DNA of 62,449 bases from IMG/VR virus record IMGVR_UViG_3300034166_000053, positions 1-62,449 of that record; one strand, written 5' to 3'. Within the stretch, counting starts at the first letter, position 1. The number at the start of each line of letters is the position of its first letter. This stretch comes from a virus. The notes under the pieces are model-generated. The model did no database searches and had not been told where the DNA came from. It saw nothing but the letters and a program-made list of their open reading frames with translations. A program made the position numbers and the translations under genes. Shown piece after piece: positions 1-62,449 of the stretch.

Positions 1-190
1 TGCCTAAAGCGGACCCTTTGAACTCACCCTGCTGCGACTTTTGAACAACTTCGATGGCGTCGGCTTTGGCATCAAAATATTTACCCAGCACCGGCCCGAG
101 CGAGGTGACATCATCAACCGTCGCGGCGACCTTTTTTACAAGCTCAACCGCTGACGATATTGCAGCAAGGGCGGTGATCGGATCGATCAT
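1..190 (-). CDS. Partial phage protein of unknown function (N-terminal part)
   Basis: An ATG on the minus strand at 188-190 opens a frame that runs off the left edge with no stop, giving about 63 residues that begin MIDPITALAAISSAVELVKK. The N-terminus is a hydrophobic/amphipathic helix rich in Ala, Ile and Val, followed by a more polar part. Its start lies 6 bp after the stop of the collar-domain fibre gene, so it is the next gene of the late minus-strand operon. Small proteins opening with MIDPITA-like helices are frequent near lysis genes in environmental phages, but I cannot assign a function. A membrane-active role is only a guess. Confidence 0.6.
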   Translation of the reverse strand, partial: MIDPITALAAISSAVELVKKVAATVDDVTSLGPVLGKYFDAKADAIEVVQKSQQGEFKGSALG

Positions 191-196
191 AGGCAA

Positions 197-1240
197 TCAC
201 GCAGTGCGCTTCCACATATACACCGTGATGTACGGCTGGTAGTTGGCGTTGGTGCCGGAAGAACCAGCCGAGGCCACAGTGGTTGCCACTGTTATGCCCG
301 TTGTAGCAGATAGCGTATTTCTTGTACTGCCCTGCCCGTAATAAATGCCGCCGTTTGCAAACGTTGAATTGGCGAACGGTTGGTCTGCCGTATGCGCGTG
401 ACCTGGGTCTGTAACCGTAGATGTTGCGGTATGCGTGTGGCTTACTGTGATCGCATCTGCGGAGCCGCCAGTTTCTTCTGCGGTGTCAAACAGCGGATTG
501 CTTGCGTTAAAGCCAACCGGCACCCGGCCTGCCCCAAACGCCGTCCAAGTGCCAAACCCAAACAATGTGCCCGGATTGGTTGCATCGGTTGCGTTGATGT
601 AAATGGACCCCACTGGATGCAGCGCCTGAAGAGCAGCCTGAACAAATGCAGTGGTGGCAAGCTGGGTTGTGTTTGTACCGTACGAAGCCGTTGGGGCTGC
701 GGGGGTGCCCGTGAATGTGGGGCTTGCCGACAAAACCGTTGAGCCGGTGCCAGTGGATGTGGTCACCCCAGTACCGCCTTGGGCTACAGCAAGAGGCGTG
801 GTGAGCGTCAGGCTGGAAAGATGGTCGTTCTGCACCCGGAAGTTGGTGCCCTCAGACCAGACCGTCATGGTCTTGCCAGCCGGGATGGCCACCCCAGTGC
901 CCGCAGCCGTTGTGTTGCCAAGCACCGTTGAGTTGTAGATCGTGGCTACGTAGCTGCTGGCGTTATAGATGACGTAGGTCTTTTCTGCCGGGGGTGCATA
1001 CACCGCAAAGTTGGCACCCGTCGAGGTGGTCAGGGCAATTGTCATGTGCCGCGCTTCGTCTGGCGCACCGTTGAGAGCCGTGAACGCTTGATTGGCTGAA
1101 GCCACCGCCACCGAGGTGTACCCGGCAATTGACGACTCGATCAGGGTGCCAAGGTTGGTGTTGGTTGTGTTGCCCCACGTACCGGCCTGATCACCCGTGG
1201 TGATAAGCTCAATGCGCAGGCTGGGGGAGTAGGTGGACAT
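197..1240 (-). CDS. Tail fibre protein with phage tail collar-type domain
   Basis: The 347-residue product is Thr/Ser/Ala/Gly-rich and ends in a segment typical of phage tail-collar proteins. That segment contains HPVGSIYINATDATNPGTLF, then GTWTAFGAGRVPVGF, a His-rich stretch (VSHTHTATSTVTDPGHAHT) and the terminal YQPYITVYMWKRTA. The N-terminal part (GDQAGTWGNTTNTNLGTLIE) resembles the virion-attachment end of many environmental phage fibres. The start is supported by a GAGGAA Shine-Dalgarno about 6 nt upstream. The gene sits among other appendage genes. It is probably a distal fibre or receptor-binding protein; the receptor cannot be predicted. Confidence 0.8.
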   Translation of the reverse strand: MSTYSPSLRIELITTGDQAGTWGNTTNTNLGTLIESSIAGYTSVAVASANQAFTALNGAPDEARHMTIALTTSTGANFAVYAPPAEKTYVIYNASSYVATIYNSTVLGNTTAAGTGVAIPAGKTMTVWSEGTNFRVQNDHLSSLTLTTPLAVAQGGTGVTTSTGTGSTVLSASPTFTGTPAAPTASYGTNTTQLATTAFVQAALQALHPVGSIYINATDATNPGTLFGFGTWTAFGAGRVPVGFNASNPLFDTAEETGGSADAITVSHTHTATSTVTDPGHAHTADQPFANSTFANGGIYYGQGSTRNTLSATTGITVATTVASAGSSGTNANYQPYITVYMWKRTA

Positions 1241-1249
1241 AACGATTCC

Positions 1250-2221
1250 TCACTGAGGGTTATTGATATTTTGCCAGTTTGGGTTCTGGCTGTCATCTAT
1301 TGAAGACCAACCTGGGGTTTGGTTGCTGGCTATGTCAACCCATCCTGGGTTTTGACTGGCCGTGATGTTGGCCCATCCAGGGGTTTGGCTGCTGGCAATG
1401 TCGGCCCAATCGGCATTCTGTGTGCTGATGATCTTGACCCAGCCACCCACCCCAAAGCTGTCGGCCAGGACTGCGTTCTCAGCAATCGCCACATTGAAGC
1501 CAGCCGCCACGGTGCAGATGTCGTTGGCGTTCAGGTTTTCGGTGATGCTGACCAGCAGGTTTATAACCGCCGCTTCGACAGACGCAGCCCCAAAGTTCTC
1601 GACGATGGAGTCCGTGTAAACGCTAATGATTGTGGCGGCGTCCGCAACCGTCATTCCTTCTGTCACAGCCTGGGCAAACTGCGCGGCAATGGCCCGGAAG
1701 TCGTTCATCGTCACAGCCTCAGAGACCGACTGAGCAAACTGCGCGGTGATTACAGGGGTGTCGTTGAGGGTGCTTGGCTCTGTGATGGACTGGAAGAACG
1801 CCGACTGCTGGGTGCTGAAGTCCGCCACCTCCAAAATGTTCTCTGTGCGAGTCTGGCCAAAGGCAAAGAAAACGTTCTGGGTGTCGGCAAGGTCTGCGTT
1901 CTCAGTGACCGATTGGGCAAACTGAGCAGAGATGGCTATGACATCTGCCGGATTGGAGTTCTCGCTGATGGATTGCAGGAACGTTGACGCTTGGGCGCTG
2001 GCGTCGTTTAGTGTGATGGGTTCGTTGATCGTGGCAATAAACAGCGCGTTGCCGGTGATCTCAATGTCGCTCTCGGTGATCGGTTCCGTGATGGATTGCA
2101 GGAAGGCAGAAACCTGGGTGCTGGCGTCGTCGGAGTTCAGGTTTTCCGACAAGGAAAAGACAAAAGCCTGCCCTGCCAGTGAGGCAAACGGGGTTTGGGC
2201 AAAGCTTGCGATTCCGAACAT
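1250..2221 (-). CDS. Repeat-built tail appendage protein (20-residue and 11-residue repeats)
   Basis: The 323-residue product consists almost wholly of two repeat types. From about residue 25 to 255 there are about twelve tandem repeats of 20-21 residues, with the pattern S-[IV]-[TS]-E-[NP]-x4-D-x8-F-x-Q (for example SITEPSTLNDTPVITAQFAQ). The last 65 residues hold five to six repeats of 11 residues, W-x-x-I-x-x-[ST]-Q-x-P-G. This suggests an elongated shaft made of stacked repeats ending in a Trp-rich tip. It lies in the appendage gene array, 9 bp from the collar-fibre gene. A role as fibre shaft or virion decoration is inferred; I do not recognise a named family. Confidence 0.7.
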   Translation of the reverse strand: MFGIASFAQTPFASLAGQAFVFSLSENLNSDDASTQVSAFLQSITEPITESDIEITGNALFIATINEPITLNDASAQASTFLQSISENSNPADVIAISAQFAQSVTENADLADTQNVFFAFGQTRTENILEVADFSTQQSAFFQSITEPSTLNDTPVITAQFAQSVSEAVTMNDFRAIAAQFAQAVTEGMTVADAATIISVYTDSIVENFGAASVEAAVINLLVSITENLNANDICTVAAGFNVAIAENAVLADSFGVGGWVKIISTQNADWADIASSQTPGWANITASQNPGWVDIASNQTPGWSSIDDSQNPNWQNINNPQ

Positions 2222-2237
2222 GAGGCAACGCTACCAT

Positions 2238-2744
2238 TCACTCATAAAGGATGTTGATTGTTCCGGCGTCAAAAGTATCTGTGCCATTGACCGTGGTGAT
2301 GCGGACTCGGTCTAAGGTTGCTGAGAGGGTTTTGTTGCCTCCTCCCATAGCCATCGTTCCGGCCCCTTCTTGTTGCACTAATGACGAAAAAGACCATACT
2401 CTTGTAGCAGTATCCACAAGACAAATGGTAGCGTTTCCGCGTAAAAAATAAGAGGCTGACCCCAACCCAGACAATGCTAAACCCGTTGTCTGACTAACCG
2501 TTGTTGTATTACCGGTCCAAGCAGCAGACGTATATCCTGTGTTTTCGATTCCTGATGAGGTTCCAAGTTGAATTAACAAAATTGATGAGCCGTTCGTACT
2601 CACGCCGTTGAACATCACCGTGATCCGACGCACCCACGATGGGATGCCGGTAAAGTCGATGCTGGTTCCGCTGGTCGATGCCTGAGCAGTGCCAGCCGTC
2701 AAAGGCTGGGTATACATCGACGGTGTTACTTGAGTTAATGGCAT
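2238..2744 (-). CDS. Tail appendage protein, paralogue of the 4636-5136 gene
   Basis: The 168-residue product has an AAGGACAACC Shine-Dalgarno leader directly before ATG. It is clearly paralogous to the 166-residue product encoded at 4636-5136. Shared blocks include ASTSGTS.xFTGIPSWV.RIT.MFNGVS, LGTSSG and the ending FDAGTINILYE. Similar proteins are common beside phage fibre genes and are usually annotated only as structural or hypothetical. The beta-rich composition and position suggest a fibre-associated or decoration protein. Function is otherwise unknown. Confidence 0.7.
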   Translation of the reverse strand: MPLTQVTPSMYTQPLTAGTAQASTSGTSIDFTGIPSWVRRITVMFNGVSTNGSSILLIQLGTSSGIENTGYTSAAWTGNTTTVSQTTGLALSGLGSASYFLRGNATICLVDTATRVWSFSSLVQQEGAGTMAMGGGNKTLSATLDRVRITTVNGTDTFDAGTINILYE

Positions 2745-2752
2745 GGTTGTCC

Positions 2753-3115
2753 TTAACGGTGGATGACAATATTTACTTGCACTGGGTCAAAAGGATTGAA
2801 AGAAGCATTCAAAGTTAAAAATCTTGTAGAACTTGTACTATATACCTCAACTTGTATTGGAGCACCTGATGAAACTCCAGAACTTCTACATAAACCAGCT
2901 ACAACATAATTTGCATCCGACATGGCCGTCGTAAAGTTTGCTGTGTAATCACCAGTCCCATTGTCCGTGATGCTCGTCACGTTGCCAGACGCCCTGATTG
3001 CCACGGTGCCCGTACCGTTGAAGTTAACCCAAGCGCGGGCCATATACCCTGGGGCTGTGCCCACAGGCGTAGACATGATGCTGGCGTTTGCCCCCAATAC
3101 TGCTGCTTGTGTCAT
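2753..3115 (-). CDS. Fibre-tip-like protein with AWVNFNGTG module (copy 1 of 5)
   Basis: The 120-residue product carries the module AWVNFNGTGTVAIRAS followed by a SITDNGTGDYT motif and an ANFTTAMSDANY-type segment, starting near residue 28. The same module occurs in four other genes here (3125-3655, 3694-4632, 5576-5956, 5966-6319). The product ends VIHR where the other copies end FR. The short N-terminus (TQAAVLGANASIMSTPVGTA) resembles the variable attachment end of small fibre proteins. It is probably a trimerising tip or receptor-contact domain; that role is inferred from context and duplication only. Confidence 0.72.
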   Translation of the reverse strand: MTQAAVLGANASIMSTPVGTAPGYMARAWVNFNGTGTVAIRASGNVTSITDNGTGDYTANFTTAMSDANYVVAGLCRSSGVSSGAPIQVEVYSTSSTRFLTLNASFNPFDPVQVNIVIHR

Positions 3116-3124
3116 GGTTGGCCT

Positions 3125-3655
3125 TTAGCGGAAAAAAGAAACGCAAACATACGTTAAGTCAACATCACTATTGTTAAACGTAGATGTCGTTACTCGCGCT
3201 GCCGTTGTTGTTGGGGGCACTAATGCGCCAGAACCATTAACCGCATACAAACCTAAAATACCCTCGCCACCACCAGCAACTCTGTCTACACTTCCTACGG
3301 TGACGTAATTCGCATCCGGCATCGCCGTGGTGAAGTTCACCGTGTAGTCGCCCGTCCCGTTGTCCGTGATGCTTGTCACGTTGCCCGACGCACGAATCGC
3401 AACCGTACCTGTACCATTAAAGTTGACCCATGCGCGGCAGCCGTAGGCGATAGCTGTAGAGCCATAGCCCGAGTTGAATTGAAAGTTGCCAGAGGCGTCA
3501 AACTCACCAACCTGAACGCCGCCCTCGGCAAAGCCAATCCGGTCATTGCCGGGGAAGAAGATGCCCGTGTTTGTGTCCGTGCCCCTGATGGCAGGAGTGG
3601 ATGCAGAACCGTCTACATCAGACAGGCCGTTGGTGCCTGACAGGATCAGCGCCAT
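3125..3655 (-). CDS. Fibre protein with AWVNFNGTG module (copy 2 of 5)
   Basis: The 176-residue product has two parts. Residues 1-70 (LSGTNGLSDVDGSASTPAIR, then a DTNTGIFFPG-type segment) match the N-terminal segment seen in many environmental phage fibres that display a structured tip. The rest is the AWVNFNGTG module with the C-terminal SFFR. A GGAGCAATC Shine-Dalgarno precedes ATG. The tip region after the module (SVDRVAGGGEGILGLYAVNG) differs from the other copies, as expected if the family diversifies its exposed loops. Confidence 0.72.
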   Translation of the reverse strand: MALILSGTNGLSDVDGSASTPAIRGTDTNTGIFFPGNDRIGFAEGGVQVGEFDASGNFQFNSGYGSTAIAYGCRAWVNFNGTGTVAIRASGNVTSITDNGTGDYTVNFTTAMPDANYVTVGSVDRVAGGGEGILGLYAVNGSGALVPPTTTAARVTTSTFNNSDVDLTYVCVSFFR

Positions 3656-3684
3656 GATTGCTCCAGTGCGTCAAGTTGATTCAT
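3646..3684 (-). other. Twelve-codon mini-ORF, possible gene remnant
   Basis: A minus-strand ATG at 3682-3684 opens a 12-codon frame (MNQLDALEQSWR) whose TGA overlaps the start of the 3125-3655 gene. Its upstream junction, TAAAGGCCAACCATG, is identical to the one in front of the AWVNF gene at 2753-3115. It may be the stump of a lost family member or a translational coupling leader. It is probably not a functional protein. Confidence 0.3.
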
Positions 3685-3693
3685 GGTTGGCCT

Positions 3694-4632
3694 TTAGCGG
3701 AAGATGGCAACAAAATAAGCTGCTGTGTCAAACGCCGCAACAGTTCCCGTGGTATATAAAGTTACTACCCGAGCGTTGGACGTTGATGTTGGTGTCCACG
3801 GAGTTGACACAATAGCATTGCCTGTATTAGCGGGCGGATTACCGCTTGTGTATGAATTTGATGAAACCACGGAATAGTTAATATCCGGCATCGCCGTGGT
3901 GAAATTGATTGTGTAATCACCAGTGCCGTTGTCCGTAATACTTGTGACATTCCCTGAAGCCCGGATTGCCACAGTACCTGTGCCGTTGAAGTTGACCCAC
4001 GCCCGAGCGGCGTAGATGGGCGCCGAACCAGAGGCGTTTAACGCCGTCATGATGTTTGATGCGTTGGCCGTCAGAGAGAGCTTGTCGTTTGTTACGCTTG
4101 CGTTTGCCAAGAACGTGGTGCCAACAGACCCTGCCGTGCCGGGGATGGCGTTCAGGACCGACGACACATAGAAGCTGATGACCTCAACCAGATCGCCCGC
4201 CGTTGCGCCCGAGGCCAGCACAATCGTTGTGCCCGATGTGGCCGTGTAGTCGGCCGACCCCAGCATCACGCCGTTCCTGTACACATCCACGTAGCCCACC
4301 GTGTATGAGGGCACACTGAACGTGGTCTGGCTGGCGGTGGCCGTAAATTCTGTGACCGTGCGGTACGCCGTGGTTACAACACCACTTGCAGGCAGGCCAA
4401 GGTAGCGCACACTGATATTGTTCGTCCCCGTCGGCGGGGCGGCAGAAAAGGTCAGCGTTGTGCCCGAGACAGAGTACGTCGATGGGTCCTGCAACACACC
4501 CGTGACGGCAACAATGATCGAGGACGAGTTGGCCGGAGCCACCGTCATGGTGAACGCGACAGTCGAGCCGTTACCGCTGAACGTGTCAGTCAGGAAGGCC
4601 GCCGTGAGTGGTTGGTTCCCAATGTAGGCCAT
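3694..4632 (-). CDS. Fibre protein: MAYIGN N-domain fused to AWVNFNGTG module (copy 3 of 5)
   Basis: The 312-residue product is the longest family member. Residues 1-120 (MAYIGNQPLTAAFLTDTFSG and a GSTVAFTMTV-type beta segment) are homologous to the separate 149-residue protein encoded at 6319-6768. The AWVNFNGTG module begins near residue 208, and the C-terminus is AIFR. The gene thus looks like a fusion of an attachment domain and a tip domain that are separate genes elsewhere in the same array. It is probably a tail fibre subunit. Confidence 0.75.
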   Translation of the reverse strand: MAYIGNQPLTAAFLTDTFSGNGSTVAFTMTVAPANSSSIIVAVTGVLQDPSTYSVSGTTLTFSAAPPTGTNNISVRYLGLPASGVVTTAYRTVTEFTATASQTTFSVPSYTVGYVDVYRNGVMLGSADYTATSGTTIVLASGATAGDLVEVISFYVSSVLNAIPGTAGSVGTTFLANASVTNDKLSLTANASNIMTALNASGSAPIYAARAWVNFNGTGTVAIRASGNVTSITDNGTGDYTINFTTAMPDINYSVVSSNSYTSGNPPANTGNAIVSTPWTPTSTSNARVVTLYTTGTVAAFDTAAYFVAIFR

Positions 4633-4635
4633 GAC

Positions 4636-5136
4636 TTACTCGTACAAGATGTTGATGGTGCCAGCGTCGAAGGCGTTAGCAGATACCTCAATAAGTACCC
4701 TATCCAGAGTCGCCGCTAGGGGAATACCGCCGTTGGTGACAGACACGCCAACGTCGTTTGAGTTGCTGACGCTGCCGCTCATGGCCCAGGTATTTCCGGT
4801 TACGTTCGTAATGACGCAGTTACCATGCCGAGTGGCCGGTGCCCCAAGAGTCGTGCCGTCTACCGGCCAATATGTTGATGCCTGTGTAGTACCGCCAGTA
4901 TTTAGGTAATACGCAGCGCCAAGATACCCAGATGTGGTGGCTCCGCTGGAGGTTCCGAGCCGAATGTAAACGATTGCAGACCCACTTACGCTGACACCGT
5001 TAAACATCAAGGTGATGCGCTTGACCCATGAAGGGATGCCGGTGAAAGAAACCGACGTACCAGACGTTGAAGCCACGGCTGTGCCGGAGGAAATAACCCC
5101 TGTTGTGCTTTTGGACGTAATGGTACTGATTGGCAT
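4636..5136 (-). CDS. Tail appendage protein, paralogue of the 2238-2744 gene
   Basis: The 166-residue product shares the FTGIPSWVKRITLMFNGVS and FDAGTINILYE blocks with the product at 2238-2744. The middle is divergent (residues 70-125), again a pattern of conserved scaffold and variable exposed loop. It lies directly upstream of the MAYIGN-AWVNF fusion gene with 3 bp between stop and start. Structural role inferred; family unnamed. Confidence 0.7.
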   Translation of the reverse strand: MPISTITSKSTTGVISSGTAVASTSGTSVSFTGIPSWVKRITLMFNGVSVSGSAIVYIRLGTSSGATTSGYLGAAYYLNTGGTTQASTYWPVDGTTLGAPATRHGNCVITNVTGNTWAMSGSVSNSNDVGVSVTNGGIPLAATLDRVLIEVSANAFDAGTINILYE

Positions 5137-5139
5137 GGC

Positions 5140-5373
5140 TTACCTTTGGGGCATTGCGGCCTTGATCTCATCCACAGTTGCTGCGGCGTCGATGGCGGTT
5201 TGCATCTGGGCGTATTTGTCCCGAATCTTCTGGCGCTCTGCTTCTGCCCCCTGTGCCTGACCGGGGATTTGTTTGGCGATGGCGTCATCAAACGGTTTGA
5301 ACTCTTCAGCCCGTGCTGCACGGCGCACATCATGCGCAATGGTCTTGGCCTTGTTGATGTTGATGGTGATCAT
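5140..5373 (-). CDS. Small helical tail-region protein
   Basis: The 77-residue, highly charged and almost certainly alpha-helical product begins MITININKAKTIAHDVRRAA. It ends in a helix-breaking VDEIKAAMPQR segment. Small proteins opening with M-I-T-I-N-x-x-K-A and containing R-A-A-R-A-x-E are commonly found next to phage tail fibre genes and may act as fibre assembly factors or chaperones. That role is inference here. Its stop is 4 bp before the next gene, and its start directly follows the stop of the 62-residue gene. Confidence 0.65.
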   Translation of the reverse strand: MITININKAKTIAHDVRRAARAEEFKPFDDAIAKQIPGQAQGAEAERQKIRDKYAQMQTAIDAAATVDEIKAAMPQR

Positions 5374-5562
5374 TTATGCGTACTCCCATGCTGCGCGAAA
5401 GGTGCGGTCAGACGGAATGTCAGCGACATCCACAATCTTGTACGGCTTGCCTGCCGGTACGTCTTTGGCCGCAATTGCTTGGATGCTCAAGCCACACTCA
5501 GGTGCCGGAACAATAACGGCCACTCCGCCGTCGTCGGTTGGATAGATAATCCTCTGGTTCAT
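5374..5562 (-). CDS. Small tail-region protein, 62 residues
   Basis: The product begins MNQRIIYPTDDGGVAVIVPA and ends RTFRAAWEYA. This small conserved type travels with the MITIN protein encoded just downstream (adjacent stop and start). It is probably involved in fibre assembly or is a small adaptor. No catalytic motif is visible and function is unknown. Confidence 0.65.
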   Translation of the reverse strand: MNQRIIYPTDDGGVAVIVPAPECGLSIQAIAAKDVPAGKPYKIVDVADIPSDRTFRAAWEYA

Positions 5563-5575
5563 GATTTACTCCTTG

Positions 5576-5956
5576 TTAACGAAAGATTGAAGCGGAAACA
5601 ACAGCGACATCTAACGCTGATCCGGTTGTCATGTCTGCCGATAGAATTTTTACCGACGATGTCGCAAACGATTCTGTAGTAACGCCGAAATTTCGTTCAA
5701 CTGTATTGTTATCTACATAGCAACCACCAGTAGAAACTGCATAATTTGCATCGGCCAACGCACTCGTAAAATTAATGGTGTAGTTCCCCGTACCATTGTC
5801 CGTGATGCTGGTGACATTAAAACTTGCCCGGATGGCGACCGTGCCAGTGCCGTTGAAATTAACCCATGCCTTGGCGCTGCCGTTGACAACAGTGTTTACA
5901 GGAACCGTTGCCGTTCCGTCCAGCGTGCTCAGTGTCGTTGTTTTGATGGTTGACAT
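5576..5956 (-). CDS. Fibre-tip-like protein with AWVNFNGTG module (copy 4 of 5)
   Basis: The 126-residue product has an N-terminus (MSTIKTTTLSTLDGTATVPV) closely matching that of the neighbouring copy 5 (MSTIKVTTIQNLAG). The AWVNFNGTG module begins near residue 31, with F replacing G in RASFNVTS. The tail is variable (STGGCYVDNNTVERNFGVTT) and ends SIFR. The shared N-terminus suggests copies 4 and 5 arose by tandem duplication. Confidence 0.72.
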   Translation of the reverse strand: MSTIKTTTLSTLDGTATVPVNTVVNGSAKAWVNFNGTGTVAIRASFNVTSITDNGTGNYTINFTSALADANYAVSTGGCYVDNNTVERNFGVTTESFATSSVKILSADMTTGSALDVAVVSASIFR

Positions 5957-5965
5957 GGCTGGGCC

Positions 5966-6319
5966 TTAACGGAAAAACGCAAGCGTAACTGTTACAAAAT
6001 CAGTGTTAGTTGCCGCCGGAACTCCAGTATAAATTCTGATTAACGATGCAGTTTTGGTTGTAGAGTTAGATTCTGCAAAACCAATTTGCGTCGATGAAGA
6101 GCCGCCAGCAAGCCCACCAGAAAAAGCATAGTTCGCATCCACCATAGCCACAGTAAAATTGACCGTGTAATCGCCGGTTCCATTGTCGGTGATCGAACTC
6201 ACGTTCCCGCTGGCGCGGATGGCCACGGTGCCCGTTCCGTTGAAGTTGACCCACGCCTTGGCGGTGTAGACCTCTACGCCCGCGAGGTTCTGGATGGTCG
6301 TTACTTTGATCGTGCTCAT
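5966..6319 (-). CDS. Fibre-tip-like protein with AWVNFNGTG module (copy 5 of 5)
   Basis: The start chosen is the ATG at 6317-6319 (117 residues). It gives an N-terminus homologous to copy 4 and forms a TAATG stop/start overlap with the upstream gene; an in-frame ATG five codons earlier is less likely. The AWVNFNGTG module follows, then a variable loop (GGLAGGSSSTQIGFAESNST) and the C-terminal AFFR. It is probably translationally coupled to the MAFIGN protein gene. Confidence 0.72.
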   Translation of the reverse strand: MSTIKVTTIQNLAGVEVYTAKAWVNFNGTGTVAIRASGNVSSITDNGTGDYTVNFTVAMVDANYAFSGGLAGGSSSTQIGFAESNSTTKTASLIRIYTGVPAATNTDFVTVTLAFFR

Positions 6320-6768
6320 TACACCACCGTCCAATTTGTGCCCGTGGACACCGTCACCGTCACGCCCGTTGCAATCGCCACAGGACCGGCAGACATGGCG
6401 TTATACCCATCTGGCGTGGTGTAGCTGGTCACAATGGTCTGCGGGTTGATGTAGAAACTGATGACCCCAAGGGATGCCTGACTCACTGTGCCCTGGCCCG
6501 GCGCAATCAACTGCACAATCGGGCTGGTGTAGTAGACGTAGATGTTGCCTGTTCCGCTGGGCGGCGCAGATGTAAACGTGATGGTCTGGCCGCTGATGGT
6601 GTAGGCACTGCCTGGGTTCTGCGGCACGTTCTCAATGACAACCTGCACACCAAAGACCGACCCAACCGGGCGCGACAGCGTAAACGCCGTGGTGGTCCCG
6701 TCGCCGTTGAAGTAGTCAACAGCAGGAACGAATCCTTGCGTGGTGTAGGTGTTGCCAATAAAAGCCAT
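6319..6768 (-). CDS. MAFIGN-type fibre attachment/spacer protein
   Basis: The 149-residue product matches the first 120 residues of the fibre encoded at 3694-4632. Shared features are MA[FY]IGN, a GDGTTTAFTLSRPVGS-type beta repeat, YTISGQTITFTSAPPSGTGN and an I-x-V-x-Y ending. Proteins of this type form the virion-proximal part of fibres in many environmental phages. Its stop overlaps the start of copy 5 of the AWVNF family, so attachment domain and tip domain are encoded next to each other here. Confidence 0.7.
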   Translation of the reverse strand: MAFIGNTYTTQGFVPAVDYFNGDGTTTAFTLSRPVGSVFGVQVVIENVPQNPGSAYTISGQTITFTSAPPSGTGNIYVYYTSPIVQLIAPGQGTVSQASLGVISFYINPQTIVTSYTTPDGYNAMSAGPVAIATGVTVTVSTGTNWTVV

Positions 6769-6769
6769 C

Positions 6770-7093
6770 TCAGACCGCCGTCAAAACCGAAACAACCACA
6801 TCCGCAGAGCTTGCGGCGCTGGTCAATACCTTCAGGGCATCAGAGGCAATCAGCACCACCCGATTGCCACCAATCACCTCCAGCGAACCGCCGACAGGAA
6901 TCGTGGCCGCCTTGACCAAATAATAGTCTGCGGCAGAGCGGGTGAAGTACACATCGGTGGTGATTGGCGATGTTGTCGTGTTGGCCACCACCAAGCTGGT
7001 GATGGCAATGGTTCCGCTGGAGACGGTTGTAAGCGTAGACGCCGATGTGCCGACGTTCCTTGCCACATAAGAAGTGTTTGCGTATGTAGGCAT
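6770..7093 (-). CDS. Small beta-rich virion protein
   Basis: The 107-residue product begins MPTYANTSYVARNVGTSAST and is beta-rich with no Cys. It contains VYFTRSAADYYLVKAATIPV and GNRVVLIASDALKVLTSAAS segments. This looks like a small immunoglobulin-like or jelly-roll virion decoration protein. It is placed 1 bp from the next gene in the appendage operon. Function inferred from context only. Confidence 0.65.
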   Translation of the reverse strand: MPTYANTSYVARNVGTSASTLTTVSSGTIAITSLVVANTTTSPITTDVYFTRSAADYYLVKAATIPVGGSLEVIGGNRVVLIASDALKVLTSAASSADVVVSVLTAV

Positions 7094-7094
7094 A

Positions 7095-8177
7095 TCAACT
7101 CATCATTGTTGCTAAAAAGAGGGCTTCGTCAGTTGTTGCAAATGACGCTGGTGATGATGCCCACCCAGTCCCTGTGGATGTCAGAAGATTACCCGCCGTG
7201 CCGGGTGAAGTCAAACCCGTACCGCCCGCCGCAGCAGGCAAAGTGCCAGCGGTCAATGCCGAGGCGCTGGTTGAGTACAGGGCATAGTTTGCCGCCGTGA
7301 ATGTGGTCAGGCCGGTGCCGCCATACCCAGATTGGATCGTGCCGCCTTGCCAAGTGCCGCCAGAGACGATCGCAGAACCAAGATTGAAAGCATTTGTACC
7401 AAACGTCACGCCCTCTGGCAGATAGGAGTGAAGGTCCCAAGTGCCACCCGTCGTGCTGTTGTCAGTCAAAAACACTGCGCCTGCACCGCCCGAGGGAATG
7501 GTGCCAATCGTGGCAGTGGCGTAGTCCGTGATGGTCAGAGTGCTCGTGGCGAGGTTGTTAAACACAAACGCCACACCCGTCGTCAGAGTGGTGGCGTCAG
7601 GCAGTGCATACGTCTGCCCGCCCGTCCCAACAAGCGTGTGGATGTAACTGGAAGCCGCCGTCAGGGTTGTAGTTCCACCTGCTGCGGTTGTGTTGGTGTT
7701 GGCCTGATTGACCCGGTTGACCGTGATGTTGGAGTTGGCGTCCCGCAGCACCACCGAGTTGGCCCCGGAGGAAGATGTGACTCCCGTACCGCCGTACGCC
7801 ACCCCAATGGTTGAGCCTTGCCATGTGCCAGACGCCACCGTGCCCAGGGCCGAGACGTTGCCGCTTCCATCTAGATTGACCGACTTACCCGACGGGTAGG
7901 TCACAAAGACGTTGACCGTGCCGGAGAAGGTGACGGCGCTGCCTGTGTTGCTGGACGCATAGATCGTCGTGCGCGTCAGCGTGGGTCCCGTGGTCGAATA
8001 CGTGCCAAGGCCCACCTCCCACTGACCCGTCGTATCCGTAGCCGAGTAGTAGGTGGTGTTGGTGTCGCCAATGACAGCGAACGTCTGAAAGCCTAAAACT
8101 GCGCCCGTAAGCGTGAAGCTGACAGTCGTATTCGCCGTGGCCGTTTCTTGGACACGGTTTGCAAGGACCAGAGGCAT
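7095..8177 (-). CDS. Tail fibre protein, 360 residues
   Basis: The product begins MPLVLANRVQETATANTTVS and is rich in Thr, Ser, Gly and Val. Phrases such as GTWQGSTIGVAYGGTGVTSS and the later GTWQGGTIQSGYGGTGLTTF recur twice. These (G-T-W-Q-G-S-T-I, Y-G-G-T-G-[VL]-T) are typical of phage fibre shafts and stacked beta proteins. The N-terminal VGLGTYSTTGPTLTRTTIYA block is also a common fibre N-terminus. It is likely a main tail fibre or side spike without visible catalytic residues. Confidence 0.8.
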   Translation of the reverse strand: MPLVLANRVQETATANTTVSFTLTGAVLGFQTFAVIGDTNTTYYSATDTTGQWEVGLGTYSTTGPTLTRTTIYASSNTGSAVTFSGTVNVFVTYPSGKSVNLDGSGNVSALGTVASGTWQGSTIGVAYGGTGVTSSSGANSVVLRDANSNITVNRVNQANTNTTAAGGTTTLTAASSYIHTLVGTGGQTYALPDATTLTTGVAFVFNNLATSTLTITDYATATIGTIPSGGAGAVFLTDNSTTGGTWDLHSYLPEGVTFGTNAFNLGSAIVSGGTWQGGTIQSGYGGTGLTTFTAANYALYSTSASALTAGTLPAAAGGTGLTSPGTAGNLLTSTGTGWASSPASFATTDEALFLATMMS

Positions 8178-8189
8178 CTAAACCCCCTA

Positions 8190-8795
8190 TTAACTCGTCG
8201 CAGTGGTCGAGTAGGTAACCGAAACCGTGTCGCCTGCGGTCGTGATCTTGGCCGTACTAAATGCACCTGCGCTGTACAGCGTACCAGAGGTATTGCCTTG
8301 AGTCGAAGACGCGCCAGAGCCGGTCACCAAGAAGCAGCCGCCAACCGTACCGCCGCCACCCGTGATGGTGTAGGTGATTGCCGATGCGGTCTTGGTCGTC
8401 ACGTTGGTGGGCGTGGTGCCAGTCGAGGTGGCAGCACTAAACGATGCAGTACCTCGCACAGCAGAACCTCCAACGGTGTAATTGGTGAACTCCGTCCAGC
8501 CGCCGTGTGATGCCATCGTGTCAGAAGCAGAGAACGTCGGGCTTGCACCAGAGATCAAGCCCAGGAACGGGCCGACCGTGGTGTAAGAGGTGCCAGACAG
8601 CAGAGTGTCGAGCATGAGTTCTTTGCCAACCGCGTTGACCAGATTGGGGAACTGATCTTCCCACTTGATGTTGCCATCGGCATCGCGGCAGACCACATGG
8701 TAGTGGCCCTCAATACCAACAGACTCCGAGCCAGCCACATTCGACCGCATGGTCACTTCAGCGTGGTCACCGAAGTTGGAAAGTTCTTTCTGCAT
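8190..8795 (-). CDS. Tail/fibre-associated structural protein
   Basis: The 201-residue product has an N-terminal polar segment (EGHYHVVCRDADGNIKWEDQ), then a Ser/Thr/Gly-rich beta domain containing GGWTEFTNYTVGGSAVRGTA and a C-terminal repetitive beta segment. The AAGGAC Shine-Dalgarno is well placed. Similar proteins occur in the fibre region of many phages and are described as putative tail proteins. Position between the 140-residue and 360-residue structural genes supports this. Confidence 0.68.
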   Translation of the reverse strand: MQKELSNFGDHAEVTMRSNVAGSESVGIEGHYHVVCRDADGNIKWEDQFPNLVNAVGKELMLDTLLSGTSYTTVGPFLGLISGASPTFSASDTMASHGGWTEFTNYTVGGSAVRGTASFSAATSTGTTPTNVTTKTASAITYTITGGGGTVGGCFLVTGSGASSTQGNTSGTLYSAGAFSTAKITTAGDTVSVTYSTTATS

Positions 8796-8804
8796 GATGC
8801 GTCC

Positions 8805-9227
8805 TTAAACAAGTCTGATTAGGGCAGAGGTGCTCGTGTTGGCGGGCATCTGCACGGTGAAAGTGGTGGTTGAGGTTTTGTCAGACCCAAAGTCCAACAC
8901 GCACACAGCGCCGTTGTCACCCGGCGTGTAGATCAATGCACCACGCGCTGTAATCGCCCCCGTCCATGCTGGAGAGGAGAAGTTGACGTACGTGATGCTG
9001 CCGCTGGCTGTGTCCTGGCTTGCGATGGTAGCGGTCACAATCTGACCCCCGGCGACATAATTGCCACCAGATGCTTCTCCGGTAGTGGTATACACCGTAG
9101 TGGTCTGATCCAGCGTGGCTGAGTTGGTGTACAGGGCCAGATAGAACGTGTCTGAGGCAAAGTTGATCGTGCCGTTGGCAAGCCCCGACCGCAGCGTGTT
9201 GCAGGAGTAGTTGCCGGTAAAAGCCAC
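8805..9227 (-). CDS. Virion structural protein, GTG start
   Basis: The 140-residue product starts with GTG (225-227 of the 9 kb block), directly after the TGA of the HNH gene. It begins MAFTGNYSCNTLRSGLANGT and includes DTFYLALYTNSATLDQTTTV, GGNYVAGGQIV and FSSPAWTGAI, all found in a common family of small phage structural proteins. It is probably a tail or decoration subunit. No catalytic motif is seen. Confidence 0.68.
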   Translation of the reverse strand: MAFTGNYSCNTLRSGLANGTINFASDTFYLALYTNSATLDQTTTVYTTTGEASGGNYVAGGQIVTATIASQDTASGSITYVNFSSPAWTGAITARGALIYTPGDNGAVCVLDFGSDKTSTTTFTVQMPANTSTSALIRLV

Positions 9228-9722
9228 TCAGATCACCTCGAAACTGTTGGATTTGACTCGATTGGCCTTGAGTGGAGTAATTTGCAAATTCCACGGCACA
9301 TGCAGCCCGCAAACTTTGCGTCCTCTCAAAGGAACAATGTGGTCAACTTCAAACTTTACGCCCAACATTGTAGTGCGCAAACGTGCTATGTCATACGCCT
9401 GTTCAATCATCCAATGATCGTCATCTGTGAGCCACGCGGGGGTGGCCTGCGTCTTACATGCATACCGCCGTGCAGTCCGTGCGTTTACTTTGGCTGGATT
9501 GGCCTTGACCCATTTGGCGCACTTGGCGTTATGGCGCTGCCTGTTTTTATCAACCCATTCAGCAACCTTAGTCTTTATGCGCTTGGCATTTTTCTTGTAG
9601 TGCGCAGACATGTACGCTTTGACGCACACTTTACAGCGGTCACGAAAACCATCCGCCCGCGACCGATCCTTGTGGAACTCGGTCGTAGCTTTAAGCTCAT
9701 GACACTGCGTGCAATTTTTCAC
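9228..9722 (-). CDS. HNH endonuclease with N-terminal zinc finger
   Basis: The 164-residue basic product has a zinc-ribbon of two Cys pairs (C4/C7 and C30/C33), a Lys/Arg-rich middle, and a C-terminal HNH core. In the core VDHIVPLRG supplies the D-H pair, a following WNLQ the conserved Asn, and ANRVKSN the terminal helix. It uses a GTG start whose GTGA overlaps the stop of the adaptor gene. HNH enzymes cut DNA using one metal ion. Inserted among structural genes, this one looks like a free-standing homing-type nuclease, though a role in DNA packaging is also known for phage HNH proteins. Confidence 0.85.
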   Translation of the reverse strand: MKNCTQCHELKATTEFHKDRSRADGFRDRCKVCVKAYMSAHYKKNAKRIKTKVAEWVDKNRQRHNAKCAKWVKANPAKVNARTARRYACKTQATPAWLTDDDHWMIEQAYDIARLRTTMLGVKFEVDHIVPLRGRKVCGLHVPWNLQITPLKANRVKSNSFEVI

Positions 9723-10411
9723 GTTACGGCCTGTCTGTACTGCCCACTTCTGTAAGCGTCCTGGCGTTCCAATCCGTCGCCCAACCGTTTTGCCAAAGCG
9801 AGGGCTTCCTTGTACTTTGTATCGTACAGCGCCATCAAATCCGTTTCACCTTTCATAAAGGTATACGCCTCTACAAGTGAGCCATACAACAAAACGGAGT
9901 CAAAGTTATCCCCAAGCCACGTTTGCCCGTCTGGCGCAACTGTAATGGATTCTGGGAAGTAATAGTAGTGCAACTCGACATCATAGGCCGCGTCAGGCGT
10001 TGGCCCGAGGATGAAGCTCAACTCGTCAGAGATGACTGCGCCAGAAACTGTCGGCCCAAACAGCGCGTAGTACTTGGGGGTCCCTACATCGTTAGGCGAC
10101 GGATATGCCTGCCGGATGAAGTTCACATCCTTGTTGAGCAGGTACTCGTACGTTCCGGTGTTAAGGTTGCCACCTGTCACGTCCGTGATGATGGCCATCG
10201 AATAGACTGACAGGAAATCATTGGGGCACGACAAGTACTTGTTGCTAGCAGATACAGAGCCGGTGACGTTCTTGCGCAGCGACGGAAACTGGACCGTGTT
10301 GTAGATACGCTGCTCTGTCTGTTGAACGAAGACAGGGATATTCGCCACGAACTCCGTTTCGTAGTTCTGGGTGTAGTCCTGAATTGCAGCAGACAGGGCA
10401 GCGTAGTTCAT
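9719..10411 (-). CDS. Putative head-tail adaptor protein (T7 gp11-like fold suspected)
   Basis: The 230-residue product begins MNYAALSAAIQDYTQNYETE and contains FVQQTEQRIYNTVQFPSLRK, CPNDFLSVYSMAI and a C-terminal helical region (LYGSLVEAYTFMKGETDLMA). This arrangement, a helix bundle around E-x-R-I-[YF] followed by a beta insertion and closing helices, is typical of the podovirus adaptor/tail tubular A type that docks below the portal. It lies with the 307-residue connector-like gene in the same operon. Family assignment is by pattern only. Confidence 0.65.
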   Translation of the reverse strand: MNYAALSAAIQDYTQNYETEFVANIPVFVQQTEQRIYNTVQFPSLRKNVTGSVSASNKYLSCPNDFLSVYSMAIITDVTGGNLNTGTYEYLLNKDVNFIRQAYPSPNDVGTPKYYALFGPTVSGAVISDELSFILGPTPDAAYDVELHYYYFPESITVAPDGQTWLGDNFDSVLLYGSLVEAYTFMKGETDLMALYDTKYKEALALAKRLGDGLERQDAYRSGQYRQAVT

Positions 10412-10671
10412 GCCATCGGACCCCGAGACTTGATGCCCTTGGTAGCTGCGCCAGCGCCACGCATAACAATACCGTCAGTCTTGATCGGCTTGTAGTTGCC
10501 TTTGCTGATTGCGCCTACGCCCACGTTCATGTCGTTCATGAGTTTGGCACCGGACACAACCGGAATGGCGTTGGTCACGTCAACTGCCGAACCGGACATC
10601 GTATGCGGCTGAGCATAGACGCTGGCTTGGCCAACTTCCTTGCCCATTCTTTTGTCGCTAAATTTGGCCAT
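10408..10671 (-). CDS. Small basic phage protein, 87 residues
   Basis: The Gly/Lys-rich, low-complexity product begins MAKFSDKRMGKEVGQASVYA and ends GIKSRGPMA. Its ATGA overlaps the stop region of the adaptor gene. Proteins with a central G-x-x-x-K-G-x-Y-K-P-I-K-T-D-G-I segment recur beside adaptor genes in similar phages. No function is known; a small virion or assembly component is possible. Confidence 0.6.
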   Translation of the reverse strand: MAKFSDKRMGKEVGQASVYAQPHTMSGSAVDVTNAIPVVSGAKLMNDMNVGVGAISKGNYKPIKTDGIVMRGAGAATKGIKSRGPMA

Positions 10672-10673
10672 GA

Positions 10674-10829
10674 TTAGCCCCCGCTTTGGTTCTTGGCACG
10701 AGCAAGATTGCGGCCGAACTTGCGCATCGCTTCGCCGGTCACGCCGCCTTTACGCATGGCCTTGGCCTTGTGCATGCGCTTTTCATGCGCCTTCACTTCT
10801 GCCTTAGCGACTTGTTTCATCTTGTCCAT
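10674..10829 (-). CDS. Very small basic phage protein, 51 residues
   Basis: An ATG at 10827-10829 with a strong AAGGAGT Shine-Dalgarno 4 nt upstream opens a 51-codon frame ending in TAA at 10674. The product begins MDKMKQVAKAEVKAHEKRMH and continues with a Met-Arg-Lys-Gly-Gly segment, so it is a very basic, helical peptide. It fills what would otherwise be a 168-bp gap in a tightly packed operon, which supports it being real. The Lys-rich composition suggests nucleic acid binding or a virion-internal role; function unknown. Confidence 0.65.
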   Translation of the reverse strand: MDKMKQVAKAEVKAHEKRMHKAKAMRKGGVTGEAMRKFGRNLARAKNQSGG

Positions 10830-10839
10830 AATTGACTCC

Positions 10840-11268
10840 TTACGTCGTTGCTACCGATATTGTGCCTAAATCGACGGTCAAAACCAAGTTGTTTGGCGTC
10901 AAAACGGCATCGAAAAACTTTGAACCCCCCACAGGTGCCCAACCCCACTGGATGATACGGCTACCGCCTTCTGAGTAACCGTAACCGTCTGGCGTGGTAT
11001 TGCCTGTGAGGTCGAGTTGCAACCCACTTGTCCCAGAGACCTGATAGCTGACATCTGGACGCGGCTCACGCACAGCCTGCGGGTCGTCAACCGGGTACAT
11101 GCCAAGCTGCAACTGCGGCTGATCCGGGTCCCAGCACGTTGGACAAACCTTGATGTTGTACAGCTTCGTCTTAAGGACTTGCTTCTTAAGCTCCTTGAGC
11201 ATGTATCGCCCCGCGCAGCGATCACACTCCGCGATTGCGTACTTACCAGAAGCAAACCGATTCGGCAC
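10840..11268 (-). CDS. Zinc-ribbon virion-region protein, GTG start
   Basis: The 142-residue product has an N-terminal zinc ribbon (CDRC near residue 15 and CPTC near residue 43) followed by a Pro-rich linker and a beta-rich C-terminal half (residues 75-142). The start is GTG with AGGTGACTT immediately before it. Short zinc-ribbon proteins of this layout recur beside connector genes in many environmental podoviruses. A structural role at the head-tail junction is plausible but unproven. Confidence 0.65.
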   Translation of the reverse strand: MPNRFASGKYAIAECDRCAGRYMLKELKKQVLKTKLYNIKVCPTCWDPDQPQLQLGMYPVDDPQAVREPRPDVSYQVSGTSGLQLDLTGNTTPDGYGYSEGGSRIIQWGWAPVGGSKFFDAVLTPNNLVLTVDLGTISVATT

Positions 11269-11276
11269 AAGTCACC

Positions 11277-12200
11277 TCAGTAGAACATCTGCCTAGGCAC
11301 AAACCGCTCAGGAGCCTTCTCCCGGTCTTCCTGTGAAGCAAGCAACCACTGCTGTTCGTACTCTTGCTTGAGCATACCCACACGATCAGGCGGTATTTCT
11401 GGCCGCTTGGATGCGACATAGAACGCCAAACCTGCAACCAGACAGGGGATCAAGCGGAAGGGGATGTCCTGAATCGTTATGCCGCTGCCCGCATCCTGCA
11501 TACGGCGCAGCCGCCAATAGACAAAGATGTACTGGTCACCGGGAGCGTTGGGGGTAGGCCAGACATTGATAGACGGCAGGTTCGTTACGCTGATTGCTGC
11601 GCCACTGGAATGAGAAGCGGCGGTCGTGTAGTTCTGCCCACGGAAGCAATTCAGAAGCTGGTTGCCGTCTACGTTCTGATAGACGATGGTTTCGCTACCG
11701 ATGTTGATGAACCCCGCCGCAGGCAGGTTTGCGGCGTTGCTGACGTTTATGGCCGTGGCAGACGCATTGATGCCTCCAACCAGCGTGACATTCGTTGAGT
11801 ACGACGCGCCAGTCTGGCGGTTGATCCAGACCTGAATTGGACGCCCTTGAGCCAGTTTGTTGGGGATCGTCGAATACGTCGGCTCAGAGATGCGGCTGAT
11901 GTTGATGTCAGTCTGATTTAGTCCGTTAGCCTGAGTACGGATCACTTGGTCAAGCAGGTCAATCGTATCGGTCGGGATGGCATACGTGGCCTGCCCAGTG
12001 TTCATGACGATCTGGCCCTGCTCAACCGTCCACAGGTTGATGCCCCGATTGGCCCACTCGATTGTGAGCATGTTCAGGCTGCGACGTGCGGTACGAAACT
12101 CGTAGCCGGTACGAATCTCTAGCCCCGCCCGCTCGTAGGCTTCCTCCATGATCTCATTGAGATCAAGATTAAACGCTGAGGTACCCGATGTGGTGGCCAT
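11277..12200 (-). CDS. Putative connector/tail protein, 307 residues
   Basis: The product has an N-terminal helical part (LDLNEIMEEAYERAGLEIRT, then FRTARRSLNMLTIEWANRGI) and a beta-rich insertion between about residues 130 and 215. A C-terminal helical part reads DIPFRLIPCLVAGLAFYVAS and VGMLKQEYEQQWLLASQEDR. The helical-beta-helical plan is that of podovirus connector or tail-tube proteins that sit under the portal (P22 gp4 / T7 gp11 class), with an extra beta domain. It is one of two adaptor-like genes in this operon. Assignment by pattern and context. Confidence 0.65.
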   Translation of the reverse strand: MATTSGTSAFNLDLNEIMEEAYERAGLEIRTGYEFRTARRSLNMLTIEWANRGINLWTVEQGQIVMNTGQATYAIPTDTIDLLDQVIRTQANGLNQTDINISRISEPTYSTIPNKLAQGRPIQVWINRQTGASYSTNVTLVGGINASATAINVSNAANLPAAGFINIGSETIVYQNVDGNQLLNCFRGQNYTTAASHSSGAAISVTNLPSINVWPTPNAPGDQYIFVYWRLRRMQDAGSGITIQDIPFRLIPCLVAGLAFYVASKRPEIPPDRVGMLKQEYEQQWLLASQEDREKAPERFVPRQMFY

Positions 12201-12433
12201 TACCTATACCTTGCCGTTTTAGCCGCCACCTTGGGTGGTTGCTTAACAAATTGTTTTCCGACCTTCTTGCCTGCCCGCTTGGCACGGGTCGTGGCGGCAT
12301 ACTCAGCAGGAGTCAATGCCTTGATGGCGTTCTCAGGCAGATATCGCTCCCCCGTCTTGGAAGACGGTTTGCCAGACTTGGTACGCCATTTCTGGGCACC
12401 CCAGTCCTTGAGCGATTGCTGCGGGTCTTTCAC
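12200..12433 (-). CDS. Small basic phage protein (GERYLP...AATTRAKRAG type)
   Basis: The 77-residue, Lys/Arg-rich product uses a GTG start whose GTGA overlaps the upstream stop. It contains WRTKSGKPSSKTGERYLPE and EYAATTRAKRAGKKVGKQF. I recognise this as a conserved small protein of environmental phages. It pairs with the next upstream gene, whose C-terminus reads WSARKAQLLAKQYKARGGGY; both halves are reminiscent of DUF5872-like peptides. It may bind DNA in the virion. Function unknown. Confidence 0.62.
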   Translation of the reverse strand: MKDPQQSLKDWGAQKWRTKSGKPSSKTGERYLPENAIKALTPAEYAATTRAKRAGKKVGKQFVKQPPKVAAKTARYR

Positions 12434-12714
12434 TTGTATCCACCCCCACGGGCCTTGTATTGCTTAGCCAGAAGCTGTGCCTTGCGCGCCGACCATTGAC
12501 CCGCACCCGTACCCTGCACTGCCCGAGACTTGATCGACTCGAACAGCGACTTGCGCATGCCCGGCTTGGTGTAGTTGCCAGCCTCGTTGACCTTGGACTT
12601 GACCTTGCCGCCCTCGGCATACTGAGTGAAGTCCGTGTCATCCCGACGTGGCTTAGTCACGCCCTTGGGCATTTTAGATGGGCGAATAGCGCCCATGCCA
12701 CGGCTGGCCATCAT
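12430..12714 (-). CDS. Small basic phage protein ending WSARKAQLLAKQYKARGGGY
   Basis: The start is taken at the ATG at 12712-12714 (94 residues), just after the upstream stop at 12717. A longer in-frame extension overlaps the upstream gene and is unlikely. The product is basic, with AEGGKVKSKVNEAGNYTKPG and a C-terminal WSARKAQLLAKQYKARGGGY. This last motif is widespread in environmental phages and giant-virus proteins (DUF5872-like, tentative). Its stop overlaps the GTG of the downstream partner gene. Confidence 0.62.
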   Translation of the reverse strand: MMASRGMGAIRPSKMPKGVTKPRRDDTDFTQYAEGGKVKSKVNEAGNYTKPGMRKSLFESIKSRAVQGTGAGQWSARKAQLLAKQYKARGGGYK

Positions 12715-12716
12715 GG

Positions 12717-12932
12717 TTACACCATCTTTCCTCGGGTCTTGCCGCGAACAGCGCAACCGTCAGCACGGGAAGACGCGGTCCCACCTTTGGCCATCTTCTT
12801 TGGTTTCTTGGGGGGAGGTGCAGAGCCACCATCAACGTCTTGCGGAGGAGGCAGACCCGAATCTTCGGTATAGATGCCGCCCCGGATACCCCTGGGCTTT
12901 TTCTTTTCTTTCTCAAAAATTTCGTCCATCAT
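12717..12932 (-). CDS. Small protein with MAKGG...CAVRGKTRG C-terminus
   Basis: The 71-residue product starts with an acidic/basic helix (MMDEIFEKEKKKPRGIRGG), then a Pro-rich linker and a C-terminal MAKGGTASSRADGCAVRGKT segment. The C-terminal motif recurs in many small proteins of environmental caudoviruses and often sits at the ends of other proteins. Function unknown; possibly a virion-internal basic peptide. Confidence 0.6.
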   Translation of the reverse strand: MMDEIFEKEKKKPRGIRGGIYTEDSGLPPPQDVDGGSAPPPKKPKKMAKGGTASSRADGCAVRGKTRGKMV

Positions 12933-12944
12933 GATTGGCTCCTA

Positions 12945-13307
12945 TTAGCACTTGCCGCCACGTTTCATGGCGATATGTTTGCCTTTGGTCTTGCCTTTGG
13001 AGGCAATCCCGTCAGCGGACTTGTGACCAGCAGCCAGACCGCCGCCAGCCATCTTCTTCATGCCAGCTTCTTTCATTTCATGCTTGATCATGGACTTGGG
13101 AGCGCCAGCTTTTTTCATGAAGCCGACTTCCTTCTTCATCATCTCTTTGGACTCTTTCATATCGCCACCTTCTGAAAATTTGCGGCCCTTGTCCGCTTTT
13201 ACGAATTCTTTGCCCACCGAAGTAGGCACCCCTGCTTTCTTGGCAAACGCTGGATTGTTGGCCACCGCTGCCATGAAATTGTGTTGTTTCTTGCTAACCG
13301 AGGGCAC
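12945..13307 (-). CDS. Small Lys/Met-rich protein, DUF3008-like N-terminus
   Basis: The 120-residue product begins MPSVSKKQHNFMAAVANNPA and continues with GVPTSVGKEFVKADKGRKF. The S-K-x-Q-x-x-F-M pattern and the following SVGKEFV helix are typical of DUF3008-type small phage and bacterial proteins (tentative, from memory of the pattern). The second half is a repetitive Lys/Met/Gly-rich tail. It overlaps the downstream end of the 82-residue membrane protein gene by 14 bp. Function unknown. Confidence 0.62.
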   Translation of the reverse strand: MPSVSKKQHNFMAAVANNPAFAKKAGVPTSVGKEFVKADKGRKFSEGGDMKESKEMMKKEVGFMKKAGAPKSMIKHEMKEAGMKKMAGGGLAAGHKSADGIASKGKTKGKHIAMKRGGKC

Positions 13308-13542
13308 TGCGCTGCTCCTTCATGAAGTCATCAATCTTCTTTTCAAGCCGGTCCAGCCGATCCAAGACGCGATTGATGTCCGTATGCACCTCTGCCTTGG
13401 TGACATACTCTTTCGCAATCTCTTCCCGAGTGCGGTTGAGAAGAATCTGGATGCGCTTCATCTCGTCCGTAGATAACTTGACCCAGAACAGGATCAGGGC
13501 CGAGATAAGGGACAGAGCAGCGTTCCACAGTGTCACGTCCAT
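13294..13542 (-). CDS. Small membrane-anchored coiled-coil protein
   Basis: The 82-residue product has one N-terminal hydrophobic segment (about residues 5-22, WNAALSLISALILFWVKL) and then a long charged helix containing MKRIQILLNRTREEIAKEYV. The rest has coiled-coil heptads (VLDRLDRLEKKIDDFM). This layout resembles small phage proteins annotated as holin-associated or spanin-like. Whether it takes part in lysis is not shown, since the endolysin gene is at the other end of the window. Confidence 0.62.
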   Translation of the reverse strand: MDVTLWNAALSLISALILFWVKLSTDEMKRIQILLNRTREEIAKEYVTKAEVHTDINRVLDRLDRLEKKIDDFMKEQRSALG

Positions 13543-13543
13543 T

Positions 13544-13798
13544 TCAACAGTTCCACGCCCGCAGGCTCTTGTTGATGCGACTGTTCGGGTCTTTCTTGGC
13601 CTTCTCGCCGGTCAGCTTGGCTTTCATTCCAGACATCCTGGCACAAAAAGAGTCTCGGCGTGAGCCGCCCTCTGGCTGCGGGGGCTTGAGTCCGGGCTTG
13701 CCCGGATTGGCCTTGTTGTAAGAGGCTCGCCCCTTGGCGTTCAAACCGCCCTTCTCGGACTTGCCTTCCTTGCGTTGCCATGCTGGTGTCTTAGCCAT
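13544..13798 (-). CDS. Small basic phage protein (MAKTPAWQRKEGK type, DUF6321-like)
   Basis: The 84-residue product begins MAKTPAWQRKEGKSEKGGLN, then a GRASYNKANPGKPGLKPP-like segment and RRDSFCARMSGMKAKLTG. I recognise the N-terminal pattern as a conserved small phage family (DUF6321-like, tentative). The start ATGGCTAA overlaps the stop of the glycosyltransferase gene, so the two are translationally coupled. Role unknown. Confidence 0.65.
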   Translation of the reverse strand: MAKTPAWQRKEGKSEKGGLNAKGRASYNKANPGKPGLKPPQPEGGSRRDSFCARMSGMKAKLTGEKAKKDPNSRINKSLRAWNC

Positions 13799-14528
13799 TT
13801 ACGACTTTCAGTTTGGCCTTGTGGATGCTTTCGAGCAGCGGCTTGAGCGCCTCTTCGGCAAAGTCGCTGGTGAATTCCATTGAGCCGACATGCGGCAGAC
13901 TGATTTCGGCGTCAAGATAAATCTTGAACCCCATCTCGCGGGCGCGGTCACAGAACAGATAGTCCTCGCCCATGTAGTACTTGTCCTTCAACTCAAAGTC
14001 AAAAAGGGCATACGCTGGCCCTTTCTTGTCTTCGTACTCCCATTCGGGGTGTGCAGCGATCATCTTTTCAATGACATGCCGCTGAATCATCATGAACCCT
14101 GTACCCACACGCTCGACGCGAAGCAGGGAGCCGTCCATCTCAACCCCGCCATCTTCGGTCCAGTACACGTCAGTGAAAAATTTCTTCTCTTTCAGCCGAC
14201 GTGGATACGCCCCAGCAGTGATGTCTTTGCCACCACTTTGCGCCATCAACCGCAGAATGTCGTCAGGTTTGACGACCACGTCCGCATCAATGAAGAGAAG
14301 CTCGGTGGCATCGGTCTTGAGGAACTCCGCCACCAGAGCATTTCGCGCCATAGTGATGATCGAGCAATTGGATAGGTCAGAGAGATACACCCCGACCCCC
14401 AACTGCATCGCCATAGGCATGAGTTGAGCCAACGAAAACGCCGTTTTGATATTGAGCTTCCCGTCATACGCCGGGATACCCACGAACAGCTTGCGCCCAG
14501 TTAGATCAACTCGTTTTTGCTCAGCCAT
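13791..14528 (-). CDS. Glycosyltransferase, GT-A fold (Anp1/GT2-like)
   Basis: Start at the ATG at 14526-14528 gives 245 residues and an 8-bp overlap with the upstream gene. The product begins MAEQKRVDLTGRKLFVGIPA. It contains a helix with ARNALVAEFLKTDATELLFI, the DADV metal-binding DxD motif near residue 85, AGAYPRRLKEKKFF, and a GEDYLFCDRAREMG acceptor-site region. These fit a nucleotide-sugar glycosyltransferase of GT-A type. Placed among capsid and connector genes, it might modify a virion protein or the host surface. The sugar and acceptor are unknown. Confidence 0.82.
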   Translation of the reverse strand: MAEQKRVDLTGRKLFVGIPAYDGKLNIKTAFSLAQLMPMAMQLGVGVYLSDLSNCSIITMARNALVAEFLKTDATELLFIDADVVVKPDDILRLMAQSGGKDITAGAYPRRLKEKKFFTDVYWTEDGGVEMDGSLLRVERVGTGFMMIQRHVIEKMIAAHPEWEYEDKKGPAYALFDFELKDKYYMGEDYLFCDRAREMGFKIYLDAEISLPHVGSMEFTSDFAEEALKPLLESIHKAKLKVVNG

Positions 14529-14796
14529 ACACCACCGTTGCTGTTGCGCTCGTGAGAGCGACATAGATATCTGTGTTGCACCTGATCCCGTCACCGGGCA
14601 TGGGAATGTTGGTAGAGCCTGCCGCTGCCGGGGCCGTGAAGGACCAAACGGTTGTGCCGCTTGCCCCTCCGTCCTTGATGACAACGGTGCCGCCGGTGGC
14701 GTAGGAGATTGTGACCCCCTTGACCCGCGCAGGGCCAGCGAACACAGTGCCGCTGGTGGCCCGTTCTAGGCTCTTTACGTCAAATTGGATAGCCAT
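14521..14796 (-). CDS. Small beta-rich virion protein, 91 residues
   Basis: The product begins MAIQFDVKSLERATSGTVFA and is entirely beta-predicted, with a SFTAPAAAGSTNIPMPGDGI segment and no charged helix. Small all-beta proteins of this kind next to capsid genes are often decoration or head-surface proteins. Its stop overlaps the start of the glycosyltransferase, raising the possibility that it is that enzyme's target; this is inference. Confidence 0.65.
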   Translation of the reverse strand: MAIQFDVKSLERATSGTVFAGPARVKGVTISYATGGTVVIKDGGASGTTVWSFTAPAAAGSTNIPMPGDGIRCNTDIYVALTSATATVVYG

Positions 14797-14808
14797 GACG
14801 ACCTCCTA

Positions 14809-15288
14809 TCAGACGTTCTGCTGGCCAACGTATGGATCAGTGACGTAGTACGTGATGTAGCCAGAGCAATTACCTACCCCAGCAGATGCGCCAGTAGCCG
14901 CAGTCAGATAAACCATTTCGGTCGCAGACATGGGGATACCAAACGATGCTTGAGGGATAGAAGCGGTTGCCAGCGTAGTCACAGTACGGGTGGTGGGCTG
15001 CTCATTAGCCAACGCCGTCGGACTCGCGGTGCCCGTGGTATACAGAGTGAAGCCGAAATCCAGAGTGCCGCCAGTCCCGGAAGCAACAGTGGTGCCGATT
15101 TCGACAATCACAGCCCCAGCGGGAAGGATGACATTTTGGCCGTTGGCTTGGTTCTTGACGTTACCAGTCTGGGTAGCAACGTTACCAACATACCATTGAG
15201 CGGTCATCAAGCCGGTACCGCAATAAGCAGTACGAGTCTGATCGCCGCCGCCAGAACGCCAAATACTCTGGGTGGTGGAGACTGCCAT
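14809..15288 (-). CDS. Putative head decoration/structural protein
   Basis: The ATG at 15286-15288, with AAGGACA upstream, gives 159 residues starting MAVSTTQSIWRSGGGDQTRT; longer in-frame starts have no ribosome site. The product is beta-rich with an LPAGAVIVEIGTTVASGTGG segment typical of capsid-associated phage proteins. It is the first gene after the terminator hairpins that follow the capsid gene, so it may be expressed at a different level from the capsid protein. Confidence 0.65.
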   Translation of the reverse strand: MAVSTTQSIWRSGGGDQTRTAYCGTGLMTAQWYVGNVATQTGNVKNQANGQNVILPAGAVIVEIGTTVASGTGGTLDFGFTLYTTGTASPTALANEQPTTRTVTTLATASIPQASFGIPMSATEMVYLTAATGASAGVGNCSGYITYYVTDPYVGQQNV

Positions 15289-15387
15289 TTCAATTGTCCT
15301 TCGTACAAAGATCAGCGTGTCAGTTGTGTACGCATTCGCCGGGTCGATCTGACACACCGGGAACCCCGGTTTTAGTCAATATACACC

Positions 15388-15415
15388 AAAAGAAACGGGG
15401 GCACAAGGCCCCCGT
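15388..15415 (-). terminator. Rho-independent terminator after the major capsid gene
   Basis: On the minus strand a perfect 8-bp stem (ACGGGGGC / GCCCCCGT, 15395-15415, 5-nt loop) is followed by TTTCTTTTGG. This is a classic intrinsic terminator downstream of the highly expressed capsid gene. Confidence 0.8.
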
Positions 15416-15419
15416 CAAA

Positions 15420-15440
15420 TTAATGGCTGTGAGCCATTAA
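15420..15440 (-). terminator. Second hairpin after the capsid gene
   Basis: A perfect 9-bp stem TTAATGGCT / AGCCATTAA with a 3-nt loop lies between the capsid stop (15449) and the terminator hairpin. It lacks its own T-tract, so it may protect the capsid mRNA 3-prime end or help termination. Confidence 0.6.
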
Positions 15441-15448
15441 CATCCCTG

Positions 15449-16357
15449 TTACGCGCCCTGAGAGCCGTACATGCCCAGCGGGTCAGACCAGCCGAACGAG
15501 TAACGCTCACGAGCCTTATAACGGACGTTGCCGGTATCAAAGTCGCCGTCCATCGACTGGCTCAGCGGCACGCGCACAAAGTGCTTCATACCGTTAGGCA
15601 CGTCAGTGGTCAGGAACCAAGCATTGGTGTCGGTCAAGAAGTGGTTAATGGTGTAACCCTCGGAGACCGAACCATTGCTCTTCAAGGCGTTGATATCGTT
15701 ATCGTTGGTGCCGACGCGCAGTTCAGTTTCCAACAGACGAGTTGCAACGAACTGCAAAGCAGGCGGAACAATCAGCTTCTTGGGCTTGGCTGCAATCAGC
15801 AAGTCACGCTCGTCAGTCCACAGGCTGATCTGAATAACGGCGGCTTCCAGAGAAGTCTCGTTCAAGTCAGCAGGGGTAGATGGAACGTTGCTGTTGGTGC
15901 CGCCAGAAACCAGCGGGTGGTTTGCGGAGAACAGAGGAACGCCGTCGCCACCGTTGTAGCCAACAGTAAAGCCGTTGTTCAGAACAGCGGCAGCCTTGAC
16001 TTGCTTGGTGTACGCCATCGAGCGTGCCAGAGCCTTGGTATAACGAGCGGCGAGGCTGTCATACAGGTTGTCTTCGATGGCCTCTTCGGTCAGCGAGAAA
16101 CCTTGAGCAATGGTCTCGTGGTTGTATCGGGCGGTCCAGGCTTCTTGACCGTTGTCATAGGCAATCGCACTGCCCTCGTTCTTCACCGGAGCGGCGGAGA
16201 AGCCAGACAGCTTGGTTTCCTCTTCAAACGAACGCTCAGAAGTCTCGGTCTCGTAGATTTCCTTGTGCTCTTCTTGATAAGTCGCATAAGAAAGACCGAA
16301 CAGAGCGTTCAAGCCAGGAAGCAGTTCCTTGAGCAGTTGTGCGCGTGAAATAGCCAT
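15449..16357 (-). CDS. Major capsid protein (Mu gpT-like, HK97 fold)
   Basis: The 302-residue product begins MAISRAQLLKELLPGLNALF and contains the features of the gpT-like major head subunit family. These are an N-terminal acidic helix (YETETSERSFEEETKL), a QGFSLTEEAIEDNLYD helix, a VPLFSANHPLVSGGTNSN loop, the RDLLIAAKPKKLIVPPALQF beta segment and a C-terminal ERYSFGWSDPLGMYGSQGA. There is no sign of a cleaved scaffold domain. A scaffold-like gene is encoded separately upstream. It forms the icosahedral shell. Confidence 0.88.
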   Translation of the reverse strand: MAISRAQLLKELLPGLNALFGLSYATYQEEHKEIYETETSERSFEEETKLSGFSAAPVKNEGSAIAYDNGQEAWTARYNHETIAQGFSLTEEAIEDNLYDSLAARYTKALARSMAYTKQVKAAAVLNNGFTVGYNGGDGVPLFSANHPLVSGGTNSNVPSTPADLNETSLEAAVIQISLWTDERDLLIAAKPKKLIVPPALQFVATRLLETELRVGTNDNDINALKSNGSVSEGYTINHFLTDTNAWFLTTDVPNGMKHFVRVPLSQSMDGDFDTGNVRYKARERYSFGWSDPLGMYGSQGA

Positions 16358-16367
16358 GATTTACTCC

Positions 16368-16976
16368 TTAAACACCAGTGGTGTTGTTGTACTGGTGAAG
16401 GTTGATCTTCACAATAAACTCGTAGTAGTACGTAACACCACCAGAGATATAGGAAGTACCGGGCACAACGTCGATCACACGGATCGGGAAGGCAGCGGTC
16501 GTAGACGAAGCACCGTCGATGCCATAGTAGGAATCGCCAGTAGCAGTCGAGCCGACTTGAGCCACGATAGCCACGTTAGAGCCAACCAGCGCACGGGTGT
16601 AGCCGGAAGGAGTCGTGGTGTTGCCGTTGGTTGCCACAACCTTGAAGGTTGCGTTCGGATCATCGACCACATAGGCATAAGCCGGGTTGGTAGAGGTCGA
16701 AGTGGCGGCGGGGTAGTACTGGCCCTGCACAGGCTGACCGCTAGAGTTGGTGTATGCACAGCCAACCAGCACGCCAACGCTGTCACCAGACGTAGTCGTA
16801 GTCTTCGCCACCAAGAATCCGGTGGTGTCGATTACAACGGTGTCGCCGTTGAGGATAGCGGTGGCATAACCAGCCGCAATCGGGATTTGACGGATCGCTC
16901 CGGCGTAGGGCAGACCATCCAGTCGCTGGATGGGTTGAAAGCCATACGTCTTGCTAACAGAAGGGTAAGCAGACAT
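16368..16976 (-). CDS. Capsid decoration/head protein
   Basis: The 202-residue product begins MSAYPSVSKTYGFQPIQRLD and has an ILNGDTVVIDTTGFLVAKTT segment resembling parts of phage lambda-D-like or parvulin-like decoration proteins. It ends in a YYEFIVKINLHQYNNTTGV beta strand. It lies 10 bp upstream of the capsid gene in the operon, the usual place for a stoichiometric decoration protein. Family assignment is tentative. Confidence 0.68.
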   Translation of the reverse strand: MSAYPSVSKTYGFQPIQRLDGLPYAGAIRQIPIAAGYATAILNGDTVVIDTTGFLVAKTTTTSGDSVGVLVGCAYTNSSGQPVQGQYYPAATSTSTNPAYAYVVDDPNATFKVVATNGNTTTPSGYTRALVGSNVAIVAQVGSTATGDSYYGIDGASSTTAAFPIRVIDVVPGTSYISGGVTYYYEFIVKINLHQYNNTTGV

Positions 16977-16994
16977 GGTCTATCTCCAAAAGAT

Positions 16995-17444
16995 TTAAGA
17001 ACCTTTGCCAAAGCTTGTCGTGGATTTGCGCTCGTTGAAAAGCGGCATCCTCGGGTCACTCTGACGCATAAGAGTGTTGTCTACAGCCTTTGTCTGGGCG
17101 TCCGATTTAGCCGCGAAAGAAGCATTACGCTGTTCGACGAACTCGGTCGGAGTTTTGCAGAGCAACAACCCGCCAATCTCAATATTTCCGGCGAACCGGC
17201 TGTTGGGATCGACTAGCAGTTTGAACTTGGGTTGCTCTTCAACGGCGACTGGCTCCCAACCTTCACGCAGTTTGCCTGAGAGGTTACGAGGGTCATTGAC
17301 ATTCAAAGTAGCAACACGAATCCAGCGGTACGCGAAACCGGGTTCCTTGTCGGGTTCAGGCAACAGTTCGGCTGGCATCCACTGCTTGGGGCGCTCCGTA
17401 GTTGTCCTTACTTCCATCTCGCGTTTGAGTCTGTTCTCGGCCAT
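16995..17444 (-). CDS. Head-region phage protein, 149 residues
   Basis: The ATG at 17442-17444 sits 7 nt after a GGAGG, so it is preferred over a TTG two codons earlier that would leave only 1 nt. The product begins MAENRLKREMEVRTTTERPK, has a basic N-terminal helix, a beta middle (YRWIRVATLNVNDPRNLSGK) and a polar C-terminus. The stop of the scaffold-like gene overlaps this start region. Role unknown; the neighbourhood implies head assembly. Confidence 0.62.
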   Translation of the reverse strand: MAENRLKREMEVRTTTERPKQWMPAELLPEPDKEPGFAYRWIRVATLNVNDPRNLSGKLREGWEPVAVEEQPKFKLLVDPNSRFAGNIEIGGLLLCKTPTEFVEQRNASFAAKSDAQTKAVDNTLMRQSDPRMPLFNERKSTTSFGKGS

Positions 17445-17446
17445 TT

Positions 17447-18430
17447 TCAAGCCTCCAATTTCATAAGTTCACGAGCATACTGCTCGGGGGTGAGTCCAAA
17501 TTTCTTTGCCAAGCCAACCTGCGTCTTGGTAAGAACGACCTTTTTGGGAGCCGTACTTCTCTTTGCAGGTGCCACCACCGTGCTTGGTCTAGTACGTTGA
17601 GGTGGTTCATCCTCATCGTTTGATTGGTTCGATCCAAACTCTTCAGGGAAGCGTTTGCGAACCTCTTTGTCGATACTTTCATAGTATTCGTTGGTGCCGA
17701 TGAAGGCTCTTCCGTAGCGTTCTGCCAACTCTTCATGGACACCCTCGGCAAATCGGCGCATTCCGCGCTTATTAGGGTCTACGAACCATTCGTTCTTCGA
17801 CACCCAAGCTGCCACTTTCGGGTCCATCTGCTGCTGGGCAGGCGGCTTTTGTGTGGTTTGTACATCATTTTCTACAGTTTGTACAGTCGGTTTGAAGTTT
17901 TTGGCCTTATCAAGCTTCAACTGCGCCCGCATCATCTCCTGCTGGGCGTCTAGCAGTTTGTCTGCTTCCCCAGAGTCGTAGGCATCTTTGAAGTTCCGTT
18001 TGGCCTGCTCCAACTCCATTTCAGCCGAAGTCTGATACGTGGAGATAAGCTCCTTCTCGCCGCTTTGCAGCATGCTCTTGAGCTTCTTGTTTTCCTCAAG
18101 AATGTTCTGAGCGATCTGTAGCGCCTCTTGCTGCTCTCGATATGCAGCCTCTTTCGCACGCCGCTCGTCGTGCCAAGCCTTCTTATATTGCTTGAACTTC
18201 GTCTTGACGTTGTGCGAGTAGTCTTTCGACTCGTCAACTTTCTCTAGCTCTTCCTTGACTTCGTCAGAAAGAGGGGCGACGTAGCGGTCTTCGGCAGGGG
18301 TGTCGTCCTTGACCTCGACCTTTACTTCGTCTGAATCTTCCTCAAACGAGACATCAATATCGTCTTCGGGTTTACCCTTAGAGTCCTTGACCTCGTCGGG
18401 GAACTTGAAATCGTCATCGTCTTTTGCCAT
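17447..18430 (-). CDS. Scaffolding-like protein
   Basis: The 327-residue product has a very acidic N-terminal third, a central coiled coil (about residues 75-165, AYREQQEALQIAQNILEENK and a following Lys/Glu-rich helix), a Gln/Pro linker and a basic C-terminal helix near residue 300. Acidic plus coiled-coil plus basic tail, placed between portal and capsid genes, is the standard profile of phage scaffolding proteins that shape the procapsid and are then removed. A GGAG Shine-Dalgarno 7 nt before ATG supports the start. Confidence 0.72.
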   Translation of the reverse strand: MAKDDDDFKFPDEVKDSKGKPEDDIDVSFEEDSDEVKVEVKDDTPAEDRYVAPLSDEVKEELEKVDESKDYSHNVKTKFKQYKKAWHDERRAKEAAYREQQEALQIAQNILEENKKLKSMLQSGEKELISTYQTSAEMELEQAKRNFKDAYDSGEADKLLDAQQEMMRAQLKLDKAKNFKPTVQTVENDVQTTQKPPAQQQMDPKVAAWVSKNEWFVDPNKRGMRRFAEGVHEELAERYGRAFIGTNEYYESIDKEVRKRFPEEFGSNQSNDEDEPPQRTRPSTVVAPAKRSTAPKKVVLTKTQVGLAKKFGLTPEQYARELMKLEA

Positions 18431-18441
18431 CGTGTCGCTCC

Positions 18442-18852
18442 TTATTTGCGTTTGATGCCGCGTGGGTCTTCGACAACACCTTCGACAGTGTCATCGTTGA
18501 TGATGCGGAACTCCCTGCCGTGGATGATCAGGCGGGTACCGCTGTTGGGGCGTACCAGCACAAAGTCACCCTTCTTGCACCAAGGACCCGTAGGGAACTT
18601 GGCCTTGTCCACATAGCAATCTGGACCAAGATCAACCACGAACAGGACTGTGGTCAGTACCTCTTCGTTACGCATGGTGATGTCAGACTTGATAAGTCCG
18701 ACTTCGCTGTCTTCAAACTCTTTCTCTGCCTCGGGAATCGCGCAAAGAATCTTGTAGCCGCTTGGCTTTGGTAGCTGTTTTGCTTTCTCTTCCGCTCTCT
18801 TGTGCAGCACCGCAGACAGGTCTACAGCACTACTTAGATCGAGATCACTCAT
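18442..18852 (-). CDS. GroES-like co-chaperonin
   Basis: The ATG at 18850-18852 gives 136 residues and an ATGAGTGA overlap with the upstream gene. Residues 25-136 look like the GroES beta-barrel: KPSGYKILCAIPEAEKEFED opens the fold, DSEVGLIKSDITMRNEEVLT takes the place of the mobile loop, then VVDLGPDCY, KKGDFVLVRPNSGTRL and the EFRIINDDTVEGVV closing strand. Phage co-chaperonins such as T4 gp31 replace host GroES to fold the capsid protein; the location next to scaffold and capsid genes fits this. Residue-level contact with GroEL is not verifiable here. Confidence 0.78.
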   Translation of the reverse strand: MSDLDLSSAVDLSAVLHKRAEEKAKQLPKPSGYKILCAIPEAEKEFEDSEVGLIKSDITMRNEEVLTTVLFVVDLGPDCYVDKAKFPTGPWCKKGDFVLVRPNSGTRLIIHGREFRIINDDTVEGVVEDPRGIKRK

Positions 18853-19045
18853 CGAGTTGCTCCATGTTTTTTGTAAGGTCTGTGATGAATTTGCGAGCGA
18901 TGAGCAGACCTTTAATTTCCCCACACATCTCGCAGTACTCGTCGTACGATCTGGCACCTTTCGATCCCAAATGTTCTTCGAGTTGTTTGACTTTCTCGTC
19001 AATGTTGTTGACGACCACCGAAGTGGCCTTCAGGATTTCGTACAT
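18845..19045 (-). CDS. Small helical phage protein, 66 residues
   Basis: Start at the ATG at 19043-19045, overlapping the portal TGA (TGATG), with AAGGG a few bases upstream. The product begins MYEILKATSVVVNNIDEKVK and is helical throughout, with a coiled-coil-like Leu pattern and a single Cys pair near residue 39. It sits between portal and co-chaperonin genes. Function unknown. Confidence 0.6.
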   Translation of the reverse strand: MYEILKATSVVVNNIDEKVKQLEEHLGSKGARSYDEYCEMCGEIKGLLIARKFITDLTKNMEQLDE

Positions 19046-21543
19046 CAATCACCCTTCTTTTTTGGTTGTGATCTCTGTTGTTCGCGGCGCTGCTCAAGTT
19101 CACGCCTGTGCCTATCGACATCTGCCATCACCCGGAAGCCCTCCGATTGCTGACGTGAAGTGATCTGCTGCCGCTCAGACATAGTCTTGGCCATGAGCTT
19201 GGCCCCTTCAGACTGCTGCTGTGCCTCAATACGAGCTTTCTCGACGTTGATCTGCTCTTGTTTGAGTTGAGCATCTGTCTGGTCTTTTGTCGCCTTGCGC
19301 TGGAGGTCTTGCATCTTGAGTTGCAACTCTTGCTGCTGCAACTGGATGAGCGGGTCTTGTGCCATCTGCTGGTTCTTCTGCTGCTGGGCTTCCTGCATGT
19401 TGCGCTGGAGAAGCTGTTGTGCAGCCTGCGCCGCCATTTGAGAGACACGCACCTCCATCTCTGGAGACATCTCGACCTCGTCCTGCTCTTCGCTGTACGG
19501 GGGCAGCATCTGGCCCATCGCCTGCTCAACCTGCTTGCGATACTCCATGCCCAAGTGCTCGACGACGTGCGCCATCATGGCCGCTTGAAGCGCCTGCGCC
19601 ATCTGCGGATTCATACCCACTAGAGCCTGAATCTTGGGGTCCTGCGCCGCTGCCATGTGGACTGCGATGTGCGCCTGATGGTCCTGATAGATGAACGCCT
19701 TGACCGGCTTGTTGCGCAAGATGTTCATGTTCTCCGTGACCGGATCACGAGGCTTCATGTCATCCGACATCGGCACGAGCTTCTGGTAGTTCTTGATGCC
19801 GAGCACATCCAACATCTGACGATGCAATAGCGGAAGGTCATACAACTGAGGCGCTGTTTGAGCTAGCTGAAGAGCCGCCTGATACTGAACAACCTTCTGA
19901 GCCATAGTGGCCGCGTTGGGATCGCTCACCGGGATGACATCAACTTGGTCGTAGTCGCTCTGCTTGATCGACCGGCCACCCTCCTCGGGCATGTACGAGT
20001 ACGCCGGAGGCGTATAGTCCCTGATGATCTCTTTGAGCAGCTTGAACTCTTGCCGCATCGCATAGTGGATGCGAGCCTGCACTGCCGACATCGTCTTAAG
20101 CTGCCGCTCAAGAATGGCCAGAGTCGTGCCCACCGGGGCCTGAGCAGACATGTCAGAGGTCTGCAACTCAACCGCGCCCGCAAACTTGCGGCCTTCCTCG
20201 ATGATCTGGTTAAGAAGCGCCGCTAAGACCTGACTTGGCTCCTTGTAAGGAAGAGGCATGATGTTGTCCCGCATGTTGCCACTAGGAACGTCCATGTCTC
20301 GCCATTCTCCGGGACTGATAGGAGTGTCATCCCCTTTTGCTCGTAGTCCTCGGGTCTTGAATCCCCCTGGAAGATTAGATAGAGTGCCAGCATCGACAAG
20401 CTGACGCAGGATAGAAGTACCAGACTTAGCAAATGCACCGACCAGATGAATGAGGCCGAACGCATAGAACCCAAAGCCCGGAATGTACGGATAGTGGACA
20501 AAGTGCTGCCGCTTCTGGTGCGTCTTGTCATTGGGTCTCCAATTCCTACGGATGGCCAGCACCTCGCCGGTACCCTTCTCAATCGTCACGACATACGGCA
20601 GCGCAATGCCCGTCTCTTTGCCATCGTCGTCCTTGTGCTCGTGGCCTTTGAGGTCGATCTCGACGTGCATCTCTAGCAGCTTGAAGCGGTTGTCCTCAGT
20701 CGCACGAAAGCCCAGCTTCTCAGCGATCTTCTTCTCAACCTCGTCCATGACTTGGACCGGCTCACCCAGGTCCACGTCCCGATAGAACCCCTCGTGCTGG
20801 AGCCTGCGCACATCGTTGGGGGTTTTACGCATGACGTGCGTCACACGCTCTGCCGACTCAAGGCTCGACGCGCCGTATGGCACCACAACGTCCTCAGCCG
20901 GGACATACATCGAGACCTGCCGGTCCAGTTGCAGATCAACGTAGACCTTCTTGAACGCATTACCCGCAAGGCCCAAGCCCCAGAGCATGCGCTCATGCTC
21001 AGGGCGGTACTCGACCATCACCTCGGTCATCTGATAGTTCATGTCCTCTTGGACACGCTCAGCCGCCTTCTTTTTCTCAGGGGTTTCTTTGCCGATGATC
21101 TTGGTCTTGACCGGACCCGCAGCGGGGAAGGTCTCCATCATCGTCTCTGCCTGAAACTTGACGACCGCCTCAGACAGCAGCGGGTGGTACACGCCGCAAG
21201 CGCCCGGCCACGGCTCAGTACGCTCTTCGAGCTTCATGCCAAGCAGTTCTAGGCCATCGACGTACGTCTTGATCCAGTCTTTGCGGGAGTCAATGTCGCT
21301 CTCGTAGTCGCCGATCAGGTTGCCCGCAAGCTCAGTAAGCTCACGCTCGTCCATGTCCTCGGCAAGGTTCTTATCAAACTCGTCCTCAATATCTGCCTTG
21401 GCAATCTCAAGGGTGAACTCGCCCTGACTGATAGATACTGACTCGGGGTCCTCGATCTCAATCTCGATGGGGTCCTCCACCTCGCTGATCTGGTCCAAGC
21501 CTTGAGGGGCCTGATAAAACGCCTTGTCGATATTTGTTGCCAT
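19045..21543 (-). CDS. Portal protein
   Basis: The 832-residue product begins MATNIDKAFYQAPQGLDQIS. It has an acidic N-terminal region, then portal-type landmarks: WIKTYVDGLELLGMKLEERT, GLGLAGNAFKKVYVDLQLDR, a central HYPYIPGFGFYAFGLIHLVG with PGGFKTRGLRAK, and a long C-terminal Gln-rich coiled-coil (about residues 690-832). The Gln-rich tail resembles the extended barrel helices of P22-type portals. It forms the dodecameric DNA entry channel and lies directly downstream of the terminase. Confidence 0.88.
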   Translation of the reverse strand: MATNIDKAFYQAPQGLDQISEVEDPIEIEIEDPESVSISQGEFTLEIAKADIEDEFDKNLAEDMDERELTELAGNLIGDYESDIDSRKDWIKTYVDGLELLGMKLEERTEPWPGACGVYHPLLSEAVVKFQAETMMETFPAAGPVKTKIIGKETPEKKKAAERVQEDMNYQMTEVMVEYRPEHERMLWGLGLAGNAFKKVYVDLQLDRQVSMYVPAEDVVVPYGASSLESAERVTHVMRKTPNDVRRLQHEGFYRDVDLGEPVQVMDEVEKKIAEKLGFRATEDNRFKLLEMHVEIDLKGHEHKDDDGKETGIALPYVVTIEKGTGEVLAIRRNWRPNDKTHQKRQHFVHYPYIPGFGFYAFGLIHLVGAFAKSGTSILRQLVDAGTLSNLPGGFKTRGLRAKGDDTPISPGEWRDMDVPSGNMRDNIMPLPYKEPSQVLAALLNQIIEEGRKFAGAVELQTSDMSAQAPVGTTLAILERQLKTMSAVQARIHYAMRQEFKLLKEIIRDYTPPAYSYMPEEGGRSIKQSDYDQVDVIPVSDPNAATMAQKVVQYQAALQLAQTAPQLYDLPLLHRQMLDVLGIKNYQKLVPMSDDMKPRDPVTENMNILRNKPVKAFIYQDHQAHIAVHMAAAQDPKIQALVGMNPQMAQALQAAMMAHVVEHLGMEYRKQVEQAMGQMLPPYSEEQDEVEMSPEMEVRVSQMAAQAAQQLLQRNMQEAQQQKNQQMAQDPLIQLQQQELQLKMQDLQRKATKDQTDAQLKQEQINVEKARIEAQQQSEGAKLMAKTMSERQQITSRQQSEGFRVMADVDRHRRELEQRREQQRSQPKKKGD

Positions 21544-21552
21544 GATGTATCC

Positions 21553-23073
21553 TTAGTAATACGCGGCTTTCTTGCGATACTGTCGCAAGAAATTGTCTTC
21601 CGGCTCGTCAGTCGGAAGGCGGATGAACCCACCCTGCCTAAATCTTAACAGTGCAAGGGTCGTAGAGTCCACCAAGTCGTCGTTGGCTCCAGAGGGAAAG
21701 TCGTTGCACTCCTCCATGACCTCTTTGGCCCACCGCCTGTCGGGTGCAAACACCACGCCACCTTGAAACAGTGACGACACCGCGTTGACCCGAGCGATCT
21801 TGTCCTGGCCTTTGCCCGGCGTGAACTCCGCCACGGGTATGCCCATACGCCGAAACTCTTGATAGAGCACTGAGCCAGATGATTTCTTCTCGACCATGAA
21901 CGAGTCAGGCTCCCACTCCTGATACTCGCGCAGCACCAACGCCTTTAGCTCTGGATACTCCATCCGTTTCTTGATGGCGTTGAGCAAAATGATGGCAAAG
22001 TTGTTCGTTTCCTCGTTATAGAACACACCCCAGACGGTAAGTGCGTTATAGTCAGACCTGTTATTGGCCTCCTGCGCAGCATCCAGACTCATAATGGTGA
22101 ACTCGCACGGCGGAGGGTCATCCTTTTCCCAAATTTGCCACCACTCGCGTTTGATCAGCGCACCTTCTTCTGAAGTGGGCTTTTGCAGGTACTGAGCGTT
22201 CCAATACCGGATGTCCATCGCCGCTTTCTTGCCCAGCAACTCATTGACATCCCAAAAGTCAGGCCACAGAGCCTCGCCGTCGTCCTTGATGGCCGGAAAC
22301 TCGATCACCTCCCACTGATCGACCCCCTGTTCACGCTCCATCTGGTTCACGACCATGCCCGTGAGGTCCAGTTTGGACCACCGAGTCATCACAATAATGA
22401 TCGCACCGCCCGGCATAAGGCGCTGAAGAGGGCCAGACTGGAACCACTCCCAAGCAGGAAGAAAAACATCCGGTCGTCCGGTTTTTGCTTCTTGTTCAGA
22501 GTGAGGATCGTCAATAATGAAAAGATCAGCGCCCCGACCAGCGAGAGCACCTCCAACACCAATAGCGAAGTACTCACCATTAAAGTTTGTTCCCCATCGT
22601 GAGGCCGATTTTGAGTCCGCCTGAAGCTCAACCTGCGGGAAAATGTCCTTGTAGGTGTCCGCACCGACCAGATTTCGTACCCGCCGACCGAAGTTGACCG
22701 CCAAATCAGAGGTGTGGGAGGCCATGATGACCTTCTTCTGAGGATATTTCCCCAGAAACCACGCCGGAGCGAGGTACGAGATCAATTCTGACTTGCCATG
22801 ACGCGGCGCGATGTTCACTATCACGCGCTTTTTCTCACCTTTGGCAATGGCCTCAAAGACCTCGATCAGTTTTAGGTGGTGTGGGCCGACTTTGTAACCC
22901 GGATAGACGTGTTTGACGAAGTCCAAGAAGGAATCTTTGCCGATGACCTGCGTCATCTGGGTCTGATACTCCTTCATTAGCTCCAACACCCGACGTTTTT
23001 GCTTGTCAGGCATCGTCGGCAGAGCCTGCCGGAGCTTAAAAAGCTGGTCTGCGGTCAGTTTAGGCGCGGTCAT
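21553..23073 (-). CDS. terL: Terminase large subunit
   Basis: The 506-residue product has Walker A APRHGKSE (residues 89-96), Walker B DLFIIDDP (about 183-190), an MTRWSKLDLTGMVV motif-III-like region, and a C-terminal nuclease domain. There SLDAAQEANNRSDYNALTVW provides the first acidic residue and CNDFPSGANDDLVDSTTLAL the last. It is the ATP-driven DNA packaging motor and genome-cutting nuclease. It overlaps the upstream small-subunit-like gene by 14 bp. Confidence 0.93.
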   Translation of the reverse strand: MTAPKLTADQLFKLRQALPTMPDKQKRRVLELMKEYQTQMTQVIGKDSFLDFVKHVYPGYKVGPHHLKLIEVFEAIAKGEKKRVIVNIAPRHGKSELISYLAPAWFLGKYPQKKVIMASHTSDLAVNFGRRVRNLVGADTYKDIFPQVELQADSKSASRWGTNFNGEYFAIGVGGALAGRGADLFIIDDPHSEQEAKTGRPDVFLPAWEWFQSGPLQRLMPGGAIIIVMTRWSKLDLTGMVVNQMEREQGVDQWEVIEFPAIKDDGEALWPDFWDVNELLGKKAAMDIRYWNAQYLQKPTSEEGALIKREWWQIWEKDDPPPCEFTIMSLDAAQEANNRSDYNALTVWGVFYNEETNNFAIILLNAIKKRMEYPELKALVLREYQEWEPDSFMVEKKSSGSVLYQEFRRMGIPVAEFTPGKGQDKIARVNAVSSLFQGGVVFAPDRRWAKEVMEECNDFPSGANDDLVDSTTLALLRFRQGGFIRLPTDEPEDNFLRQYRKKAAYY

Positions 23074-23632
23074 GCTTGTTTTGATTGACCACCATGCGTG
23101 CTTCCACGTCGATTACCTTGTCTTCAAGGTTTTCCAAGGTCTGGAGCAACTCTTTTTCGACCTCTTCAATCGACATGTGCTTGTGAGTGACCTCACTGCG
23201 CTTCTTAAAGGCATCAACTCCGTCGATTTCCCCCAAGTTTCGCAGTGCCGTGATCCTTGCTTTGGGGTCCTTGGCATTCTCAATCTCGGCAACGAGCTTG
23301 TTGACCACGTACATCTTTAGGTCAGACAACTCTTCCACGATAGAGACGTTCATCTGCGCAACCATGCCCGCCAGCATGGCCAGAGTCTCGTTGGGATACT
23401 TGGAGTAATCAGGCCGGTACTGCGGGTTGGCCATCATTTCCCGCGCTAGAGCCTTGGCCTCGTCAGCATTTTCCTGAGTTGGCAAGAGTGCTTGGCCCGT
23501 CAAGTCTGACATGAGCTTGATGACGTTGGCCCGCATCTGCAATTCTTGCTCAGCAGTGAGGTCAGGAAACGCCTCTTTGGCGTTGTCTGGCAGAGGAATG
23601 TTTTCCTCGATGGGCGGTACCAATGTCGTCAT
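23060..23632 (-). CDS. Putative terminase small subunit
   Basis: The 190-residue acidic and helical product lies immediately upstream of terL with a 14-bp overlap, the usual place of the small subunit. It begins MTTLVPPIEENIPLPDNAKE, has a helical core (EELSDLKMYVVNKLVAEIEN) and ends in a long coiled coil (residues 150-185). No clear N-terminal HTH is visible, so DNA recognition is not demonstrated from sequence. It is the first gene of the leftward late operon. Confidence 0.6.
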   Translation of the reverse strand: MTTLVPPIEENIPLPDNAKEAFPDLTAEQELQMRANVIKLMSDLTGQALLPTQENADEAKALAREMMANPQYRPDYSKYPNETLAMLAGMVAQMNVSIVEELSDLKMYVVNKLVAEIENAKDPKARITALRNLGEIDGVDAFKKRSEVTHKHMSIEEVEKELLQTLENLEDKVIDVEARMVVNQNKHDRA

Positions 23633-23668
23633 GTCAGAGAAGGAATCTCCGTTGGGTGTTGCATCGGG

Positions 23669-23696
23669 AATGTATCACAGAAATATATTTTTGCAA
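23669..23696 (-). promoter_or_regulatory. Candidate promoter for the leftward late operon
   Basis: On the minus strand, TTGCAA (23696-23691), a 16-nt AT-rich spacer and TACATT (23674-23669) lie about 35 bp before the first gene. The match to sigma70 is 4 of 6 at each box, so this is moderate evidence only. Confidence 0.45.
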
Positions 23697-23822
23697 CAAG
23701 GGGAGGTTGGGACTCCTACCGGGGGGTATTTCTGTAGGGGACTGTAAGAGATATGGCTGGGAAAAGTCATGGGGGAGGGGGTACTCTGTTGGAGTTTGGC
23801 GGAGTGTTTTGTCGGAAAACCT

Positions 23823-23990
23823 AGCATTCATGCGGGTTGCCGGGCGGTTTTTCCCCACATTTATTTTTACTTGGGGCTTGACATATAGAGGGGGAGTTCG
23901 GCAGGGTGTTTTGCCAAAACCGGCAATAACTAATTGGCCATCTAGAGTACCTGATGGGCCGCTAGGCCGCATGAATGCTGGGTTTTTTCT
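23823..23990 (+). ncRNA. Candidate structured non-coding RNA
   Basis: AGCATTCATGCGG (23823-23835) pairs perfectly with CCGCATGAATGCT (23967-23979), and the second arm is followed at once by GGGTTTTTTCTTC, like an intrinsic terminator. Inside are smaller dyads: GTTTTG-C-CAAAAC and a GGCCATC ... GATGGGCC hairpin. The plus-strand RNA would be about 165 nt. No promoter is clear, so transcription and strand are inferred. Confidence 0.35.
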
Positions 23991-24041
23991 TCGCCGTCTG
24001 AGACTGAATCCGGGTGTAACTAGGCTTATAGAGGGGGAGTT
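23884..24041. repeat. Direct repeat TATAGAGGGGGAGTT, two copies
   Basis: Identical 15-mers at 23884-23898 and 24027-24041, 143 bp apart, inside the divergent junction. They contain a G5 run and might be protein binding sites or parts of a G-quadruplex-forming tract. Confidence 0.6.
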
Positions 24042-24147
24042 TGGGGATGTGCGGGGTTATTTGTGTGTATCAGGGGGTATGGGGGCGAGGGAGGGACCCG
24101 TTTGGCGGCTTGGGGGGTGGGGGTGGGGGCGCGTCCCCCTCTAGAAT

Positions 24148-24177
24148 TTGCAATACCCGTACCCCTTCAGCTATACA
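24148..24177 (+). promoter_or_regulatory. Candidate early promoter upstream of the first rightward gene
   Basis: TTGCAA (24148-24153), 18-nt spacer and TATACA (24172-24177), about 40 bp before the ATG at 24217. Match is 4 of 6 at each box. The -35 hexamer is the same as that of the late-arm candidate promoter. Confidence 0.45.
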
Positions 24178-24184
24178 TATATCA

Positions 24185-24198
24185 CTGCGATGTCGCAG
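24185..24198 (+). promoter_or_regulatory. Short palindrome CTGCGA-TG-TCGCAG
   Basis: A 6-bp inverted repeat with a 2-bp centre lies just downstream of the candidate promoter and would be around the transcription start or early leader. It could be an operator or a leader hairpin; only its symmetry is shown. Confidence 0.4.
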
Positions 24199-24216
24199 GG
24201 TTCCACGGAGTACATC

Positions 24217-24378
24217 ATGTACACAGTATCAGTTCAGTGGGAAGACAAGCGGATCACCCACACCGCATGGACCAAGGCGTCAGCCCTCGGATGGCTGGCC
24301 TGCTACCGACACCCCCAGGTGTTCGCTAAGGTGACCGACCTGTTCGGTCGTCGCGTAGCAGTCAAGTACCGCCGCTAA
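24217..24378 (+). CDS. Small phage protein, 53 residues (first rightward gene)
   Basis: Start at the ATG at 24217 with GGAG 6 nt upstream; earlier in-frame ATGs lack a ribosome site. The product begins MYTVSVQWEDKRITHTAWTK and ends KVTDLFGRRVAVKYRR, so it is small and basic with a mixed alpha/beta look. Being the first gene of the early arm, it may act on the host, but nothing in the sequence shows how. Confidence 0.6.
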   Translation: MYTVSVQWEDKRITHTAWTKASALGWLACYRHPQVFAKVTDLFGRRVAVKYRR

Positions 24379-24384
24379 TCAACC

Positions 24385-24400
24385 GGGGGCTTCGGCCCCC
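24385..24400 (+). terminator. UUCG-tetraloop hairpin between the first two early genes
   Basis: GGGGGC-TTCG-GCCCCC, a 6-bp GC stem with the very stable UUCG tetraloop. No U-tract follows, so it is more likely an mRNA stabiliser or attenuator than a full terminator. Confidence 0.6.
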
Positions 24401-24418
24401 ACACTTCTGGAGGATGCT

Positions 24419-24604
24419 ATGACAACAGGACAGATCAACATCTGGCGACGCCATGTGTACGCAGCCATGCTGGACGCGCTGATACAGCGTCGCCCTTTTA
24501 GTAGGATGCCCAATAACCTCAAGGCGATCAAGGAGCAAGTAGCTCGGGCAACGTTCTGCGCCAAGTATGACGGCGACGACTACAGCCGCTACCCACGCCG
24601 CTGA
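24419..24604 (+). CDS. Small basic phage protein, 61 residues
   Basis: GGAGG stands 5 nt before the ATG. The product begins MTTGQINIWRRHVYAAMLDA, is Arg-rich and helical, and ends DDYSRYPRR. Like the previous gene it is followed by a UUCG hairpin, so each small gene forms a gene-plus-hairpin unit. Function unknown. Confidence 0.6.
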   Translation: MTTGQINIWRRHVYAAMLDALIQRRPFSRMPNNLKAIKEQVARATFCAKYDGDDYSRYPRR

Positions 24605-24609
24605 TCATC

Positions 24610-24626
24610 GGGGCTTCGGCCCCTTT
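24610..24626 (+). terminator. UUCG-tetraloop hairpin with short T-tract
   Basis: GGGGC-TTCG-GCCCC followed by TTT (24624-24626). It probably ends or attenuates transcription from the first early promoter before the flanked cassette. Confidence 0.65.
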
Positions 24627-24710
24627 GATACCAGTTATATGTCCCCGCGCGCGGCGGGCGCGTGCGCGTAGGCGCGGCCCCTATTTAGCGTTCCATCCCC
24701 CCGTGGAACT
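24623..24710 (+). repeat. Cassette-flanking repeat, left copy
   Basis: About 90 bp beginning TTTGATACCAGTTATATGTC, then a CGCG-rich run, then TTAGC and the 7-4-7 hairpin element. The same order of blocks recurs at 25471-25563 with substitutions and small indels. Together the copies flank the gene at 24805-25419. Confidence 0.7.
24691..24708 (+). promoter_or_regulatory. 7-4-7 hairpin element, copy 1
   Basis: TTCCATC-CCCC-CCGTGGAA is the degenerate copy of the TTCCACG-N4-CGTGGAA element (the innermost pair is C/C and one pair is a wobble). It is preceded by TTAGCG and lies 97 bp before the next start codon. Confidence 0.6.
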
Positions 24711-24804
24711 TTACTTAATCACCCCACGCATGGCATAAAGATATTGTCAGCAAGCAATCACGCCCTGACGTTTCATCAATCGTTCATTTTATGGAGATAT
24801 GAAC

Positions 24805-25419
24805 ATGTCCGAAAAAACCTTCAAGTCCCTCAAGGACAGCGCATTTCAACAAGCCGGTGCAGCACAAACCCTTGAGGATGTGGCGCGCTACGTTCTCGGG
24901 CTGGTTCCGGGTTTCCCCAAGGATATCCCAAGCGAAACACGGGATGAGCTTTACGATGGTTATCGTATGAAGTTTGACACCCTCAAGCCAGCGCAGACTT
25001 ATGCGGTCATAAACGATCACATTGTCCTCGCGACTGATGAGCACAAGAAAGCGAAGAACGTCGAGAAAATCGATATCGGTGTGGCTTATGCTTTTTCCTA
25101 TTCAAGTCAGGAATTCGGCAAGCTTGCCAATACCCGGCCCGAGCTTCACAAGCTTTTGAAGGACGTCAGGGATACATGCAACACCTATTGTTCCAACCGA
25201 CTTGGGGACTTGAAGCGCGCAGCGACAAAAATCCTGAACAATGGCAAGGATCGACAGCGCGGCGCAAACAAGGACTTCGCTGAGTTTGTCGAAGCGTGGT
25301 TCAAGGATACCGCGCCCGACCGGCTCAAGTCAGCGTCAGCGCGTGGTGACAGTAGCGCAGACAGCAAGCGATTCAATGAAGCGAAAGTAGCGTTCATGGT
25401 TAAGTGGAACGCTAGCTGA
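24805..25419 (+). CDS. Unknown 204-residue protein in a repeat-flanked cassette
   Basis: Start at the ATG at 24805, 8 nt after GGAG; an ATG two codons earlier would leave only 2 nt. The product begins MSEKTFKSLKDSAFQQAGAA and is hydrophilic, Lys/Asp-rich and mostly helical, with no signal peptide or membrane segment. No family recognised. The gene has its own strong terminator and is bracketed by two copies of a 90-bp repeat, an arrangement like a moron cassette. It may be a recently acquired accessory gene such as a host-takeover or anti-defence factor; that is speculation. Confidence 0.7.
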   Translation: MSEKTFKSLKDSAFQQAGAAQTLEDVARYVLGLVPGFPKDIPSETRDELYDGYRMKFDTLKPAQTYAVINDHIVLATDEHKKAKNVEKIDIGVAYAFSYSSQEFGKLANTRPELHKLLKDVRDTCNTYCSNRLGDLKRAATKILNNGKDRQRGANKDFAEFVEAWFKDTAPDRLKSASARGDSSADSKRFNEAKVAFMVKWNAS

Positions 25420-25430
25420 TACTGACCCCA

Positions 25431-25461
25431 ACCCGACCGGCTTGCCGGTCGGGTTTTTTTG
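25431..25461 (+). terminator. Strong Rho-independent terminator
   Basis: A perfect 10-bp stem ACCCGACCGG / CCGGTCGGGT with the loop CTTG (25431-25454) is followed by seven T. It closes the 24805-25419 cassette. Confidence 0.9.
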
Positions 25462-25470
25462 CGCCTGCTA

Positions 25471-25563
25471 TTTTGATACCAGTGATATGTCTTCGCGCGC
25501 GAGGCGTGTGCGCGTGACGTGGCGAACAAGACTCTTAATTAGCGTTCCACGCCCACGTGGAAT
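25471..25563 (+). repeat. Cassette-flanking repeat, right copy
   Basis: Begins TTTGATACCAGTGATATGTC, then a CGCGCGCG-rich run, then TTAGCG and a 7-4-7 hairpin. It matches the left copy at 24623-24710 block for block. Confidence 0.7.
25545..25562 (+). promoter_or_regulatory. 7-4-7 hairpin element, copy 2
   Basis: TTCCACG-CCCA-CGTGGAA, perfect 7-bp arms with a 4-nt loop, preceded by TTAGCG. It lies just before the iteron region. Confidence 0.75.
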
Positions 25564-25589
25564 CAGTTTGACCCCACATCCTATCGTTA

Positions 25590-25693
25590 AAGTTTATCAG
25601 ATTTTATCTTTTGGCCCTGTCTCCATCGCCTAAGTTTATCAGATTTTATCTCCAAGACCCGTTTCCATCGCCTAAGTTTATCAGATTTTATCT
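25590..25693 (+). repeat. Three iterons with exact 42-bp period
   Basis: The 20-mer AAGTTTATCAGATTTTATCT occurs at 25590-25609, 25632-25651 and 25674-25693 without any mismatch. The 22-bp spacers are related (both end TCCATCGCCT). 42 bp is four helical turns, so the cores face the same side of the DNA. Confidence 0.9.
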
Positions 25694-25724
25694 TTTTAAT
25701 ACGATGGTATTCGATTTTGGCCTC

Positions 25725-25745
25725 GTTCTATAGGTAAATTAGAAC
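25725..25745. repeat. GTTCTA-N9-TAGAAC dyad, copy A
   Basis: A 21-bp dyad in the origin-like region. Its 9-bp centre is TAGGTAAAT. It recurs at 26035-26055 with one substitution, and single GTTCTA or TAGAAC boxes lie nearby at 25795, 25803, 25878, 26059 and 26068. Confidence 0.7.
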
Positions 25746-26034
25746 AAGAACAAAATCGTTGGAAAAAAGCCTTATAAATCAACGAGTTACGGCGTTCTAT
25801 TTGTTCTACTGTTTTTGGGATAGGTCGGCAGCGTGATCGTTTTTGCACGAGCGAGGGCTTCGGGGCCAGTGCATTCCGTTCTACACCACGCAAAACACCG
25901 CAGGGGGGTCCTCTTTTCTTAATTTTCACCAGAACACAGAACATATACATAATAATATTTAATTTATTTATATATATCTATATCAAAACACACCAAAACC
26001 TAAACCTTCGACCTACATTTCAGTCCATTTCTCG

Positions 26035-26055
26035 GTTCTATATGTAAATTAGAAC
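26035..26055. repeat. GTTCTA-N9-TAGAAC dyad, copy B
   Basis: Same dyad as at 25725-25745 but with the centre TATGTAAAT. It is followed by two further TAGAAC boxes spaced 9 bp apart. Copy A and B bracket the AT-rich stretch. Confidence 0.7.
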
Positions 26056-26125
26056 ACGTAGAACATGTAGAACAAGACTCCCCCCGCCCCCACAGCACCC
26101 CTGCCAAAGAAACCTGCGCAAGTCC

Positions 26126-26154
26126 TTGACTTATAAGTCAAGTTAGGTTACAAT
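26126..26154 (+). promoter_or_regulatory. Strong sigma70 promoter P1 with embedded palindrome
   Basis: TTGACT (26126-26131), 17-nt spacer, TACAAT (26149-26154). The -35 box lies in a perfect 18-bp palindrome CTTGACTTATAAGTCAAG (26125-26142), the likely operator. A 7-4-7 hairpin begins exactly 72 bp after the first base of the -35 box. Confidence 0.82.
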
Positions 26155-26197
26155 AGAAGCAAGTCGAGAGGCGTCCGCTGCATCGGCTTATCTAGCG

Positions 26198-26215
26198 TTC
26201 CACGACCACGTGGAA
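26198..26215 (+). promoter_or_regulatory. 7-4-7 hairpin element, copy 3
   Basis: TTCCACG-ACCA-CGTGGAA with perfect 7-bp arms, preceded by CTAGCG. It would lie about 37 nt into the transcript from promoter P1 and 40 bp before the start codon at 26255. Confidence 0.8.
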
Positions 26216-26254
26216 TTCATCAACCAAGCATCAACACTATCGTTGGAGAATCTC

Positions 26255-26470
26255 ATGAACCAGTATGTTGTTTACATCCTGATGGACGGCGGCACACCCA
26301 TCGAGGCATACGCCGATGAAGAACTCGCACGCCACGACTGCTGGCTGTGCAACGAGGCCGAGAAGTTCTCGCCTGACCCCATGCCGTTCTGGGTCCAGCG
26401 CATGCCGATCAACATGGACACGTATTTCGAACTCAACGAAGGAAGGACCCCTGCCCCCGCTGAAATTTGA
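26255..26470 (+). CDS. Small phage protein, 71 residues
   Basis: Start at the ATG at 26255 after TTGGAGAATCTC. An earlier in-frame ATG overlaps the hairpin and has no ribosome site. The product begins MNQYVVYILMDGGTPIEAYA and contains an acidic region and a WCLCNE-like Cys pair (W-L-C-N). It is the first gene downstream of promoter P1. Function unknown. Confidence 0.65.
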   Translation: MNQYVVYILMDGGTPIEAYADEELARHDCWLCNEAEKFSPDPMPFWVQRMPINMDTYFELNEGRTPAPAEI

Positions 26471-26524
26471 CTTTGACTGATACATAAGACCAAAACATAG
26501 ACCTTAACCTCATTGGAGAATCCC

Positions 26525-26743
26525 ATGACTGATATTGACCACACCCCTGAGTGCCGCGTCTGCGGCGACGAGTTCCCCACCGGCAGGTGGATGCTTGGCT
26601 ACAAGTGGTGCAAAGACTGCGGCGAGACCATCGCCCGTAACGTGGTGCGAACCATCGTCCCGATGCATAAGAGCAATTACTTTCTTTGCACAAACCTCGA
26701 CGACCTCAAGGGCATCAACAACAAGGGAGGGCTGGTGCGATGA
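26525..26743 (+). CDS. Zinc-ribbon protein, 72 residues
   Basis: Start at ATG 26525 behind TTGGAGAATCCC, nearly the same leader as the previous gene. The product has two Cys pairs, CRVC near residue 11 and CKDC near residue 31, forming a likely zinc ribbon, then a basic/hydrophobic tail. Small zinc-ribbon early proteins may bind DNA or the host transcription machinery; no target can be named. Confidence 0.65.
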   Translation: MTDIDHTPECRVCGDEFPTGRWMLGYKWCKDCGETIARNVVRTIVPMHKSNYFLCTNLDDLKGINNKGGLVR

Positions 26744-26997
26744 AACGGCCATACATCACTGAATACTTCACCGAGTCAGACGCCTCGGGCAAGAAACCCA
26801 TCAGCACAGGCTATGCCGCATCCGTGCGGGGAGCGCGTAGGAACATGGCGGTGCGCATCGTCCTCGGACAGTATGGGCTTGCCATAGTCGCTGAACGCAG
26901 TACCCGAGAAGTCCTGAGCGTCATGCGGCGCACGAAGGCAGGGCTGAGCATCAAGGACACAACCATTGAAGGAGACACCCATGCTGACCAACGCTGA
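26740..26997 (+). CDS. Small phage protein, 85 residues
   Basis: ATGA overlap with the preceding stop (26740-26743) and a GGAGG upstream fix the start. The product begins MKRPYITEYFTESDASGKKP and is basic with alternating beta and helix. Function unknown. Confidence 0.6.
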   Translation: MKRPYITEYFTESDASGKKPISTGYAASVRGARRNMAVRIVLGQYGLAIVAERSTREVLSVMRRTKAGLSIKDTTIEGDTHADQR

Positions 26998-27073
26998 AAT
27001 CGCCGTGCGCGTGGTGTTGCTGATCGCGCTGATCGTCCTCGGGCTGGACCTTTTCTACTGGAGGGCTGGCTAA
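26981..27073 (+). CDS. Tiny single-pass membrane peptide, 30 residues
   Basis: GGAG stands 6 nt before ATG 26981, and the frame ends at TAA 27071-27073, overlapping the previous gene by 17 bp. The product MLTNAEIAVRVVLLIALIVL followed by GLDLFYWRAG is one transmembrane helix with a short charged end. The strong ribosome site and membrane profile support a real gene. It may be a small inner-membrane effector; function unknown. Confidence 0.55.
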   Translation: MLTNAEIAVRVVLLIALIVLGLDLFYWRAG

Positions 27074-27116
27074 AAAATATTATGAGCGGAGTGAATAAAA
27101 AACTTGAGCGAATCGC

Positions 27117-27145
27117 TTGACTCAAATGTCAAGTAGTGTTATACT
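27117..27145 (+). promoter_or_regulatory. Strong sigma70 promoter P2 with embedded palindrome
   Basis: TTGACT (27117-27122), 17-nt spacer, TATACT (27140-27145): 5 of 6 matches at both boxes. CTTGAC-TCAAAT-GTCAAG spans the -35 box (27116-27133), the same palindrome arms as in P1. A 7-4-7 hairpin begins 72 bp downstream, as at P1. Confidence 0.88.
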
Positions 27146-27188
27146 TATGTCTGGTGGGAAGGCGACCTATCAACAGCCTTAGTTAGCT

Positions 27189-27206
27189 GTCCACGGTGAC
27201 GTGGAA
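27189..27206 (+). promoter_or_regulatory. 7-4-7 hairpin element, copy 4
   Basis: GTCCACG-GTGA-CGTGGAA: six of seven pairs match; preceded by TTAGC. It lies about 37 nt into the P2 transcript and 24 bp before the start codon at 27230. Confidence 0.75.
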
Positions 27207-27229
27207 TTTGAAACCAACTGGAGAAGATC

Positions 27230-28159
27230 ATGAACATGGAATTGCAAAAGCCCAAGCACATCATCAGCTTGGCAACCTCGGGTGTCCTCGTGAGCGTGGA
27301 CGTGAATGTGTGGTCTGCAACGAAGCAAGACCGTGGCATCAGCAACGAAATTGCTGGTGCAAAGAACGCCAATCAGAACGCGGGCAAGTACACCAAGAAT
27401 CTGCTGGCTGACCATCCCAAACACAAGGCGCTGGTGAACTACCGGCAGACCATCTACAACTGGGTTAAGCGGTCCACGTATCGGTGGAACAATAGCCAAG
27501 ACTATCTGCCCTCAGTCAACCTTGAGCGGTTCAAGCGTGAGTACAACAGCCACGAGCAGACATTTCAATCCCTGCTGGTCAGCTTCCTCAACGACTACGA
27601 CAACATCGTCAGCGACATGGCGTTCAAAGCTGCTGGTCTCGGGGACATGTTCGACCGCAACGACTACCCTAGCCGTGCGGCACTGGCATCAAAGTTCGGC
27701 CTGCGCCTTTTCGTGAGCGAAGTCCCCATGAACGACTTCCGATGCACCATCGCACAGGACATTGCTGACGACTTGTTCGAGACCTACAAGTCTCAGGCCG
27801 AGGAAATAGTGTCCCACGTGATGATGGAGCAGCAATCAAGGTTCATCGACGTCATGAAGTCCATTAGCCATTGCTGTGGCTACGACGAGCTTGGCATCGA
27901 CGACAACACGGGCGAGACCAAGATCAAGAAGCGCAAGATTTACGACACGACCATCCAGAAAGCCAAAGAGATGTGCGAGTCATTCAAAGAGTTCAACCTG
28001 ACCGACGACCCTGCCCTGGAGGAAGCACGTGCGTCATTGGAGAAAGCCTTGTCTGGCATTGATGCAGAGACGATCCGCGAGTCGGACGCTGTGCGCTCGG
28101 CAGTCAAGGAGGATGTGGACAGTATCCTGTCCAAGTTCGGCGCGTTTCAATGCGTCTGA
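27230..28159 (+). CDS. DUF3150-like protein
   Basis: The 309-residue product starts at an ATG 6 nt after GGAG and begins MNMELQKPKHIISLATSGVL. It has an N-terminal beta/helix region (VSVDVNVWSATKQDRGISNE), a long helical middle and an acidic C-terminal helix. This matches the DUF3150 phage/bacterial family as I remember it. In many phages and plasmids this family is encoded directly before a MoxR-type AAA ATPase and a VWA protein, exactly as here. It probably forms a complex with them or is their substrate. Biochemical activity unknown. Confidence 0.72.
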   Translation: MNMELQKPKHIISLATSGVLVSVDVNVWSATKQDRGISNEIAGAKNANQNAGKYTKNLLADHPKHKALVNYRQTIYNWVKRSTYRWNNSQDYLPSVNLERFKREYNSHEQTFQSLLVSFLNDYDNIVSDMAFKAAGLGDMFDRNDYPSRAALASKFGLRLFVSEVPMNDFRCTIAQDIADDLFETYKSQAEEIVSHVMMEQQSRFIDVMKSISHCCGYDELGIDDNTGETKIKKRKIYDTTIQKAKEMCESFKEFNLTDDPALEEARASLEKALSGIDAETIRESDAVRSAVKEDVDSILSKFGAFQCV

Positions 28160-28205
28160 AGTTATCAAAATATAAGTTCAACCTCAGTCAAGAAAGTTTT
28201 TTATC

Positions 28206-29339
28206 ATGTCTAAAGTTCAATTCGTCAACACCGTCACCATCAAAGAGTTGCGTACTCTGATTCCACTTATCAGTGGAGAGCTAACTCCGGTCATTCAGTC
28301 CGAGCCGGGCTGTGGCAAGACGTCTCTCTTGGCGATGATCGCTGCTGACAATGGCGACAAGTGGCGCTCCCCTGCTGACGGCACGAGCATCGAGGGTGAC
28401 AAGTACGACTACATCTACGTCGACTGCCCCGTCAAGGACATGTCGGACATCGGTATGACTATTCCCAACCATGCCACCAAGCAGTTGGAGTACTACGTCT
28501 CGACACTGTTCAATCTATCTGACCCCAAGCCCAAGTGCATCCTGCTCGACGAGTTCATGAAGTCACCCAAGCTGCTTCAGGTCATCTTCACCCGACTGAT
28601 GCTTGAGCGTATGGCTGGCGATGTGCCTCTGCCTGTGGGTGCTGACGGCAGGAAGTCTATGGTCTTTGCAACATCTAACAACGCATCGGACGGCGTGGGC
28701 GACAACATGCTGGCTCATGCGGGCAATCGCGTGTGTATCGTGCGCATGGCAAAGCCTACGCCTGATGAGTGGTTGGCATGGGCATCGGAGAACGGTATCT
28801 CTCGTGTCATCCGTGCGTGGGTCTCTATGTTCCCTCGTTGCTTGGCATCGTACATCGAAGGCGATGAGCAGAAGGACAACCCGTACATCTTCAAGCCATC
28901 AATGACGAGTCTCTCGTTTGTCTCTCCCCGCTCGTTGGCGAAGGCAGACGTGATCGTTCGTAACCGTGACACGCTGGGCGAGAACGCTACGAAGGTGGCG
29001 CTGGCTGGCACTATCGGTGCGGCAGCAGCCGGGGACATGGCGGCATTCCTCTCGCTTGAGAAGTCTCTGACTGATGTGAAGGACATCATCAAGACGCCGG
29101 AGTCCATTGAGATTCCCAAGGACGTCAGCGCGCAGTTGATGATTATGTTTCAGGCAGTAGATGTGCTGACGACACAGGACGAGTTGACCAAGTTCATGCT
29201 GTTCGTCGAGCGTATTCCCTCTCACGAGGTTCAGGCTGTGTTCTTCACCATGATGATGCGCAATCCCAAGGCGCTGCGCTTGGCGCGGAACAACCAGAAG
29301 ATTGCTGAGTGGGCCAAGAACAACCACGAGATGTTCTGA
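28206..29339 (+). CDS. MoxR/CobS-type AAA+ ATPase
   Basis: The 377-residue product has Walker A EPGCGKTS (residues 33-40), Walker B KCILLDEF (about 118-125), a sensor-1-like MVFATSNNASDG region and a LERIPS-type C-terminal segment (lid helices). This is the AAA_5/MoxR class that acts as a chaperone or inserts metal ions together with a VWA partner. It is the middle member of the DUF3150-AAA-VWA trio. ATP-dependent remodelling is expected; the client is unknown. Confidence 0.85.
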   Translation: MSKVQFVNTVTIKELRTLIPLISGELTPVIQSEPGCGKTSLLAMIAADNGDKWRSPADGTSIEGDKYDYIYVDCPVKDMSDIGMTIPNHATKQLEYYVSTLFNLSDPKPKCILLDEFMKSPKLLQVIFTRLMLERMAGDVPLPVGADGRKSMVFATSNNASDGVGDNMLAHAGNRVCIVRMAKPTPDEWLAWASENGISRVIRAWVSMFPRCLASYIEGDEQKDNPYIFKPSMTSLSFVSPRSLAKADVIVRNRDTLGENATKVALAGTIGAAAAGDMAAFLSLEKSLTDVKDIIKTPESIEIPKDVSAQLMIMFQAVDVLTTQDELTKFMLFVERIPSHEVQAVFFTMMMRNPKALRLARNNQKIAEWAKNNHEMF

Positions 29340-29345
29340 GTATCG

Positions 29346-29363
29346 CCCCACGGTCACGTGGGG
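29346..29363 (+). promoter_or_regulatory. 7-4-7 hairpin element, copy 5
   Basis: CCCCACG-GTCA-CGTGGGG: perfect 7-bp arms in which both outer bases changed together relative to the other copies (TT/AA to CC/GG), a compensatory pattern. It lies 7 bp after the AAA gene stop and 28 bp before the next start, with no promoter nearby. Confidence 0.8.
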
Positions 29364-29390
29364 TCCTAATCAACGAAGGAAGGAAGTGAC

Positions 29391-29576
29391 ATGGAAGTCA
29401 CCATGACAGAGCTTGCCCTTTTCATTTGGGCTATCGCAGCAACGGCAGCGTGGCAGCAGTCCAAGCATGATCTAAGAATGCATAAGTTCATGACTGCTGA
29501 ACTGCTCCATCGCATCGCCAAGGGCAAGATGAAAGTAATCGAGTCGGAAGATTCATTTGAGTTCAAGGAGGTCTGA
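29391..29576 (+). CDS. Small membrane-anchored protein between AAA and VWA genes
   Basis: The 61-residue product starts behind GGAAGTGAC and has one N-terminal hydrophobic helix (ELALFIWAIAATAAW), then a basic helix and an acidic C-terminus. It is placed within the trio operon, so it might anchor the AAA/VWA pair to the membrane. Only the topology is read from sequence. Confidence 0.6.
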   Translation: MEVTMTELALFIWAIAATAAWQQSKHDLRMHKFMTAELLHRIAKGKMKVIESEDSFEFKEV

Positions 29577-29577
29577 T

Positions 29578-30888
29578 ATGCCGAAGCAAGAGACACGAGT
29601 CAAACGCGCACACGTTGCGCTGATGAAGCATCCAGAGACGGCGCTGTACTCAGGCGTGATGCTCATGGGCACGAGCGAGGTGGTCGATGCGGCGTTCACC
29701 GCATACACCGATGGCATAAACAAACGCTACAGCAGGGCGTTCTTGGAGACGATCACCGACGAGGCCAAGTGTCGAGGTCTGATCCTGCACGAGAACCTGC
29801 ACGTAGCGCTCAAGCAAGTTCCCTATGGTCGGGGGATGTTCAAAGAGAACGCGAAGATGGCGAACCTTGCGGCCGACTTTGTTGTCAACGACATCATTGA
29901 GAACATCAAAGGAACAATCGGTGGTTCATCCGAGCCTATCGTGCGCCTGCCTGATGGTGCTGTGCATGACGACATGTTTCACAACTGGTCGATGCGCGAG
30001 GTCTACAACTATCTCAAGCAACACGCCAAGCCGTGCCCCAAGCCACCGAAAGGCCAGAAGGGTCAGAAGGGTCAGAAGGGTGAAGGCGACGACCCAAGTA
30101 GCGATCCACCGGAGGGTGGAGGCCAAGGCAATGGTGACGAGTGGGACACCGTTACAGTCAACGGCAAGACCTATGACATCTCTCAGCAAGACGAGCATGA
30201 CTTTGACAAGATGCTTGACGGCATGAGCCACGAGGAGGTCAAAGAGATCAACGATGCGATAGACAAGGCTCTGCGTGAGGGTGGAATGCTGGCTGGGCGC
30301 ATGGGTGCGAAAGTGCCCCGTGTCATCTCAGAGTTGCTCAAGCCGAAGGTTGATTGGCGCGAGGCCCTGCGTGACTTTGTGTCTTCATCCATGAAGGGCA
30401 AGGACGAGTTCACTTGGCGGCGCCTCAACAAGCGGCAGATGGCTAACGACATTTATCTGCCAAGCGTGGAGAACGAGACTATCGGTGAGGTCATCATCGC
30501 CATCGACACATCAGGCTCGATTGGTTTGCAGCAGCTTGCTGAGTTCGCCTCAGAACTGGTATCTATCTGCGACCTTTGTGCGCCCGAGAAGGTTCGGGTG
30601 TTGTGGTGGGACACGGCTGTGCATGGTGAGCAAGTCTTTGTAGACAACTATCAGAACATCGCGGGTCTGCTCAAGCCGCAAGGCGGCGGTGGTACTCACG
30701 CTGGGTGCGTGGCTGACTACATCAACAAGGAAAAGCTGCAAGCTGAGTGCGTCATCATGTTCACCGATGGCTACGTTGAGAGCGATGTCAAGTGGAACAT
30801 CAGCAGTCCAACCCTGTGGATGGTGACGCAGAACTTTAGCTTCTCACCACCGAGTGGATCGAAAGTTGTCCATGTCAGAGACGACTGA
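29578..30888 (+). CDS. VWA-like protein with HExxH metallopeptidase motif (DUF2201-like)
   Basis: ATG at 29578 with GGAGG 6 nt upstream gives 436 residues. The N-terminal domain carries HENLH (residues 71-75) in GLILHENLHVALKQ, a zincin-type HExxH motif. A low-complexity Lys/Gln/Gly linker follows (about 150-190), and the C-terminal VWA-like domain has AIDTSGSIG near residue 309, a MIDAS-type D-x-S-x-S site. This fits the DUF2201 putative metallopeptidase family. It works with the upstream MoxR-type ATPase in CobS/CobT-like or MoxR-VWA pairs; the substrate is unknown. Confidence 0.82.
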   Translation: MPKQETRVKRAHVALMKHPETALYSGVMLMGTSEVVDAAFTAYTDGINKRYSRAFLETITDEAKCRGLILHENLHVALKQVPYGRGMFKENAKMANLAADFVVNDIIENIKGTIGGSSEPIVRLPDGAVHDDMFHNWSMREVYNYLKQHAKPCPKPPKGQKGQKGQKGEGDDPSSDPPEGGGQGNGDEWDTVTVNGKTYDISQQDEHDFDKMLDGMSHEEVKEINDAIDKALREGGMLAGRMGAKVPRVISELLKPKVDWREALRDFVSSSMKGKDEFTWRRLNKRQMANDIYLPSVENETIGEVIIAIDTSGSIGLQQLAEFASELVSICDLCAPEKVRVLWWDTAVHGEQVFVDNYQNIAGLLKPQGGGGTHAGCVADYINKEKLQAECVIMFTDGYVESDVKWNISSPTLWMVTQNFSFSPPSGSKVVHVRDD

Positions 30889-31162
30889 CCTCGACGCAAT
30901 CATGACTCAGATGTACAAGTCTCTTGCATACCTGAACGCCATTGATGAAGGCAGAAAGCTCCACATGGATGACCGCAACATCACTGACCCGCGCAGGGCA
31001 CGCATAACGAAACAGATCGCTGAGTTTCTTATCGACACCCACGGTCCCTCTGCGCATTTCCAAGCGCTGAAGGAACTAGAGGCTGAAACCATGTCCAAAG
31101 ACATGTGGCGCGATGTGCTGTCATGGCTGGACGATCTAACGAAAGAAGGAGAGAAGAAATGA
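30872..31162 (+). CDS. Unknown helical protein, 96 residues
   Basis: The start at ATG 30872 overlaps the end of the VWA gene by 17 bp. A GTG six codons earlier is also possible. The product begins MSETTDLDAIMTQMYKSLAY and is a charged helical bundle with no known motif. Its stop overlaps the next start (ATGA). Unknown function. Confidence 0.58.
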   Translation: MSETTDLDAIMTQMYKSLAYLNAIDEGRKLHMDDRNITDPRRARITKQIAEFLIDTHGPSAHFQALKELEAETMSKDMWRDVLSWLDDLTKEGEKK

Positions 31163-32175
31163 TACTGAGCTATCAACGACTCACAAGGACCACGCTTGGG
31201 ACTCCACCCTATCGTGGATCGACAAACAGGTTCCCGCTCGTGAACAGGCGGCAGAACAGGAAATACTTTCTTGTGCGAGAGGAAGACGGCAAGAAGGTCT
31301 TTGACATCGTGTACGGGCAGAACTGGGACGTGCAGAAGCTGACTGAGGAGCAAGCTGAAGCCCTGAAGAAGGCGAACAAAAATGCGTCGATTGGACAGTC
31401 TGCGGAAGGGTACTACACGTATGTGGCGCGACCGCGCATCGTAGGCACGGTGTATCCGGGCGAGACACCCGAGGGCGAGTTTGAGTTCAACGCCAATGGG
31501 TACGGTCAGGGTGACAGGATGTTCTTCTCAGACATGTTTCGTGGGGGATGGTTCTCTACAAACTCACGCAAGGGTGGAATGATATTTAGAAGCAGGATGG
31601 ATGGCGGGCACAGGACTTATCCGATCTATCGTGGGATGCGCGTCAACGCACAGACCATGCAACCCATCAAGCCGTATGAGATTGTTGTCAGCCAAGTGGA
31701 CCGCAAGAAATCGAAGTTCGCCATAGCCGAGTACGCGCACTTCTTCAAGGTCTCGGAGGTGATGCTCAAGGCGATGAGCATTGCGCAAGTGATAGATATG
31801 GCACAGCAGCTTTTAGAGGAGAAGAAAGTCCCCGACCACTATGGCGACGTCTTTCAGGACTCGTGCTTCCTTGAAGGCGAGAAACTCATAAACGATGCGC
31901 CGCTCGATGCGTTCGTCTGGTTCACGCTTGGCTACGGGGTCGGTCGGATTCTGTACCGCGCTGTTGGGCGTTCGCTTGGGCCAAGGTCTAACGATGAGTA
32001 CTCTGCCTATGACGAACTGTTCATGCCGGTCAAGCGCAGGCTCGTCAAAGACATCTACGTGCAAAACCCAGAAATCTTCAAGGAGATCACTTACCGGATG
32101 GGCGACGACATACCGGGGAGCGATTGGGGTATGAAGGTCATCGTCGATGGCAAAGAAGTGGAGCAGTACACATGA
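31159..32175 (+). CDS. Unknown 338-residue phage protein
   Basis: An ATGA overlap and GGAGAGAAGAA upstream set the start. The product begins MILSYQRLTRTTLGTPPYRG and is mixed alpha/beta, with aromatic-rich segments such as GQGDRMFFSDMFRGGWFSTN and FVWFTLGYGVGRILYRAVGR. No membrane helix or catalytic motif is evident and I do not recognise the family. It is coupled to genes on both sides. Confidence 0.65.
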   Translation: MILSYQRLTRTTLGTPPYRGSTNRFPLVNRRQNRKYFLVREEDGKKVFDIVYGQNWDVQKLTEEQAEALKKANKNASIGQSAEGYYTYVARPRIVGTVYPGETPEGEFEFNANGYGQGDRMFFSDMFRGGWFSTNSRKGGMIFRSRMDGGHRTYPIYRGMRVNAQTMQPIKPYEIVVSQVDRKKSKFAIAEYAHFFKVSEVMLKAMSIAQVIDMAQQLLEEKKVPDHYGDVFQDSCFLEGEKLINDAPLDAFVWFTLGYGVGRILYRAVGRSLGPRSNDEYSAYDELFMPVKRRLVKDIYVQNPEIFKEITYRMGDDIPGSDWGMKVIVDGKEVEQYT

Positions 32176-32462
32176 GCGGTTTGTTTATTGATGAAGCATG
32201 CTTTGAGAGAGGGTGCGCGTGTTACGACCCACGAGAGGGTGGAAAGGTAATCATAGTGCCCGTGAAAGAAATCACAGTCGAGATTCGGGATGTCTATGGG
32301 CAGACGAAGTTCTATCCGCACTGCGAGGGCGCAAAGGTGTTTGCCAGCATCGCGGGTACGACGACTCTGACTGAGCAGAACATCAGACGAATCATGCAGC
32401 TAGGCTACAAGGTCAAGACCTTGCAGCGTCCCGTTGAGTTTATTGAAGGAGAGATGAAATGA
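32172..32462 (+). CDS. Unknown small protein, 96 residues
   Basis: ATGA overlap with the previous stop. The product begins MSGLFIDEACFERGCACYDP and has three Cys in the first 17 residues, then a beta-rich body. Cys spacing (C10, C15, C17) does not match a standard zinc finger. Function unknown. Confidence 0.58.
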   Translation: MSGLFIDEACFERGCACYDPREGGKVIIVPVKEITVEIRDVYGQTKFYPHCEGAKVFASIAGTTTLTEQNIRRIMQLGYKVKTLQRPVEFIEGEMK

Positions 32463-33373
32463 CAGTAGAAAGATTTTTTCTTGAGCACTTTCGTGATGAG
32501 GCAATGTACCAAGAACTGTACAACTCACCTTTGTTTCCATTGGTGCGTGAACTCCAATTCAAGTTCGGCCTGAAGGTCATTCGCAATGTCGCTGGTGCGT
32601 GGCTGCTCGGTCATAGCAACGGCATCGCTGTCGGCAAAGTGTTTATCAAGACAATCGACGACAAGCCTACGTATTGCTTCCGTTCACCGTTCTACCAAAA
32701 GGAGCGTGGCAGTAGCCGAGAGGACAGAGAGATTATCCGTAGCGGGAAAATCTCATCGCTGATTGCTACGCTGTCCCGGTGCAAGGTCATCCCTGCCGCG
32801 ACTGATATGGAGACAAAGAAGGCCAAGCAAGTAGGCACTGCCCAAGAGATTCTTAAGAAATCATTGGGCGAGAGCAGGAAGACAGGCGAGTTCACCGCTG
32901 ATGAGACACACGCCCTTTTGTTGATGGCTCTAGGTAGAAATCCTAATAGTGAGTGGGTGAAAGTAGACCAAAATAAATGTCAATCAGTTCTTGACAAATA
33001 CGAAGAAGCTGATAGAGTAAGGAAGGTCAAGGTTGAAGAAGGTGAGCGCATGTTCTTCAACCCGTACTGGATGATCGGTGTGGACGAGTTTGGCGACTAC
33101 CTGATCGGCAAGTACAAGTTAACCAAATCAGTTGATGGAGTCTTAAGATGTCACGCAATGCAAAGTTTCAGTCGCTATCGCTCGTATGAGCAAGTACCAG
33201 AACTCATCCCGCTGATGACTATGGTGAAAGTCGCGTACGAGAACCACGGGCGCAATTGCGGTGTCTTGCCCACCACAGATGCCTATGACGCATCGCTCGA
33301 CTCGGTGTTCTTCTACAACACGTCTCCGACCCACTACGACCATGTGTGGATGGTTACCCCATGCTCCACTTGA
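32459..33373 (+). CDS. Unknown 304-residue phage protein
   Basis: Coupled by ATGA to the preceding gene. The product begins MTVERFFLEHFRDEAMYQEL and has a basic central region and a helical Lys/Glu-rich part around residues 180-205. A C-terminal part contains YENHGRNCGVLPTTDAYDAS. No motif I can assign. It lies in a run of unrecognised coupled genes after the VWA gene. Confidence 0.6.
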   Translation: MTVERFFLEHFRDEAMYQELYNSPLFPLVRELQFKFGLKVIRNVAGAWLLGHSNGIAVGKVFIKTIDDKPTYCFRSPFYQKERGSSREDREIIRSGKISSLIATLSRCKVIPAATDMETKKAKQVGTAQEILKKSLGESRKTGEFTADETHALLLMALGRNPNSEWVKVDQNKCQSVLDKYEEADRVRKVKVEEGERMFFNPYWMIGVDEFGDYLIGKYKLTKSVDGVLRCHAMQSFSRYRSYEQVPELIPLMTMVKVAYENHGRNCGVLPTTDAYDASLDSVFFYNTSPTHYDHVWMVTPCST

Positions 33374-33759
33374 TTGGACACCTAAGCCCTGTTGTTCACC
33401 CAAGGAAGTGGGACCTCATACGGGTCCCTCTGCGCAGAATCGAGGACCGATACATCGTCTATGTGGCTGATGGCTTGGTGCGGTACTACGACGAGGACAC
33501 ATTGCCTGACTTGCTCAAAACGAAGATGGCGATGATCCTTGCGGCGTCTAACCAATTGCTTGAACACGAGGCGCGACTGCAAAAACTGTCTATCTACGTC
33601 AACCCCATGTCGGCAGACTTTGATGACATTGGCTGGCGCGTGAGTGAGACGTACTTCTGCTTGGTCATGGACAGAGAAACATTGGAATCATTGAAAGGAG
33701 GAACAAGTGGCACAGACACCCGAGGGCAAAGTCAAGGACAAGATCAAGGTGATTCTTAA
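33361..33759 (+). CDS. Unknown 132-residue protein
   Basis: Start taken at ATG 33361, overlapping the end of the previous gene by 13 bp; a GTG at 33346 is an alternative. The product begins MLHLIGHLSPVVHPRKWDLI and is beta-rich, then helical. Its polar tail (GTDTRGQSQGQDQGDS) is encoded in the 53-bp overlap with the next gene and so may be constrained by that gene rather than by function. Confidence 0.55.
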   Translation: MLHLIGHLSPVVHPRKWDLIRVPLRRIEDRYIVYVADGLVRYYDEDTLPDLLKTKMAMILAASNQLLEHEARLQKLSIYVNPMSADFDDIGWRVSETYFCLVMDRETLESLKGGTSGTDTRGQSQGQDQGDS

Positions 33760-34018
33760 GCGATATGGCGTCTATCACGTGATGCCGATTGGCACAGGCT
33801 ACGGCAATGCGGGTGTGCCTGACTTCATATGTTGCGTCCCACCTCGGGGTGGATTCTTAGCTATCGAGGCCAAGGCCAACGGGGGCAAGACGACCGCGCT
33901 CCAAGACAAGAACATTGATGAGATTCTTGTGCGTGGTGGCGAAGCGGTTGTCATCGACGAACACGGATTTGCAACTCTGGAGGAACTACTGAAACAAATG
34001 ACTGGAAAGAAACAATGA
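33707..34018 (+). CDS. VRR-NUC domain nuclease
   Basis: A GTG start 5 nt after GGAGG gives 103 residues, the length of a stand-alone VRR-NUC domain. Catalytic pattern: D39 in GNAGVPDF, E54 and K56 in FLAIEAKA, then a downstream TTALQ helix, i.e. the PD-(D/E)xK core of VRR-NUC. Phage VRR-NUC proteins are structure-specific nucleases or nickases thought to act on recombination or replication intermediates. Confidence 0.85.
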   Translation: MAQTPEGKVKDKIKVILKRYGVYHVMPIGTGYGNAGVPDFICCVPPRGGFLAIEAKANGGKTTALQDKNIDEILVRGGEAVVIDEHGFATLEELLKQMTGKKQ

Positions 34019-34218
34019 CTGACGAAGACCGAAGTAACTTGCGAGACCTGCATGCAGGGTTCGCCATGCTTGGATTGATTATGAAAGGAGAAGAGCCGCA
34101 GAACATACCAACGCTGGCGTACATGTACGCCGATGACATGCAATCAGCACGAACTCAGCATGGGGCTGGGATTGTGTCTATCAAACGCCAAACCAAGAAG
34201 GAGAAGGCAAGTGAGTAA
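34015..34218 (+). CDS. Small phage protein, 67 residues
   Basis: Coupled by ATGA to the VRR-NUC gene. The product begins MTDEDRSNLRDLHAGFAMLG and is helical, acidic then basic. The end overlaps the GTG of the following gene. Function unknown. Confidence 0.58.
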   Translation: MTDEDRSNLRDLHAGFAMLGLIMKGEEPQNIPTLAYMYADDMQSARTQHGAGIVSIKRQTKKEKASE

Positions 34219-34645
34219 ACATAGACTTAGTGAAACAGTCAGGATGATGATGAAGGACCGCACTCTCACCGCAGATCAGGTGATGAAGAAGTTCAACGTC
34301 AAGAAGCAGTACGCATACAACTTGATGTCGATGGCTCGGCGGCAGATGCGTGAACTTGGCATAGAAAAAGTGCCAGTCGTACCACCTGCGCCAGTTCAGC
34401 AGATCGAGTTGCCTGTGGTTCTTGTGGACGAGACTCCACGCGAGGATGTCGTCAATCATCCATCGCACTACAAAGTGGGCGGCATTGAGACCATCGACTT
34501 TATTGAGGCGAAGCAACTCAACTACCACTTGGGCAATGTCGTCAAGTACATCACCCGAGCAGACCACTAGGGTTCGCGCCTTGAGAATCTGAAGAAGGCT
34601 GAGTGGTATCTCAAACGAGAAATCGAGAACGCAGCAGCCCACTGA
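34211..34645 (+). pseudogene. HTH + DUF3310 protein interrupted by an in-frame amber codon
   Basis: A GTG start overlaps the previous stop and follows GGAGAAGGCAA. The N-terminal part (TLTADQVMKKFNVKKQYAYN) is a helix-turn-helix. The C-terminal part is DUF3310-like: NHPSHYKVGGIETIDFIEAK, HLGNVVKYITRADH. At 34568-34570 a TAG interrupts the frame, but the same frame goes on for 24 codons with the expected DUF3310 ending (GSRLENLKKAEWYLKREIEN) up to TGA 34643-34645. One base change (AAG to TAG) would explain it. The frame may be a nonsense mutant, a readthrough gene or a sequencing error. The truncated product has 119 residues, the full one 144. Confidence 0.8.
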
Positions 34646-34652
34646 CCCCCGA

Positions 34653-34694
34653 ATCAACCTAGCATTCCATGTCCACGTGGAACGCTAGGTTGAT
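34653..34694 (+). promoter_or_regulatory. 7-4-7 hairpin element, copy 6, extended to a 19-bp stem
   Basis: The core TTCCATG-TCCA-CGTGGAA (34665-34682) is embedded in a 19-bp stem (34653-34671 with 34676-34694) with one A/C mismatch and one G-U pair. It lies between the DUF3310 gene and the next start (34723) with no promoter, so it is an intergenic processing, stabilising or terminating hairpin. Confidence 0.82.
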
Positions 34695-34722
34695 GCCAGT
34701 TCTCTAATTTTGGAGATTAACG

Positions 34723-35154
34723 ATGGAAACAGGAACTGCGATTCTGATTGAACGCATGAAGACAAACCCCGAGGAATTCTTTGATGATGTGTACACCGGC
34801 AAGTGGCACAGAGTGTTGGACATGGCGAATGCCTGTTTGCCCGAAAAAGACAAACGCGCAATCAAAGAAGCCCGAAACCGCATGTACATTGATCAATTTA
34901 ACGAGTTGGTGCTCAGGACTCTAGCGGGTGAGGTAGAGCAAGACGAAGGGACCCTGACAATCAAATCAAAAGGGAGATACGTGACAGGCGGGAACGACCC
35001 ACGGCAAATGCATGCTGCCCAACAGGCTTTGAACAACATCACTCCAGGGTCAGTCATCACCGGAGCAAACGGTACATCAGCCGCTGATATTCTTTTCCAG
35101 CCTAGCGCGTTCGGTGCTGTGCCCGTGTCAACGTATTCATCGGGGGAATCATGA
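34723..35154 (+). CDS. Unknown 143-residue phage protein
   Basis: ATG 7 nt after GGAG. The product begins METGTAILIERMKTNPEEFF, has an acidic/basic helical half and a low-complexity C-terminal half (residues 85-143). The N-terminal NPEEFFDDVYTGKWHRVLDM pattern occurs in small phage proteins next to replication genes. Function unknown. Confidence 0.6.
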   Translation: METGTAILIERMKTNPEEFFDDVYTGKWHRVLDMANACLPEKDKRAIKEARNRMYIDQFNELVLRTLAGEVEQDEGTLTIKSKGRYVTGGNDPRQMHAAQQALNNITPGSVITGANGTSAADILFQPSAFGAVPVSTYSSGES

Positions 35155-35627
35155 TCGAGCAGTTGCAACCGTACCGTGACGCATGGCGGCACACCATTGA
35201 GGACGAGGGCGGCTACTGCCCCGTGTGTGCCCGCTGGGGGAAGATTTACGGGCGCTCGCTCAACGAGACAATGGCCCGCTCGCTGATCTGGCTCGTGTCC
35301 ACACCGCTAGAGAATGGCTGGGTCGATGTCCCGCTCAAGGGGCCGCGCTGGCTGGTGCGTTCTAATCAGCTTCCCACGCTCAAGTGGTGGGGTCTCGTAG
35401 AGCGATGCCCTGCTGACGAGAAAGCCAAGATCAAGCACTCGGGGCTGTGGAGGCCAACCGACCTTGGTTACGACTTTGTTAGGTCAGCCGTGCGCGTCCC
35501 GAAGAAAGTGTTCACGTACAACGACCAAGTCGAAGCACAAAGCACCGAGACCGTGTCCATAGATCAATGCTTTAACACCCACTTTGACTATCAAGAAGTC
35601 ATGAACTCACACTTTGCAAAACCATGA
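35151..35627 (+). CDS. Unknown 158-residue protein with a CPVC motif
   Basis: Coupled by ATGA. The product begins MIEQLQPYRDAWRHTIEDEG and has CPVC near residue 23. A central LPTLKWWGLVERCPADEKAK resembles a winged-helix wing region, followed by GLWRPTDLGYDFVRSAVRVP. A winged-helix DNA-binding fold is possible; not demonstrated. Confidence 0.58.
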   Translation: MIEQLQPYRDAWRHTIEDEGGYCPVCARWGKIYGRSLNETMARSLIWLVSTPLENGWVDVPLKGPRWLVRSNQLPTLKWWGLVERCPADEKAKIKHSGLWRPTDLGYDFVRSAVRVPKKVFTYNDQVEAQSTETVSIDQCFNTHFDYQEVMNSHFAKP

Positions 35628-35803
35628 AGTGCCCCCTCTGCAACGCCCCCACAGAAGTTCAAAGCACACTGAAGGACGAGAATGGATTACCCATCAGAAG
35701 ACGCCATTGCTTCAACGACCACACCTTCCTCACCAAAGAGCAAGCGATCACGCAACCAAAACCCAAACGAAAGCAAAAGGGTTCTGAGCCAAGAGGAACT
35801 TAA
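35624..35803 (+). CDS. NrdR-like zinc-ribbon peptide, 59 residues
   Basis: ATGA overlap with the previous stop. The product begins MKCPLCNAPTEVQSTLKDEN, followed by GLPIRRRHCFNDHTFLTKEQ: one Cys pair (C3, C6) and an IRRR-x-C element close to the N-terminal zinc ribbon of NrdR repressors, though without that protein's ATP-cone. The C-terminal part is basic. A DNA-binding regulatory role is possible. Confidence 0.68.
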   Translation: MKCPLCNAPTEVQSTLKDENGLPIRRRHCFNDHTFLTKEQAITQPKPKRKQKGSEPRGT

Positions 35804-35891
35804 GGCATGGTGGCCCTTCACACGCTTGGACCCTCGTCGCTTTCCGAAGCAGCCCTCTGTCTATGAGACTGCTGAACCAGCACCTTTTTAG
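35682..35891 (+). CDS. Possible overlapping gene, 69 residues
   Basis: An ATG 5 nt after AAGGA opens a second frame that overlaps the NrdR-like gene by 122 bp and continues past it. The product begins MDYPSEDAIASTTTPSSPKS and the non-overlapping end reads EELKAWWPFTRLDPRRFPKQ. The ribosome site and the lack of any other frame for 35804-35891 favour it, but the Ser/Thr/Lys-rich overlap may be a by-product. It ends in TAG. Confidence 0.35.
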   Translation: MDYPSEDAIASTTTPSSPKSKRSRNQNPNESKRVLSQEELKAWWPFTRLDPRRFPKQPSVYETAEPAPF

Positions 35892-35899
35892 GAGAACAC

Positions 35900-36097
35900 A
35901 TGGATAAAGACACAGGCGGGCCAGCGTTTCCAAGTCAGAGGGAACACACAACCAAAGAAGGCATGACCCTGCGCGACTACTTCGCGGCTAAGGCGATGTA
36001 TGGTTTTGTTGCCAACGGCAGCACGAACGTGCAAGAGATTGCTCAGGCTTCGTACATCGTGGCTGATGCCATGCTCAAGGCAAGGGGGCAAGCATGA
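35900..36097 (+). CDS. Small conserved phage protein (LRDYFAAKAM type), 65 residues
   Basis: AGGAG 5 nt before ATG. The product begins MDKDTGGPAFPSQREHTTKE and has GMTLRDYFAAKAMYGFVANG and EIAQASYIVADAMLKAR. This L-R-D-Y-F-A-x-x-A-M protein is common in early regions of proteobacterial phages. Function unknown. Confidence 0.7.
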   Translation: MDKDTGGPAFPSQREHTTKEGMTLRDYFAAKAMYGFVANGSTNVQEIAQASYIVADAMLKARGQA

Positions 36098-36267
36098 CCA
36101 AAGATGACGACGACACCCTGTGCTACCGCTCCGAGCTTGAGGCGGCGGTGAAGGCCGAGCGCGAGGCGTGTGCGCAGGTGTGCGATGCGTTTGAAAGTGA
36201 TTCAGACACAGATGCGGGTGCAGTGCTTGCCGCAGCCATCCGAGCAAGGGGGCAAGCATGTACCTGA
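36094..36267 (+). CDS. Small acidic phage protein, 57 residues
   Basis: ATGA overlap with the previous stop; stop TGA at 36265-36267. The product begins MTKDDDDTLCYRSELEAAVK, then AEREACAQVC and a C-terminal AAIRARGQACT. The A-E-R-E-A-C-A-x-V-C helix and AIRARG end are frequent in small phage proteins. Function unknown. Confidence 0.6.
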   Translation: MTKDDDDTLCYRSELEAAVKAEREACAQVCDAFESDSDTDAGAVLAAAIRARGQACT

Positions 36268-36380
36268 GAACTAATCAGCGCGTGTTCTTTTTGATCCCGA
36301 CCGCAGCAATTGGTTGGGATGTTGATGACTCATGGTTCTTTGAAGTGGCTTGGCTTAACTTTGCTTTGGGGGTTGCATGA
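36258..36380 (+). CDS. Very small hydrophobic phage protein, 40 residues
   Basis: ATG 36258 overlaps the end of the previous gene and its TGA overlaps the next ATG, so it bridges two genes. The product begins MYLRTNQRVFFLIPTAAIGW and is hydrophobic and Trp-rich. It is possibly membrane-associated. The coupling pattern is the main support. Confidence 0.5.
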   Translation: MYLRTNQRVFFLIPTAAIGWDVDDSWFFEVAWLNFALGVA

Positions 36381-36565
36381 AAGAAGACATCATCAAGATG
36401 GCGCGGGAGGCTGGGTTCGCTGACGGCGTAGCAGAGATCGTAGGGCTTGAGGGTTTTGCCCGTTTCGCCGCCCTTGTCGCCAACCGATGCGCTGAGATCG
36501 CATACGAAGCCGAGCCGTTCCATTCTGCGGATTTGATCCGCAAAGCATTCGGGGTAAAAGAATGA
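36377..36565 (+). CDS. Small conserved phage protein, 62 residues
   Basis: ATGA-coupled on both sides. The product begins MKEDIIKMAREAGFADGVAE and continues with LEGFARFAALVANRCAEIAY. The M-A-R-E-A-G-F and L-x-R-F-A-A-L-V-A patterns are widespread in phage early regions. Function unknown. Confidence 0.68.
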   Translation: MKEDIIKMAREAGFADGVAEIVGLEGFARFAALVANRCAEIAYEAEPFHSADLIRKAFGVKE

Positions 36566-38433
36566 GACTGATAACTCTTGACTTTGAGACGTTCTACGAC
36601 AACAAGATCAAGCTGGGCTTCAAGCACCAGACGACCGAAGAGTACGTGCGTGACTCAAAGTTTGAAGTCATAGGCGTCGTTGTTAAGGTTGACGACGGCG
36701 AATGTACTTGGGTCTCAGGCACACACGATGAAATCAAAAAGTTTTTGCTGTCGCTTGAGCTAGATAGGGCGGCCGTACTTTGTCACAACACGCTGTTCGA
36801 CGGTTGCATTCTTAGCTGGCACTACGGCATCAAGCCCGCATTCTTTCTCGACACGTTAAGCATGGCGCGGGCGCTCCACGGCGTGGATGCTGGTGGTTCG
36901 CTGGCTAAGTTGGCAGAGCGGTACAAGCTGGGCGTCAAAGGCGATGAGGTGGTAGCTGCCGAAGGCAAGCGGCGCGAAGACTTCAGTCCCGAAGAACTGC
37001 GGCGCTATGGTGAATACTGCAAGAACGATGTGGACCTGACGTTTAGGCTCTTCCAAATTCTCGCGAGCGCGACCCCGGACGACGAGTTTGAACTGATCGA
37101 CATGACGCTGCGCATGTTCACTGAGCCGGTCTTTGAAGTTGATGATGCGCTCCTACAAAATCGCCTTGCTGAAGTGCAACAGGAAAAGAGCGACCTGCTC
37201 AGGGGCCTGATGGAAAAACTTGGATGCCCCACAGAAGAAGCTGTGCGCAAGAAGCTGGCAAGCAACAAACAGTTCGCCATGCTGCTTGAAGAAAACAACG
37301 TCACGCCGCCGATGAAGGTAAGCAAGACCACGGGCAAGGACACGTTTGCACTGGCAAAGAACGATGAGGGGTTCTTGGCGCTGACGGAACACGAGGACCC
37401 GTTCATACAGCAACTGTGCGCGATACGTCTGGGCACGAAGTCCACGATTGAAGAGTCTCGCATCAAACGGTTCATCGACGTTGGCAAACGCAACGAGGGC
37501 AAGCTGCCCATCCCCTTGAAGTACTACGGCGCTCACACCGGACGCTGGGCTGGCATGGACAAGGTGAACTTCCAGAACCTGCCGAGCCGCGACAAGAAAA
37601 AGAAGGCGCTCAAGAACGCAGTGTTAGCACCGGACGGGCACATCGTCATCAACTGCGACTCCTCCCAAATCGAGGCGCGTATCCTTGTCTGGCTGGCGGG
37701 ACAGCATGATGTGGTTGAGCAGTTCCGCAAGGGTGAGGACGTGTACTCCATCTTTGCCACGGACATCTACAACCGCCCCATCTCTAAGGCCAACCCTGTG
37801 GAACGCTTCGTGGGCAAGACCTGCATCTTGGGTCTGGGCTACGGGACTGGGGCGTTAAAACTTCAGCACACGCTCAAGACTACGCCGCCGGGCGCCATCG
37901 TCGATGAGGAAGAGGCCAAGCGCATCGTGGGCGTGTACCGGGACAAGAACCATGCGGTGATCGACCTGTGGCGCGAGGGCGATGAGGTCATCAGGACTAT
38001 GGCTGATTGGGGCAACACCAAGCCCTTCTACTACGGGCTGAACAAGTGCCTAGTGGTGGACAAGGAAGGCATCCGTCTTCCTAATGGGCTGTACATCCGA
38101 TACCCCGGCTTGAGGCTTGACACATCGGAAGCCAAGAGCAAGTACGTGTACTCCAGCCGCAAAGGTCCCGTGCCACTGTGGGGTGGATCGCTGGTTGAGA
38201 ACGTGGTGCAAGGCTTGGCGCGGGTCGTCGTTGGGCAGCAGATGCTCCAGATCAAGAAGCGGTATCCGGTCAAGCTGACCGTCCATGACGCCGCCGTCAT
38301 CGTGGCTCCAGAGGCGCAAAAGGACGAGGCGCTTGAGTACATCATCGAGTGCATGTCCGAGCCACCCGAGTGGGCCAAGGGTTTACCCGTAGCCTGCGAA
38401 GCAAAGTTTGCATCCTCCTACGGAGAGTGCTGA
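36562..38433 (+). CDS. DNA polymerase, family A, with 3'-5' exonuclease domain
   Basis: The 623-residue product starts with an exonuclease domain (LDFETFYD, residues 5-12; further acidic motif CKNDVDLTFRLFQ). Polymerase motifs follow: VNFQNLPSRD, motif A NCDSSQIEAR (about 362-371), motif B RFVGKTCILGLGYG (about 415-428) and motif C LTVHDAAVIV (about 571-580). Motif C has HDA where most Pol I enzymes have HDE; the catalytic Asp is kept. It lacks a 5'-3' exonuclease domain. It is the replicative polymerase of the phage. Confidence 0.93.
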   Translation: MRLITLDFETFYDNKIKLGFKHQTTEEYVRDSKFEVIGVVVKVDDGECTWVSGTHDEIKKFLLSLELDRAAVLCHNTLFDGCILSWHYGIKPAFFLDTLSMARALHGVDAGGSLAKLAERYKLGVKGDEVVAAEGKRREDFSPEELRRYGEYCKNDVDLTFRLFQILASATPDDEFELIDMTLRMFTEPVFEVDDALLQNRLAEVQQEKSDLLRGLMEKLGCPTEEAVRKKLASNKQFAMLLEENNVTPPMKVSKTTGKDTFALAKNDEGFLALTEHEDPFIQQLCAIRLGTKSTIEESRIKRFIDVGKRNEGKLPIPLKYYGAHTGRWAGMDKVNFQNLPSRDKKKKALKNAVLAPDGHIVINCDSSQIEARILVWLAGQHDVVEQFRKGEDVYSIFATDIYNRPISKANPVERFVGKTCILGLGYGTGALKLQHTLKTTPPGAIVDEEEAKRIVGVYRDKNHAVIDLWREGDEVIRTMADWGNTKPFYYGLNKCLVVDKEGIRLPNGLYIRYPGLRLDTSEAKSKYVYSSRKGPVPLWGGSLVENVVQGLARVVVGQQMLQIKKRYPVKLTVHDAAVIVAPEAQKDEALEYIIECMSEPPEWAKGLPVACEAKFASSYGEC

Positions 38434-38450
38434 GATTAGTCAAATTGGGA

Positions 38451-38480
38451 TTGACAATATGCCATTCAAACAAGTAATAT
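38451..38480 (+). promoter_or_regulatory. Possible internal promoter
   Basis: TTGACA (38451-38456), 18-nt spacer, TAATAT (38475-38480). The -35 is perfect, the -10 matches 4 of 6. It overlaps the start of the 38459 gene, so it would mainly serve the nuclease gene downstream. Confidence 0.35.
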
Positions 38481-38671
38481 TTGGCTGGATCAAAGAGCTT
38501 TTGTCCAAGCCGGACCTGTTGTACCTCATGGAAAAAGAACTGCAAGAAGCAGCAAGGGATTTGTTGCGGGCAGAGTCCACACTAGAGTACGCCCGCTGCA
38601 TGGTCGAGTACAACACTGCCCGCGTTGAGCGACTGAAGAGCCACATCAAACTGTATGAAGGCACACAATGA
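38459..38671 (+). CDS. Small helical protein, 70 residues
   Basis: ATG 38459 gives a product that begins MPFKQVIFGWIKELLSKPDL and is one long charged coiled-coil-like helix (residues 20-65). An earlier in-frame ATG at 38408 lies inside the polymerase gene and is unlikely. ATGA coupling to the nuclease gene. Function unknown. Confidence 0.58.
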   Translation: MPFKQVIFGWIKELLSKPDLLYLMEKELQEAARDLLRAESTLEYARCMVEYNTARVERLKSHIKLYEGTQ

Positions 38672-39327
38672 ACAACACTTGGTCGTACTCATCCCTGAAG
38701 GAATACATCAACTGCCCACGGCAGTACCACGAGGTCAAGGTTCTCAAGAACTTCACCAAGCGGGTGACTCAGGAGATGACGTTCGGCACTGAGGTTCATA
38801 AGTATTGCGAGGACTACGTTGGCGAGGGTAAACCCTTACCCAAGAACTACGAACACTTCAAGCCCGTGCTGGATGAACTTCTGGCAATCCCCGGCACTCG
38901 ATACCCCGAGTACAAGATGGCTCTTGATGCCGAAGGAAAGCCATGCAGCTTTGGTGCGTCAGACCGCTGGGTGCGCGGGATAGTTGATTTGTTGATTGTC
39001 GATAATGATCAAGGGTACATCGTGGACTACAAGACCGGTAGCAGCAAGTACCCTGACCCAAAACAATTAAAACTGATGGCGTTGATGGCGTTTGCCCACT
39101 TCCCGCAGTTGCAGAAGATCAAGGCCGGGCTGCTATTCATCGTGCATAACAGTTTTGTCGATGAGTCGTACACCCGAGATCAGATTGATGAGCTTTGGGA
39201 TCAATTTCACCCTGACCTTATCAGGCTCGATGCGTCACACGTATCGGGCGTTTGGAATCCGAATCCGACACCGCTTTGCGGCTGGTGTCCTGTCAAAACA
39301 TGCGAGTACTACAAGGAAAGACGATGA
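38668..39327 (+). CDS. RecB/Cas4-like PD-(D/E)xK nuclease
   Basis: The 219-residue product has FGTEVH (G-x-x-x-H, residues 39-44), a VDLLIV strand with D107, DYK (D120, K122) and a following QLKLMALM helix. These are the motifs of PDDEXK_1 nucleases. C16 together with C204, C207 and C212 (CGWCPVKTC) gives the four-Cys pattern that binds an Fe-S cluster in Cas4 and AddB. It is probably a 5'-3' exonuclease in phage replication or recombination. No CRISPR locus is present. Confidence 0.85.
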   Translation: MNNTWSYSSLKEYINCPRQYHEVKVLKNFTKRVTQEMTFGTEVHKYCEDYVGEGKPLPKNYEHFKPVLDELLAIPGTRYPEYKMALDAEGKPCSFGASDRWVRGIVDLLIVDNDQGYIVDYKTGSSKYPDPKQLKLMALMAFAHFPQLQKIKAGLLFIVHNSFVDESYTRDQIDELWDQFHPDLIRLDASHVSGVWNPNPTPLCGWCPVKTCEYYKERR

Positions 39328-39536
39328 GCACAGAGGTTGTGATTGATTACGCCTATCCCATGATGATGGCTGAAAAAGCACTGAAGGACGCGCATAATTG
39401 CTTGTTGCGCAAGGATTTTGACGAAGCCATTGAGCAGTTGCTTGTGGCTGCGACAGAGACTAGGATGACTATCACTTCTGTCAAACACATGAAGGAGCAG
39501 CACGATGCCCTACGTAAACAAACCCAGACCGTATGA
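39324..39536 (+). CDS. Small helical phage protein, 70 residues
   Basis: ATGA overlap with the nuclease stop fixes the start. The product begins MSTEVVIDYAYPMMMAEKAL and is an alpha-helical protein with a TPR-like DFDEAIEQLLVAATETRM. It overlaps the next gene by 32 bp. Function unknown. Confidence 0.58.
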   Translation: MSTEVVIDYAYPMMMAEKALKDAHNCLLRKDFDEAIEQLLVAATETRMTITSVKHMKEQHDALRKQTQTV

Positions 39537-39816
39537 GAAGGAATACCAGCAGCAGTTGTCCCGCAAGGAGCATGAACGCCGCATGGAGCGCCAACGCGCC
39601 CGCAGGTCGATTGACAAGACCGGTACTGATGCCAACGGCAACGGCAAGGCAGATCGACGCGAAGGCAAGGATGTCGCACACGTCAAGGCGCTGGACAAGG
39701 GCGGCTTGAACAAGGATGGTCTGCGCATCGTGTCGCCATCCAAGAACCGCTCGTTCAAACGCGACTCGAAAAGCAACCTCGTGTCTGAGACAAGCAAACG
39801 AGAACGCAAGAAGTAA
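39505..39816 (+). CDS. Basic HNH-like protein
   Basis: The 103-residue, strongly basic product begins MPYVNKPRPYEKEYQQQLSR and has a helical Arg-rich first half. It ends EGKDVAHVKALDKGGLNKDG, LRIVSPSKNRSF. The second half follows the HNH fold order (V-x-H, G-G, N-L-x-x-V-x-x-x-x-N), with A-H instead of D-H. It may be a degenerate or atypical HNH endonuclease, or a DNA-binding relative. Confidence 0.6.
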   Translation: MPYVNKPRPYEKEYQQQLSRKEHERRMERQRARRSIDKTGTDANGNGKADRREGKDVAHVKALDKGGLNKDGLRIVSPSKNRSFKRDSKSNLVSETSKRERKK

Positions 39817-39986
39817 TTGTTTTTGCCGTAAGGCACGAGTGGGCAAGACCGGGACATTTGCAGGAGCCACCCGGATTAACCGTGTCAGTCAAGCGGCGCT
39901 ATGCAATTCCTCCTTTCTGGCGTGACAGGCTTGACCGACTGACCCCCGTAAGGGGTCTTCGTTAAAACACAGTGAAGGACAGTTCG
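39817..39986. other. Intergenic region before the helicase gene
   Basis: 170 bp without a supported gene. It holds a GACCCC-N5-GGGGTC hairpin (39941-39957) near the downstream gene; no promoter matching P1/P2 is seen. Confidence 0.5.
39941..39957 (+). terminator. Possible terminator hairpin
   Basis: GACCCC-CGTAA-GGGGTC followed by TTCGTT. The stem is 6 bp and the T-tract is weak, so this could also be an attenuator ahead of the helicase gene. Confidence 0.45.
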
Positions 39987-41543
39987 ATGAACGTAGTAGA
40001 GGACACAGTTGTCCACATGCAAGTGCCATCCACCGACCTGAAGTTTCTTGTCGGACACATTGATCGGGTCGAGGTCATCAAGGATGACGGCAACATGGCA
40101 GATGTCGTCGTGTACTGGGGCCTACAAGAGATGCAACGTCTCGTGCGTCTTTACGGTGACGCACCAAGCCCGATGGACAAAGAGTACGAGTGGCCCGGCC
40201 TGTACGCGCCATTTGCCCACCAAAGGATCACCGCTTCATACTTGGCGCTGCGCAACCGTGCGTTCTGTTTCAACGAGGCAGGCACAGGCAAGACATCGTC
40301 TGTCATCTGGGCGGCAGACTATCTGATGAACCAAGGGCTGGTCAAGCGGGTGCTGGTCATCTGCCCGCTGTCGATCATGTACTCCGCATGGCAGGCCGAC
40401 ATCTTCAAAACAGCCATGCACCGCACAGTTGGCGTGGCGCACGGCGAGACAAGCAAGCGCATCAAGATCATCAAGGGTGGCTACGAGTTCGTCATCATCA
40501 ACTTCGACGGGGTGGGGACTGTAGCCGATGAGATAGGTAAAGCAGGGTTTGACCTAATTGTGGTTGACGAGGCCAATGCATATAAAACGGTTTCGACGAA
40601 ACGCTGGAAGACCTTGGCAAAACTTATCACCCCCTCGACCCGTATTTGGATGCTCACGGGTACGCCCGCATCGCAGTCTCCGCTGGACGCCTATGGCCTT
40701 GCCAAGCTGGTCAACCCCGAGGGTGTGCCCAAGTTCTTCGGTGCGTGGCGCGACAAGGTTATGCACTCCATCTCGCGCTTTCAGTGGGCACCGCGCAAGA
40801 CCGCCAAGTCCACCGTGTTTGAGGCGCTCCAGCCAGCGATTCGCTTTGAGAAGGCCGACTGCCTAGACCTGCCTGAAGTGGTGTATCAGACCCGCGAAGT
40901 GCCGCTGTCTGCACAGGTGGAGAAGTACTACAAGCTGCTCAAGAAGGAGATGCTCATCAGCGCAGCCGGGGAAGAGATCAGTGCGGTCAACGCCGCTGCC
41001 ATGATGTCCAAGTTGTTGCAGTTGTCAGGTGGAGCAATCTATACCGACACCAAAGAGGTGGTGGAGTTCGACGCATCGCCACGGTTCAACGCGCTCATGG
41101 AAGTGCTGGACGAGACAGAACACAAGGTCATCGTCTTCGTGCCCTACACCCACACGATTGAGATCGTGTCCAAGTTTCTCACCGCACAAGGAGTCACCAA
41201 TGAAGTAATCAACGGAGCAGTCTCAGCATCAGCGCGTTCGGACATCATCAACAGGTTCCAGACGCAAGACAGTCCAAGAGTTTTAATCATCCAGCCGCAA
41301 GCTGCATCGCACGGCGTGACGTTGACCGCTGCAAACACCGTTGTGTTCTGGTCGCCGGTCATGTCTGTAGAGACTTATCTGCAATGCATCGCACGTATTG
41401 ATCGCGTCGGGCAGAAGAACAGCATGACCGTTGTGCATCTGCAAGGGTCAGAGGCCGAGCGAAAAATCTACCAGATGCTTCAGAACAAGGTCGATATGCA
41501 CGAGAGTCTGGTCGATCTGTACAAGCAGGAGTTAGGAATATGA
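39987..41543 (+). CDS. SNF2-type DEAD-box superfamily 2 helicase
   Basis: Start at ATG 39987, 7 nt after AAGGA (a GTG five codons earlier is less likely), 518 residues. Motif I EAGTGKTSS (about 97-105), motif II VVDEANAYK (DEAN, near 194), motif III MLTGTP, and motif VI QCIARIDRVGQKN are in order across the two RecA-like lobes. The R-I-D-R-x-G-Q motif is typical of the SNF2/RapA group. It likely translocates on double-stranded DNA during replication or recombination, between polymerase and primase-helicase. Confidence 0.9.
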   Translation: MNVVEDTVVHMQVPSTDLKFLVGHIDRVEVIKDDGNMADVVVYWGLQEMQRLVRLYGDAPSPMDKEYEWPGLYAPFAHQRITASYLALRNRAFCFNEAGTGKTSSVIWAADYLMNQGLVKRVLVICPLSIMYSAWQADIFKTAMHRTVGVAHGETSKRIKIIKGGYEFVIINFDGVGTVADEIGKAGFDLIVVDEANAYKTVSTKRWKTLAKLITPSTRIWMLTGTPASQSPLDAYGLAKLVNPEGVPKFFGAWRDKVMHSISRFQWAPRKTAKSTVFEALQPAIRFEKADCLDLPEVVYQTREVPLSAQVEKYYKLLKKEMLISAAGEEISAVNAAAMMSKLLQLSGGAIYTDTKEVVEFDASPRFNALMEVLDETEHKVIVFVPYTHTIEIVSKFLTAQGVTNEVINGAVSASARSDIINRFQTQDSPRVLIIQPQAASHGVTLTAANTVVFWSPVMSVETYLQCIARIDRVGQKNSMTVVHLQGSEAERKIYQMLQNKVDMHESLVDLYKQELGI

Positions 41544-41956
41544 GTGACACCACAGTTGAAACAGTGAATCTTGAAGAATTGGTCAAGACATACTTGACAA
41601 TCAGGAACGAACGAGAGAAGATAGAGGCCGAATGGAAGGTCATCGACAAAGAGCTTCAGACCGACATGCAAGCACTAGAGAGCCAGATGCTCGTCGCATG
41701 CAATGACAACAACGCCAGCAGCATCAGGACAGCAAGCGGCACAGTCATGCGGCGGCTCAATGAGCGATACACAGTTGCTGACGGTGATGCCTTTCGTCGG
41801 TTCGTCATGGAAAACGGAGTACCGGAGTTGTTTGAGCAGCGCATCGCTCAGACCAACTTCAAAGAATTCATCGCTGAGAGGAAAGACGATGGTCTGCCGC
41901 CCGGTGTGAATGTGATGAGGGAATTCAGCATCGTTGTGCGCAAGCCCTCCAATTAA
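41540..41956 (+). CDS. Coiled-coil phage protein, 138 residues
   Basis: Coupled by ATGA to the helicase gene. The product begins MSDTTVETVNLEELVKTYLT and has an acidic coiled-coil first half, then a C-terminal globular part with NGVPELFEQRIAQTNFKEFI and GLPPGVNVMREFSIVVRK. The C-terminal pattern is common in phage proteins encoded next to recombination genes. Possibly a DNA-binding accessory factor; unproven. Confidence 0.62.
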   Translation: MSDTTVETVNLEELVKTYLTIRNEREKIEAEWKVIDKELQTDMQALESQMLVACNDNNASSIRTASGTVMRRLNERYTVADGDAFRRFVMENGVPELFEQRIAQTNFKEFIAERKDDGLPPGVNVMREFSIVVRKPSN

Positions 41957-41984
41957 GTAAGTTCAGTCAACCAAGGAAATTTAA

Positions 41985-42842
41985 ATGAGCAATGATCTCG
42001 CAACCCTGTTCAGCGGCGCAGTTATGGCCCCCATCGAAGGGCTTGATGAAGACACCCTTGCAGTCGCAGGTGGTGCGCGTCAAAACAAACGCATCTCTAT
42101 CAAAGGCGGTGTGTTCCGCAAGTACGCTGGCGGGAAAGAAATTGGTGCCATCGAAGACCGGCACATGAACGTCATCTTCGTGAAGATGGCACACAAGGCA
42201 TCCCGTATGTACTACGAGGGCGCGTACCAAGAAGGCCAGAAGGTCAGCCCTGTGTGCTGGTCAACCGACTCTGAAAGGCCCGATGCCGATGTGAAGTCGC
42301 CCTGCGCTGCTTCGTGCGGTGACTGCCCCAAGTCTGTCAAAGGCTCTGGCGCTCAAGGCACGGGCACTGCATGCCGTCTGTCGTGGCGCACTGCGGTGGT
42401 TCTCCCTAACGACCCCGCTGGTGACGTGATGCAGTTGGTGCTGCCTGCAACTTCTTCCTTCGGCAAAGAAGACAACGGTCGTTGGCCCTTCCGTCCGTAC
42501 ATCCAGCATCTGGCGTCCCACAACGTCTCTGCTGGGCGCGTTATCACTCGCATGGCGTTTGACACCAAGTCTCCAACACCCAAGGTGTTGTTCAGCCCTG
42601 CGGGCAAGGTGGCAGATGAAGACCTGCCGATCATCGCTCAACAGGCCAAGAGCGCAGCGGCTGAGAGCGCGATCAAGATGAACGTGTATCAGGCTGATAA
42701 CAGCGAAGCAGAAGTTGCACCGCAGCAAAACGCACGGGAAGAAGTCGGTGACATGCCTGAGCCGATCAAGCGTGAATCCACCAAAGCCGCAGCGGACGAG
42801 AAGAACATCTCTGACGTGGTCAAGAAGTGGTCTAAGAAGTAA
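41985..42842 (+). CDS. Candidate ssDNA-binding protein
   Basis: The 285-residue product begins MSNDLATLFSGAVMAPIEGL. It has a beta-rich core, a Cys cluster (C91, and three Cys in SPCAASCGDCPKS, about residues 107-114) and aromatic/basic stretches, then a low-complexity, acidic/basic C-terminal 90 residues. A zinc-bearing core with a disordered tail, located between helicase and primase-helicase genes, is the profile expected for a phage ssDNA-binding protein. Homology is not established. Confidence 0.55.
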   Translation: MSNDLATLFSGAVMAPIEGLDEDTLAVAGGARQNKRISIKGGVFRKYAGGKEIGAIEDRHMNVIFVKMAHKASRMYYEGAYQEGQKVSPVCWSTDSERPDADVKSPCAASCGDCPKSVKGSGAQGTGTACRLSWRTAVVLPNDPAGDVMQLVLPATSSFGKEDNGRWPFRPYIQHLASHNVSAGRVITRMAFDTKSPTPKVLFSPAGKVADEDLPIIAQQAKSAAAESAIKMNVYQADNSEAEVAPQQNAREEVGDMPEPIKRESTKAAADEKNISDVVKKWSKK

Positions 42843-42851
42843 GGATAGGGA

Positions 42852-43163
42852 ATGTCACGACCATACAGCGAAGCCTTTTTGATTGAGTTGCACAAAGCCA
42901 ATCCCAACAAGGCTGGCATTGCGCTGGCGCTTGCTTGCGTGAAAGCAAACCTTCCGGCAAAGTACGTGGCCGAAGCGCTTGAGGTGACTCGGATGACCGT
43001 CTTCAGTTGGTTTCGTGGCAAACCCATCCGTCACAATAACCTGCTGAAGATCGAAACCTTCACTGATCTGGTGGAAAGCGACACCGCAAAAGGCATCTTG
43101 CCAGCCAAGAACACTGCGGCAGCAAGAGCCTACATAGAGGAGATGATCGGACGCAAAATTTAA
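42852..43163 (+). CDS. Helix-turn-helix DNA-binding protein
   Basis: The 103-residue product contains PAKYVAEALEVTRMTVFSWF followed by RGKPIRHNN (about residues 36-64), a clear HTH with the recognition helix at VTRMTVFSWFRG. The rest is helical. It is the only obvious small stand-alone HTH in the early arm and might bind the CTTGAC-N6-GTCAAG palindromes at P1 and P2, though that is speculation. Confidence 0.72.
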   Translation: MSRPYSEAFLIELHKANPNKAGIALALACVKANLPAKYVAEALEVTRMTVFSWFRGKPIRHNNLLKIETFTDLVESDTAKGILPAKNTAAARAYIEEMIGRKI

Positions 43164-43165
43164 CC

Positions 43166-43190
43166 GGGCCAGCGGAGGCTGGTCCCCCTT
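43166..43190 (+). terminator. Hairpin after the HTH gene
   Basis: GGG-CCAGC / GCTGG-T-CCC with one bulge, followed by CCTTTTCT. It is the first of two tandem hairpins after the HTH gene. Confidence 0.6.
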
Positions 43191-43194
43191 TTCT

Positions 43195-43218
43195 GAGCGG
43201 GCATCGTCCCGCTCTTTT
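43195..43218 (+). terminator. Rho-independent terminator
   Basis: Perfect 7-bp stem GAGCGGG / CCCGCTC with a 6-nt loop, followed by TTTTC. It separates the HTH gene from the primase-helicase gene. Confidence 0.8.
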
Positions 43219-43233
43219 CAACTCTGACGAGAC

Positions 43234-46077
43234 ATGTTAAAACAATTCTACGAGAAAGCATTACCAAGTCAGGGTGTCTATTGTGTCGGTGAACTTGATC
43301 GAACCAAGCCAAAAGGCGAAGACTGGAGAAATCATTTCGCCCGCACACTTGACGAGGTGTTCGACAAAGTCGATGCCGTCAAAGCAAGACACCATGATGT
43401 GTACGTTGCGATGGGGACATTTAACGGCTTCAGCCGTCAAGCAAAAGAGTGTGTCTATTTCAGTTCGCTGTTCATAGATTTGGACGTAGGAGAGGGCAAG
43501 CCTTACGCCACCAAAGAGCATGCACTCAGCGCGCTGGACAAGTTCGTAACTGAGCAAGAGCTTCCACCACCCAACCGTGTTGACTCCGGTAACGGCATCC
43601 ATGCGTACTGGCTGTTTGGCGAAGACATATCAGCCAAAGAGTTTCTGCCGTATGCCAAGCTGTGGAAGAAGCTGTGCCTGAAAAACTTCACGATTGACCC
43701 GCTGGCTACCCCGGCCAACCTAGCGCAAGTCATGCGCTGGGCAGATTCAAAGAACTACAGATACGAGCCGTCCTCGGACACCAAGTTCTTGGATGACGAG
43801 GTGTATGAGTACGACTTCGGCATGTTCAAAGAGTTCCTTGGGGAACCTGAAGGCGAAGTAGAGGACGTGCTGTCCAGCGTTACGAAGGGCTTGGACGATG
43901 ACACCAAGGCGATGCTCAAGCTGGACAACTTCGCCAAGACATTCGATGTGCTGGCCCAGAAAAGTTTGGACGGGACGGGCTGCAACCAGATCGCCAACAT
44001 CTTGGTCAATGCGGCAACACTTGAGGAACCCCTGTGGTGGGCGGGGCTGTCGATAGCAAAGTTCTGTGACGATGGAGCCACCGCCATCCACAAGATGTCT
44101 GAAGACCACCCCGAGTACAACCATGACGACACAGAAGAAAAAGCAAGTCGCTTTCCTGCTCCGAGGACATGCGAGTGGTTCCTCAGCAACTACCCCAGCC
44201 ACTGTGAGGGATGCCAACACAAGGGAAAGATCACAACCCCCATCGTCCTTGCCAAAGAGTTCAAGCCAGCCGCCTCGACAAATAAAGAGGAATCAATTCG
44301 GGCGCAGGAGGGTTCCCAAGCTATTCCTGATTTCCCGGAGTTTCTTTTCCCCTTCATGAGAGGGCAGAAAGGCGGCATCTACTACCAGCCCCCGACCAAG
44401 TACAACAAGCAAGGCGAGAAGATCGAGCAAGACCCCATCCTTGTGCTGCCGCATGAGTTCTTTCCGGTGCGCAGGATGTTCAGCAAACATGATGGCGAGT
44501 GCCTGCTGATGCGCTTGCAACTGCCGCGAGACCCCGTCCGGGACATCCTCGTTCCCATGAAACACGTGTACGCTCTGGACAGCTTCAAGGCCCTCATGTC
44601 GTCCAATGGCGTATTCGCCTCAGCAGAAAAACTGCCACACCTTATGAACTATGTGATCAAGTGGGGTCAGTACATGCAACTGACCGACAAGGCCGAGATT
44701 ATGCGGATGCAGATGGGTTGGACCGAGGACATCACCGACCCGGAGTGGGACAAGCGCAGCTTCGTGATTGGCAAGAAAGAAGTGCTGCACACAGGAGAGA
44801 TAGTTGATGCACCGGCGTCACCCTTTGTGCGTGGCATCGCCAAGTTCCTCGTCCCCAACGGCACGTACGAAAGATGGCGTGAGTCAGCAGACTACTTGGA
44901 CAAGCCGGGCTTTGAACTCCATGCGTTCGCCATGCTGTGCGGTATGGCCTCTCCGTACATGACCTATACGTCAACTTCCGGGGTCACAGTTTGCTTGCTT
45001 GGCAAGTCAGGCACAGCCAAGACCGGAGCAATGTACGCAGGTTTGAGCGTCTGGGGGCATCCGAAAGACCTGAGCATCCTTGAGTCCACGGACAACGGCA
45101 TGGTGGGTCGCTTCCTCGGGCTGCACAACATCCCGCTGGGCGTCGATGAAATATCGAACAAGGACCCGAAGATTCTGGCCCAACTGATCCACAAAATCTC
45201 CACCGGCAAAGCCAAGATCAAGATGCAAGCATCAGTCAACGCTGAGCGCGAATACGAGATGAGCGCATCCTTGATCGCACTGATGACCACCAACCAGTCC
45301 GCATACGGGAAGCTGGAGATTGTCAAGGCCAACCCAGACGGAGAGGCAGCGCGTTTGATCGAGATGTTGGTCAAGCGCCCCGCGCTGTTGGAGGGAGATG
45401 GCGGCACCGGCCTTGGACGGCACATCTTCGACGCCTTCCGTTTGAACTTCGGACATGCTGGTCCGCGCTTGATTCAGGCAGGGCTGCGCCTTGGTGACAA
45501 CTACATCAGAGAGCGCATCCAGTACTGGGACGAACACTTCGTCAAGGGCTTTGGGGAAGACGTGACCTACCGCTTCTATCAGAACCTGATGAGCGTGGTC
45601 GGCATGGTCGGTGAGATGGCGCACAACGAGAACATCATCAATCTGGATGTGAACCGGGTGTTCAACGAAGCGATGCTGGAGATGATTACCATCCGCGACA
45701 AAGTGGTCAAGGTCAACCGCACCGACTATCCGTCTGTCTTGGGCGACTACGTCAACAAGAACTTGGGCAACATCTTGGTCATCAAGGACAACAAGGTGGC
45801 TATGGAGCCGCGCGGCCAGATCGTAGGGCGCATCGTCAGTGACGAGAACCTCATGCAAATCTCCAAGACCGACTTCAAGAAGTACCTTGCAGAGCGGCAG
45901 ATCAGTTCTCGTGAGTTTGAGTTTGAAATGCGGGAGAAGAACCTGCTGATCGACGACAAGAAGGGTCGTCTGACCACCGGATGGAAGTCAGCCGTACACG
46001 TAGACCCAGCGTATTTGTACTGGTTCAGAACCGAGTTGCCAGATGATTTCTTTGCTAACACCGACTCAAATAACTGA
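43234..46077 (+). CDS. Primase-helicase (AEP-like N-terminus, DUF927-like helicase C-terminus)
   Basis: The 947-residue product has an N-terminal archaeo-eukaryotic primase-like region (LFIDLDVGEGKPYATKEHAL around residue 80 and RVDSGNGIHAYWLFGED around 120). A Cys-rich segment (CEWFLSNYPSHCEGCQHKG, about 311-329) may bind zinc. The C-terminal ATPase has Walker A LGKSGTAKTGAM (about 587-598), a GVDEISNKD Walker-B-like motif and a LMTTNQS sensor, as in DUF927 helicases. It is expected to prime and unwind DNA for the family A polymerase. Confidence 0.82.
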   Translation: MLKQFYEKALPSQGVYCVGELDRTKPKGEDWRNHFARTLDEVFDKVDAVKARHHDVYVAMGTFNGFSRQAKECVYFSSLFIDLDVGEGKPYATKEHALSALDKFVTEQELPPPNRVDSGNGIHAYWLFGEDISAKEFLPYAKLWKKLCLKNFTIDPLATPANLAQVMRWADSKNYRYEPSSDTKFLDDEVYEYDFGMFKEFLGEPEGEVEDVLSSVTKGLDDDTKAMLKLDNFAKTFDVLAQKSLDGTGCNQIANILVNAATLEEPLWWAGLSIAKFCDDGATAIHKMSEDHPEYNHDDTEEKASRFPAPRTCEWFLSNYPSHCEGCQHKGKITTPIVLAKEFKPAASTNKEESIRAQEGSQAIPDFPEFLFPFMRGQKGGIYYQPPTKYNKQGEKIEQDPILVLPHEFFPVRRMFSKHDGECLLMRLQLPRDPVRDILVPMKHVYALDSFKALMSSNGVFASAEKLPHLMNYVIKWGQYMQLTDKAEIMRMQMGWTEDITDPEWDKRSFVIGKKEVLHTGEIVDAPASPFVRGIAKFLVPNGTYERWRESADYLDKPGFELHAFAMLCGMASPYMTYTSTSGVTVCLLGKSGTAKTGAMYAGLSVWGHPKDLSILESTDNGMVGRFLGLHNIPLGVDEISNKDPKILAQLIHKISTGKAKIKMQASVNAEREYEMSASLIALMTTNQSAYGKLEIVKANPDGEAARLIEMLVKRPALLEGDGGTGLGRHIFDAFRLNFGHAGPRLIQAGLRLGDNYIRERIQYWDEHFVKGFGEDVTYRFYQNLMSVVGMVGEMAHNENIINLDVNRVFNEAMLEMITIRDKVVKVNRTDYPSVLGDYVNKNLGNILVIKDNKVAMEPRGQIVGRIVSDENLMQISKTDFKKYLAERQISSREFEFEMREKNLLIDDKKGRLTTGWKSAVHVDPAYLYWFRTELPDDFFANTDSNN

Positions 46078-46261
46078 ACCGGAGTGGGTCTTCCCGTTCA
46101 CAGGCATGGAGGTGGGGGACAGCTTTTTCGTCCCCACACTGCGCCTAGCCGAGATGATCTACGCCATCGACAGTGGAGCCAAACGCGCCAAGATCAAAGT
46201 CAAGTGCTACATCACAACGAAGGATGACCACATTGGCGTAAGAGCTTGGCGTACCGCTTAA
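46043..46261 (+). CDS. Small conserved phage protein, 72 residues
   Basis: Starts inside the end of the primase-helicase gene (35-bp overlap). The product begins MISLLTPTQITEPEWVFPFT and includes GMEVGDSFFVPTLRLAEMIY and IKVKCYITTKDDHIGVRAW. This short beta-rich protein is seen at the end of early regions in related phages. Its TAA overlaps the stop of the converging giant gene. Confidence 0.65.
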   Translation: MISLLTPTQITEPEWVFPFTGMEVGDSFFVPTLRLAEMIYAIDSGAKRAKIKVKCYITTKDDHIGVRAWRTA

Positions 46262-49200
46262 CGCTCCATGCCCAGGGCTTTGAAGTCCTGAACCATCTGG
46301 TACTTGAGCACGTTCTGCTGCATGGTCGAGATGCGCAGCAGTTCGTCTCGGGTCTTTGGTGAGATATCAGGCATGGTGCGGATTTCCCTTGCCTCTGCCC
46401 GCAGTTTGTTCAGTTCGCCCTGACGGCTGCGGTATGCATCAACCAGCATTCCGTGCAGAGGGTTCTTTGCCTCGTACTCAGCCAGCCGCACGGGGTCACG
46501 CTGGTCCAGAGTGTTCATGCGCTTGTCGATCTCAAGGATGCGCTTTTCTATCTCGCCGTATTCGCGGGAATCCACGTTGGTTTTGGCACCGAAGAAGCTG
46601 CCAATCAGCGGCACATCGGTCTTGATGTTGAACGTCTTTTCGCCTCGGTCGAGATTGACCCACGAGTAGAGAACTTCACCGACTTTTGCCAGACCATCCA
46701 GATAGCTGTTGGCAAAGAAGTAGAGCGAATTTGGAGAAACATCAACCGACCCAAGCGATGCATTGAAGAAGTACTCAGCGGCGTCCTTGTAAATCTCAGG
46801 AATTCGATCCCCACCAGTAAAGGCATCACCCATGCGGCGAGTCGCTGCACTGTTGATGGTTTGTCCAATACCGTTGGTATTCATCATGAACTCCAAGATA
46901 GGGCGAATTGTGGTGGGCGTTACTGTATCAAGCGCCCACTTTCCAGCAGACTCAGGCGACTCAGTCGGCGGAATCTTAGACAACGGCAAAGGCAAGAACG
47001 AGTCTGCAAACGATGTAAACATGTTGCCAAACATTTCTTTTGCCGAAGATGCCCCGACAGTGAACCCAGCGAACTGAGCGCCGATGGCTGCAAACGCACC
47101 AAGACCGAAGCCCCAAGGTATCTGGAACACAACGTCACGCCCGATACCTGCTTTCTCCGACACCTCATTTGGAATATGGAAGCGAGCAAAGCGAGTCCAC
47201 TGCCCCATGTTGTCATTCATGACGGCGTTACGTTTCCAGTCATCATCGGGGGCCATCAGCGCCGACATATAGAAAAGCGCCATACCCATGCCCCCAAGGG
47301 CGGTGACCATAATTCGTGCGTTGCGTTGCTGTTGTGCGTAGTTGGCTTTGAATTCTTCCAAAGCTTTTGGGTCATTCCGTATGACTGCTGGCAGATCGTT
47401 AACCGCCATACTTAGTGGGCGGACAGCAGGCAAGGTAGCTTCAGCCGCACGCATAGCACCCGTCGCAGAAGCACGGATGAACATGTAGAGCGCACCCATC
47501 TCTCGCGCATACTCACCAGCCTTTTCAAAGTTGGCGAGGTTCTTAGTCCACGCAGCAGCCTCAGTCCCTGCGGCTCGGTTTGCCGCCGCTTCTGTCATTC
47601 CTTTGGCGATGTTCTTCTTCACAAGTTCTTCTTTGCGCAGCGCAAAGGCAGCGGTGCGGCTTGTGAATTCAAACATGTCGTTCCATACATCGACGAACTT
47701 ATTGAATTTCTCGACGGTGTCTATGATCCGACGTTTGCCAAGACCGGTGTTGAGGTCATGCAGGCTGGACTTGAGGGAGAAACTTTCCAAGTAAGTGGTC
47801 TTGCCGCCGCGACGCAGATACTCCACCATGTCACGCACAAAGGGGTCTTTGCTGGCAAGATCAGCCAGCATCCGCTGACTGACAGGGTCACCCTTCTCAT
47901 GCAAGATAGCCACTTCCATAGCCTTGCCAAGACCGTTCTTAACCACCATTGCACTGATGGTCTTGATGTACTGCGCGGACTTCATTGGTCCAAGCTCTGC
48001 ACCCATAGTCCATGCGTTGGTCAGCGAGTCACGTACAAAGTTGAGCGGCGCAAAGTTGTAGTTGTACCGCGTGTGCATGGCACCAAAGAAGCCTGTCACG
48101 GAGTTTGCCATGTCAAGCACAGGCGATGCATCGCGAAACGAATAACGCAGCGCGTTAAGAATCTTGGGGTCTTTGATTTGGACAATGTCTATCGACCCGT
48201 CCGGGTTGTAGACAAAGATATTGCTGCCACCCTTAAACTTAGTCAGATCAACAGTGTTGCGTTCCGCAAATTCGATATGACCAATAACTTTAGCGTTTTC
48301 AATAACCCCAGTACCGGTCGGATTAAGTTTGTTTGGCTCTACTGCATTCTTGATTGATTGCATGTAGTTGCGACGGCCAGCCCGACCAGCAGCGCGATAA
48401 GCATCACTCATCATCTGCAACAGAGGGTTGTCAGCCGGACTAAAGCGGCCATCCGCAGCGTACTCAATCTCTTGCAGTTCCTTGCCTGTTGCCTTGGTGT
48501 CAAAGGAAACGAATTCGTCGGCCACAGAATGTTTTGACACCCCTTTGAACGGCAGGTAATGCTGGTAGTTGTACATGCCAACCAGATTGGACACGGGAAA
48601 CGACCAGTAGTTGCCAATCTTATTCAGATCAGCCGTGACCTTGGTGATTTCTCGTGCTTCAGCAAAAATCTTGTCCAGCAACTGTCTTTGCTCATCAGGA
48701 AGCGCTTGGTACTCTTGCATGCGCAAGTTGACTTCGTCTTGGTTAATACCCAACACGTTGTACAGCGGCGAGTCCTTGTTGATGTCCATAACCTTTACAC
48801 GCTTACGCATGCGGTCATCCTTGATGCGCGGACTATCTCCAGCAGGGTCTGCGTGGTTGTTGGCGAGGCTGGTAAGTTCGTCCCAAAGCTGCCGCTGCTG
48901 AGCTTCAGTCAATTCAACGCGATCTTTGATACCCGGCTTGCCAGTGCGGGGGTCGCCAAGAATATCAATACGACGCTGTGCTGCACTGATCTTCTTGCCG
49001 TTGTGCGTCAAGTTTTGGTCTGTGCTCAACGGTACAGAGGTAACCCACTTCACGTTGCGACGCTCAGGCTCGTGAAACATCTCTGAGAACATGTGCAGAT
49101 CAATCAACACGTCATCAAGCTTTTGCTTGGTCATCTTGACGTAATCACTGACTGACTGCTTGATGTTGTCCATCGGCACGCGAAGATAGTGATTGACAAA

Positions 49201-52200
49201 ATTGCGTTGTTCGCCCGTCGCTACATCGCGCTGCTCATCGAAGTTGTTGAACGCGCCGTCCATGTCCCGGTTGATAAGGCCCGCCAAGTCAAGCTTGCGG
49301 TGCAGGCTGCGAGACTGAATGCTCTTGTCTTGGAACCGACGGACGGTCTCCCTCCATCCAGCAGCCGTAGTAAGAGACCGCCAGATTTTTCCGGGGGTTG
49401 ACTCAATCTTTTCTTTGGCGCTGGGCTTGTAGAACTCACGTGTCTTGGGGTCTTGAGTACCGCCCTTGCGCAACTTGTCTTCTGGCGTTTCTGGTGGAGC
49501 GGCGGCAGGGGCAGCAGCCGCACCCTTCTTCGATTTTTTGAATAGCGGGGGCGGCGCGGGCAGCCTTGGTATCTTGGCATAAAGCTCCGCGCCGATGCCT
49601 TCCTTGCCAGCCAACTGCGTGATACCGCCTTCGGGTGCAGCAAGAATGAGTTGAACCATCTCTGAGGCTTCCAGCAGCAGATTGCCTTTGTAGCCGGGTT
49701 CACGCAAGATTTCGCGCTTGAGGTTTGCTACGCCGTTCTGGATAACCATTTCGCTGCGCAAAGGCTCGATCTTGGCCTCCTTCATCTCCTTGTCTGGGTC
49801 ATCAAACAACGACTCAGGCGTAAGAGCTTCGCGCTCTGCCAATGACAGTTCTCGCTCTTCAGCACGCTCATCCGCAGCAATACGCCGAGCTTCAATCTCT
49901 GCTTTGGTCTCAGCAGCTTTTTCTTGTTTGGCTGTCTTGGCTTTAGTGGTCCGCGACTTCTCAGTCGGCATCAACACCTTGGTGTTCTTAGCGCCGGGCG
50001 TAAACAGCTTGTAGAGATACGCTAGCGTGCCGGTGTACGCACCCCACAAGTTGTCCATGAACGAGTCGTAGCGGGACTCGCCTCCTTTTGCTTCGCGCTC
50101 AAGCTGGATATCTTGTGCTTGTTCTTCAGTCTTTGCAGTGGCTTCAGCCAACTTGCCAACTTGCTGCTGCGCCAAGTCATACTGAAAGTCCATGTCCGTC
50201 TGGGAGTAAGCGACGAACTCGTAGAGGTTCTCAAACGCATTCGGGTACTTGCTGCCAAGGCGCGATTTGGCCGCTGCCGCAACCCTGATAAGTTGCTCAA
50301 CTGCTTTGCGAGAACGCTCCGTCAACACAGACGGGTCGATGTAGAACTGATGGATGATCTTGACCGTAGCGGCATGCACCAATTCATGAAGAATGGTGGC
50401 TTCATCCAGCCCGTTCGGGCCGACATACAGTGTGTTGGTGTTGGCATCGTAACGAGCAATCTGGTCATAGACCATGTTCTCGTCGTACACAACGTTGACC
50501 TTGAAGCCCTCGATGTTGTTCAGCGTGCTTGCAAGCCCACGAAAGACCTGCATGGCAACCGAATTACGAATGTTGACCGGACGCCGCGCAAAACGTGGCT
50601 TAAGGCTTCCAGTTTTGCCGCGCTGAACACCAGCCAGAAAGAAGTCGCTTACCTTCTTGAGCTTTAGCCCGTTGCCTTTCTCGCTGATGTAGTTCAGTAC
50701 GGTCTTTATGTCACCTTTGGCAAGCGCCTCGATGATGTTGTCAGGCAGGATGTCTCCCTTGCCTGCGGGCTGAGACTTGCGGGCGCGCTCCGCTGCATCG
50801 AGCATCTGGCGCGTTGCATCCGTTTCGGCTTGGGCCAGCGCCTCTCTTGAAGCTTCGTCAGTCTTTTCTTTCTGAATCTGCGCCTTGACGGCTTGGAAGG
50901 CAGAGTACTGCTCAATCGCACTGTTCGTTTTATTGATTGCAGTAAAGAGCCGCTTGCTCTCGTCCGACAAAGAGTTCCACGCCGGGAACGAATACGACAG
51001 TCCAGTCTTACGCCCAAACGAATCACGCTCGCGGTTGTAGTCCTCTCTGCCTTTCGTCTCTCCTTCGATGGTCTCTTCCCTTTTGCCCAGCCTGTAGTCA
51101 GACAGCCTGCGCGCTACACGGGCGTGTTCTTGGGCGGTGCCAGCACCGGGACGTGCAATGCCCTCTTGGAAGTAGACGCGCCGCTCATCGTTGGTCAGCT
51201 TGTCGTAGGCGGGTAGCTGCTCGGACTCGTCTTCGATGGTCTGGTTGAACTTCTGCCGCTCAGCCTCGTATGCCTCGATCTGAAGATCAGGTGGTACGTA
51301 TGAAGTTTCTTCGCGCAAAGTCTGGCCAGCAAGCTCGGTGGCGGGAATATCAGACATAGGTCTGCCTTCCCGTGCCTTTTCAAAAGCAATGGCTTCTTTG
51401 ATACGCGCACCAAACTGCTGTGCCGACTCATCTGCGCTTCTGCTCAGACCATACCGACGACCAAGCTTGTCCAACTGCTCATCACGAGACATCTCAGCGC
51501 CAGTGCGTCTAGCAGACAGAGATGAGTCTCCGCCAAGAAGATCATTGAGCAAGTCCTCGTCGGTTTGCGCGGCGCTTTTTGCGGTTCCGCGTCTGTTAAT
51601 TTCTGCCTGTATAAGATCAACGGGCAAGAGAGAAACTTCTGAGCCGCCAATCTGAACCATAGCCCGTTGAAGCTCTTCGTCTGTGGCAGCCTTCAGTATT
51701 TCTTGCTGTATTTCTTGCTTTGTTTTTGGCGCGGCAGGAGTAGTGGGAGTTACTGCACCCGGCTTTGCTCCTTTTCCAGCAGCAGTTGTTGTAGTAGCTG
51801 CTCCAGCAACATCCACTCCACCGGGTTTAGCTGCTGTAGTTCCTCCGGCGGTGTCGATTGCACCGGGCTGTCCAGCCACGCCAGCGCCTGCTCCACCTGT
51901 TTGATCGAGAGGTCCTGTAGTTGAGACACTTGGTGCTCCTTGCTGTCCGAGATGGGCACGGATGATGTCAAATTTGGCTTGATTAGAAGTCGCACTAAAC
52001 GGAAACGTGATGCCCAGCCCTGCACCGATACCTTGCAGTTCTTTCCGAGTCATCTTGCCACCACCATCGACCCTGGCGATCAACTCGTTGGCCTTTGTGG
52101 TGGCCTCGTCAAGACTGAGTTTGGCGGCTTGTGCAGCGGCTGCGGCCTCGGTGTCGGCCCTGGTCTTGCCCGCTGTAGTTTCAGGGGCGGCTCCAACCAG

Positions 52201-53460
52201 AGGTTTGCCAGCAGCGTCCGTGGCAGGCACCAGCAGATTCAAATCATCAGAGCCGGGCGCGGGTGGTTTGAACTGTTTGTTCTCGCCCGCTGTTGTAAAG
52301 ACCGTCTCCCTAAGAGCGTCGTCAGCAGCTTTGGTGGTAGGCTGGTCGCGGAAAAACTCACGCTTGCCCGTATAGGCATCGCGCCCACCAGCAATCGCAC
52401 CCATGCCGAAACCAGCAAGACCCTCAAGCGTACCCTGCCCAACCACACCGCGCATGGTGGGCACATCAAAGCCTTCGCGCTGCTGAGCGATGTTCTTAGC
52501 CAACTGCTCTTGGCCACCCTGAATAAATTCAGTGCCGAACTCTTTGCCGCCGGTTATTGCTGCTTGCTTGGTGATGCCGCGCTTAGCCGCTAGTTCAGCA
52601 GCTTCTCTTGATGCGGTCTTTAGCGCCGTTTCAGTTGCAGCCTTCTCTGCGGCTTTGCCAGCAATTTGTTTTGCCAACGTCCGTGCAATGACGGGTTCAG
52701 CACCTGTCCTTGCGCCGACCGCACCGATGATGGAGCCTAGCAGGATAGAGTCGAGGTTCTTGCCACCGTACGCCTGTGCATCAACGGCAATCTTTTCAAT
52801 CTGTTCGGGCGTCAGATTGAGTTCTTTTTGACCAGTAAGAATCTCTTTCGTGGCGTCATAGACCGCGCTCTTAATCGTGCCCGCACCCATAACCGCGCCA
52901 GTACCAAGCATAGCAGCGGTAGTTGCAGCGGCGGGAGCACCAAGGACAAACGCACCAACAGCGGCGAGGATGCTAGGAGCGGCAGTGCCAAGCGCGTTGA
53001 CAAGTAGATCGACAGGGGCAACCTGGGCCGCTTTCGCAGCAGCCACGACTTGGTCAAGGACACCCTTGTCCTCAGCCTCTTGCATGATCTGCGCCATGCG
53101 CTTGCTGTCCTGTTTGGACTGGGCGCTGTAGAGTTCAGCAATCCAATCTTCTGCACCGCGCAGGTTTTTAGACACAGCAGAATCTGCGCCCATAGCATCA
53201 GCGACTATGCGAAAGCCCCTCGTGACGCTCCCCGCCAACATGAGCGGCACATCTGCAACCTGACGGAAAACGCTTTGGTCTTCTGGCTTAGGCGCAGGCG
53301 CTGTAGCGCCCCCCGTGGGGATTTGCTCTACCGCAGATGCGGGCGTAGCAACTAAGTCCTTTTTGGCAAGCCAAGCATCCGGGTCAAACGGCGTTGCGGA
53401 TGCAGCGGGAGGTTGTGCGTCTTTCTTAGCAAGCCAAGCATCGGGATCAAAAGCCCCCAT
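46258..53460 (-). CDS. Giant polyvalent virion protein with HELVH metallopeptidase motif (LPD38-like C-terminal region)
   Basis: The 2400-residue product begins with two near-identical motifs, FDPDAWLAKKD, at residues 4-14 and 24-34. It then has an Ala/Gly-rich hydrophobic part (about 165-215 and 235-260), long coiled-coil and low-complexity stretches, HELVH at residues 1025-1029 in ATILHELVHAATVKI, and a large C-terminal region (about 1790-2300) containing NFAPLNFVRDSLTNAWTMGA. That last part resembles the LPD38 domain of large polyvalent proteins. Such proteins are packaged and ejected with DNA and may modify the cell wall or host proteins. No T7- or N4-type RNA polymerase motif was seen. 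Predicted roles are inferences. Confidence 0.8.
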   Translation of the reverse strand: MGAFDPDAWLAKKDAQPPAASATPFDPDAWLAKKDLVATPASAVEQIPTGGATAPAPKPEDQSVFRQVADVPLMLAGSVTRGFRIVADAMGADSAVSKNLRGAEDWIAELYSAQSKQDSKRMAQIMQEAEDKGVLDQVVAAAKAAQVAPVDLLVNALGTAAPSILAAVGAFVLGAPAAATTAAMLGTGAVMGAGTIKSAVYDATKEILTGQKELNLTPEQIEKIAVDAQAYGGKNLDSILLGSIIGAVGARTGAEPVIARTLAKQIAGKAAEKAATETALKTASREAAELAAKRGITKQAAITGGKEFGTEFIQGGQEQLAKNIAQQREGFDVPTMRGVVGQGTLEGLAGFGMGAIAGGRDAYTGKREFFRDQPTTKAADDALRETVFTTAGENKQFKPPAPGSDDLNLLVPATDAAGKPLVGAAPETTAGKTRADTEAAAAAQAAKLSLDEATTKANELIARVDGGGKMTRKELQGIGAGLGITFPFSATSNQAKFDIIRAHLGQQGAPSVSTTGPLDQTGGAGAGVAGQPGAIDTAGGTTAAKPGGVDVAGAATTTTAAGKGAKPGAVTPTTPAAPKTKQEIQQEILKAATDEELQRAMVQIGGSEVSLLPVDLIQAEINRRGTAKSAAQTDEDLLNDLLGGDSSLSARRTGAEMSRDEQLDKLGRRYGLSRSADESAQQFGARIKEAIAFEKAREGRPMSDIPATELAGQTLREETSYVPPDLQIEAYEAERQKFNQTIEDESEQLPAYDKLTNDERRVYFQEGIARPGAGTAQEHARVARRLSDYRLGKREETIEGETKGREDYNRERDSFGRKTGLSYSFPAWNSLSDESKRLFTAINKTNSAIEQYSAFQAVKAQIQKEKTDEASREALAQAETDATRQMLDAAERARKSQPAGKGDILPDNIIEALAKGDIKTVLNYISEKGNGLKLKKVSDFFLAGVQRGKTGSLKPRFARRPVNIRNSVAMQVFRGLASTLNNIEGFKVNVVYDENMVYDQIARYDANTNTLYVGPNGLDEATILHELVHAATVKIIHQFYIDPSVLTERSRKAVEQLIRVAAAAKSRLGSKYPNAFENLYEFVAYSQTDMDFQYDLAQQQVGKLAEATAKTEEQAQDIQLEREAKGGESRYDSFMDNLWGAYTGTLAYLYKLFTPGAKNTKVLMPTEKSRTTKAKTAKQEKAAETKAEIEARRIAADERAEERELSLAEREALTPESLFDDPDKEMKEAKIEPLRSEMVIQNGVANLKREILREPGYKGNLLLEASEMVQLILAAPEGGITQLAGKEGIGAELYAKIPRLPAPPPLFKKSKKGAAAAPAAAPPETPEDKLRKGGTQDPKTREFYKPSAKEKIESTPGKIWRSLTTAAGWRETVRRFQDKSIQSRSLHRKLDLAGLINRDMDGAFNNFDEQRDVATGEQRNFVNHYLRVPMDNIKQSVSDYVKMTKQKLDDVLIDLHMFSEMFHEPERRNVKWVTSVPLSTDQNLTHNGKKISAAQRRIDILGDPRTGKPGIKDRVELTEAQQRQLWDELTSLANNHADPAGDSPRIKDDRMRKRVKVMDINKDSPLYNVLGINQDEVNLRMQEYQALPDEQRQLLDKIFAEAREITKVTADLNKIGNYWSFPVSNLVGMYNYQHYLPFKGVSKHSVADEFVSFDTKATGKELQEIEYAADGRFSPADNPLLQMMSDAYRAAGRAGRRNYMQSIKNAVEPNKLNPTGTGVIENAKVIGHIEFAERNTVDLTKFKGGSNIFVYNPDGSIDIVQIKDPKILNALRYSFRDASPVLDMANSVTGFFGAMHTRYNYNFAPLNFVRDSLTNAWTMGAELGPMKSAQYIKTISAMVVKNGLGKAMEVAILHEKGDPVSQRMLADLASKDPFVRDMVEYLRRGGKTTYLESFSLKSSLHDLNTGLGKRRIIDTVEKFNKFVDVWNDMFEFTSRTAAFALRKEELVKKNIAKGMTEAAANRAAGTEAAAWTKNLANFEKAGEYAREMGALYMFIRASATGAMRAAEATLPAVRPLSMAVNDLPAVIRNDPKALEEFKANYAQQQRNARIMVTALGGMGMALFYMSALMAPDDDWKRNAVMNDNMGQWTRFARFHIPNEVSEKAGIGRDVVFQIPWGFGLGAFAAIGAQFAGFTVGASSAKEMFGNMFTSFADSFLPLPLSKIPPTESPESAGKWALDTVTPTTIRPILEFMMNTNGIGQTINSAATRRMGDAFTGGDRIPEIYKDAAEYFFNASLGSVDVSPNSLYFFANSYLDGLAKVGEVLYSWVNLDRGEKTFNIKTDVPLIGSFFGAKTNVDSREYGEIEKRILEIDKRMNTLDQRDPVRLAEYEAKNPLHGMLVDAYRSRQGELNKLRAEAREIRTMPDISPKTRDELLRISTMQQNVLKYQMVQDFKALGMER

Positions 53461-53471
53461 ATCAACCTCCT

Positions 53472-56459
53472 TTACCTGGCGTTAAGCCGCTTCTTGATTT
53501 CCGCTGCCCGTGGGTCGTTGGGGTTTGCATTCGCCCAGTTTAATGCGTCTGTGTCTTCACGAGAACGCGGAGGGGAACCAGAAGTCTGAAGGCCGAGACG
53601 GCCATAGGCCATGTCAGTGTTATTTCTGGCGGCTTCAGCCCTAGCGGTCCACCCTCTTTGGCGCTCGCCAATACGTCTTTGTGCCTCAGCAACTTTTGCC
53701 TCCATGCCCGCTGGTATCTCGCCTTTTTCGTTTCTCATCGCTGCGGTCTTTAGATCGGCCTTGTGTTGGTCGCCATTTTCTTCAAACGCAATACGCTCCA
53801 ACGTACGGCGCTCTTGTTCGCTAGCAGTCTGATACTGGCTAAACTTTTTGGCGTCCGCAATCTCTCCACTACGTTGAGCGCGGTTAGCAGTATCGCCTTG
53901 CTCACGAATTTCCGCAGCGCGTATCTGTGCATTAGCCGAGAACTTAGTGCCCTCCAAACTCCGCTTAGACGCTTCTTCGTTCTGCTGAACCTGCATCAGA
54001 CGTTCTTGCAGTTGCTGAGCGCGGTCGGCGGCCTTTTCTTTGAGGGCGCGTGCCTCTTTCATGTCGCCAAGCTTCTCCAGCCGGATGGAGTTGTCAATGT
54101 CGAATGAAACCTTATCGAGTTCGCGCTTTATTTTCTTCTGCTCTTTTTCGTCAGAAATCAAATCAGGAATGGTCTTCTCAAGCGCGTTCAGACCGGCAGC
54201 GATAGTCGGGCCGGGAGTCGAACCCCACTTGGCGAAGAACTGCGCAAGGCGCATGTGGCGTTGACGCTCAGCTTCATCTTTGGCGTTAGCACGCTCAGCC
54301 ATAATCTGTCTGCGGGACTCTGCGGCAGCAGTGTTCTCAGGCTTGCCAGTTTCAATATCCTCCAAGAAGGCCGACACCGGACGATTCGCCCTTGTACGCG
54401 CCTCGTATTCAGCACGCTGCGCATCAGCCAGTGTGCCTGTGAATGTGGGTGCCGTAACAACAGGAGCGGTGCCAGCCCGTGCTTCGGCTTCACCAGCAAC
54501 CCTCTCAGCCGAAGGAGTAGCTCCCGAAGGGGCTACAGGAGCCGCCGCACGGGGAGGAGCAACGGAAGTAATCCCAGCGCCTTGTGCTTCAGCTTCGCCA
54601 GCCCGGCCTTCAGCCGTAGAAGTGCGCCCCGTAAGAGCCGCCGCAGGAGCGGGTTGAGCCGCCGTAATTGCAGCGGGCGCAGCCGCAGGGACCTCCACAG
54701 GAGCGGGTTGAGCAGCTTCCATAATTCCAGCGGCAGGGGGCGCAAGAGATCGACTCGCAGCGGGAGGAAGCGGATTTGGCTCTGGGATTCGACCGCCACC
54801 CATGCCGCGTGTGTTATATATTGCGCCTGTTTGAATCCAATAAGGAACAGCCTCCGGCCCAAACTCTTTGGCGATTTCATCAATTTTTTCTTTGTTAGCT
54901 GCCCTGGCTTCTGGCGAATTTCTGCGCCGTTCCTCCTGCTCTTGAGCAACTCTAGCTTGAAATTCAGCGTCTCTAGCGGCCGCTTCGGCGGCTCTTTGCT
55001 CTGGAGTCTTCGCCCTTTCTCTAGCTTGTGCGTTTTGTCTACGAAGCTGCGCTTGTTCCTCCATCTGTTGCTCAAACCGATAGTTGGCTTCCGCCCGCGC
55101 ATTTTCTTCGTCTGAAATTGGTCTATTAATCGGCGTGACAGGAAAGTCAGCCCTGCGCCTAGGCACAGACTGTCCAATTCCAACGGGGAACGGCATCTGA
55201 GGAACTGACGCCTCTGATTCTGGGTCTACATCACCACCACGCTGAAACGCGACGATGCCGCCGCCGTACATACGCTGGGCGGCTTTCTCAGCCAAAATTC
55301 CCTTGGCCATTTCTTTGATGCGCTGGCTTGAGGACTCCCTGATGACATTCCTTAGCTGGTCAACACTCATGTCCGTCAGGTCGGAATAGACCTCGCCACC
55401 AACATCGTAGCGGGGGACCGAGGCGATGCCTCCTTCAGCAAATTTGAACTCGCTGGGTAGACCACCCGCTGCGCCCCCTGGGGGCCTCATTGCGTTGTAG
55501 ATGGATGCACCAGCGCCAGCCAGACCGATACCTTGGGTAAGCGGATTCGGAGCCGCAACGTACTGGTTGGTCGTAGCCGCTTGCATGGGCAGACCACGCA
55601 GCATATTGGACATGACGCCCAACTGCATAAGCGGATACTGCTGCATATTTGCATAGTCTTGGATCGCCTGATTGATCTTCTGCTGCTCCAGCGACTGCTG
55701 CTGTGCGCCAACTTGCTGCTGCATACCAAGCGCGGCTTGCCGCTGGCCAAACTCTTGCTGACCTAGAGCACCCATCTGACCTGCGCCCTGAAGCGCGGTC
55801 TGAAGACCCTGCATGCCCAAACCTGCACCATACTGGCGAGACTGCTCACGCATCTGCTGTTCACGGGCAAAGTTCTGCTGCGCCTGATCAAACGCAGTCT
55901 GATACCCACGGGCACGGATATCGCCTTGGAGCATGCCCAGATTACGCTGGCGCTCTGCCTCAACAATTGCCTGACGACCACCACCAAACGCACCGGCACG
56001 GGTGGCTTGCGCCTGATCTATCGTGCGTTGTACCTCAGAAGCCCGCTGTGCCTCACGAAGCTGCGGCTCCATAGCCGTCTCAAGGAACGGATTCATGTAC
56101 TGCGCGGCGCGTTCCGAAGTGAACTGACCCATGCGATAGGGGTCGTAGCCGGTACCCAAAGCACCCATTGTGGCTGCGCCAGCAAGTTGACCGCCAACCT
56201 GACCAAGTTGAGACGGGCCTAGTTGCCCGATGCCTTCAAACGCCTGCTGCTGCATGGGCGAGAAAGGAGCCACGTACGCCGACGGGTCAGTGCTGTAAGG
56301 CTTGTACGGCTTGAAACCAGTGATCTCATTGCCGTCCATATTGAACAACTGTTTCTGGGTCGCGCCCAGCATCGTATGGACATACGGTTCCGCGTATTCG
56401 GGAACGTTTGTGGTGTATGTCGTTCCAGTGCTTTGCGTAGTTCCGCCGCCTTTACCCAT
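53472..56459 (-). CDS. Large Gln/Ala-rich internal virion protein candidate
   Basis: AAGGAG 6 nt before the ATG at 56457-56459 fixes the start, 995 residues. The product begins MGKGGGTTQSTGTTYTTNVP. Residues 100-330 are Gln/Ala/Gly-rich helices with internal repeats (AGAFGGGRQAIVEAERQRNL, a known motif of phage internal virion proteins). Later parts are Pro/Ala-rich linkers and coiled coils (about 745-950). The profile, like T7 gp15/16 or N4 ejection proteins, suggests an ejected inner-core protein. Confidence 0.68.
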   Translation of the reverse strand: MGKGGGTTQSTGTTYTTNVPEYAEPYVHTMLGATQKQLFNMDGNEITGFKPYKPYSTDPSAYVAPFSPMQQQAFEGIGQLGPSQLGQVGGQLAGAATMGALGTGYDPYRMGQFTSERAAQYMNPFLETAMEPQLREAQRASEVQRTIDQAQATRAGAFGGGRQAIVEAERQRNLGMLQGDIRARGYQTAFDQAQQNFAREQQMREQSRQYGAGLGMQGLQTALQGAGQMGALGQQEFGQRQAALGMQQQVGAQQQSLEQQKINQAIQDYANMQQYPLMQLGVMSNMLRGLPMQAATTNQYVAAPNPLTQGIGLAGAGASIYNAMRPPGGAAGGLPSEFKFAEGGIASVPRYDVGGEVYSDLTDMSVDQLRNVIRESSSQRIKEMAKGILAEKAAQRMYGGGIVAFQRGGDVDPESEASVPQMPFPVGIGQSVPRRRADFPVTPINRPISDEENARAEANYRFEQQMEEQAQLRRQNAQARERAKTPEQRAAEAAARDAEFQARVAQEQEERRRNSPEARAANKEKIDEIAKEFGPEAVPYWIQTGAIYNTRGMGGGRIPEPNPLPPAASRSLAPPAAGIMEAAQPAPVEVPAAAPAAITAAQPAPAAALTGRTSTAEGRAGEAEAQGAGITSVAPPRAAAPVAPSGATPSAERVAGEAEARAGTAPVVTAPTFTGTLADAQRAEYEARTRANRPVSAFLEDIETGKPENTAAAESRRQIMAERANAKDEAERQRHMRLAQFFAKWGSTPGPTIAAGLNALEKTIPDLISDEKEQKKIKRELDKVSFDIDNSIRLEKLGDMKEARALKEKAADRAQQLQERLMQVQQNEEASKRSLEGTKFSANAQIRAAEIREQGDTANRAQRSGEIADAKKFSQYQTASEQERRTLERIAFEENGDQHKADLKTAAMRNEKGEIPAGMEAKVAEAQRRIGERQRGWTARAEAARNNTDMAYGRLGLQTSGSPPRSREDTDALNWANANPNDPRAAEIKKRLNAR

Positions 56460-56883
56460 GATGCGCTCCTTCAACCGGCAACTCAAAAGTCACCCAGTTA
56501 CTCTTGTACCCGTCATTTTGAAAAACCTTGGCCCATCCACGACGTGCCGTGGCCTCGATGCCATCACAACCCATGTCCCATGCAAAACGCTGCAGCAGCT
56601 TAAGCATCGGGTCTTTCCATTCTTTCAGTCTTTCACCGCCGCAAAACGACATGCAAAGGACTTTGCGTTTTGGGTAAACAACAAAGTTGGTGACTACTGC
56701 ACCCACGATTTTCCCGTCTTCAAACGCAACCCACAAGTGGTAGTCATAGTCTTTGACCGAATCGTAAATGTCGCCTACGGTGTATCGTCCAAACGTGTAG
56801 TCTGCCGCACGGTCCAGATATGGTTCGACCTGTTTCCAACACGTATCGACGTACTGGGAAGGGACCATCGAGACTTGGATCAT
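56452..56883 (-). CDS. GNAT-like acetyltransferase in the virion operon
   Basis: The 143-residue product begins MIQVSMVPSQYVDTCWKQVE. It has the order of GNAT elements: VAFEDGKIVGAVVTNFVVYP (beta strands 2-3), CMSFCGGERLKEWKDPMLKL (motif A region, although a clean Q/R-x-x-G-x-G/A loop is not evident) and GCDGIEATARRGWAKVFQND with a GYKSNWVTFE end. It overlaps the large internal-virion gene by 8 bp. Proteins like this recur next to phage head and ejection genes; substrate unknown. Confidence 0.65.
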   Translation of the reverse strand: MIQVSMVPSQYVDTCWKQVEPYLDRAADYTFGRYTVGDIYDSVKDYDYHLWVAFEDGKIVGAVVTNFVVYPKRKVLCMSFCGGERLKEWKDPMLKLLQRFAWDMGCDGIEATARRGWAKVFQNDGYKSNWVTFELPVEGAHHG

Positions 56884-58343
56884 GCTGGCATGTACTTCTT
56901 AGGATTGATCTGCTTGCCTTGCTTCGGGTTGCCAGTGCGCGCCTTGCGCACTTTGTTCATCATCTCATGCAAACGCTTAGCCCCAGCCTCGGTCGAACCA
57001 TTGCCAAGATGCGACACCACATCGGCAGGGATGACAAACTCGCCATCGGCCAGACGGGCGGGCTGCTTTCTACCGATCATGGCAGGGATGTTGTCACTCA
57101 TGCCATCACCGGGGCCTTTGAGCAAACGAGGACTGCCACCAGAAGCATAGCCACCAAGCGATGAATCCGAAGCTTGCATGATGCCGCCCCTTGCTGCTTC
57201 CGTTGCTTCACCCTGATCTTTGGCACCGGGCGGAGTTAGATCGATTTGGCCCATCGGTGTTGGTCTGCGCATGACGCCCTTATTGGGCACACGCAGGTTT
57301 GAGCGTTTATTGAGTTTGGCTTGACGAATCTGCGCGGCAGTCAAAGCGTCTTGGTAGCGAGTGTCAGGGTCAAGGTCGTAGTAAATGCCCACATCTTCGC
57401 CCTTGGGTGCGCTTGCGCCCCGACCACGTTCACCCTCTGCCAAACGAGTGTAGAAATTGAGCATCTCGGACATCGAACCACCTTTGGCGTAGCCGGGTGC
57501 ATCGCCATCTTCCATCCGAGTGGTGGGCATCTGGTCTTCTGGGCCGTCAATCGACATGACACCGCCTTTGGCGGCATACCTGGGGACGTACACATTCGGG
57601 TCGGGGTCCATCGCCTGAAAATTTTCAGACATCCGGTACTGAGGACCGTACGACCTTCTTTGAGGCATCTCTGCGCCTCCTTGGTCAAGCAGCCCCAGGT
57701 TGTACGCGCCTGTATACAGCATTGCGCCAGTCATGAACGGATGCTTATCAGCGAACGCAGTAAATTTATCAAACCCCGTCGGGCCTTGTCCCGCAACTGT
57801 ATAACTGGGTTCAGGCGCAGCACCGGGCGGTAATTGAAGCGGGCTAGTACTAGCAGGGGGAGTAAGCGTAAAGGGTTGGCCGACCTCATTAAGCATTGGC
57901 GATGCTGGAGATTGCGCGCCCATAATCCCGCTATTTGCGACATTGGCTGGACCGGGGCTTGCGGCGGTCTGCATTGCGCCTTCCATCGCTGTTTGAATCT
58001 TCGCACCGCCGGCACCGGGTCCACCTGCGGCAATTGTTTCAAGCCCAGCAGTAGGACCTGCGGCGGCAATTTGAGTCCCTGTACCACTAGTAAGTGCTTG
58101 CAGATTAGCCATTTCAGCAGCGGTAATACCGGCTCCGGCCCCAGCCCCGGCTCCTGCGGCTTGACTAGCGGCGACTTGACTAGCGGCGGCTTCAGCAGCA
58201 GCGGCTTGTGCAGCAGTTTGGGCAGCGGTCGTTCCAGCAGCGGCGGTACTAGCAGCACTAGCGGCAGCGGCAGCTTCAGCAGCAATTAGGGCTTCGGCGG
58301 CAAGAGCGGCTTCAGCCGTGGCAAATGCAGCAATGAACGGCAT
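56880..58343 (-). CDS. Ala-rich virion protein with conserved GEFVIPADVVSHLG C-terminus
   Basis: The 487-residue product has an N-terminal 90 residues that are almost only Ala, Ser, Thr, Glu and Gln, a flexible Pro/Gly middle, and a conserved C-terminal block: GMSDNIPAMIGRKQPARLAD, GEFVIPADVVSHLGNGSTEA, GAKRLHEMMNKVRKARTGN. The C-terminal block is widespread in environmental caudoviruses, often at the end of internal virion proteins. It is coupled to the GNAT gene by a 4-bp overlap. Virion assembly or ejection role inferred. Confidence 0.68.
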   Translation of the reverse strand: MPFIAAFATAEAALAAEALIAAEAAAAASAASTAAAGTTAAQTAAQAAAAEAAASQVAASQAAGAGAGAGAGITAAEMANLQALTSGTGTQIAAAGPTAGLETIAAGGPGAGGAKIQTAMEGAMQTAASPGPANVANSGIMGAQSPASPMLNEVGQPFTLTPPASTSPLQLPPGAAPEPSYTVAGQGPTGFDKFTAFADKHPFMTGAMLYTGAYNLGLLDQGGAEMPQRRSYGPQYRMSENFQAMDPDPNVYVPRYAAKGGVMSIDGPEDQMPTTRMEDGDAPGYAKGGSMSEMLNFYTRLAEGERGRGASAPKGEDVGIYYDLDPDTRYQDALTAAQIRQAKLNKRSNLRVPNKGVMRRPTPMGQIDLTPPGAKDQGEATEAARGGIMQASDSSLGGYASGGSPRLLKGPGDGMSDNIPAMIGRKQPARLADGEFVIPADVVSHLGNGSTEAGAKRLHEMMNKVRKARTGNPKQGKQINPKKYMPA

Positions 58344-58344
58344 C

Positions 58345-58695
58345 TTATAACTCCTTGATTTCGGGCGACTCTAGGCCGGTGCCGCGAAGGTTGTGCAGGC
58401 AGCACAACACCACATCATCAGTAACGGCTATGAAAGCGTGCTTTTTACCAGCGGGGATTTTGACGATGGCGGGGGCTTTGTACTCGCCAAGAAGCTCGCC
58501 GTCCTGCCAAGCTTCGACTGTTCCACGTGAAACAAGCGTCATGTGATCGTGCGAGTGGACGTGCTGAACTATGACAGTCTTAGCCTTCTCGATGGAATAG
58601 GCCCGCACCCAGATGTCATCAACTTCAGCAAACTCGATGTAGTTAAGCTGAACTTCTTTATACGCAGGGTTTTCCCTAACGGCTGCAAGCTCCAT
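58345..58695 (-). CDS. Cupin-fold protein
   Basis: The 116-residue product has H45, H47, H49 and H51 in QHVHSHDHMTLVSRGTVEAW, then a KIPAGKKHAFIAVTDD segment with H86. This matches the two cupin motifs, a beta barrel that usually binds a metal via two His, a Glu and a His. Small cupins occur in phage structural operons; enzymatic or structural use is unknown. A parS-like site lies inside the coding sequence (58519-58534). Confidence 0.75.
   Translation of the reverse strand: MELAAVRENPAYKEVQLNYIEFAEVDDIWVRAYSIEKAKTVIVQHVHSHDHMTLVSRGTVEAWQDGELLGEYKAPAIVKIPAGKKHAFIAVTDDVVLCCLHNLRGTGLESPEIKEL
58519..58534. promoter_or_regulatory. parS-like 16-mer inside the cupin gene
   Basis: TGTTCCACGTGAAACA fits the bacterial centromere consensus TGTTNCACGTGAAACA exactly and differs from a perfect palindrome at one base pair. 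It encodes the L-V-S-R-G-T part of the cupin, so it must also satisfy codon needs. ParB binding is not shown. Confidence 0.5.
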
Positions 58696-58759
58696 GCGTG
58701 CCTCACAGAAAAGGTTTGGTCAAGTCTATCATGGGGGGTTTGTTTGATCAATTACTGCG

Positions 58760-60151
58760 TTAAGTGCCGTTTGTCAAATCCCAGAACGTCAGAGAGCCAA
58801 CTGCGTCACCAGTAGTTGCGCCCGACACGGTGCGAATAGCGATGGTGTAGATGTCGCTGACACCCGCCAACGATTCCCCAAGCTGCAAGTCCCAGTTATA
58901 CCCGGACGGATCAACGAGAGGATTTGTGCCCCCACTACCACTAGACGACACATAGTCTGTCTGAACAATCCTGCTGGCCGCAGGGAACGACATTGCCGTG
59001 GCAGAGACATCGTACTGAACGCTGGATGAAGACGATGTTACCCACGACGCGCCAGTCAGGGTTGCATTTTTTACCAGCGCAACTTCGTAGTTCTGGCTGG
59101 TAGTCGGCAGAACCTGAACCCTTGCTGGCAGAACAACCGCACCGCCGCGACCAGACGCCAGACGAATAGACACCAAAGGCAGAAATGTCGTGCTGATGGT
59201 TGCCAAAGCCGTGGTCCGCCGCGCAATGTGTCCGTAGGAATATTGCTCATAACCGCCTTCAGATATGACGCTTGAGCAGATTTGAGTCAGCGTAGCTGCA
59301 ACTGCCGAGGTTGTGGTGGTGATTTCATACCGCACAGGCAGGATAGCCGTGGTCATGTACACGGTCGTGCCGTACACGTTGGCCGTATCAAAGGTATGGC
59401 AAACAACGTATTGGCCGTTGATGACAAAACCGCAGCGCACCGAGCCAACGCCCAGCCACTCAAAATCCATCCACAAAATCTGCGGATGGGTCAAGTCCAG
59501 GGTTAGGCCAGAAGCCCCCGTGCCGTCCAGCTTGTCACCGTTCCAGTTTGCTTGCGTGACAGCCCTTGAGTTATCCACCGAGCCGCCGGTATAAGACCGC
59601 ACCACAAACGAGTTGATACCAGCATCTCGCTGAAAAAACACACCGTTTTGCGTGTTGAAGTACCCAACCTTTTGGTTGAGATTGGCCGATGTGCCGTTGT
59701 CCATTTGGAACGTGGCCAAGACCAGCAAGCCCTTACCGGGTTGATACGGGAAAGACCGATACGTCTGACGAACCACCGACCCCACGCCGCCAGCAGTCAC
59801 GCTCATGCTCACACTTGACTGGTTGGTGTTAAAGGTGGAAGCGCCGGTGCCGCTGGTTGAGGTATCAAACTGCGTGTCTGCGGCAAAGCGGCTTTGGCTG
59901 TCAAAGAGCGTGTAAGGCTCACTGACCCGCAGCCGTCCAAAAGCATCCGTGTTGGTGCCGCCAATTGATACCGGGATTGTTTCCATAGAAGTCACCAATT
60001 GGCCCAGAATGTTGTCAAGTCGGTTGAAGTACAGACGCAGAACATCAGCAAACTGATCGTGATAGCGCTTCTCGTACTCCGTGGGCGCAGTTGGCAGACG
60101 AGGCGCAACGACTCGGTTGAGTTCAAACTCTGATGTGACAATTAAGGTCAT
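58760..60151 (-). CDS. Virion structural protein, 463 residues
   Basis: The product has a helical N-terminus (EKRYHDQFADVLRLYFNRLD) then a long beta-rich body. A conserved block reads DAFGRLRVSEPYTLFDSQSR, FAADTQFDTSTSGTGAS, TFNTNQSSVSMSVTAGGVGS. I recognise this as a common structural protein type of large environmental phages, often near tail genes. Its stop is 66 bp upstream of the cupin gene and its start is adjacent to the gp10-like gene. It may be a tail or fibre-hub component. Confidence 0.72.
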   Translation of the reverse strand: MTLIVTSEFELNRVVAPRLPTAPTEYEKRYHDQFADVLRLYFNRLDNILGQLVTSMETIPVSIGGTNTDAFGRLRVSEPYTLFDSQSRFAADTQFDTSTSGTGASTFNTNQSSVSMSVTAGGVGSVVRQTYRSFPYQPGKGLLVLATFQMDNGTSANLNQKVGYFNTQNGVFFQRDAGINSFVVRSYTGGSVDNSRAVTQANWNGDKLDGTGASGLTLDLTHPQILWMDFEWLGVGSVRCGFVINGQYVVCHTFDTANVYGTTVYMTTAILPVRYEITTTTSAVAATLTQICSSVISEGGYEQYSYGHIARRTTALATISTTFLPLVSIRLASGRGGAVVLPARVQVLPTTSQNYEVALVKNATLTGASWVTSSSSSVQYDVSATAMSFPAASRIVQTDYVSSSGSGGTNPLVDPSGYNWDLQLGESLAGVSDIYTIAIRTVSGATTGDAVGSLTFWDLTNGT

Positions 60152-62305
60152 TTACCGCCTGCCGTCAGGACGTATATCAATCGAAGGAACGCCCAACTGC
60201 CAGTTGACCCCGAGGCCATCTGAACTGACCTTGAACGCCATCTGCCGCCCACGGATGCGCGTGTAAACGATCTGGGTGAACTGCTGCACCGTGTAATTGC
60301 GCTGGCCCTGATAGTTCTGCGTGCTGGTGACAGTGGGCGTTTCTGCCGCACTATAGTTTGCGCCAGGGTTGTATCGAGGACGCAGGGTGAAGGTCACTGC
60401 CGGATTGTTGACGTACGACCCATCGAACGTGATGTCGGGGATCATGCGCCATGCAAAGCCATAGTTGTTTCCATCACCGATGTTGAAATCGGCAGACTGA
60501 ATGTAGGACTCAATTGCGCTTGGCGGGTTTGTTGTGCCGTCGTCCACGCCGTTCTCGTGGTAGATCAACTGCCCGTTGTAGCTTGTGGCTGTCGGGTAGT
60601 CTCTCAAAGGCGTATCCAACCACGCTGTGCGCGACAGATTGCCGTACGACCAGATGCGCTCCAAGTGGTTGTAGATGACGTACCTGTCAATCACTGTTGA
60701 ATTGGCCGAGCAGTAGAACCACCAGATTTCGTTGTAGCCCTCATTGGTGCCGCCGTAAATCTGGTACTGCTGCTGGAGGTTGATGTCGCCAAAGATGTAC
60801 TGGCGCAGGGGGCAGTACAGAGTCTCAACCCGACCAGAGTACATGTAGAACTTATCCAGCCCCATCCAGTACGTGATGTTGGCTGCGGTGGCCACGGCGT
60901 TGGGGCCAGCGATGGAGATGTTGTAGCCCAAGACCTGAAAGCCCCAGATGTACGGGGGGCCAAGGTACTGCATGGAGTAAATGGCCGCGTCAGTCCAGAC
61001 CAGAATCTCCTGCCGGGTCTGCTGGTGGGCAACGATGCTCGACCCCGTGGACAGGCGATAGCTGCCAGCCTGATTGGTCGCAGCAGGGGTCCATGTGGCG
61101 TAGTCCTCTTGATCGGACCAACGGATCAGCAGCGGGTCTTGCACCACGGAGCCGTAGTCATTGCACCCAAAGGCAATCACAAACCGCGAGGCGTCAGACA
61201 CCGTCACAGCGTTTGAAACCGTGGGGCAACCAGAGTCTGTCGTGTAGGGCGATGGGCTGGTCGGCGACAGCAGGACTGCGCGGTCATAGATCAACGGGTT
61301 GGCGTTGACCTTCCAAAGATAAAGCGCCCCGCCACGAGGGTTGATGACAAGGTCCTGGCCAAAGTTGGATTGGCTCCATAGGCGCATCTGAGCGCCAATA
61401 CCCGAGGTGGCAGCCTGCCCCCACCCAGATGCATTGCCGTACTGATTGACGGTATCTCCAGAGTTGTGCGCCACAGCGGTACTGCCCACGCCGCGAGTGC
61501 AGCCGGTAAAGGTGGTAGAGGTCTTGCCTGAGTACGTGATGTACTCACCATTGATACCGATGGCACCAGCGGCTGCAAAACCCGTCGTCGATATGACGGT
61601 GATGGTGGTGGCGCTGCTGTTTAAAGCGCCATTGAGTGTGGTGGTTGCAGAAATCACCGTCGTGCCACCAAAGCCACCAGCACCCCAGCCGGTCAAGAAG
61701 GTGAAAGTTTCCTCACCGATTGAAATCTGATACGCAAACGTAGCTGCGCCGGTCGTGCCAGAAGATGTAGCTGGAGACGCAACGGTGATTGAGTACGTGC
61801 TGGAGTCAATGTATGTGATGCGGAACTCTTGATTGAGTGCGGCGGCGGGGATGCCATTGACAGCACCACCAACCCCAGAGATGGTCACAAAGTCCCCGTT
61901 CGCTGCACCATATCCTGGGTCATTGACGATGACTGTTGTAGAGCCGTTGGTTGTCGTAAACGCATTGGCCGCGATGACGTTGGTGTCACGGATGGGCGTG
62001 ATGTCGTAAAACTCACCGCCGCTGGATTGCTGGATGTAGTACTTGAGGTGCGTGCCCAAACCCATCAGGTTGTAACCAGCCAGGGTGATCCAGTTCCACA
62101 GAGACCGGCACGTACCCCAGAACGAACCAGTTGGCGGAGCAAGACCCGTTTCTTGTATGCCCGTGTCCTTTACCCAGCCGCCCAGCTTCTCAGGGTAGCC
62201 CGAGCGAAACCGCACCTTGTCCATCTCAAACCAAGTGCCCTCATTGGCGAGGGTGGTTGACTCTCGATTGACGCCTGGGCGTAGTTGCAGTTTCTGAAGT
62301 GGCAT
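60152..62305 (-). CDS. P22 gp10-like tail/packaged-DNA stabilisation protein
   Basis: The ATG at 62303-62305, preceded by TAGGACGACC, gives 717 residues beginning MPLQKLQLRPGVNRESTTLA. The product continues MDKVRFRSGYPEKLGGWVKD and has a beta-propeller-like body with FIDLDKFYMYSG-type strands (YWMGLDKFYMYSGRVETLYC) and NEIWWFYCSANSTVIDRYVI. This is the gp10-like class that closes the portal channel after packaging in short-tailed phages (T7 gp12 equivalent). It supports podovirus morphology. Confidence 0.82.
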   Translation of the reverse strand: MPLQKLQLRPGVNRESTTLANEGTWFEMDKVRFRSGYPEKLGGWVKDTGIQETGLAPPTGSFWGTCRSLWNWITLAGYNLMGLGTHLKYYIQQSSGGEFYDITPIRDTNVIAANAFTTTNGSTTVIVNDPGYGAANGDFVTISGVGGAVNGIPAAALNQEFRITYIDSSTYSITVASPATSSGTTGAATFAYQISIGEETFTFLTGWGAGGFGGTTVISATTTLNGALNSSATTITVISTTGFAAAGAIGINGEYITYSGKTSTTFTGCTRGVGSTAVAHNSGDTVNQYGNASGWGQAATSGIGAQMRLWSQSNFGQDLVINPRGGALYLWKVNANPLIYDRAVLLSPTSPSPYTTDSGCPTVSNAVTVSDASRFVIAFGCNDYGSVVQDPLLIRWSDQEDYATWTPAATNQAGSYRLSTGSSIVAHQQTRQEILVWTDAAIYSMQYLGPPYIWGFQVLGYNISIAGPNAVATAANITYWMGLDKFYMYSGRVETLYCPLRQYIFGDINLQQQYQIYGGTNEGYNEIWWFYCSANSTVIDRYVIYNHLERIWSYGNLSRTAWLDTPLRDYPTATSYNGQLIYHENGVDDGTTNPPSAIESYIQSADFNIGDGNNYGFAWRMIPDITFDGSYVNNPAVTFTLRPRYNPGANYSAAETPTVTSTQNYQGQRNYTVQQFTQIVYTRIRGRQMAFKVSSDGLGVNWQLGVPSIDIRPDGRR

Positions 62306-62312
62306 GGTCGTC

Positions 62313-62449
62313 CTACGACAAAAAGAGGGCGCGTTCGTCTTTGCGGCGTTTATCCAGCCCTGGCAGCACTTTACCCCCACCCTTGTTCCAAAGCAAGAAA
62401 GCGTCTGCTGCGCCTTCCCAATCGCCCCGGTTTGCTTTCATGCGGATGC
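62313..62449 (-). CDS. Endolysin, GH24 lysozyme type (C-terminal part only)
   Basis: An open frame enters from the right edge and stops at TAG 62313-62315, giving 44 codons. The end reads MKANRGDWEGAADAFLLWNK, GGGKVLPGLDKRRKDERALF and LS. This is the C-terminus of T4/P22-type phage lysozymes (D-F-L-x-W, G-L-x-x-R-R-x-x-E). The catalytic Glu and Asp would lie in the missing N-terminal part. It is 7 bp upstream of the gp10-like gene, placing lysis inside the late leftward operon. Confidence 0.8.
   Translation of the reverse strand, partial: IRMKANRGDWEGAADAFLLWNKGGGKVLPGLDKRRKDERALFLS

Follow-up and report, generated by a model that had tools for sequence, protein, structure and literature searches.

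The non-coding stretch at 25.59-26.13 kb of a 62,449-base virus record, the whole of which was analysed and is called the window here, is a strong candidate for a replication origin, and its candidate initiator can be named. Judged by its sequence, the stretch is very probably the start site of phage DNA copying. We consider it likely that this is the phage origin, where the C-terminal domain of the phage-encoded PrimPol-DUF927 helicase binds GTTCTA boxes, an A/T-rich stretch is opened and the helicase is loaded. A first-pass annotation had proposed an iteron-type origin at this place, and that proposal stands as the best explanation, except that the role of conserved iterons falls to the GTTCTA boxes and not to the 42-bp repeats found beside them.

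The origin candidate and its surroundings

The window encodes a portal, a large terminase, head proteins and large ejection-type proteins, and its replication-type genes are an A-family DNA polymerase (36562-38433), an SNF2-type helicase and a primase-helicase. The nearest annotated kin of the polymerase are in Pseudomonas KPP25-like phages and Rhizobium phages, at ~36% identity. No DNA similarity of the window to known phages was found, and Rfam and tRNA searches of it gave no matches.

The candidate is a non-coding gap near the left end of a rightward gene block that includes the replication genes. It runs from the intrinsic terminator of the upstream 206-aa gene (25430-25455, plus strand; an 11-bp stem then a T run) to a sigma70-like promoter, TTGACT-N17-TACAAT (26126-26154, plus strand), which has a similar counterpart at the equivalent place in relatives and whose -35 box is overlapped by the palindrome TTGACTTATAAGTCAA (26126-26141). 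Its earlier description as the only large non-coding region is doubtful, the stretch at 23633-24798 being likewise without a convincing gene. The cumulative GC-skew minimum near 27 kb is compatible with an origin at 25.59-26.13 kb, and is not counted as evidence because skew follows gene strand.

GTTCTA, read on either strand, occurs 26 times in the window, nine of them inside 25701-26080, where 0.10-0.21 were expected and none of 20,000 simulated sequences reached nine. Every other 380-nt stretch of the window holds at most two boxes, and there are none between 36.6 and 49.4 kb. A repeat search places a first dyad, GTTCTA-N9-TAGAAC, at 25725-25745. After it come a plus-strand tandem pair, GTTCTA N3 GTTCTA (25794-25808), which in relatives is GTTCTAatGTTCTA with an 8-bp period, a single plus-strand GTTCTA within the spacer (25878-25883) and a degenerate inverted tandem pair on the minus strand, CAGAAC A CAGAAC (25930-25942), at the place of relatives' TAGAACatTAGAAC. 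The inverted pair directly precedes the A/T-rich stretch, a candidate unwinding element (25943-25985; 93% A/T) that contains the window's most A/T-rich 40-mers (0.95, versus 0.75 for the best outside the region). A second dyad of the same form, from the same search (26035-26055), and two more minus-strand TAGAAC boxes with a 9-bp period (26059-26073) complete the array. The window's inner pairs are irregular (9- and 7-bp periods, CAGAAC), and a strict array pattern misses it. Two features of iteron origins are thus present, short repeats above chance and an A/T-rich unwinding element beside them, and the seven or more boxes, the two dyads and the nearly pure A/T stretch at about 25946-25985 that the first-pass annotation had listed are all real.

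The same annotation had correctly reported three identical 20-bp cores at an exact 42-bp period. The 42-bp repeats, located by repeat search, occupy 25583-25708 on the plus strand, and the core AAGTTTATCAGATTTTATCT has exactly three exact copies in the window, at 25590, 25632 and 25674. Among the relatives compared, the tripled repeat is confined to the window and the near-identical contig L162, which keeps both the three repeats and the boxes. Single copies of the core, matching 22-25 of 26 bases on either strand, are present in L085, L163, L164, L190 and L200, and none was detected in the more distant L096. The repeat was rejected as a general signature after a 17-base core scan of the collection returned one relative (L162) among 24 contigs. 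Loss of the repeats from relatives that keep the flanking genes had been named in advance as evidence against an origin; such loss is partly seen for the 42-bp repeat, but the boxes are kept throughout.

Other repeats surround the gap. Two copies of a hairpin element of one family, TTCCACG-N4-CGTGGAA, lie at 25534-25563 and 26187-26216, with similar hairpins preceding relatives' genes. Hairpins of this CCAC/GTGG kind stand ahead of genes or gene groups in the window at 24690-24709, 25545-25562, 26198-26215 and 29346-29363, and also in relatives; they are possibly phage promoter or processing elements. The hairpins, together with a 2400-aa protein (46258-53460) whose sole recognised domain is the LPD38 polyvalent-protein domain, prompted the idea of an N4-like virion RNA polymerase with hairpin promoters, which found no family support and was dropped. 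The 206-aa gene (24799-25419) is one of a family of tandem paralogues whose terminator-leader units are repeated, and L162 has an extra copy (about 6554-7157), absent from the window, that may reflect recombination between repeats.

Conservation and joint switching of the boxes

About 200 loci of relatives were collected by scanning with three genes of the window, those for the ATPase (28206-29339), the 206-aa protein and the polymerase. In about 50 relatives the layout is a dyad, a tandem pair, ~105-132 nt, an inverted tandem pair, an A/T-rich stretch and a second dyad with further boxes, followed by the promoter, and an A/T peak recurs at the equivalent place across 247 aligned arrays. The signature conserved across these comparisons is the array of GTTCTA boxes, not the 42-bp repeat. 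The boxes of each genome switch jointly among GTTCTA, GTTCCA and ATTCCA; mixed forms occur in L151, L158 and L197. Joint switching of this kind is what one would expect if a single sequence-specific protein used all the sites.

Between the facing pairs, spacer lengths group around 96, 105-107, 116-118 and 129-131 nt, which suggests helical phasing and paired initiator complexes. Across the 149 clustered arrays the preferred period is close to 11, with a phasing p-value that is not independent because they are related sequences, and the window (121 nt, irregular pairs) fits the phasing poorly. Scans of IMG/VR with the array alone returned at least 120 (GTTCCA), 61 (ATTCCA) and 59 (GTTCTA) stretches.

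The candidate initiator and its C-terminal domain

According to the first-pass annotation no obvious initiator protein was encoded, and the initiator might be an unrecognised gene or a host factor. A candidate is encoded at 43234-46077 on the plus strand: a 947-aa protein that combines a PrimPol (AEP) domain with a DUF927 MCM-like helicase, as assigned from Pfam, PDB sequence matches and model folds. The initiator is thus probably a phage gene, as one of the two suggestions had it, although an identifiable one, and not a host factor. The protein matches Pfam DUF927 (PF06048, 2.2e-15) and, among PDB sequences, SaPI Rep (8tch) and SCCmec Cch (5dgk). Its AlphaFold2 model (pLDDT 84.5) has its best fold match to Cch (Z 31.6 over 489 residues, at 16% sequence identity), followed by the SaPIbov1 replication initiator Rep (Z 27.3 over 460 residues), so that a DUF927-type MCM-like helicase core is present; both alignments run through the C-terminal domain, and the N-terminus matches PrimPol domains (Z 18.5). 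The C-terminal domain, aa 826-947 (45709-46074, plus strand), is the candidate box reader by its change with box type and its fold ranking. Modelled alone, it has SaPIbov1 Rep and Cch as its top three fold matches, at weak E values of 0.008-0.07, and TcpK of pCW3 (5vfx) ranks next, also weakly (E 0.2). In the primase domain of the window, aa 80-197 are strongly divergent from relatives: 20 of 50 sites that are otherwise invariant have changed, a pattern that resembles recombination.

Behind arrays found by the array-only scans, the helicase was present in 12 of 30 GTTCCA contigs, 18 of 30 ATTCCA contigs (in a few of them only a divergent form) and 7 of 10 further GTTCTA contigs, and in 0 of 15 control contigs picked by an unrelated DNA pattern. 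On the helicase tree box type changes ~8 times, far below shuffled values; GTTCTA arises independently repeatedly and ATTCCA twice, and both ATTCCA clades have A880, K889 and K911 in the C-terminal domain. In the cleanest case, the phage G003, GTTCCA boxes are nested inside a GTTCTA clade. Identity in the C-terminal domain is 85-93% among close phages with the same box (93% between the window and G002, 87% between G002 and G006), versus 68-71% for the box-switched G003 (68% to its sister G002), and no comparable drop was found in its other helicase domains or in about twenty other proteins. Of otherwise invariant sites, G003 has changed 9 of 52 in the C-terminal domain and 9 of 278 elsewhere (p=5e-4). 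The border used, residue 830, was chosen after data inspection, so the result was checked by a border-free scan, in which aa 818-927 stand out (p=0.007). With all deep box switches pooled, C-terminal enrichment is small (OR 1.2, p=0.026), and no single specificity residue was found to track the box over all switches. In the phages aligned, then, box type and C-terminal domain change together. The changed domain is also present in G029, a sister of G003, whose origin lies outside its contig, and the G016 contig likewise excludes its origin.

The G003 changes (841, 846, 857, 860, 861, 867, 907, 926 and 927) fall mostly in loops and strands of the model, none of them in the helix 892-901. This is a parallel, suggestive only, to TcpK, which reads tandem boxes through a beta-wing and loops (PMC6137059).

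A different protein, supplied by the host or encoded by a small phage gene not recognised so far, might instead read the origin and load the helicase indirectly. Several small operon proteins have no known function, and similar GTTCCA arrays exist in phages without a detected helicase relative: in 8 of 20 GTTCCA contigs over 40 kb no relative could be detected for the helicase, its C-terminal domain or DUF927, so the initiator is not identifiable from the array alone. These phages have either another initiator with a similar preference or a wider use of the box. Their arrays are symmetrical, in G+C-richer DNA and without an A/T-rich stretch next to them; in some the centre is TATA-rich instead, and several genomes have two arrays. 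We nevertheless regard a separate reader as unlikely for the window, given that the box-linked drop in identity is confined, among the proteins compared, to the helicase C-terminal domain, that related helicases read iterons through this domain (PMC7581432) and that a host factor would hardly track a phage's box switches. Symmetrical arrays of GTTCCA pairs in G+C-richer, helicase-less phages were seen in L321, L339, L332, L326, L355, L356, L369 and L383; in one genome (L356, L383) the terminase neighbours one array, and a TOTE-type AEP primase and an SNF2 helicase are found close to the other.

The boxes might also be operators of a phage transcription regulator, for early promoter or immunity control, with the A/T-rich stretch a mere promoter region. 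The dyads do resemble operators, the promoter and its overlapping palindrome stand just downstream and recur in relatives, two weaker matches to promoters are located within the A/T-rich stretch or next to it, and a weak regulator match was obtained for a 103-aa protein (42852-43163). Promoter-like matches in the region are no commoner than in shuffles, however, the layout of the array agrees with that of PICI origins (PMC6092414), and the box letter tracks the C-terminal domain of the replicative helicase, not the 103-aa or any other compared protein, which leaves the operator reading improbable. A role of the array in packaging (as a pac site) or as a partition-like site is very improbable: genes for TerL (21553-23073) and a possible TerS (23060-23632) lie 2-4 kb leftward, but the possible TerS has no drop in the box-switched phage (79% between G002 and G003, 78% between the window and G002), whereas the helicase C-terminal domain does.

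Comparison with known replicons

Under the preferred reading, with the stretch as an origin read by the phage's own primase-helicase, the initiator would bind the GTTCTA boxes through its C-terminal domain and its complexes would form on the box groups of opposite orientation, melt the A/T-rich DNA at 25943-25985 and lead to loading of the helicase there, perhaps as paired hexamers. The N-terminal primase domain would then prime synthesis, and the phage A-family polymerase would extend the primers.

Classical iteron plasmid origins of the RepA type combine an A/T-rich unwinding element with repeats of an initiator box next to it, as here. They differ in that the candidate initiator here is itself a helicase-primase and the boxes are in inverted groups. 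The best reading is a SaPI/PICI-like replicon, in which an A/T-rich melting site lies between two sets of iterons that a self-loading primase-helicase reads. The iterons of SaPIs are read by the C-terminal domain of the Rep helicase (PMC7581432), and PICI origins have two iteron sets either side of an A/T-rich region (PMC6092414). The window has the same arrangement of short iterons (PMC6092414, PMC7581432) and, as in the SaPIbov1 rep-ori, an initiator helicase with a homologous core and probably a homologous C-terminal domain. Unlike these helper-dependent satellites, it is a 62-kb phage genome with its own terminase, portal and head proteins; its candidate origin opens the replication operon, ~17 kb upstream of the initiator gene, whereas the SaPI origin lies directly downstream of rep; its primase is fused to the helicase; and the boxes of these phages are GTTCYA or ATTCCA with 7-9 bp periods, in inverted pairs 105-132 nt apart.

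The closest solved fold, that of the DUF927 MCM-like helicase Cch of SCCmec, is of a chain without a PrimPol domain, and no origin for Cch was found described in the literature. SaPI5-type PriRep, Cch2 and D5-like proteins (7ola) likewise are primase-helicases that act as self-loading initiators, but are of the Primase_Cterm/D5 type (PMC7581432), and the fold match to 7ola is far weaker (Z 11.5 versus 31.6 for Cch). TcpK of the pCW3 oriT, the weak match to the isolated C-terminal domain, reads short tandem boxes with a winged-helix fold (PMC6137059) that the domain may share, but unlike the window's candidate initiator is a conjugation accessory protein.

More tentatively, two MCM-like primase-helicase complexes may face each other on inverted box pairs set at whole helical turns, with box preference residing in an exchangeable C-terminal domain, and these phages would then form a natural initiator-origin series (GTTCTA, GTTCCA, ATTCCA and possibly TATGCAA in the phage Rollin). 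We found no described origin in the literature for these environmental phages, which are numerous in IMG/VR. The link between array and initiator would give a sequence rule for locating their origins and would extend the self-loading initiator of SaPI/Cch type beyond satellites and cassettes, to phages of 60 kb that carry virion genes of their own. The natural specificity switches offer a means to map the initiator's reading of its boxes, and paired loading of an MCM-like helicase at a simple bacterial origin becomes a directly testable question.

Some observations concern more distant genomes. A GTTCTA array scan of bacterial genomes returned seven MAG contigs (L491-L497), mostly Bacteroidales. 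In Rhizobium phage RHph_TM3_14A, a relative of the primase-helicase is annotated as 'putative integrase' (QIG67541.1; L603, 30240-33323), and its gene ends a syntenic replication gene block. No box array was found in TM3_14A or Rollin, both cultured relatives, by exact search for GTTCYA. In the cultured, distant Pseudomonas phage Rollin, positions 1-960 (L602) are non-coding and contain inverted groups of TATGCAA boxes next to an A/T-rich stretch, together with several AAAAGGTAG..CTACCTTTT palindromes; this region may be an origin with a different box.
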